Shown piece by piece: positions 1 through 22,746 of a DNA stretch of 22,746 bases (positions are counted from its first letter, which is position 1; every line of letters starts with the position of its first letter). Source of the DNA: a virus; IMG/VR virus record IMGVR_UViG_3300005265_000474, positions 1-22,746 of that record; one strand, written 5' to 3'. Under the pieces are notes generated by a model. It made no database searches and was not told where the DNA came from. It saw only the letters and a list, made by a program, of their open reading frames with translations. A program made the position numbers and the translations under genes.

Positions 1-235
1 AAAAAAGCAAAAAATGAGATGTGGTGGTTCTGTCGACATATAGAATAAAATTGGCAAAGGAGCAGAAGAATTTCTATGCAAAAACATTTTGGACCATTCT
101 ATATTTCCAACTCAACAAATATAAAAAATCTTGTGTTTGGATAGAGCATTCAAGTGTCAACGTGGCTCATTGAGACAAGCACAACTTGAGAAACTCCAAA
201 CGCTGTTTGTGATAGATCACTAAAAATAAACGCCT

Positions 236-415
236 ATGCAACTTAAAATAAACAAATCAATATGGAATTTAGTTTATGTAAAACAAGGTAACTATTTTCC
301 AGATAATAAAACAAAGGCAGGAACATCTGGTGTGTGGATATGCCAAAAAAATTATTCATGGAAATTTTCCTATTATGCTGGAAAAGATATGAATAAAGCC
401 ATGGCAATGGAATAA
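236..415 (+). CDS. small hypothetical protein (59 aa)
   Basis: An ATG-initiated frame of 59 codons ends in TAA; an in-frame TAA lies just upstream at 227-229, so it cannot be extended much. The protein is rich in Trp, Tyr, Lys and Asn, includes the stretch GVWICQKNYSWKF, and ends in KAMAME. Such a composition is unlike random AT-rich sequence and suggests a real small gene. No Shine-Dalgarno sequence is visible before the ATG, which lowers confidence. I recognise no family. It is the first of several short plus-strand genes at this end of the window, none of which gives a functional clue. Confidence 0.45.
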   Translation: MQLKINKSIWNLVYVKQGNYFPDNKTKAGTSGVWICQKNYSWKFSYYAGKDMNKAMAME

Positions 416-454
416 TTTTTGGCCTACTAAAAAAAACTAGTAACAAGAGTAAAC

Positions 455-529
455 ATGATATATCGTTGTAAAAACTGTGATTGAGTATATGACCAAAATA
501 CTTATAATGATTTGTCGGGGGGTGGCTAA
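455..529 (+). pseudogene. decayed rubredoxin/zinc-ribbon-like frame with in-frame TGA
   Basis: From ATG 455 the frame reads MIYRCKNCD, then TGA at 482-484, then VYDQNTYNDL, then Gly codons that run into the hairpin element starting near 513. C-x2-C followed by D-x-VYD resembles the first half of a rubredoxin or zinc ribbon, and the TGA stands where an aromatic residue such as Trp is common. The most economical reading is a gene fragment with a stop mutation, cut off by the downstream element. A purine-rich AAGAG precedes the ATG. A second zinc-ribbon frame with an in-frame TGA occurs at 17444-17619. Confidence 0.4.
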
Positions 530-645
530 AGCCGCCACAACGTGTAGGAGACCAGTTAAACGGTTACTGTGGCAGCAAGTAAATACGCAACTGGTGTACA
601 GCCTTGCTTGTGAGGGAGATGCAAAATGCTCCCCGCCCACCGAGA
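513..645. other. structured RNA-like element, possible IS605-type right end
   Basis: This is a locally GC-richer patch in a very AT-rich region. GTGGC (522-526) pairs with GCCAC (533-537) around the core GGCTAAAGCC. ACCAGTT (551-557) pairs with AACTGGT (589-595) around a CAGT/ACTG hairpin. GGGA/TCCC with GCA/TGC forms a third stem at 614-633. The GGCTAAAGC core is shared with the terminal hairpins of the direct repeats at 5427-5447 and 15374-15394, so on the minus strand this may be another IS200/IS605-like right end with an omegaRNA-like RNA. No transposase reading frame is recognisable beside it. It could instead be an unrelated structured RNA. A long frame on the opposite strand is probably a by-product of this composition. 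Confidence 0.4.
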
Positions 646-723
646 ACTCATTATGATATTATTTTTGTTCTTTATGCTTTGAACCAATAAAAGAAATTAA
701 AAATTATAACAAGGAAAAAAAAA

Positions 724-963
724 ATGAAAACAAATAAACATAGAAAAACAAAATTGCTTAAAGCAAACCATATGACTTCTGCTGAATATTGTAAACATAA
801 TGGAGCATTGTGTCCGTATTGTAGATCAACAGACATAAACGCAGTAAGTGTTTACGAAATTCGGTATAACGAAATTCTACAACCTGTTAAATGTAATAAC
901 TGTGGAAAACAATGGATCGAAATTCAAGGCATAGTAGGTTATACAGAGTATAACGGTATATAG
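724..963 (+). CDS. small zinc-ribbon protein (79 aa)
   Basis: The product has a basic N-terminus followed by two cysteine knuckles, CPYC near residues 30-33 and CNNCGKQW near residues 57-64, spaced as in a treble-clef or zinc-ribbon fold. Proteins of this type are very common in large phages, where they are usually uncharacterised and may bind nucleic acid or RNA polymerase. An AAGGAAAAAAAA stretch before ATG 724 serves as the ribosome-binding site. It is followed closely by another small plus-strand gene at 1011 and the two may be co-transcribed. No specific function can be assigned; the metal site is inferred from the four Cys. Confidence 0.7.
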   Translation: MKTNKHRKTKLLKANHMTSAEYCKHNGALCPYCRSTDINAVSVYEIRYNEILQPVKCNNCGKQWIEIQGIVGYTEYNGI

Positions 964-1010
964 AGATAGTATAGTCAATTAAAAAAATTTCCTATCATGG
1001 AGCTGAAAAA

Positions 1011-1181
1011 ATGTCATCATTATTTGAATTATCAGTAGAGTTAAAAAAATTAGGTGCAGATGAAACTATGATGCGACACGAACTAAGGCAATGGTCAAAC
1101 GCCTACGGCGAAAATGCAACGGACAGTGCGGTTGAGGAAGCTATAGACTTTGCTAACCAAATAGTCCAGTCAACCAAATAA
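1011..1181 (+). CDS. small hypothetical protein (56 aa), acidic helical
   Basis: An ATG at 1011 is preceded by GGAG with 8 nt spacing and the frame ends in TAA at 1179-1181. The 56-residue product is predicted by eye to be mostly helical and acidic (for example SSLFELSVELKKLGADET at the start and SAVEEAIDFANQIVQ near the end). It has a clean initiation signal and normal codon use, so it is probably expressed. I do not recognise a family. It lies 47 bp after the zinc-ribbon gene in the same direction. Confidence 0.6.
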   Translation: MSSLFELSVELKKLGADETMMRHELRQWSNAYGENATDSAVEEAIDFANQIVQSTK

Positions 1182-1268
1182 TCTTGCATGAAACATTTTC
1201 TAAAGTGAACAGAAGAATTTCTATCTGAAATTACTTTTTTTAGTTGGGCTCAAAGTATGCATTCTCTA

Positions 1269-1297
1269 TTGACAAAAACATATTGTATATTAATAAT
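1269..1297 (+). promoter_or_regulatory. candidate sigma70 promoter
   Basis: TTGACA at 1269-1274 is followed after 16-17 nt by TAATAAT. The -10 region overlaps the first unit of the 19-bp tandem repeat, an arrangement expected if a repressor binds the repeats. The downstream plus-strand gene begins near 1566, leaving a leader of roughly 260 nt in which I see no convincing gene. Confidence 0.4.
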
Positions 1298-1358
1298 GTA
1301 CTATATAATTTGTAATATACTATATAACTAATAATATACTATATAATAGTATACTATT
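1294..1358 (+). repeat. three tandem 19-bp AT-rich repeats plus a partial fourth
   Basis: The core TAATATACTATATAA recurs starting at 1294 (with one change, GTAC for ATAC), 1313 and 1332, exactly 19 bp apart, with a divergent copy TAGTATACTATT at 1347-1358. Equal spacing just under two helical turns suggests a multi-site operator or origin-type iterons. The repeats sit directly on and after the candidate sigma70 promoter in a roughly 360-bp stretch without a gene. The remainder of that stretch (1359-1544) is low-complexity A/T sequence with nothing I can call. Confidence 0.6.
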
Positions 1359-1546
1359 CTTAAAAAAAACAAAATTTTTTTTCGCAACCCGGCACCTAAA
1401 TAATTCAAAAAAAAAGAAATTAAGAAATCAGTTTAAACAGGATCGGGCTTCTTTTTAACCTTTGGGTTTTTAAATGTGTGATATAAAACTTACATTTACT
1501 TTAAAGCAGGTGTAGTAGAAGAGTTAGTTAACTGCATGGATTAAAA

Positions 1547-1562
1547 TGGCACAAAAATTGCA
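1547..1562 (+). promoter_or_regulatory. sigma54-type -24/-12 promoter (plus strand)
   Basis: TGGCACAAAAATTGCA matches the sigma54 consensus TGGCAC-N5-TTGCA at every defined position, with GG and GC ten bases apart. The predicted start is near 1573, just inside the annotated start of the following gene and 2 nt before a second ATG at 1575. An alternative is that ATGGCACAAAAA is simply the start of a short frame. The match to five other sites in the window favours a promoter. Confidence 0.5.
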
Positions 1563-1565
1563 TAC

Positions 1566-2192
1566 ATGTTGGATATGGTTTGTAATTCAGTTTTTATAGG
1601 AACTCAAAAATTTAACTTTGATCAGTATGGAATCATTAATACTGATTTTGGATATGTTCAACAGCTTGATAATACGATCAGAGTTATTAACATAACCAAG
1701 ATTGACATGCCGGTCAATTGTCCGTGCGGTAATTGTAAAATCATTACAAAAAAAATTAATCCATGGGATACAATTTATAATATACCTGCAGAAATTTATG
1801 GGGATATCATAAGATTTAAAAAAGCCGGTTGGAAAAATATAAAAATAATAACATGTAATGAAACAAAAAATAAGTTACCAATAGTAAGATTGACAATAAA
1901 ATTATATAAAAAACATTTTAATGTAAGAAAATATATTTTACCTTTTGTTTATATAAAATATAAAACAAATATAAATGTTATATCACATTCAAACAAAGAA
2001 TTTGAATTTATTTTATATGAAGAAGGAAGTACAATACCGAAATTAAAATGTTGTTTTTTCGATTATGATCTTACAGATAATAAAGCAGTTTATATATTAA
2101 TGTTAATTATTAGTGCACAAAATAACGGTGATAAAATGTGGCATACATTTTATGGAAGAAATAAAACTGAATACGTATCATTTAAAATATAA
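1566..2192 (+). CDS. hypothetical protein (208 aa) with CxCxxC motif
   Basis: This is the longest plus-strand gene. An in-frame TAA at 1542-1544 limits upstream extension. The protein is beta-rich at the start, contains CPCGNC near residue 52 and ends in a Lys/Tyr-rich region. I recognise no family. Start choice is uncertain: ATG 1566 has no clear ribosome-binding site, and the sigma54-like promoter just upstream would start transcription near 1573, so ATG 1575 on a nearly leaderless message, or ATG 1707, are alternatives. It converges on the minus-strand gene at 2199 with only 6 bp between stop codons and no visible terminator. Confidence 0.6.
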   Translation: MLDMVCNSVFIGTQKFNFDQYGIINTDFGYVQQLDNTIRVINITKIDMPVNCPCGNCKIITKKINPWDTIYNIPAEIYGDIIRFKKAGWKNIKIITCNETKNKLPIVRLTIKLYKKHFNVRKYILPFVYIKYKTNINVISHSNKEFEFILYEEGSTIPKLKCCFFDYDLTDNKAVYILMLIISAQNNGDKMWHTFYGRNKTEYVSFKI

Positions 2193-2198
2193 AAAATT

Positions 2199-2603
2199 TT
2201 AACCATTGCCAGAATATGAAATGTAAAGTTGATAAATTTGCAAACCAATTAAAATTACAACACCAACTGCAGATACAACCTTTGTTACTAATCTCCAACC
2301 AGCCGCCTTAGTTTCATCTACAAATAAACCAACTTTTTCCAATGTTTTTGTATTATTATCCGTTTTATTTTCAAGACTTGCTAATCTTTCATTTGTTTTG
2401 CTGTTTGTTTTTTCTACTTCTATTATAGCCCTTGTAAGAGCTTTTTCTAGTTCTATTCCTGCTGGGCACGCATTATTCTTTCTTTCTTCTTCTATATTTT
2501 TTAATTTATCAGAAAGTCTAGCAAGACTCAAATTAAATGTTTTTTCTAGTTCATCAACTTGACCTTTTATCACCCTTTTCATTTTTTTTTCACTAAAAAA
2601 CAT
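2199..2603 (-). CDS. coiled-coil protein with C-terminal membrane anchor (134 aa)
   Basis: Residues 10-95 are highly charged and heptad-like, rich in Glu, Lys and Asn, consistent with a coiled coil. A single hydrophobic stretch near residues 109-126 (VVSAVGVVILIGLQIYQLY) is followed by a short tail. This architecture resembles XhlA-type or holin-associated phage membrane proteins, but the similarity is by layout only. TAAGGAG lies upstream, where the stop codon of the preceding gene overlaps the ribosome-binding site, so it is translationally linked to that gene. It is the last gene of the minus-strand operon and converges on the plus-strand gene at 1566-2192. Confidence 0.6.
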   Translation of the reverse strand: MFFSEKKMKRVIKGQVDELEKTFNLSLARLSDKLKNIEEERKNNACPAGIELEKALTRAIIEVEKTNSKTNERLASLENKTDNNTKTLEKVGLFVDETKAAGWRLVTKVVSAVGVVILIGLQIYQLYISYSGNG

Positions 2604-2610
2604 TTTTAAA

Positions 2611-3039
2611 CTATCTCCTTAACAATTTACAAATTTCTTTAATTTTTTCTTTTGTTGTAGGCCCACAAATAATTGGTATATTATTATCTTTAAATATTTT
2701 CATTTCATAACTATCTGCACTAATATTTGTTAATATTACAACTGATGTTTTTGGAAAAGTATTTCTAATTTTTCCTATAATATTTATTACATTGTCTAAA
2801 TAAACAATACCAAAAATTTTTAAATTACTAGAAACTACCTCAATTACACACCAACCTATATTTTTATCATTTTTATGCTGTTTACAAAAATTACAAAATT
2901 CTTCATACGAATAAAACCCGTGGCATTTTGTTTTACCATCACAATATAAATATTCCAGTAATTTATTATATGTTTTTATATTTTCTACAATGCATAAAAT
3001 ATGTATTTTATTATCGGTTTTAATTATATTATTGTCCAT
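2611..3039 (-). CDS. receiver-like alpha/beta protein of unknown function
   Basis: The sequence alternates hydrophobic strands and helices in a way that recalls a CheY-like receiver: HILCIVEN near the start, GIVYLD in the middle, SVVILTNIS, then IPIICGPTTKEKIKEICKLL at the end. No canonical phospho-acceptor Asp is clearly placed, so it may be a degenerate receiver or an unrelated Rossmann-like fold. I place the start at ATG 3039; a GTG at 3051 in frame is an alternative and would overlap the previous gene. Neither has a strong ribosome-binding site, so translation is probably coupled to the upstream gene. Function unknown. Confidence 0.5.
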   Translation of the reverse strand: MDNNIIKTDNKIHILCIVENIKTYNKLLEYLYCDGKTKCHGFYSYEEFCNFCKQHKNDKNIGWCVIEVVSSNLKIFGIVYLDNVINIIGKIRNTFPKTSVVILTNISADSYEMKIFKDNNIPIICGPTTKEKIKEICKLLRR

Positions 3040-3265
3040 TATCGTTTTCACTATTGATATCTATATTTATACCTGAATTACTTATAAATTCTAATAGCTC
3101 TGTAGGAACAGGGTCACTGTCCTTCCAATAAAACGATAAATGAGATCGTAAATCTCCGCTACATTTTAATTCTATAATCATATTGTTATAAACAGTCTCA
3201 TCATAACGTTCTTTTATAAAGTTTATATAATTAATTTTAACAAAAGGAATAGTAATAGAATCCAT
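3029..3265 (-). CDS. small hypothetical protein (78 aa)
   Basis: ATG 3265 is preceded by TGAGG at good distance. The 78-residue product has no Cys cluster, membrane segment or motif I recognise; it is moderately acidic at the C-terminus (NIDINSENDN). It is the first gene after the terminator at 3369-3396 and its 3' end overlaps the start of the next gene, giving a three-gene unit with the receiver-like and coiled-coil proteins. The 180 bp upstream must hold its promoter, but I see no strong match. Confidence 0.5.
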   Translation of the reverse strand: MDSITIPFVKINYINFIKERYDETVYNNMIIELKCSGDLRSHLSFYWKDSDPVPTELLEFISNSGINIDINSENDNGQ

Positions 3266-3361
3266 AATAATACCTCATAAAATTTTATTTGTAATAAAAA
3301 CAGACACCTATATTTTAAGCACTTTTATAAAATGCCCTCTCTAACTAACTAACAGCAAATT

Positions 3362-3403
3362 AAAAAAAAATCAGGACTATTTAAATAATCCTGATTTTTT
3401 ATT
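3362..3403 (-). terminator. rho-independent terminator after the ClpA-like gene
   Basis: An 8-bp perfect stem (AATCAGGA at 3369-3376 with TCCTGATT at 3389-3396) encloses an AT-rich loop. The A run at 3362-3368 gives a U-tract for minus-strand transcripts. A T-run also follows on the plus strand, so it could work in both directions. Confidence 0.85.
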
Positions 3404-3448
3404 TTTATTATTTATTTTAAAATATAAAATTTTTTATACTTAACAAAC

Positions 3449-5398
3449 TTAACAACAGTCTTTTTTACAGTTACATTCTTCCTCTTTTATTTTTTCTTTT
3501 TGTTGTGTGTTTTTAATAACAAGTTCTGTTACAGTTTTACAATTTAAATATACTACTTTTTTATTTTTAACTTTAGTATCAATTGTAACATTCTTTTCAA
3601 TACAATTATTAATAATATAATCAGACAAAGAATCTGATACAAGAGTTTCAACGGTCCTTCTTATCTCTCTAGCTCCATAAGTTTCAGAATATCCTTCATT
3701 TAAAATAAGATTTTTTACAGATTTTGAAAAATTTACAAAAATGTTTCTATTTTTAAGATATTTATTAAGTTTATTCAATTCTATATCAACAATTTTAGAA
3801 CAATTTTTTCTATCTATATCATTAAAATAAACAATTCCTGTAAGTCTATTCAAAAATTCAGGCTTAAATATTCTTTTTATAGCATTTTTTATTGCAATAT
3901 TTTTTCTTTTATTTGTTATTTTATTAACTTCACCAAAACCTATTGTTTTTTCTATATTTTGAACAGCATCAGCTCCAATATTAGAAGTCATCAAAATAAG
4001 AGTATCTTTAAAAGATACAACTTCTCCCTGGTTATCCGTTAATCTTCCCTCATCCATTATCTGAAGCATTAATTGGTGAACCTTTTCACTAGCTTTTTCT
4101 ACCTCATCAAACAAAACAACCGAAAAGGGGTTTTCAAGAACAGCATTAGTCAAAATACCGCCTTCATCAGATCTAACATAACCAGCCGGGCTTCCTATCA
4201 ACTTAGAATATTCATGATCAGAAGAATACTCAGAGCAATCTATTCTAACAAAACCACCACCCGCTTCACTTTTAAAAAAATCGTTTGATAAAGTTTTTGC
4301 TAGTAATGTTTTTCCTACACCTGTCTTTCCAGCAAAAAGAAAAGACCCAATAGGGCAAGCTGGATCTTTTATTCCAACACGTGCTCTTTTTAAAGTTTTT
4401 GTTATAATACTAATTGCTTCTTTTTGTCCTATTACTGATTTGCAAAGTTTATCTTCTAAACCTAGTATTTTTTCAGGTGAAATATCTTTTAAAGCTTTAT
4501 AGTCTGTTTTAGCTACTACTTTTTTACTTGCAGACTTGGCTCTATTTGTTTTTTTACGTAATTTGTCATACTTTATATCTGGATTAATACTAATGCATAA
4601 TTCGTAAAGTTCATCAATCATTTGTTGAGGTGTAAATTTTGTTGACAAACCAAACCTATCTATAAGAGCAAGAACAGATTCAACATCTTTTATAAGAGAT
4701 GTTATAATAAATGTTTTATAGGAATCTTCGTTATCATAATCTCCAAGTGTAATTACTTTATCAATATTTTCTTTTGAAAATTTTCTAATAATTATATACA
4801 TGGTGAGTCTATCCCACCATTTCTTTACAAGATCATGTTTTACTTTTTTTACATTTTCTATTGTTTTTAATATATTGTCGTCTAATTTTTGTTTTTCCTT
4901 TATAGTTTTCTCGTCTTTATCAATAGAATCGCTTTCAGAACCAACGATATCGTCAAGAATTTTATCATCAAAAGAAAAACCATCAGTAGAAATATTTTCT
5001 TTCTGGCCCTTATTCCACATTGGATTTTCTACAAAGGGGTACCCATCTATAGTACCATCATCAATCCTAAGAATACCAAATGGATCTACAATTAAACCTT
5101 CTGGATCTAATAAAGGATTGGTTTCATATAATCTAGATAAAAGTGTTTTTCTAAAATCATTAAAATCTGATATTAAATTTTTATTTGAATTTATATAATA
5201 TAAAAGTTGACCTATATTAATAATATAAACAGATAATATATAATCTTCATAATATGTTTTTGATATTAAACCTTTTTCTTTTGAAAATAAAGCAAGCTCA
5301 GATTCAATATCTTTTTTATTATCCATTTTTAAAATTCTGATAGACATTCCAATAAGATCAAAAGGTACTTGTATTACTTCATATTTTATATCATTCAT
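3449..5398 (-). CDS. ClpA/ClpB-type AAA+ unfoldase, single AAA module, phage form
   Basis: The C-terminal half (about residues 305-600) is a Clp/Hsp100 D2-type AAA+ domain: Walker A GKTGVGKT (357-364), Walker B VVLFDE (427-432), sensor 1 TSN (471-473), arginine finger in FLNRL (R518) and sensor 2 GAR (575-577). Between sensor 1 and the arginine finger is IGF (486-488), the position at which ClpA carries its IGL ClpP-docking loop. The first 300 residues match no Clp N-domain I know and contain an acidic linker (150-185); the first AAA module of ClpA is absent. The tail is Cys-rich (CNCKKDCC). No peptidase lies beside it, so if it unfolds proteins for degradation it would need host ClpP. A good AGGAG precedes ATG 5398, directly after repeat copy A, whose internal promoter probably transcribes it. 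Confidence 0.85.
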   Translation of the reverse strand: MNDIKYEVIQVPFDLIGMSIRILKMDNKKDIESELALFSKEKGLISKTYYEDYILSVYIINIGQLLYYINSNKNLISDFNDFRKTLLSRLYETNPLLDPEGLIVDPFGILRIDDGTIDGYPFVENPMWNKGQKENISTDGFSFDDKILDDIVGSESDSIDKDEKTIKEKQKLDDNILKTIENVKKVKHDLVKKWWDRLTMYIIIRKFSKENIDKVITLGDYDNEDSYKTFIITSLIKDVESVLALIDRFGLSTKFTPQQMIDELYELCISINPDIKYDKLRKKTNRAKSASKKVVAKTDYKALKDISPEKILGLEDKLCKSVIGQKEAISIITKTLKRARVGIKDPACPIGSFLFAGKTGVGKTLLAKTLSNDFFKSEAGGGFVRIDCSEYSSDHEYSKLIGSPAGYVRSDEGGILTNAVLENPFSVVLFDEVEKASEKVHQLMLQIMDEGRLTDNQGEVVSFKDTLILMTSNIGADAVQNIEKTIGFGEVNKITNKRKNIAIKNAIKRIFKPEFLNRLTGIVYFNDIDRKNCSKIVDIELNKLNKYLKNRNIFVNFSKSVKNLILNEGYSETYGAREIRRTVETLVSDSLSDYIINNCIEKNVTIDTKVKNKKVVYLNCKTVTELVIKNTQQKEKIKEEECNCKKDCC

Positions 5399-5426
5399 TT
5401 ATTGTAAAATTCTCCTATGGCATATT

Positions 5427-5596
5427 CCAAGGGCTAAAGCGCCTTGGTTTCTTGGCCTTCAACAGCGGATGCAACCGAAGTTGTCTTACTTCCACCTAAA
5501 CCTACAGTCGATATCCCGACTGTTAAAACATTTCAAAAACAGAGTTGAAATTGAAAACACAGTTTTTCATTCCTGTCGAATTCTATCAACTCGTGC
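5427..5596 (-). ncRNA. predicted ~170-nt structured RNA from repeat A
   Basis: Starting at the predicted +1 (5596), the transcript would fold as follows. GAGTTGA (5592-5586) pairs with TCAACTC (5548-5542), enclosing a TGAAAAAC/GTTTTCA hairpin. Then comes a perfect ACAGTCG/CGACTGT hairpin, a CAAC-UUCG-GUUG tetraloop hairpin and a final CCAAGG/CCTTGG hairpin. The first stem begins 4 nt after the predicted start, which supports both. By analogy with TnpB systems it may be an omegaRNA-like right-end RNA. It could also act only as a 5' leader of the ClpA-like mRNA. Confidence 0.5.
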
Positions 5597-5606
5597 TATT
5601 AGTTTA

Positions 5607-5623
5607 TGCAATTAACATGCCAA
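5607..5623 (-). promoter_or_regulatory. sigma54-type promoter inside repeat A
   Basis: TGGCATGTTAATTGCAT on the minus strand has GG and GC ten bases apart and lies within TTTGGCAT…TTGCATAA, the extended consensus seen at other sites. It points toward the structured RNA and the ClpA-like gene. It overlaps the end of the Rad52-like coding frame. Confidence 0.65.
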
Positions 5624-6265
5624 ATATTGTCGCCTCGTACCATGATTTGTTGTTTCTTCAATATCCTCTTCTTTATCTTCTTTTTTAACAGATGTTTTTA
5701 CTCTAGTAGCTATTTTTTCTTTCTTCTCTGCTAGTTTCTTTTTAAGGTCTAATACTTTTTCTTTACTTGTTGTTTTTATCTCCTTTTCTGTTTGTGGATT
5801 TGTTTCTTTTTCTGGTCTTTCTGTTTTAATAAAATCTGAAACTTGAACATACTCACCACTATTTGGATCTTTTACGACATCTAATTGTGTATTACTAATA
5901 CCAAGCTGTTTAGCACAAGCTTTAATAGCATCAGTAACAGCATTGTTATAAGAATCTCCCAAATTAATAATTTTTCCTTTATTAGGACCACTACTATATT
6001 TCTGTATAATTGCGGAACCAAAAGCCTCTTTAACTATTCTTTCATTATTGTCTAATTCAGCTACTAATCTTAACTGCAAGAGGACAATTTCATCTCCAAC
6101 TACCTCTGATTTAATAATTTCTGTATTCCAAAGAGCGCCAAAAGCCTCATTAAGTCTACTTCTTATAGCGCTGGCAGGCACATAAGGATAATTTGTTTTA
6201 GGTAAAATTCTAGTTTCTATTTCTTTATTTAATGTTTCAAGTAATTCTTTGTTTTTTTGTGCCAT
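5612..6265 (-). CDS. Rad52/Rad22-family single-strand annealing protein, 3' end replaced by repeat
   Basis: Residues 20-125 match the Rad52-type annealing core: YPYVPASAIRSRLNEAFG, WNTEIIKSEVVGDEIVLLQ, a Gly-Ser segment EAFGSAIIQKY and GDSYNNAVTDAIKACAKQLG. Such proteins anneal complementary single strands bound by SSB and drive phage recombination and replication restart. Residues 145-205 are a charged Lys/Glu-rich tail, expected to be disordered and often used for SSB contact. The last seven residues, RRQYLAC, are encoded by repeat A, so the native C-terminus was replaced, though the core is intact. ATG 6265 has AGGAG 7 nt upstream. A sigma54-type promoter and, further upstream, a sigma70 promoter precede it. 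Confidence 0.8.
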   Translation of the reverse strand: MAQKNKELLETLNKEIETRILPKTNYPYVPASAIRSRLNEAFGALWNTEIIKSEVVGDEIVLLQLRLVAELDNNERIVKEAFGSAIIQKYSSGPNKGKIINLGDSYNNAVTDAIKACAKQLGISNTQLDVVKDPNSGEYVQVSDFIKTERPEKETNPQTEKEIKTTSKEKVLDLKKKLAEKKEKIATRVKTSVKKEDKEEDIEETTNHGTRRQYLAC

Positions 6266-6308
6266 TTTAAATCTCCTATATTTTTATTACATTTTATTAA
6301 AATATAAA

Positions 6309-6325
6309 TGCAACTATCATGCCAA
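6309..6325 (-). promoter_or_regulatory. sigma54-type promoter of the Rad52-like gene
   Basis: TGGCATGATAGTTGCAT matches all conserved positions of the -24/-12 consensus. The predicted start near 6298 gives a 33-nt leader containing the AGGAG of the Rad52-like gene. This is an intergenic placement with ideal geometry. Confidence 0.7.
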
Positions 6326-6381
6326 ATGTTATCTCATTGGATAAATTTCACAATTTAAAAATTTACTAATATTTTATTTAT

Positions 6382-6410
6382 AATATATTATCGTATTTAA
6401 TCTTTGTCAA
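6382..6410 (-). promoter_or_regulatory. sigma70-type promoter upstream of the Rad52-like gene
   Basis: On the minus strand TTGACA (6410-6405) is followed after exactly 17 nt by TATATT (6387-6382), close to the full sigma70 consensus. Its predicted start lies about 50 bp upstream of the sigma54-type site, giving the Rad52-like gene tandem promoters of two classes. Confidence 0.65.
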
Positions 6411-6503
6411 GTGATTTTTTTTTGAAAATATTTTACTAATTAAAATTGACTCATTTTAAAGATTAAAACTTTTTAAGTTTTTAAGGTTAGCTTTTGCGAT
6501 CTG

Positions 6504-6522
6504 CTCCAACTAATGGTTGGAG
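6504..6522 (-). terminator. hairpin downstream of tmRNA
   Basis: A perfect 7-bp inverted repeat, CTCCAAC/GTTGGAG with a 5-nt loop, starts about 36 nt past the tmRNA 3' end. No long U-tract follows on the minus strand, so it is at best a weak terminator or a 3' processing stop. A weaker AAAACTT/AAGTTTT stem lies further on. Confidence 0.4.
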
Positions 6523-6557
6523 TTTCTTAAACTATGTCCAAAGATGTCAATAAAAAT

Positions 6558-6883
6558 TGGTGGAGGTGGCGGGAATCGAACCCGCGTCTTACCAAGCAAA
6601 ACAAATCTCGATATACAGCCATATTTCAAATCAATAAAAATAAAAATAATACAAAAAAAATTAAAAAATTGTTACTAAAACAGTCGAATTCTGTTTCTAG
6701 GTTTCGACTAAACCCAATCAGCCTAAACTGAAAGTGCTACTTTTTCCACTCTTGAAAGAGCGTTAACATAGCTTGACATAGTTGTGTCAATTATTTTTTG
6801 ATACGTTTTTTTAAGTTGGCCAAGTACCATCCAACTAGCTGCGTTATTTGCCCCGTCTTAGCAATCGAAGCCTGTTCACCCCC
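6558..6883 (-). ncRNA. ssrA: tmRNA (ssrA), 326 nt, CCA encoded
   Basis: The 5' end GGGGGTG pairs with CACCTCC before a discriminator A and encoded CCA. The third pair is G-U, the alanine identity element. The T-arm region GCGGGTTCGATTCCCGC is canonical. A PK1-type pseudoknot is visible (AGTTGG 6836-6831 with CCAACT 6819-6814; GGTAC 6828-6824 with GTATC 6804-6800). It is followed 11 nt later by GAC, in frame with TAG at 6725-6723. The tag ORF (6788-6723) has 21 codons, starting DTTMSSYVNA and ending EKVALSV; with the charged Ala the tag is 22 residues. A second H-type pseudoknot follows (6714-6682). The tag ends in LSV, not the LAA recognised by ClpXP. tmRNA rescues stalled ribosomes; phage-encoded copies with divergent tags are known. 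A sigma54-type promoter ends just upstream. Confidence 0.95.
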
Positions 6884-6902
6884 AAATTTTATAGATACAT
6901 TA

Positions 6903-6919
6903 TGCAAACATTATACCAA
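6903..6919 (-). promoter_or_regulatory. sigma54-type promoter of tmRNA
   Basis: TGGTATAATGTTTGCAT keeps GG-N10-GC with one deviation (T for C after GG). Predicted transcription start is near 6892, 9 nt before the mature tmRNA 5' end, leaving a short leader for RNase P. The site overlaps the stop codon of the uracil-DNA glycosylase gene. Confidence 0.65.
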
Positions 6920-7492
6920 ACACTCAGAGTATGCCTTTTTTATAGTAGAAAAAAATCTTTCTTTTGGTGCATAATTACGTAAATAATAAGAAGGATGACA
7001 TACAGGGATAATTTTTATACCATTTAAAATAGTATAAATTTTTCCTTCTTGTTTGGTAATAGACTTAAAATCAGATATAAAAACTTTTGAAGCTACTCTA
7101 CCTAACAAACAAATAACTTTAGGTTTTATAGTCATAATTTCATAAATCAAATACGGTAAACATGTTTTTATTTCTAATTCATTTGGATCTCTATTATTTG
7201 GAGGTCTACATTTAACCACATTAGAAATATATATATCTTCACGTACAATATTTATTAAATCTAAACTCTCATCTATGAGTTTTCCGCTTGCACCAACAAA
7301 CGGCCGACCTATTAAATCTTCTTCTCTTCCTGGGGCTTCTCCAACCATCATTAAAGAAGAATTTCTATTACCAAAACCATTTACTATGTTCTTTCTTTTC
7401 TTATACAACAAACAAGCTTTACAATTTTCTACTATTATATGTTTACAAATATCAATAGGTACTTCTTGTTTAATGTTAGTATTTTTTATCAT
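6911..7492 (-). CDS. family 4 uracil-DNA glycosylase (4Fe-4S)
   Basis: The protein removes uracil from DNA in base-excision repair. Motif 1 is GEAPGREEDLIGRPFVGASG (51-70), with the Gly-Glu-Ala-Pro-Gly signature of family 4 (family 5 has GEGPG), and motif 2 is HPSYYLR near residue 166. Cys24, Cys27, Cys95 and Cys111 are placed as the four iron-sulfur ligands. Length (193 aa) is normal for the family. With the dUTPase in the same gene run it suggests that the phage keeps uracil out of its DNA. The ribosome-binding site before ATG 7492 is weak, and the gene closely follows the zinc-ribbon gene at 7510, so coupling is likely. Confidence 0.9.
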   Translation of the reverse strand: MIKNTNIKQEVPIDICKHIIVENCKACLLYKKRKNIVNGFGNRNSSLMMVGEAPGREEDLIGRPFVGASGKLIDESLDLINIVREDIYISNVVKCRPPNNRDPNELEIKTCLPYLIYEIMTIKPKVICLLGRVASKVFISDFKSITKQEGKIYTILNGIKIIPVCHPSYYLRNYAPKERFFSTIKKAYSECLV

Positions 7493-7509
7493 TTCTATTA
7501 AATCTAAAA

Positions 7510-7725
7510 CTAAAGCCTTTTTAATTTTATAGGTGTTGAGATAACACCGCCTTGACTTCCATTATATAAATGTACTTTGTTAATGTTTTCCTTTTTGTTT
7601 TTATCTTTTTCTGTTTTACAAAATTTTACAGGATCATTAAATAAAACAGAACACCCATTGCATTTGAATATTTCATCCAAAACCATAGAGTACGAATTAC
7701 TCCCACATATAGGACATACAAACAT
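7510..7725 (-). CDS. small zinc-ribbon protein (71 aa)
   Basis: An N-terminal CPIC (residues 4-7) and CNGC (22-25) form a compact zinc ribbon; the rest is a Lys/Asn-rich tail ending in a basic KLKRL. Function unknown; phage zinc ribbons of this size are common. Start ATG 7725 has GGAAAAA upstream. It immediately follows the TnpB fragment, so its present 5' region, including the RE-like hairpin at 7748-7767, may derive from that insertion. Confidence 0.65.
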   Translation of the reverse strand: MFVCPICGSNSYSMVLDEIFKCNGCSVLFNDPVKFCKTEKDKNKKENINKVHLYNGSQGGVISTPIKLKRL

Positions 7726-7747
7726 AATCTATTTTTCCGATGCTTTT

Positions 7748-7855
7748 TTGTTAACTCGCGTTAACAAATGCACCACTCTCCTTTTTCAGAGTGATGGGGG
7801 CATCTCCCAAAACTCGCAATAAAATGTTGCGAGTGCCATTAATGTCTCTATCGAT
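7748..7855 (-). pseudogene. TnpB (IS200/IS605-family) C-terminal fragment
   Basis: In a frame shifted from the cold-shock gene the minus strand reads [15 protein letters not shown], then LGDAPITL and a tail ending FVNAS and TAA (7753-7751). D-R-D-x-N-[GA]-[TA]-R-N-I is the strongly conserved TnpB/RuvC-III block, so this is the last ~35 codons of a TnpB whose front is absent. The stop codon lies in a perfect hairpin, TTGTTAAC/GTTAACAA with loop GCGA, as in IS605 right ends. The left boundary coincides with the break in the cold-shock gene. TnpB is an RNA-guided nuclease of these transposons; only debris remains here. Confidence 0.75.
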
Positions 7856-7967
7856 CTTGTTTACCAATAATTGCAGAATAATGTACAAAAACATCTTTAC
7901 CGTCTTCACCAGTAATAAAACCGTGGCCTTTCTTACAATTAAACCATTTAACTCTTCCTCTAGCCAT
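7848..7967 (-). pseudogene. cold-shock (CspA-family) protein truncated at 39 aa
   Basis: ATG 7967 has AGGAG 6 nt upstream. The product starts [20 protein letters not shown] and continues to DVFVHYSAI, so both RNA-binding motifs are present: RNP1-like KGHGFI, with His instead of the usual Phe, and RNP2 VFVHY. Normal CspA proteins are about 66-70 residues with five strands. Here the frame ends after IGKQDR because it runs into the TnpB fragment, losing the last two strands. It may be non-functional, or it may make a short peptide with retained initiation signals. Cold-shock domain proteins act as RNA chaperones. Confidence 0.75.
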
Positions 7968-8033
7968 TTTAAACTCCTAAAAATATAAAATCTATAATTA
8001 TACTACACCTATACTATTAAATAAATCAGCCAG

Positions 8034-8384
8034 TTAATCTGTTACAGCTGTTGAATGTATATTACCAAGTGTTCCTGTAAACGGATGAGCTTCATCTTTC
8101 ATTGTTTCGTTTAATATTCTTTGTGTTTCTTCCTTTATTATAGCCTTTTTTCTTTTACTACCGCGTAAAAAATACCAATCAGGTCTTTTATATTTTTTAA
8201 TATTAGTGCCTTTATTGATTTCTTTATCTATTTTCTCATTATCAGGAATAAAATACTCACACTTGCGTTTTGATCTAGCTTTTAATCTTATTTTACGCTT
8301 ATTACATATAGAAGTTTCATTATCATAATTATTGCACCATGCACATTTTATAGTTTTATTTTTATAGTCTACTTCTTTTTCCAT
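8034..8384 (-). CDS. Cys-rich basic protein of unknown function (116 aa)
   Basis: The N-terminal third contains CAWC (14-17), then CNKR and CEYF, consistent with a four-Cys zinc-binding knuckle. The middle and C-terminal parts are Lys/Arg-rich (WYFLRGSKRKKAIIKEE). This layout suggests a nucleic-acid-binding phage protein, but no family is recognised. Its ATG at 8384 lies 3 bp after the stop of the nuclease gene at 8388, so the two are probably translated together. It is followed by the truncated cold-shock gene after a 66-bp gap. Confidence 0.6.
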   Translation of the reverse strand: MEKEVDYKNKTIKCAWCNNYDNETSICNKRKIRLKARSKRKCEYFIPDNEKIDKEINKGTNIKKYKRPDWYFLRGSKRKKAIIKEETQRILNETMKDEAHPFTGTLGNIHSTAVTD

Positions 8385-8387
8385 TAT

Positions 8388-8750
8388 TTAAAGTCTCACT
8401 TTTTCAAGTATTTTAAAAAATGCATTTGCATCTAATATTACTACTGGGTCTTTATGGTTTCTTTTTGCAATTACAAGCCAATCAGTTCCCTTTGCCTGGT
8501 TTGTTTTAGCCTGTTCAATCCACCTATGAATATTCCAATGTTCTTGATTCTTACATTCTATTGATAATTTAAGTCTTTTCTTTGCAGAAGCAACAAGACG
8601 AATATCTACACCAGATTGGCCACTTTCACGTGAAGCAATTTGCTCATCAACACCCCATGGTATACCTAATAAGTTAGATATTTTTTCACATACCCATTTT
8701 TGTAAGCGTTGGCCTTTTTGTAGTTTTGCTTTTCTAGTTTTAGCAACCAC
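8388..8750 (-). CDS. PD-(D/E)XK nuclease, resolvase-like (120 aa)
   Basis: The core reads SGQSGVDIRL followed by LSIECKNQEHWNIHRWIEQA. The Asp in GVDI and the Glu and Lys in ECK form the D…ExK catalytic set of restriction-like and Holliday-junction-resolvase-type nucleases. An upstream Glu in ASRESGQSG could be the fourth ligand. The N-terminus is very basic, as expected for DNA binding. I choose GTG 8750 because GGAG lies 6 nt upstream, inside a hairpin-derived sequence; a TTG at 8762 would place the ribosome-binding site within the gene. It probably processes recombination or replication intermediates together with the annealing protein; the exact substrate is not evident. Confidence 0.75.
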   Translation of the reverse strand: MVAKTRKAKLQKGQRLQKWVCEKISNLLGIPWGVDEQIASRESGQSGVDIRLVASAKKRLKLSIECKNQEHWNIHRWIEQAKTNQAKGTDWLVIAKRNHKDPVVILDANAFFKILEKVRL

Positions 8751-8779
8751 GACATACTCCAAAGGTTAAAGCACTTTAA
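8751..8779 (-). other. diverged copy of the repeat's terminal hairpin
   Basis: On the minus strand TTAAAG…CTTTGG then AGTATGTC aligns base by base with the 3' hairpin of repeat copy B (CCAAGG…CCTTGG then AGTATGTC). All differences are transitions and keep pairing (G-C to A-U, C-G to U-G), while the loop core GCTTTA is identical. The GGAG in this segment serves the nuclease gene that starts at 8750. The rest of the 219-bp repeat is not present here. Confidence 0.6.
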
Positions 8780-8802
8780 ATTTACGGTGATTTTTTTGAT
8801 AA

Positions 8803-9231
8803 TTATTCTTCGACATCTTCTATATCATCAACACAAATATTGTCTTGCCACAAACCATAACGTTCAATAATTTCTTTAAACTCCTCAAAATCATGTGGAA
8901 TAGTTTTATAAACAGGGTTGCCGTGTTTATCTTCTCCAACAAAACAATGACACAATTCATGATCAATCAGAGCTTTCTTTTCTTGTTCAGCCATTGTATC
9001 CCAAGTATTTTCATAAATGGAAATAATAAAATCAATATTAGTTAAATAATTAAACTTAGGAGAAACAGCTTCAGCAGTTCCTAAGATAATTTTTCCACAA
9101 CGTTTCCTCGGTTTGTTATAAAACAAACATTTGATTTTTACATTACGCAAATTTAAATGATACTCATTTATCAACTCATTCATTAGTGTGTAAACTTCTT
9201 CGCCGCATTCTCTAAAAGAGATCTTACTCAT
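8803..9231 (-). CDS. phage-type zinc metallopeptidase domain protein (142 aa)
   Basis: HELCHC at residues 91-96 supplies the HExxH zinc-peptidase motif, and H113 in PHDFEEF is a likely third ligand. The preceding part has strands followed by the helix AEQEKKALIDHE typical of putative phage metallopeptidases. These short domains occur widely in phage early gene clusters with no proven substrate; they may cleave host factors or be structural relics. The start overlaps the end of the gene at 9224 by 8 bp, so the two are co-translated. The C-terminus is very acidic (DDIEDVEE). Confidence 0.75.
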   Translation of the reverse strand: MSKISFRECGEEVYTLMNELINEYHLNLRNVKIKCLFYNKPRKRCGKIILGTAEAVSPKFNYLTNIDFIISIYENTWDTMAEQEKKALIDHELCHCFVGEDKHGNPVYKTIPHDFEEFKEIIERYGLWQDNICVDDIEDVEE

Positions 9232-9559
9232 TTTCTTTCACTCCTGTTTCTTTTTGTATTATCTTAAGGTACATGGCTATAACATCCTCAAAACCATTTA
9301 ACGGAGGAAACACCTTAATAACATTCACCAAGCTCAGTGTTTCATTTGTTATTTTTTGAATCATAGGAAACCCGTAGGGAATAACATAAAACCCAAACTT
9401 AGTTTCCTTGTCTTGTTCAATTTCTTTTGGAACAATAAGAGCTACATCGTGTATTAATTCATCTGTCATACTTACCTTTCCGACAACAAGTTCACCAGTC
9501 ACTAGTTTACATACACTGATATCGTGATTATGTGCGTCTTTAGCAAATGTACAATTCAT
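9224..9559 (-). CDS. Sm-like-fold phage protein (111 aa)
   Basis: The segment CKLVTGELVVGKVS followed by DVALIVPKEIEQ resembles the bent-strand Sm1 motif of Sm/LSm-like phage proteins, in which a conserved glycine in L-x-T/D-G-E follows the first strand. The middle FYVIPYGFPMIQ would be a further strand. RNA binding is therefore possible but not shown. A GGGGG tract lies upstream of ATG 9559. The 3' end overlaps the metallopeptidase gene, indicating a tight operon. Alternative: an uncharacterised small beta-barrel protein. Confidence 0.45.
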   Translation of the reverse strand: MNCTFAKDAHNHDISVCKLVTGELVVGKVSMTDELIHDVALIVPKEIEQDKETKFGFYVIPYGFPMIQKITNETLSLVNVIKVFPPLNGFEDVIAMYLKIIQKETGVKENE

Positions 9560-9574
9560 AACATCATTCCCCCA

Positions 9575-9787
9575 TTATAATTTAATTTTTATTATTCCTT
9601 TTAATCCTTTATTCAAATTTATTGTTGCTTCTTTTGGAAACATTTCATTTCCACATTTTGGACAAATCTTAGTAGTAGAAGGTGCATAATAAGCACGTTC
9701 TACAGTCCTGTCTTGATTATTACATTTTTTGCAACAATATCTCCAAAGTTTAAGATTTGTTTCTTCTTTATATTTATTTTCTTTCAT
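9575..9787 (-). CDS. small zinc-ribbon protein (70 aa)
   Basis: CCKKC (residues 18-22) and CPKCG (42-46) form a zinc ribbon; the C-terminal part is basic (INLNKGLKGIIKIKL). It lies between dUTPase and the Sm-like gene in the same run, with a 22-bp gap upstream. No specific role can be assigned. It is one of at least three intact zinc-ribbon genes in the window. Confidence 0.65.
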   Translation of the reverse strand: MKENKYKEETNLKLWRYCCKKCNNQDRTVERAYYAPSTTKICPKCGNEMFPKEATINLNKGLKGIIKIKL

Positions 9788-9809
9788 TTTAATCTATCCC
9801 ACTAAATAT

Positions 9810-10262
9810 TTATAAACCGGTCGAGCCTAATTTTCCATCCCCGCGTTTTGTCTCATCTATAAAATCAACTTCTACTGGAACAAAATGTATAATTGGTCTA
9901 AATATTATTTGAACATATTTACCTGGTAATTTTAAATCAGGACCTTCTACGTCATATTTGAACATCGCCGCTAACAAAGTACCTCTATAGCCACTATCAA
10001 TTACCCCAAATCCGTTGGCTAATAAATGTCCTGTTTTTGATAAACTTGATCTCGCTACTAAATCTACATAGTATCCTTTCGGGGGACTAATAATAACTCC
10101 CGAATCATATAATGAAACTTCACCAAAAGAACCGCTTTTTATAACCTTACTTTTTTTTATTAATGTAATATCATAACCAGTATCTGTATCATAAGCCAAC
10201 GTTGGAGGTACAGCTCCTTCCCCAACAAGCTTATAATTAAAACAAAGCGTGCTAAAATTCAT
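9810..10262 (-). CDS. dut: dUTP diphosphatase (trimeric dUTPase)
   Basis: All five motifs of the homotrimeric dUTPase family are visible in order: DTGYDI (27-32), ARSSLSKTG (70-78), GVIDSGYRG (86-94) with the catalytic Asp and uracil-binding Tyr, KYVQIIFRP (115-123), and RGDGKLGSTG (140-149), the glycine-rich flexible lid that covers the nucleotide. Length 150 aa is typical. It hydrolyses dUTP to dUMP, lowering uracil incorporation and supplying dUMP for dTMP synthesis. It lies directly downstream of the DNA polymerase, separated by 23 bp, so expression with replication genes is expected. Confidence 0.95.
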   Translation of the reverse strand: MNFSTLCFNYKLVGEGAVPPTLAYDTDTGYDITLIKKSKVIKSGSFGEVSLYDSGVIISPPKGYYVDLVARSSLSKTGHLLANGFGVIDSGYRGTLLAAMFKYDVEGPDLKLPGKYVQIIFRPIIHFVPVEVDFIDETKRGDGKLGSTGL

Positions 10263-10285
10263 AACTCAAATCTCCATTTCTATTT

Positions 10286-13200
10286 TTATTTACTCCAACA
10301 AAAATCTACAGTAGAATCTGCTACCATTGGTACTTCCGTAAAAAAAGAATCCCAAGCATCAATAATAGATTTGCTAAGAATTTGTGATACTTCTTTTGTT
10401 TGATTTTCTTTTGTTTCTACCACAATTTCATCATGAATATTAAGAACAACAGAAGCGTCGTAACTACCTGTTTTTATATTTTTGTTCAAATTAATAATCG
10501 ACTGTTTTAACACATCGGCGTTACTATTAGAAACTTTAAACCCATTTGCTACATACCTATGCGGCTCATCGGGACTAACAAAATCATAAGTATCTTCTAT
10601 TCCAACATATTTAACGGATTTAACTACATCATAAAACTCAGATTCTGGCATTCGTGTATACATATTTAATCCGAAACCGTATTCATTTATAAAACTACCA
10701 ACATTAGTTATAAAATCATTTATAACAGATAGCTGAGCTTCTCCATTATTGCCAACCTCTTTAAAAGATATTATTCCAAGCGAAAGTAAAAGCTGTTGTA
10801 TAGTAAAAGCTATAATATCATTAGAACATAAAATAAACAGACCTTCTTTATCATTACTACTTCTTGCTCTACACCCAAGAAAACCAGAAACAAAAGCTTC
10901 TCTAATTTCAACAGGAGAATTTAAAATGTCAGACATGTGTCTTATTTTATTTTTTTTATTATATAGCATATTATATAACAATTTCTTTACATTTTCACTA
11001 AAACTTATAAAGATTTTTGATCCTTTATTAATAAATTTTATTGGACACCTTTTTCTAATATTTCCAGATTTTACAAAGTATTTAATACAACAACTATTCA
11101 ACTTTTCAATTAAAACTCTATTTTTTATATAAAATAATTTTTGTCTACTTTCAAAATACCCACTATCATACAAACAACCCAATATAAAAGCAAGCTCCTT
11201 AGTTATATAATAATTTCTCGTTTCTACTTTAAATCTTTTTATAATATTTTCTATACTTATAGGAAATCCTTCATATTTATTTGCATACATCTTAACAGAT
11301 TTTCCTAAAGATTCCCCAAGAGCACACATGTTATTGCCGGAGTATTTACCATTTTTAACTGATATAGGGTGTTCAAAAGTCCCAGTCAAAGTAAATCCCA
11401 TATTTGTAACTATTTTATATACTTTTTGTTTCCCAGAATATTTACCAAAAGCTCTTATAGTTTTTCCTTTATCACAAAAAAGAATACGCTGCTTACCTAC
11501 ATTATTTTTTATTAAACCGGCACCAAAAACATTAGTGTTAGCACCCAGACAGCCTTGCACACCAGTATTCTTTCCACAACGTCTTATATGATTTAATATA
11601 TTTTTTCTTTCATCATCATTAACTTCCGATCCAGGAAAATTATAATATCGTCTTCTTCCAGATATGGTAACACTATACCCTTTGTTGATAGCCTTTTCTG
11701 CAGCCCCATCTAAGTAACTTTTTACTCTAGGATAAGCTCTAAAATAGTCATTAATAAACTTTTCGGCTTCATCTTCAGAGATACCCAAACGCTCTGCCAG
11801 CCCATATTTTGACATGCCATAACAATTATGTACAACAAAACCATTAGCTAAAAATAACTCTCTATTCTCAACAGATATATCATAAACAGGTTTAACTCCT
11901 TTGCTTTTTATTGAAACTATTGGGAGCGTAATTATATTATTATCATAAATAAATTTAAAAAAATCATCATATTTACTAAAATTTTTTAAATGTGTGTTAT
12001 TAATATGATTTAATCTTATATCTTTGGACAATAAATATTTAATAGTTTTACAAGGCTTAATATTTTTCAATCTATTACTTTGGTTATTAATATTATAAAA
12101 AGGCATAGTACAGCTTATTGAACTAAAACATCTGTTATTTTTATAATTTGTAACAAATCCTATTTGCTTCATAAACAACTGTCTAGAATTATCAGATACT
12201 ATACTCAAATCATAAAACTTTTTTCCTGGATACCTTTTATCATAATGATATGTTATAGAACTGATTATATTCATATTTAACAGTAATAATTGTAGATCCT
12301 TTACTAATACATAAGATGTACTAGCATATCTTATTCTAACACCGTTTTGATTACTTGCAATAGATCCATCCCCCTCAAAAGCCCATCTGATAAAGGATGT
12401 TTGTATATTTTTGGGACTCTTTTTTATACAATCTGGTATATGTATAATAAGTGTTTTATTACTTTCTAAATTAAATAAACTTTTTACCCACGCCGCAAGC
12501 AAAGAAGATGAAATTTTATATTCTGCACATCTTCCTTTATTACTAACAGATAGCCTGTCTCCAAACAGCAAGTAAAGAAGATTATATACACTATCTAATA
12601 TTTCTGATTCATTTTTAGAAAACTTAAATTCAACCGACCAAGAATAATTTTTACCTTTCCTTACAGGCATACTTCCCTCAGCAACGAACAGCCCCAAAAA
12701 AGCTGCCCAATTCTCATCTAAAACTTTTGGTAAGTCAAGATGTTTATAATTACTATTTTTCTTAACAGAAAATTTATCAAACCTATACATCTCATTCGCA
12801 AACAAGTTAGACCCGGCTTTAAGACAAGCTTGATCTACATCTATATCTACATCTTTAAGTGTCTTATCTACATAATTACCATCACTGTTTATTACTTTAA
12901 TTGGATGATCTTCTGTAACTTCTAAAGTATAGCCGTACTTCGTTTTAATTTCGAATACTTCTTTTTTTCCTCTATATTGTTTATCTATTATTTTATCTTT
13001 GCCTATATCATGCGCTACAACATCATTAATATTAGAATTTTTTATTTCCTTCATTCCTTTGTTTGTGAAAATTATTGAATTACTACAAATACATAAGCCA
13101 AAATTCAGCGCTTTGGTATGTTTTCTATAATCTTTTTTAGCCGGATCGTCGTCTGGAAGATTTTTATCAGCAATAATTTCTTCTTCTGTTAAACCAAATA

Positions 13201-14425
13201 CGTCACAAGCCGTAGCAACATGTATATCACCGCCTTTTTTATATGTTTCAATAAAAACAGGATCTTTAGATAAACAAGCTAATATACGAAGTTCTGCTTG
13301 AGACATATCACTAGTAACCATCTTATATCCCGGTTTTGCTATAAAACAAGATCTAAAAGATTTTTGTCCAGGCATTTGTTGAAGGTTTGGATTACTACAG
13401 CTAAGTCTTCCAGTACGTACCATTTGTGTATATGAGGGGTGCAATCTTCCTGTTTTTGGATTTATTTTTTTAAGTATATTCTCACCAAAACTATTTAAAA
13501 GTTTTTCTAATTGTCTGTATTTAAGTAATAACGGAATTACTGGATGTGCCAACTTAACTTTATGTAAGGAACTAACGGAAGTATCTTTTAGTTGTAAACC
13601 CATATTTTTCAAACAAGTAAGCAGTTGAGAAGTACTAGATAAATTTATAGCGGGGGTTCCAAACAAACCGCGTTGTCTTATTCCAGGCTCCAACGCTGGT
13701 AAAATAGCATTAACAACAGCATCTAAATCACGCTTTGTTTCAGCCATCATGGTTCTCCAATTTTCTTTATCTAACAACACACCTACCAGCTCCATATTAG
13801 CCATGCACGGAGCAAATTCAAATTCTAATTTACATACTCTGTTAAGTTTATTACTTTCTATAGCTGGAGCTTGGGCCTTAACTATTCCAAACAAACATGC
13901 TGCATCATGAGCAGCATACTGTATTTGTCTGTTCGTTAGTTCACCAGTAATTCCACCAACAAAATCTTTTGCAACATCTTTTTCAATATTATAATTTAAA
14001 TATTTATAAACCAAACTCTCAAGATTAGCAGAAGAATTAAGCCCAAGAGTAAGACACCTCTCAGCTAACATAGTATCATATATTCTACTTATTTCTATAT
14101 TATATCCTTGCTTAATCATCTTATAATCATATATAGAATTTTGAAGTATATGTAAAAAACGAGTATCTTCTAAAATAGTTTTAAATAATTCAAAAGGTAT
14201 ATATCTAATATCATATACAAATACTTTACCATTTGGTAAAGCTAGCTGTAACAAAAGAACTTTATCTTCAAAAGGATCTAAACCCGTTGCTTCAATATCA
14301 ACACCAACAGCATTAAATTTATCAAAATACTCAAACGTTTTAAAAGCGTCTTCTACTGTATTTATATATCTATAATCTAATTTAAAAGGTAAATTATAAA
14401 AGGTTGTATCAACAGAATTAAACAT
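10286..14425 (-). CDS. family A DNA polymerase with two inteins
   Basis: After removal of both inteins the extein is 614 residues: a 3'-5' exonuclease plus polymerase, with no 5' nuclease. Exo motifs are DIEATG (43-48), NSIYDYKM (96-103) and YAAHDA (170-175). Polymerase motif A is SDMSQAELR (372-380) with catalytic Asp373. Motif B is KALNFGL joined to CYGMS after splicing (438-444 and 868-872). Motif C is HDE (1331-1333). Intein 1 (445-867) splits motif B; intein 2 (959-1300) splits the following conserved GVQG-SNADVLKQ segment, so the enzyme cannot be active before splicing. The gene overlaps the clamp-loader stop codon by 8 bp and precedes dUTPase. It is the replicative polymerase of this genome. 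Confidence 0.97.
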   Translation of the reverse strand: MFNSVDTTFYNLPFKLDYRYINTVEDAFKTFEYFDKFNAVGVDIEATGLDPFEDKVLLLQLALPNGKVFVYDIRYIPFELFKTILEDTRFLHILQNSIYDYKMIKQGYNIEISRIYDTMLAERCLTLGLNSSANLESLVYKYLNYNIEKDVAKDFVGGITGELTNRQIQYAAHDAACLFGIVKAQAPAIESNKLNRVCKLEFEFAPCMANMELVGVLLDKENWRTMMAETKRDLDAVVNAILPALEPGIRQRGLFGTPAINLSSTSQLLTCLKNMGLQLKDTSVSSLHKVKLAHPVIPLLLKYRQLEKLLNSFGENILKKINPKTGRLHPSYTQMVRTGRLSCSNPNLQQMPGQKSFRSCFIAKPGYKMVTSDMSQAELRILACLSKDPVFIETYKKGGDIHVATACDVFGLTEEEIIADKNLPDDDPAKKDYRKHTKALNFGLCICSNSIIFTNKGMKEIKNSNINDVVAHDIGKDKIIDKQYRGKKEVFEIKTKYGYTLEVTEDHPIKVINSDGNYVDKTLKDVDIDVDQACLKAGSNLFANEMYRFDKFSVKKNSNYKHLDLPKVLDENWAAFLGLFVAEGSMPVRKGKNYSWSVEFKFSKNESEILDSVYNLLYLLFGDRLSVSNKGRCAEYKISSSLLAAWVKSLFNLESNKTLIIHIPDCIKKSPKNIQTSFIRWAFEGDGSIASNQNGVRIRYASTSYVLVKDLQLLLLNMNIISSITYHYDKRYPGKKFYDLSIVSDNSRQLFMKQIGFVTNYKNNRCFSSISCTMPFYNINNQSNRLKNIKPCKTIKYLLSKDIRLNHINNTHLKNFSKYDDFFKFIYDNNIITLPIVSIKSKGVKPVYDISVENRELFLANGFVVHNCYGMSKYGLAERLGISEDEAEKFINDYFRAYPRVKSYLDGAAEKAINKGYSVTISGRRRYYNFPGSEVNDDERKNILNHIRRCGKNTGVQGCLGANTNVFGAGLIKNNVGKQRILFCDKGKTIRAFGKYSGKQKVYKIVTNMGFTLTGTFEHPISVKNGKYSGNNMCALGESLGKSVKMYANKYEGFPISIENIIKRFKVETRNYYITKELAFILGCLYDSGYFESRQKLFYIKNRVLIEKLNSCCIKYFVKSGNIRKRCPIKFINKGSKIFISFSENVKKLLYNMLYNKKNKIRHMSDILNSPVEIREAFVSGFLGCRARSSNDKEGLFILCSNDIIAFTIQQLLLSLGIISFKEVGNNGEAQLSVINDFITNVGSFINEYGFGLNMYTRMPESEFYDVVKSVKYVGIEDTYDFVSPDEPHRYVANGFKVSNSNADVLKQSIINLNKNIKTGSYDASVVLNIHDEIVVETKENQTKEVSQILSKSIIDAWDSFFTEVPMVADSTVDFCWSK
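10526..11551 (-). other. intein 2 of DNA polymerase (342 aa), degenerate endonuclease
   Basis: It starts at Cys959 (CLGANTNVFGAG) and ends VANGFKVSN before Ser1301, so splicing would use Cys1 and Ser+1. Block B is TGTFEHPI. The penultimate residue is Ser instead of the usual His, a variation seen in some working inteins. A central region resembles a LAGLIDADG endonuclease. Its first motif is ILGCLYDSGYF, but the second, FVSGFLGCRARS, has lost the acidic residue, so DNA cleavage is probably lost. The joined extein reads TGVQG-SNADVLK, the expected sequence. Confidence 0.9.
11825..13093 (-). other. intein 1 of DNA polymerase (423 aa) with LAGLIDADG endonuclease
   Basis: It starts at Cys445 (CICSNSIIFTNKG) and ends NGFVVHN before Cys868, a canonical HN/C junction. 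Block B is TEDHPI. The homing-endonuclease motifs GLFVAEGS (578-585) and WAFEGDGS (681-688) both keep an acidic residue, so the nuclease may be active. Insertion interrupts polymerase motif B (O-helix) between Leu444 and Cys868, a highly conserved target that favours homing into related phages. Confidence 0.95.
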
Positions 14426-15341
14426 AAGCTTTTCCAGAGGCGGTAGTTACTTTAAAGATATCGTTTATAAACATTCCTTTTGTTGGATTATCAATATTTG
14501 ATGATAATACGTCAATAACATAAGATATTCTTGAAGCTTTTTGTATATTTTGTTTACCAACACGTAAGAGTATTCCACCAAAATAATTTATTAAATTTTT
14601 TCTTATTAAATCACAATCTTCATAAGAATACTTAGCTATAATTTTAAAAGCAATATTGCTATTTTTCATCATAATAGCTTTAAATAATTGTTTAATATCA
14701 TATTGATGTACTACTTCTGTTCCCAATATTTCTGAAGCTTCTTTAATATTTTTTACATCAGATAGTAAAACTTTTTGTAAATTTACTAATAGTTTTCTTG
14801 CACTTCCTTGCGAGAGTTCCAATAAACATTCTATTATATCGCTATTTAAAGTTTGCCCCTCTACAATTAAAATATCTTTTACCATTTTATTTAATTCTGT
14901 TTTATTTAGAGCTTTAAAATTAAAATCATAGCATCTATCTAAAAGCATCGGTATTAAATTATCTTTGCTTGTTGTACAAAAAATAATATAAACGTTTTTT
15001 GGAGTGTCTTCTAAATCTTTTAATATCGCATTTTGTGCTTGTTTAGATAGCATATGACATTCATCTAAAATATAAACTTTATTATTTAAATACATAGGAG
15101 AAAATTTAAAAGTTTCACTTATAGATCTTATATTATCTACTCCAGTTTTATCCGCAACATTTACTTCTTTAAAATCAGGACTTGAGCCAGAAAAAATAGA
15201 TCTACAATTGTCACAAAGTAAAGTATTTGTTTCAACACTATTTATTAAAAACTTTTTTATTAATTTATGCCCAACAACATATTTTATATCTCTTGGGCGA
15301 TAGGCGTTTTTAAATTCCCCTATACCATATTTCATTTGCAT
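14418..15341 (-). CDS. DnaX-like clamp-loader subunit lacking the P-loop
   Basis: YRPRDIKYVVG (just after the start) is the DnaX N-terminal signature. PDFKEVNVADKTGVDNIR matches the DnaX segment after the zinc module. Walker B is VYILDECHML, sensor 1 is IIFCTTS, and LLDRC stands where LLSRC carries the arginine finger. The stretch with Walker A and two of the four zinc Cys is missing: only about 19 residues separate VVG from CDNC instead of more than 50. Residual Cys are CDNC only. It therefore cannot bind ATP in the normal way and may act as a delta'-like subunit, or be damaged. I choose ATG 15341 since the frame upstream runs into repeat B; an in-frame TTG at 15377 is an alternative. Confidence 0.8.
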   Translation of the reverse strand: MQMKYGIGEFKNAYRPRDIKYVVGHKLIKKFLINSVETNTLLCDNCRSIFSGSSPDFKEVNVADKTGVDNIRSISETFKFSPMYLNNKVYILDECHMLSKQAQNAILKDLEDTPKNVYIIFCTTSKDNLIPMLLDRCYDFNFKALNKTELNKMVKDILIVEGQTLNSDIIECLLELSQGSARKLLVNLQKVLLSDVKNIKEASEILGTEVVHQYDIKQLFKAIMMKNSNIAFKIIAKYSYEDCDLIRKNLINYFGGILLRVGKQNIQKASRISYVIDVLSSNIDNPTKGMFINDIFKVTTASGKAYV

Positions 15342-15373
15342 TTTTTCAAAACCCCAACTATCTATGACATACT

Positions 15374-15542
15374 CCAAGGGCTAAAGCGCCTTGGTTTCTT
15401 GGCCTTCAACAGCGGATGCAACCGAAGTTGTCTTACTTCAACCTAAACCTACAGTCGATATCCCGACTGTTAAAACGTTCTAAAACAGAGTTGAAATTGA
15501 AAACACAGTTTTTCATTCCTGTCGAATTCTATCAACTCGTGC
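15374..15542 (-). ncRNA. predicted structured RNA from repeat B
   Basis: It has the same stems as the copy at 5427-5596. Substitutions between the two fall in single-stranded or loop positions as far as I can place them, so the fold is kept. It would form the 5' leader of the clamp-loader/polymerase transcript or be processed from it. Confidence 0.45.
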
Positions 15543-15552
15543 TATTAGTTTA

Positions 15553-15569
15553 TGCAATTAACATGCCAA
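15553..15569 (-). promoter_or_regulatory. sigma54-type promoter inside repeat B
   Basis: TGGCATGTTAATTGCAT, identical to the copy A site, is oriented toward the clamp-loader and polymerase genes, with predicted start near 15542. No other promoter is obvious between the KdsC-like remnant and the replication operon. Confidence 0.6.
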
Positions 15570-15917
15570 ATATTGTCGCCTCGTAGGCAAATCTAACAAG
15601 TCATCCCCAACGTAAATACATTCATCGGGCATTGTACTTCTTTCTCTTAATATTTGTTTTAACATTTTCTTTTTATTTTTTGAACAATAAAATTTAAATC
15701 CTTTTTTCTTAAACACGCCTCTATTTATATGTTCTTCGCTAGACAAAATAATGATATTAAAAAATTCACGAAGCTTAGATAAAGATTTAAAATCTTTATC
15801 TAAAAAATTTTTCGATATAATACTTCCATCGCATTTATAAGCACCTTTACCGTCGGTAAACACGCCATCAACACTTAAAACTATTAATTTTATATTTGAA
15901 TATTTTGTTTTATCCAT
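15558..15917 (-). pseudogene. KdsC-like HAD phosphatase remnant, truncated by repeat B
   Basis: IKLIVLSVDGVFTDG (9-23) and YVGDDLLDLP (102-111) are motifs I and IV of the HAD C0 family of KDO-8-phosphate phosphatases. Motif I should be DVDG, with the first Asp as nucleophile; here it is Ser15, so phosphatase activity is not expected. The protein stops at 119 residues, against about 170-180 for the family, because repeat B supplies the last residues RRQYLAC and a stop. It may be a dead gene or have been recruited for another role. A complete copy would act in KDO or related sugar synthesis, in keeping with the glycan genes upstream. Confidence 0.75.
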
Positions 15918-16238
15918 TTACAAATTTAAACCTTCTAAAATCGAATAATTAACTAAAGAACAGGTTTTAAGATTTGTTAAAGTATCTGCATCATCTATGC
16001 CACAATACTGTGCCCACCCACAAGTTATAGAATCTATTATCTCGTATTTTTTTATCTTTTTATTTTTCAACCACATATAGCATAAAAATTTACCATCTTC
16101 AGCATCAAAAAATATTGTTATTACTTTTAATTGTTTAAATTCTTTTAAAAGTTTTTCAACATTTTTATTTTCTATTACTAAAAATTTAACTATGTCTTTG
16201 ATAAATTCTTCTAAATCATCATACAATACTAGTTCCAT
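15918..16238 (-). CDS. hypothetical protein (106 aa)
   Basis: ATG 16238 follows GGAG at 6 nt spacing, which is why I prefer it to the in-frame TTG at 16250. The N-terminal half is helical and charged; the C-terminal half contains two or three Cys (FLCYMWL, SITCGWAQYCGID). No family is recognised. It ends immediately before the KdsC-like gene begins (stop at 15918, next ATG at 15917), so the two are coupled. It is downstream of the lysis genes. Confidence 0.55.
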   Translation of the reverse strand: MELVLYDDLEEFIKDIVKFLVIENKNVEKLLKEFKQLKVITIFFDAEDGKFLCYMWLKNKKIKKYEIIDSITCGWAQYCGIDDADTLTNLKTCSLVNYSILEGLNL

Positions 16239-16257
16239 AATTTGCTCCAACCAACAA

Positions 16258-16512
16258 CTAAACGGTTCTTTTTCTTTTAGATGTTATTTTTTTACTAGTA
16301 TTATATCTACCAGGAACAAGTTTATTCAAGCTATTAACCAATAACGTATAAACCCTATCATCTTTAGTGCTTTTTGTAACTTTTGCAATAGCCTTTAATA
16401 CTGCTAAAACAGCACCAATAGTTATTGGGTTGCTAGTTACGAACATACTGACATACGTAATAGCATCTACTAAATACTGATCAACATTCGGAATCATTTC
16501 TGGTGTAACCAT
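16258..16512 (-). CDS. holin-like small membrane protein (84 aa)
   Basis: One hydrophobic segment lies near residues 27-44 (SNPITIGAVLAVLKAIAK), preceded by a weaker one, and the C-terminus is strongly basic (SKKITSKRKRTV). Small size, a hydrophobic core, a charged tail and direct overlap with a lysozyme gene are the usual hallmarks of a holin, which makes membrane holes to release the endolysin. GGAG is 9 nt before ATG 16512. It overlaps the lysozyme 3' end by 32 bp. Assignment rests on layout and context, not on a recognised family motif. Confidence 0.55.
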   Translation of the reverse strand: MVTPEMIPNVDQYLVDAITYVSMFVTSNPITIGAVLAVLKAIAKVTKSTKDDRVYTLLVNSLNKLVPGRYNTSKKITSKRKRTV

Positions 16513-16921
16513 CTTTTTTATCTCCTATTTTTTTTCTCATTTTTTTTGATAATTTTCGTGCTCTTGATTTGTAGCATCTTGCCCATTGACTATCAAGCAT
16601 TTCTTCTGCAGCCGCCTCAAAATTTTTAGCACGTATATATCTTATAGTTTTTTTAAACTTAAACAACCCAGCAACCCCCATTTGATATGCCATTTCTATT
16701 AATACTTCTTTGACATTTTCTGGTAAATCAGCCCAGACATTGGAAAGCCTTCTTTGTAATCTTTTTTTAATTATAGAAACTCTATTTTCAAGAATTAACT
16801 CCGCCTCTTTTCTACTAATAGGAAGCCTACAGCCATATCCTATAGTAAGTTTCCCTCTCACACATTTATAAGGCATTCCTCTAAAACCTTCATTTCTTTT
16901 TAAAGACTTTATTAATTCCAT
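16481..16921 (-). CDS. T4-type lysozyme/endolysin (GH24), Cys at the Asp20 position
   Basis: The N-terminus (ELIKSLKRNEGFRGMPYK then GKLTIGYG) aligns with T4 lysozyme so closely that the catalytic Glu is residue 11 and Thr is residue 26, as in T4. Position 20, Asp in T4, is Cys here. From memory, Asp20-to-Cys variants of T4 lysozyme keep much of their activity, so this need not inactivate the enzyme. Length 146 aa is close to T4 lysozyme (164). The C-terminal half carries the helical region ending in a basic tail. No signal peptide is seen, fitting holin-dependent release by the gene just downstream. It cleaves the peptidoglycan glycan strand. Confidence 0.9.
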   Translation of the reverse strand: MELIKSLKRNEGFRGMPYKCVRGKLTIGYGCRLPISRKEAELILENRVSIIKKRLQRRLSNVWADLPENVKEVLIEMAYQMGVAGLFKFKKTIRYIRAKNFEAAAEEMLDSQWARCYKSRARKLSKKMRKKIGDKKDGYTRNDSEC

Positions 16922-16943
16922 GCAAATCTCTAACTATAATTAA

Positions 16944-17402
16944 CTATTTTCCATATTTAAAAAACACATCGGAGTGTTTAATTAAAAGAAAATTGTTTAA
17001 ATTTGTCCATTTTCCGTCTATAACAATAAAAATATCTGCCAACATTCTACCATAGCGTCCGTATTTATGTTCTCTAAAAAAAAGTACAACGTGTTTATTT
17101 AAAACCAAAGTACTTGTTATTTTCTTTGCTTTTTTTCCTCTATTTATTACTTCATCTATTGTTATATTGTAAGTTTTTGCCTGTTTGTACGCCCTAGGAA
17201 ACCTACGAGATTCAAAAGAATCTATAGTATTTAATCTAATTGTAGATCTGCCTCTAAATACACATTCAGCTTTAATAGTATCCCCATCTATTACTTTTGT
17301 TACCGTACAAATATCTGCACAATCAGTACAAAGTTCTGATGAATTAGCAGGAACAACAAATAAAAACAAAACAAAAACTAATAAAATAAATATTTTTTTC
17401 AT
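16944..17402 (-). CDS. exported thermonuclease-like (SNase) protein
   Basis: A classical signal peptide (MKKIFILLVFVLFLFVVPA, cleavage near ANS-S) precedes an SNase domain. VIDGDTIK, IRLNTIDSFES (R56, D61, E64 as counterparts of R35, D40, E43 of staphylococcal nuclease) and KYGRYGRMLADIF (R116 or R119 as R87) are all present, so it should be an active calcium-dependent nuclease acting outside the cytoplasm. Three Cys near the mature N-terminus may form a disulfide. It lies directly upstream of the lysozyme, suggesting release of DNA-degrading activity around lysis or attack on extracellular DNA. A 27-nt duplication covers its ribosome-binding site and start. Confidence 0.9.
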   Translation of the reverse strand: MKKIFILLVFVLFLFVVPANSSELCTDCADICTVTKVIDGDTIKAECVFRGRSTIRLNTIDSFESRRFPRAYKQAKTYNITIDEVINRGKKAKKITSTLVLNKHVVLFFREHKYGRYGRMLADIFIVIDGKWTNLNNFLLIKHSDVFFKYGK

Positions 17403-17448
17403 GACTATTTTCTCTTACTAATTTTCATGACTATTTTCTCTTACTAAT
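17396..17448 (-). repeat. 27-nt tandem duplication over the nuclease start
   Basis: The plus-strand sequence TTTTCATGACTATTTTCTCT and the 7 nt after it occur twice with a period of 26. On the minus strand each copy contains the same ribosome-binding region and an ATG. The upstream ATG (17428) gives a seven-codon peptide MKISKRK ending before the true nuclease start at 17402. Confidence 0.85.
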
Positions 17449-17619
17449 CAGGTTGTGTCTCACCAAAATACGTCCCACAAATAGGGCACTCATATCATAA
17501 AACATCTACATCATCATATTTTAATACCGCATCCGGATGTGCCCAACGGCCTTTACCATCACAAGGTGTTTCTTTGGTACATATTTTTCGTTTATTTTGT
17601 TTTATTTTTTTTTTTTCAT
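17444..17619 (-). pseudogene. zinc-ribbon gene with poly-A frame break and in-frame TGA
   Basis: ATG 17619 is followed by 12 A, then TAA. If the run had 13 A, the frame would open as KKKKIKQNKRK, CTKETPCDGKGRW, AHPDAVLKYDD, then VDVL, a TGA, and YECPICGTYFGETQPD to TAG at 17444. CPIC plus the upstream Cys pair make a convincing zinc ribbon. There are therefore two lesions, a 1-nt homopolymer frame break and a stop. Homopolymer slippage in the assembly, real decay, or transcriptional slippage are all possible. A sigma54-type promoter lies directly upstream, with predicted start 2 nt before the ATG. It is the first unit of the nuclease and lysis block. Confidence 0.55.
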
Positions 17620-17631
17620 ACAAATATTTTA

Positions 17632-17648
17632 TGCAATAATTATGCCAC
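17632..17648 (-). promoter_or_regulatory. sigma54-type promoter of the nuclease/lysis block
   Basis: TGGCATAATTATTGCAT on the minus strand fits every conserved position of the -24/-12 consensus, with GG-N10-GC. It overlaps the last codons of the glycosyltransferase gene at 17640 and faces the exported nuclease, lysozyme and holin-like genes. Predicted start is near 17621. Confidence 0.65.
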
Positions 17649-18542
17649 ATTCTTTTTTAAAAAATCAAGAATACCGGCAACTCTAAAAGATACATCATGC
17701 TCTTTTTTACACCTGTTAGCTGCATTTACTCCTATTTCTGTTAACAGGTCTGCATTTTTTAAATAATAATTTAATTTTTCTTTTAAATCTTTTTTGTTTT
17801 TATATGTTAAAATTTCTTTATCTTTTTCAAATACTTTAAAAACCTCATCTCTTTCTCTTGTTATAACCGGAGTAGCACAGGCTGAATACTCAAACATTCT
17901 ATGTGCTAAAGGTGAAAAAAAATCCTGTATATCTAAACCTATTTTACTTCTGTTAATTACATTAAGAAATTCACTACCTGTTATTGCTTTATGTGTATAA
18001 CTTGCACTAAACCATCCCGAACCGTAAACCTGTAAATTACAACTTACAGTGTTATTTATATCTTTAACTATTTCAAGGCGTTCCTTTTTATTCTTAAATC
18101 TTGGATGTAAACCACACCCGATTAAAGAAACATCTATATCTTTTTTTAAATATAAATTTTTGTGATACTTAAAATCACAAGCTGTTTGATTATAGTGTAC
18201 TGGTATTACTGTTTTATACTTTTCAAAAGTCTCATAATGATTTGTTACATAAACGTCATAACTTTTAAATCTTTCCGAAGAAAAATAATAAGGATCACTA
18301 AAACCAAAACCAATAATTGGAATTTTAATTTGTTTTTTAATACCATAAGGAAGTACTAAACCAGAATGAGATAACCAAATTTGATCTGGGTTCAATCTAT
18401 CAATTAAATTTAAAACACTTATAATTTTACTTTTATCTACCCAAATAATATCATATCCCTTATTTTTGACTTCTTCATATATAGATCTCTTTGTACCATA
18501 AGTATTAAAGGTGTATTTATCAGTAAAATATAATATTTTCAT
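17640..18542 (-). CDS. CgeB-like glycosyltransferase (300 aa)
   Basis: The N-terminus [20 protein letters not shown] and the C-terminal block [25 protein letters not shown], followed by a [16 protein letters not shown] region, are typical of GT-B glycosyltransferases with a CgeB/Glyco_trans_1_2-type C-terminal domain that binds a nucleotide sugar. The acceptor is unknown. ATG 18542 is chosen because AGGAG is 7 nt upstream and the codon overlaps the acetyltransferase stop (ATGA); 13 extra in-frame codons upstream are not needed. It is the last gene of the glycan cassette and its 3' end contains the lysis-block promoter. Confidence 0.8.
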
Positions 18543-19024
18543 ACACGTTCTCCTATTTTCCTTACTGGATTCCCTGCCCAAATTCCATAATCAGGAATAT
18601 TTTTTGTAACAACGCTTCCGGCCCCTATAACACACCCATTTCCTATTTTAACACCACCACACACAACAGTATTTGCACCGATCCACACGTCACTACCTAT
18701 TATAACATGTTTTGGTATATTTTTTTGTTTCATTATAAGTTGATTAATTGCTACTCCATGATCTTGTGCATATATATGAACATTTGGACTAAATAAAACA
18801 TTGTCTCCTATTTCTATTCCTCCCATACCGTGCATAACACAATAATAACCTATACTTACGTTATTACCTATGTTTATTATTCCTGTACAGGTTCTTATAA
18901 CACAATTATGCATTATTCTTACATTGTTACCAAGTATTATTTTCCCACCGTGTTCTTTAAAACCAACATAAGCATCAGGTGATATATTACAGTTATTGCC
19001 TTGAATTAAATTTGCCGTAATCAT
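18539..19024 (-). CDS. hexapeptide-repeat acetyltransferase (161 aa)
   Basis: The protein is a left-handed beta-helix of [LIV]-G-x4 repeats ([68 protein letters not shown]). It ends with the xxAGNPxRxI signature of the sugar O-acetyltransferase (maltose/WcaF-type) group. AQDHG contains the probable catalytic His. It transfers an acetyl group from acetyl-CoA to a sugar. Stop and start codons overlap with the flanking methyltransferase and glycosyltransferase genes, showing tight co-expression. Confidence 0.9.
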
Positions 19025-19716
19025 TTTTTTATGTATAAATTCTCATCTATTTTTTTAAATAATTTGTTTAAAATAGTAACGCCTTCTTTTTTCCATAAAC
19101 TTATCGAATGTGCAAAATGTCCAGATGATGGTTTAATTTTTCTACTCACCTCTAAAAATAATTTACCATTTTGTTTAATAGATAAGCATATCCTTTCAAA
19201 TTCCTTTAAGGGGTTATAAACATGTTCTAATACATCTGAACAAATAATTACATCATATTTGTTTTTTGGTAATACAGAATCATGATAAAACACATTGACT
19301 TTAAATCCACGTTTTTTAATTCTTGCTCTAGCAAATTTTAATAGCGGACCTTTCACATCAAGAATATCTACATCATTTCCATTTTCCAACAAAGCAATAG
19401 CGTGTGTACCAACGCCGCTTCCAAAATCCAAACACTCTTTGTTTGACGTATCATTTATTAGTTTTTTAAGCGTCGCTCCTCTACGCATCACACTTGTAAA
19501 CATCATAGTTTTTAAATATGCATCCAAATCTAAATAATTATATTCTTGATACAAAGATAAGAAATCTTTCTCTGTCTCAATAACCCCTTTTTCATTAAAT
19601 ATTCTAATAGAATCTGGTGTACAAATACTAAGTTGTTGTATATAATTCAAGGGTTTATTTAATATTTCCGCCAATTCTAAATCCCTCTCTTTTTGTGTTT
19701 CTTTTAATATGGCCAT
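19021..19716 (-). CDS. class I SAM-dependent methyltransferase (231 aa)
   Basis: Motif [13 protein letters not shown], followed by [14 protein letters not shown], and the acidic loop [13 protein letters not shown] are the SAM-binding signatures of class I methyltransferases. A Lys-rich 80-residue N-terminal extension has no recognisable domain. LEHV and the downstream LFLEVSRK fit small-molecule or sugar methyltransferases better than DNA methylases (no NPPY/DPPY is present). It probably modifies a glycan made by the neighbouring enzymes. Its ATG follows AGGATAAATA, and its stop overlaps the acetyltransferase start (ATGA). Confidence 0.85.
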
Positions 19717-19719
19717 TAT

Positions 19720-20994
19720 TTATCCTTTATTAACTTTACCTGTAGCTTGTATCCACTTTCTAAAATATTCAGATTCTTCTTGAAATTCTTCAAGACTTCT
19801 ATCTCTAATTTTAATGAGGGGTTTTAATTTATTAACACCATCTGGACCAAAAAAATAAAAATTATAATCATTAAGATCTCTACTAAGAATTTCTATATTA
19901 TACTTCAATGGGTTATACCATACATCACATCCTGGAATTGGAACAAAAGAAGTACATGCAATAATATCATAAGGCACTTCCTGTAAATATTTAATATTAA
20001 TAGGTACGGTGTGTTTTGTTTGACCGGGCGTTCTTATCATAAATAATATTCTTGTTTTTAAACCAACCTTAGCACATATTTCTAACGCCCTGACATTATC
20101 TTTTGCGGTAGTTTTCTTGTTTAATATTTTTAAAACATTATCATCAAAACTTTCAACACCAAAAGAAGCCTCAACACATCCAGCATCATACATAATTTTA
20201 GCCATATCTTCATCAAATGGGTTTACTCTACAAGATATTCGCCATACAACATCAAGACTTTTAATTTTTTTACACACACTTTCAACATGTTGGCGACTCG
20301 CCGTAAACATGTCGTCTGAAAACCTAAATTGTGTTATTCCAAAATTATCTATCACTTCACGCATTTCATCATATATTGATTGGGCAGTTCTATATCTTAC
20401 TTTTCTATATGTGAATTTAGAAGCACAACAAAAAGCACAAGAAAAAGGACAGCCCCTTGAAGTCAAAATTATTGTACTACCACCCTCACGATAGTTTTTA
20501 TTAAAGATAAAAATATTTCCGCCTTGAAAATCTAATAAATGTCTTGCTGGTAAAGGAATAGTATTAAGATCTTTTACAGGTTCCCCCTGATAAACTTGTT
20601 GTAATTTGTTTTTCTTTATATCCTTAATAATATTTAAAATAGTTATTTCTCCCTCACCCACACAAATAGAATCTACTACTTTAAAATCTACAAACTCTTT
20701 CGATATAGTACCTGGACCACCAAGAACTACTTTGGCATTGGGATATTTAATTTTTATCAATTTTGAAAACTCATTAGCAACAGGTAACTCAAGACAGGTA
20801 GTTGTTATTCCATACATATCTGCTTCAGAAAGATCTTCTATGGCTGTTTTCTTAGAATAAGAAGAATAATTTTTTATCTCTACGTCTATATCGTTTTGTT
20901 CTAATACTGCAGCCAAATACATTAACCCTAAAGGCGCTTGCGCATCGGGTTGGTTTAAAAAATCATGTGGTAAATAAATAAAAACTACTTTCAT
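19720..20994 (-). CDS. radical SAM protein with B12-binding-like N-terminal domain (424 aa)
   Basis: Residues 1-140 form the Rossmann-like domain of B12-binding radical SAM proteins (PLGLMYLAAVLEQNDIDVEI, VVLGGPGTI, VGEGE), although the cobalamin-ligand motif DxHxxG is not evident. CPFSCAFC (Cys182, 186, 189) is the radical SAM CxxxCxxC for the 4Fe-4S cluster. The rest is a TIM-barrel (FRFSDDMFTA, WRISCRVNP, ASFGVES). Such enzymes do methyl transfer or rearrangements in natural-product and glycan pathways. Here it sits among sugar-modifying genes; substrate unknown. GAGG precedes ATG 20994, overlapping the end of the pyruvyl transferase gene. Confidence 0.9.
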   Translation of the reverse strand: MKVVFIYLPHDFLNQPDAQAPLGLMYLAAVLEQNDIDVEIKNYSSYSKKTAIEDLSEADMYGITTTCLELPVANEFSKLIKIKYPNAKVVLGGPGTISKEFVDFKVVDSICVGEGEITILNIIKDIKKNKLQQVYQGEPVKDLNTIPLPARHLLDFQGGNIFIFNKNYREGGSTIILTSRGCPFSCAFCCASKFTYRKVRYRTAQSIYDEMREVIDNFGITQFRFSDDMFTASRQHVESVCKKIKSLDVVWRISCRVNPFDEDMAKIMYDAGCVEASFGVESFDDNVLKILNKKTTAKDNVRALEICAKVGLKTRILFMIRTPGQTKHTVPINIKYLQEVPYDIIACTSFVPIPGCDVWYNPLKYNIEILSRDLNDYNFYFFGPDGVNKLKPLIKIRDRSLEEFQEESEYFRKWIQATGKVNKG

Positions 20995-20997
20995 GTT

Positions 20998-21768
20998 TTA
21001 CCTCGCTACTTTTTTAAAAGGACAAACATTATACAATCTATCTATATCTATATCAAGAACATAATCTTTAAATTTATCATAAACCTGTTGTAATGTAGTA
21101 TTTTCATTAATCACTAGTGGTAACTTTTCTTCTCTGTGTACAGACTCAAAGTAATCTCTAAATTTAAAACCATTACCCTTTACCTTAGAAGACAATTCAA
21201 TCCATATTGAGGGTATATTATAAGCATCAGAGACTATGATACCGTGTAAAGAACTCGACGCTATTAACTCACAACTACAAACTTTATCAACAAAAACATT
21301 AATATCTTCCTGAATATCTATAATTAAAATATCAGAAATTCCTCTAAATTTATTTAAAAATTCAGAATTTTTATCTATAAAATGAGGAATAACCCCCAAT
21401 TTATATTTTTTCTTAACACTAACAGGTGTATAAAATCTCGGATAAAGTAAAACTGGATCACCATAAACGTTACAAGTATACCCCTGCTCTTTTAATTTTT
21501 TAATAGTAAGTGGCCCCCTTACTGCGTAAATTTCCTTTGGTTTATATATAATTTTACTCGATTCTGTAATAAAACCAGGCCCCCATATAATAGAATAAGG
21601 ATCTGCTCTTTGAAGAATACTGCCAACTATTAAATAAACATCTTTTTTTTCAATGTTTTCAAAAGACATACCTACAGCTTTAGGTTTAATTCCTGATATG
21701 CATTCAAATAAAATAGGACCTATTTTGTCCCCCCAATTATTTAATTTACTATGATGTTTAACAAACAT
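20998..21768 (-). CDS. polysaccharide pyruvyl transferase family protein (256 aa)
   Basis: Family marks are NNWGDKIGPILFE near the start, IVGSIL, IWGPGF, AVRGPLT followed by YGDPVLLYPRF, and LIASSSLHGIIVSDAYNIPSIWIE. These match the CsaB/WcaK-type pyruvyl transferase family, which adds ketal-linked pyruvate to sugars of exopolysaccharide or cell-wall glycans using phosphoenolpyruvate. Length is on the short side (about 300 is usual). The ribosome-binding site before ATG 21768 is weak. It is part of the glycan cassette and would add negative charge to surface sugar. Confidence 0.85.
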   Translation of the reverse strand: MFVKHHSKLNNWGDKIGPILFECISGIKPKAVGMSFENIEKKDVYLIVGSILQRADPYSIIWGPGFITESSKIIYKPKEIYAVRGPLTIKKLKEQGYTCNVYGDPVLLYPRFYTPVSVKKKYKLGVIPHFIDKNSEFLNKFRGISDILIIDIQEDINVFVDKVCSCELIASSSLHGIIVSDAYNIPSIWIELSSKVKGNGFKFRDYFESVHREEKLPLVINENTTLQQVYDKFKDYVLDIDIDRLYNVCPFKKVAR

Positions 21769-21801
21769 TTCTATGTGTTATATCTTTATTTTATTTTTTT
21801 T

Positions 21802-22434
21802 CTAATACTGTATAAAATTAAATTTTATTGGCTTTTTTAACCCTTTAAGCTCTAACCATTTTCTACCAATATCTTTAACAATAATATTCTTACCAACTGT
21901 TATAATATTTTTCTTAGTAAATTTTTCTGCAAACCTACTACTCCTCAACTGTACTTCAGGATTCTTACTAACATCTAATTTTCCAGCAAAAACTTTATAT
22001 AAATCATATTTCCAAACACTCGGGCTAAGGGCAAGTTTAGTATACCTAGTAGTATAGGCTCTTAAAATTACCTCCAATGCCCCCGTCTTATCAAACAAAT
22101 TAAATATGTTATTAATATTTATTTTTTCAAGTAATACCCAATCATCTTCAAGCTGAAAAATATAAGGTGTTTCTGCGCTAGACCAACACCAATTAACTGC
22201 ATCTGTAAAATTTGGTTGTTTAGGCAATCTATAAATTACATTATTAAAATATTTTTTTGCTACTGCTAAAGTATTTTGTTGTAATTTACTATTAGGTACA
22301 GGATCTATATTAATATATAAAATACATTTAGATATATTTATACCTTCTATATTAGTAAAAAAAGATTTATACGTCTGCTCTAATATTTCTGGTCTAGATA
22401 ACGCTGTTGTCGTAAATGCCATTTTGTTACACAT
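21802..22434 (-). CDS. GT-A-type glycosyltransferase (210 aa)
   Basis: AFTTTALSRPEILEQTYKSF at the start, with ILYINIDP and FTDAVNWCWSSAETPYIFQLEDDW, is the layout of family 2-like GT-A transferases, with EDDW as the metal-binding DxD-type motif. The protein is short, so it may transfer a single residue. The start codon overlaps the upstream gene's stop (TAATG); an in-frame ATG four codons later gives MAFTTTALSRP and is an alternative. It belongs to the glycan cassette. Confidence 0.8.
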   Translation of the reverse strand: MCNKMAFTTTALSRPEILEQTYKSFFTNIEGINISKCILYINIDPVPNSKLQQNTLAVAKKYFNNVIYRLPKQPNFTDAVNWCWSSAETPYIFQLEDDWVLLEKININNIFNLFDKTGALEVILRAYTTRYTKLALSPSVWKYDLYKVFAGKLDVSKNPEVQLRSSRFAEKFTKKNIITVGKNIIVKDIGRKWLELKGLKKPIKFNFIQY

Positions 22435-22746
22435 TACATCTGCTCAATACATTTAATAAATTTTTGCATATTTGTCTTTCTATTTCCTATTTTATTAACA
22501 ATAAGTTTTTGCATATTATTAATTAACGACCAATCAGGATTTTCTATCAATTTTACTGCATTATCTAAATTACCAAATTTATATATCATAGCTGTATCAC
22601 CAAAGGCATAATCTAATACCATACCATTTGTCTTTATGTTATTACAAACAATTAAACAACCACATAATGCAGCCTCCATTGCTACATTAAAAAGACCTTC
22701 AAGTTCAGTAGGGGCAAACCATATGTGACATGAACTGTACAAATCA
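22434..22746 (-). CDS. glycosyltransferase family 1 C-terminal part (incomplete at window edge)
   Basis: The frame is open to the right edge, so the N-terminus is missing. SSCHIWFAPTELEGLFNVA followed by MEAALCGCLIVCNN is the signature of GT-B group 1 transferases (…EGLP-x-A-x-EAxACG), with Glu residues that bind the nucleotide sugar. The tail is helical and basic. Probably a 340-400-residue protein of which about 104 residues are visible. It starts the minus-strand glycan cassette as seen here. Confidence 0.85.
   Translation of the reverse strand, partial: DLYSSCHIWFAPTELEGLFNVAMEAALCGCLIVCNNIKTNGMVLDYAFGDTAMIYKFGNLDNAVKLIENPDWSLINNMQKLIVNKIGNRKTNMQKFIKCIEQM

Follow-up and report, generated by a model that had tools for sequence, protein, structure and literature searches.

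The window analysed here, a linear viral fragment of 22,746 bases (IMG/VR class) with about 29% G+C, comes from a virus of bacteria, i.e. a phage. The earlier note had read a phage tmRNA in it and proposed a covariance-model search as a check; cmscan bore this reading out with a full-length match to the tmRNA model RF00023 (model positions 1-374) at 6883..6558 on the minus strand, scoring 101 bits (gathering score 47, E 9e-39). It is the sole RNA family above threshold in the window. The tmRNA gene, its parts and two neighboring protein genes are arranged as follows:

6558..6883, minus strand: one-piece tmRNA (ssrA) gene, 326 nt, Rfam RF00023, with the 5' end at 6883 and the CCA end at 6558
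6558-6561, minus strand: ACCA, the CCA being encoded in the gene (from sequence)
6562..6568, minus strand: 3' strand of the acceptor stem, CACCUCC, pairing with GGGGGUG at 6883-6877 (from sequence)
6569..6585, minus strand: T arm GCGGG-UUCGAUU-CCCGC (sequence and Rfam alignment)
6788-6726, minus strand: tag frame DTTMSSYVNALSRVEKVALSV, 21 codons, resume codon GAC at 6788-6786 and stop UAG at 6725-6723
6800..6835, minus strand: pseudoknot PK1, with S1 GUUGG/CCAAC and S2 GGUAC/GUAUC (pair check in the window and seven relatives)
5612..6265, minus strand: Rad52-like annealing protein gene (Pfam Rad52_Rad22, 5e-6), between the tmRNA and the unfoldase gene
3449..5398, minus strand: ClpA/B-D2-type AAA+ unfoldase gene, 649 aa (Pfam AAA_2 2e-50, ClpB_D2-small 2e-18)
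4499..5398, minus strand: unfoldase N-terminal domain, residues 1-300, two tandem copies (AlphaFold2 pLDDT 72)
4175..4183, minus strand: putative pore-1 loop G-Y-V, residues 406-408
3935..3943, minus strand: IGF tripeptide, residues 486-488, a putative ClpP-docking loop within KTIGFG

The tmRNA strand starts with GGGGGUGAACAGGCUUCGAU and terminates with GCGGGUUCGAUUCCCGCCACCUCCACCA. Its 7-bp acceptor stem GGGGGUG/CACCUCC retains a G3-U pair as in alanine tmRNAs, where this pair is the alanine identity element. The 3' end of PK1 lies at tmRNA nucleotide 84, upstream of the resume codon, and its stems are altered yet still paired in L039, L040, L051, L052, L053, L054 and L055 (L-numbers denote viral loci or records). 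Posterior values in the Rfam alignment are low between the tag and the 3' domain (PK2-4 region). ARAGORN reported no tmRNA gene in the window, and pipelines that depend on it would therefore overlook this one. A remnant of a prophage attachment site was rejected as an explanation, the gene being full length.

The resume codon GAC is located 11 nt past PK1, at tmRNA nucleotide 96 (window position 6788), so that, as expected of a tmRNA, PK1 precedes the resume codon by about 11-12 nt and an open tag frame runs to a stop. The tag described in the earlier note (6723-6788, GAC 11 nt after PK1, 21 codons, end ALSV) agrees with ours in every particular, and the gene lies on the minus strand. The resulting 21-residue peptide DTTMSSYVNALSRVEKVALSV ends in ALSV and lacks the canonical LAA or AA C-terminus of ssrA tags. 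The tag had also been called long and non-canonical, which holds for its length and its non-LAA end; such a length is not unusual in itself, as tags of 8-35 residues are known (PMC8012679).

The unfoldase resembles the Hsp100 proteins ClpA, ClpC and ClpX in its AAA_2 and ClpB_D2-small domains, GYV pore loop and IGF docking loop, and it carries the broad features of ClpP-partner Hsp100 proteins (Walker motifs, GYV pore loop, IGF/IGL loop and D2-small domain). G406 and Y407 of the pore loop and the whole KTIGFG stretch (484-489) are invariant across 10 relatives. It differs from these proteins in having a single AAA+ module (residues 309-606), and not the two of ClpA, joined to a new duplicated N-terminal domain. 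In the AlphaFold2 model, this domain consists of two units of beta-hairpins plus helices (about residues 5-110 and 186-285), and the two halves align with each other (hhalign prob 94.6, E 7e-8). Residues 1-300 of the window protein match no Pfam or PHROG family, the ClpX N-terminal zinc-binding domain included, and no convincing Pfam or PHROG family was found for the set of relatives. No relatives of the domain were found among 84,980 prokaryote species genomes, and there was no fold match in the PDB. In a viral fold library it matched the AAA protein A0A6J5MDF8 (prob 1.00 but E 0.02) and showed a weak resemblance to tail-assembly chaperones; these weak matches were not relied on. As far as tested, the duplicated N-terminal domain is phage-specific. 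We call phages with this window-type unfoldase group A. The group B unfoldase is ClpC-like, with D1 + D2 and a G[IV]GF loop and without the N-terminal domain. The L040 unfoldase gene (7610-10732) has a 412-residue intein-like insert within its AAA+ module.

Elsewhere in the window, an element of about 225 nt occurs in two copies about 95-99% alike (5415-5639 and 15362-15585, minus strand), with a partial copy at 8751-8777. It is fused to the 3' ends of the unrelated Rad52-like and HAD-like genes, whose proteins both end in TRRQYLAC, and it stops just before the next gene. Its RNA fold is better than those of shuffled sequences (z -2.3), it has no Rfam match, and it is possibly a mobile RNA element. 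The DNA polymerase I gene (10286-14425) contains intein sequence with LAGLIDADG and intein splicing domains, apparently as two inserts in conserved motifs. Genes for glycosyltransferase, hexapeptide transferase, methyltransferase, radical SAM and pyruvyl transferase proteins cluster at 17640-22742 and probably serve surface-sugar modification.

Using the window AAA+ gene (3449-5398) as query, we identified three viral relatives (L039-L041), all of which carry a full tmRNA a few kb upstream of the unfoldase gene in the common order tmRNA-rad52-unfoldase. A profile search yielded 79 more viral loci, and 34 of these records contain a tmRNA above the gathering score; the relatives of the window unfoldase comprise L039-L041 and L051-L067. 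Additional weaker or permuted tmRNAs include the one-piece genes of L062 and the L089 type and the permuted, two-piece tmRNAs of L063 and L064 (RF04321, 91 and 98 bits). Comparison of tags across related phages, another check proposed in the earlier note, revealed a family of 20-31 residues in the unfoldase phages, conserved as peptides. Group A tags share the consensus G-N-S-M-[IL]-D-Y-A-x-x-M-L, retained in both permuted-tmRNA phages, and group B tags resemble GNT[FI]AKLxxxGLxxxEEVxVA. The group A tags are:

L039: NTNMYGYVNSAIKADKVALVANI
L040: GNSIIDYANHMLEGVQLYATV
L041 (unfoldase gene also broken): GKFIINYIHRMINSVQYRAPARACELKQTSK
L051: SNSMITHMADMLDSCPVRHVESLTALAV
L052: NESMLNYAREQLTDGISVVKSMSRYMEAV
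L053: GESMLDYALRQLEGVIELKGNTMTASV
L054: GKSMITYMADMLNSCPVRHSEPLTALAA
L055: CNSILDYACEMLEASKPHSVNGNVMAAI
L062: NNSMMDFAADALEGVELLHNKALAVA
L063 (permuted tmRNA): GTSLMEYATRLHAEELVSEDVEQVAIAA
L064 (permuted tmRNA): GNSLVEYATRLHAKELVSKDVEQVAIAA

A later search, queried with just the N-terminal domain, added a single locus, L271, whose tmRNA (107 bits) lies 1.8 kb upstream of the domain match; its tag GKVKMVDYARGSLNDGISVVKSKSNYLMAA matches the motif in its front half and ends in LMAA. In the tmRNAs of L040 (5571-5937) and L041 (8064-8315), the T loop AGGCAGAG replaces UUCGANU. This loop is not unique to the two, as it is also present in the permuted tmRNAs of L265, L266, L267 and L269. Upstream of the tmRNA in L040 (159-5568) and L041 (2787-8053) lie genes resembling YhbH/SpoVR by eye, those of L041 also PrkA-like; YhbH/SpoVR and PrkA are stress proteins.

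Among 12 related tmRNAs, the mean BLOSUM62 score per residue pair is 1.46 in the tag frame and -0.59 and -0.09 in the other frames. Stops interrupt the tag frame in none of the 12 and the other two frames in 10 and 9, and codon position 3 of the tag is the least conserved. Over the first 13 codons of the group A tags, pairwise identity is 0.49, 0.56 and 0.34 at codon positions 1, 2 and 3. Group B tags score a mean of 2.36 in the tag frame versus 0.30 and -0.01 elsewhere. Judged from these alignments, tags are conserved as peptides in both unfoldase groups, with the frame kept and third positions free, which argues against a frame arising by chance.

The tmRNA and unfoldase genes are also physically linked. 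Their median distance is 3.5 kb in 23 records of at least 40 kb, and they lie within 8 kb of each other in 19 of these 23 (4.7 expected), or in 12/14 when only representatives are counted (2.7 expected). The closeness holds across both unfoldase architectures and in records of 50-240 kb. As a control, we took 50 viral records of at least 37 kb selected through a thyX DNA motif that has no relation to tmRNA or unfoldase; none of them contains an AAA_2 domain. A tmRNA above the cut-off was found in 20/40 unfoldase records of at least 36 kb versus 3/50 controls (Fisher 2e-6), and tags ending in AA make up 10/10 distinct tags without an unfoldase versus 5/29 with one (Fisher 5e-6), both p-values being optimistic as the counts treat related phages, perhaps 3-5 lineages, as independent. 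The ten AA-tag records lack an unfoldase by both AAA_2 and the window-type profile. Tags not ending in AA account for 24/29 distinct tags with an unfoldase and were seen only in unfoldase phages, some of whose tags end in LAA, IAA, VAA or MAA. Genomics thus supports a tmRNA-unfoldase pairing.

The association has exceptions. No tmRNA was detected in half of the larger unfoldase records (at least 36 kb), these records being fragments in which the absence of a gene is weak evidence. Among group A, L056-L061 and L065-L067 keep the N-terminal domain and have no detected tmRNA, and the permuted-tmRNA model found nothing in tmRNA-less unfoldase records besides L063/L064. Public records of five large phages carrying a ClpA/B/C-like gene show a tmRNA in just one, where it is unlinked to that gene; no tmRNA adjoining an unfoldase was found in the largest public phages. 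The 484-kb phage LR756508.1 (L292) has an unlinked tmRNA whose frame we read as a 36-codon tag ending in KPAAV and for which ARAGORN gives another, short tag. Two phages of more than 600 kb carry a GOLLD RNA within 8 kb of a ClpC-like gene (L287, 9535-9940; L288, 6058-6464). CUA-anticodon tRNAs in L056, L057, L058 and L065, which have an unfoldase and no detected tmRNA, suggest amber reassignment.

As for partner proteins, none of 48 phage records yielded SmpB, and host SmpB would therefore be used. ClpP is present in 11 of the 48, four of which also have unfoldase and tmRNA; it was not found in the window fragment. Phage-encoded ClpP can be a prohead protease.

These features are consistent with a phage that runs its own branch of trans-translation. 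The phage tmRNA, presumably charged by host AlaRS and used with host SmpB, would rescue ribosomes stalled during infection and add the long phage-specific tag to unfinished proteins. The tag would then be read by the phage AAA+ unfoldase and not by the host LAA-specific ClpX/SspB route, its conserved front half probably recognised through the duplicated N-terminal domain and its hydrophobic tail probably engaged by the unfoldase pore. The unfoldase would pass the tagged protein to ClpP, which the host would supply in most records and the phage itself in some. We consider such a phage-run tagging-and-degradation route, via host SmpB and mostly host ClpP, reasonably probable. The tmRNA, the tag frame, the peptide conservation, the gene linkage, the association of tag end with unfoldase and the IGF loop are direct observations. 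In Mycoplasma, long altered tags accompanied a switch to Lon, and by analogy we infer that the phage tag may be a private degron recognised by the phage unfoldase plus ClpP. The stricter form, in which the degron is read by the phage unfoldase only, ClpP is taken over, two architectures serve and the tag is kept in permuted tmRNAs, stands at about even chances. The unfoldase may have further substrates.

The linkage could instead reflect shared descent. Both genes would then belong to an ancient takeover block present in a few large-phage lineages, the tag would be read by ordinary host proteases (ClpAP, Lon, FtsH), and the unfoldase would act elsewhere, e.g. in capsid or tail remodelling. The small number of lineages, the commonness of unfoldase genes without a tmRNA and the variable length of host tags (PMC8012679) fit this history. 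Against it, closeness persists across different unfoldase architectures and in records of 50-240 kb, the tag end depends on unfoldase presence, and the tag motif survives the switch to a permuted tmRNA; we regard it as rather unlikely. Another alternative is that ribosomes are recycled and tagged chains persist because the tag is a poor degron, as the earlier note allowed in suggesting proteins released but not degraded. Ends such as ALSV, ATV, ANI and VTVA are indeed expected to suit ClpX poorly, judged from ssrA tags generally. However, a tag unbound by recognition should drift, and the tag residues, N-terminal half included, are conserved in frame over very diverged phages, on which ground an unused, drifting tag was rejected. 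In this phage and its relatives, moreover, a nearby gene encodes an unfoldase with a ClpP-docking loop, and rescue without degradation appears improbable. The note's other suggestion, a different protease, is favoured over no degradation because the tmRNA is linked to such a phage unfoldase gene and only phages having this gene were seen to carry non-AA tags.

The conserved front half would also suit an affinity handle by which the unfoldase or another phage protein draws tagged host or phage proteins into a complex, e.g. to block an mRNA- or tRNA-cutting defence, and the very weak similarity in fold between the N-terminal domain and tail assembly chaperones points the same way. The AAA+ motor is nevertheless complete, with its IGF loop, and short hydrophobic tag ends are typical of degrons, which makes this use quite improbable. 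A spurious tag, with the true resume codon or frame elsewhere, might be suspected from the poor Rfam posterior inside the message part and the silence of ARAGORN; it was rejected on the 11-nt PK1-to-resume spacing and the conserved frame with free third positions, and its chance seems negligible.

The preferred reading, a tag matched to a phage unfoldase, builds on parts already known separately, namely phage tmRNAs (PMC4131195, PMC7162821), long tags (PMC8012679) and phage Clp genes. With bacterial ssrA (E. coli AANDENYALAA), the phage RNA shares the fold, G3-U stem, PK1, resume codon and short message plus stop. Unlike tags read by bacterial ClpXP/ClpAP, its tag has 21 residues, ends in ALSV without LAA, has a GNSM[IL]DYA-type front half and is usually linked to a phage unfoldase gene. 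According to the excerpt of PMC8138137, which reviews Gur and Sauer 2008, Mycoplasma/Mesoplasma likewise have long altered ssrA tags matched to another AAA+ protease, the partner there being their own Lon after ClpXP loss, whereas the candidate here is a virus-encoded ClpP-type unfoldase. The excerpts of PMC4131195, on tmRNAs in Bacillus phage G and mycobacteriophages, and of PMC7162821, on huge phages with tmRNA and SmpB, describe no tag-unfoldase pairing, and the 48 records here differ from those huge phages in lacking SmpB. The SspB analogue of phage pf16 (PMC5587285) is likewise a phage gene aimed at ssrA-Clp delivery, but it is an adaptor, and no tmRNA was found in pf16. No report of a tag-unfoldase pairing was found in the open-access literature.

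Pairing makes direct binding and degradation testable. If true, it would join Mycoplasma as a second example of a tag and its protease changing in step, and would offer a naturally orthogonal degron-protease pair for use as a tool. Phage tmRNAs have long been known, and we know of no clear reason why a virus brings one; an unfoldase-matched tag would give such a reason, namely ribosome rescue during infection together with a disposal route that escapes host recognition and control. The tag-unfoldase pair may thus be a private, virus-run route of protein disposal.
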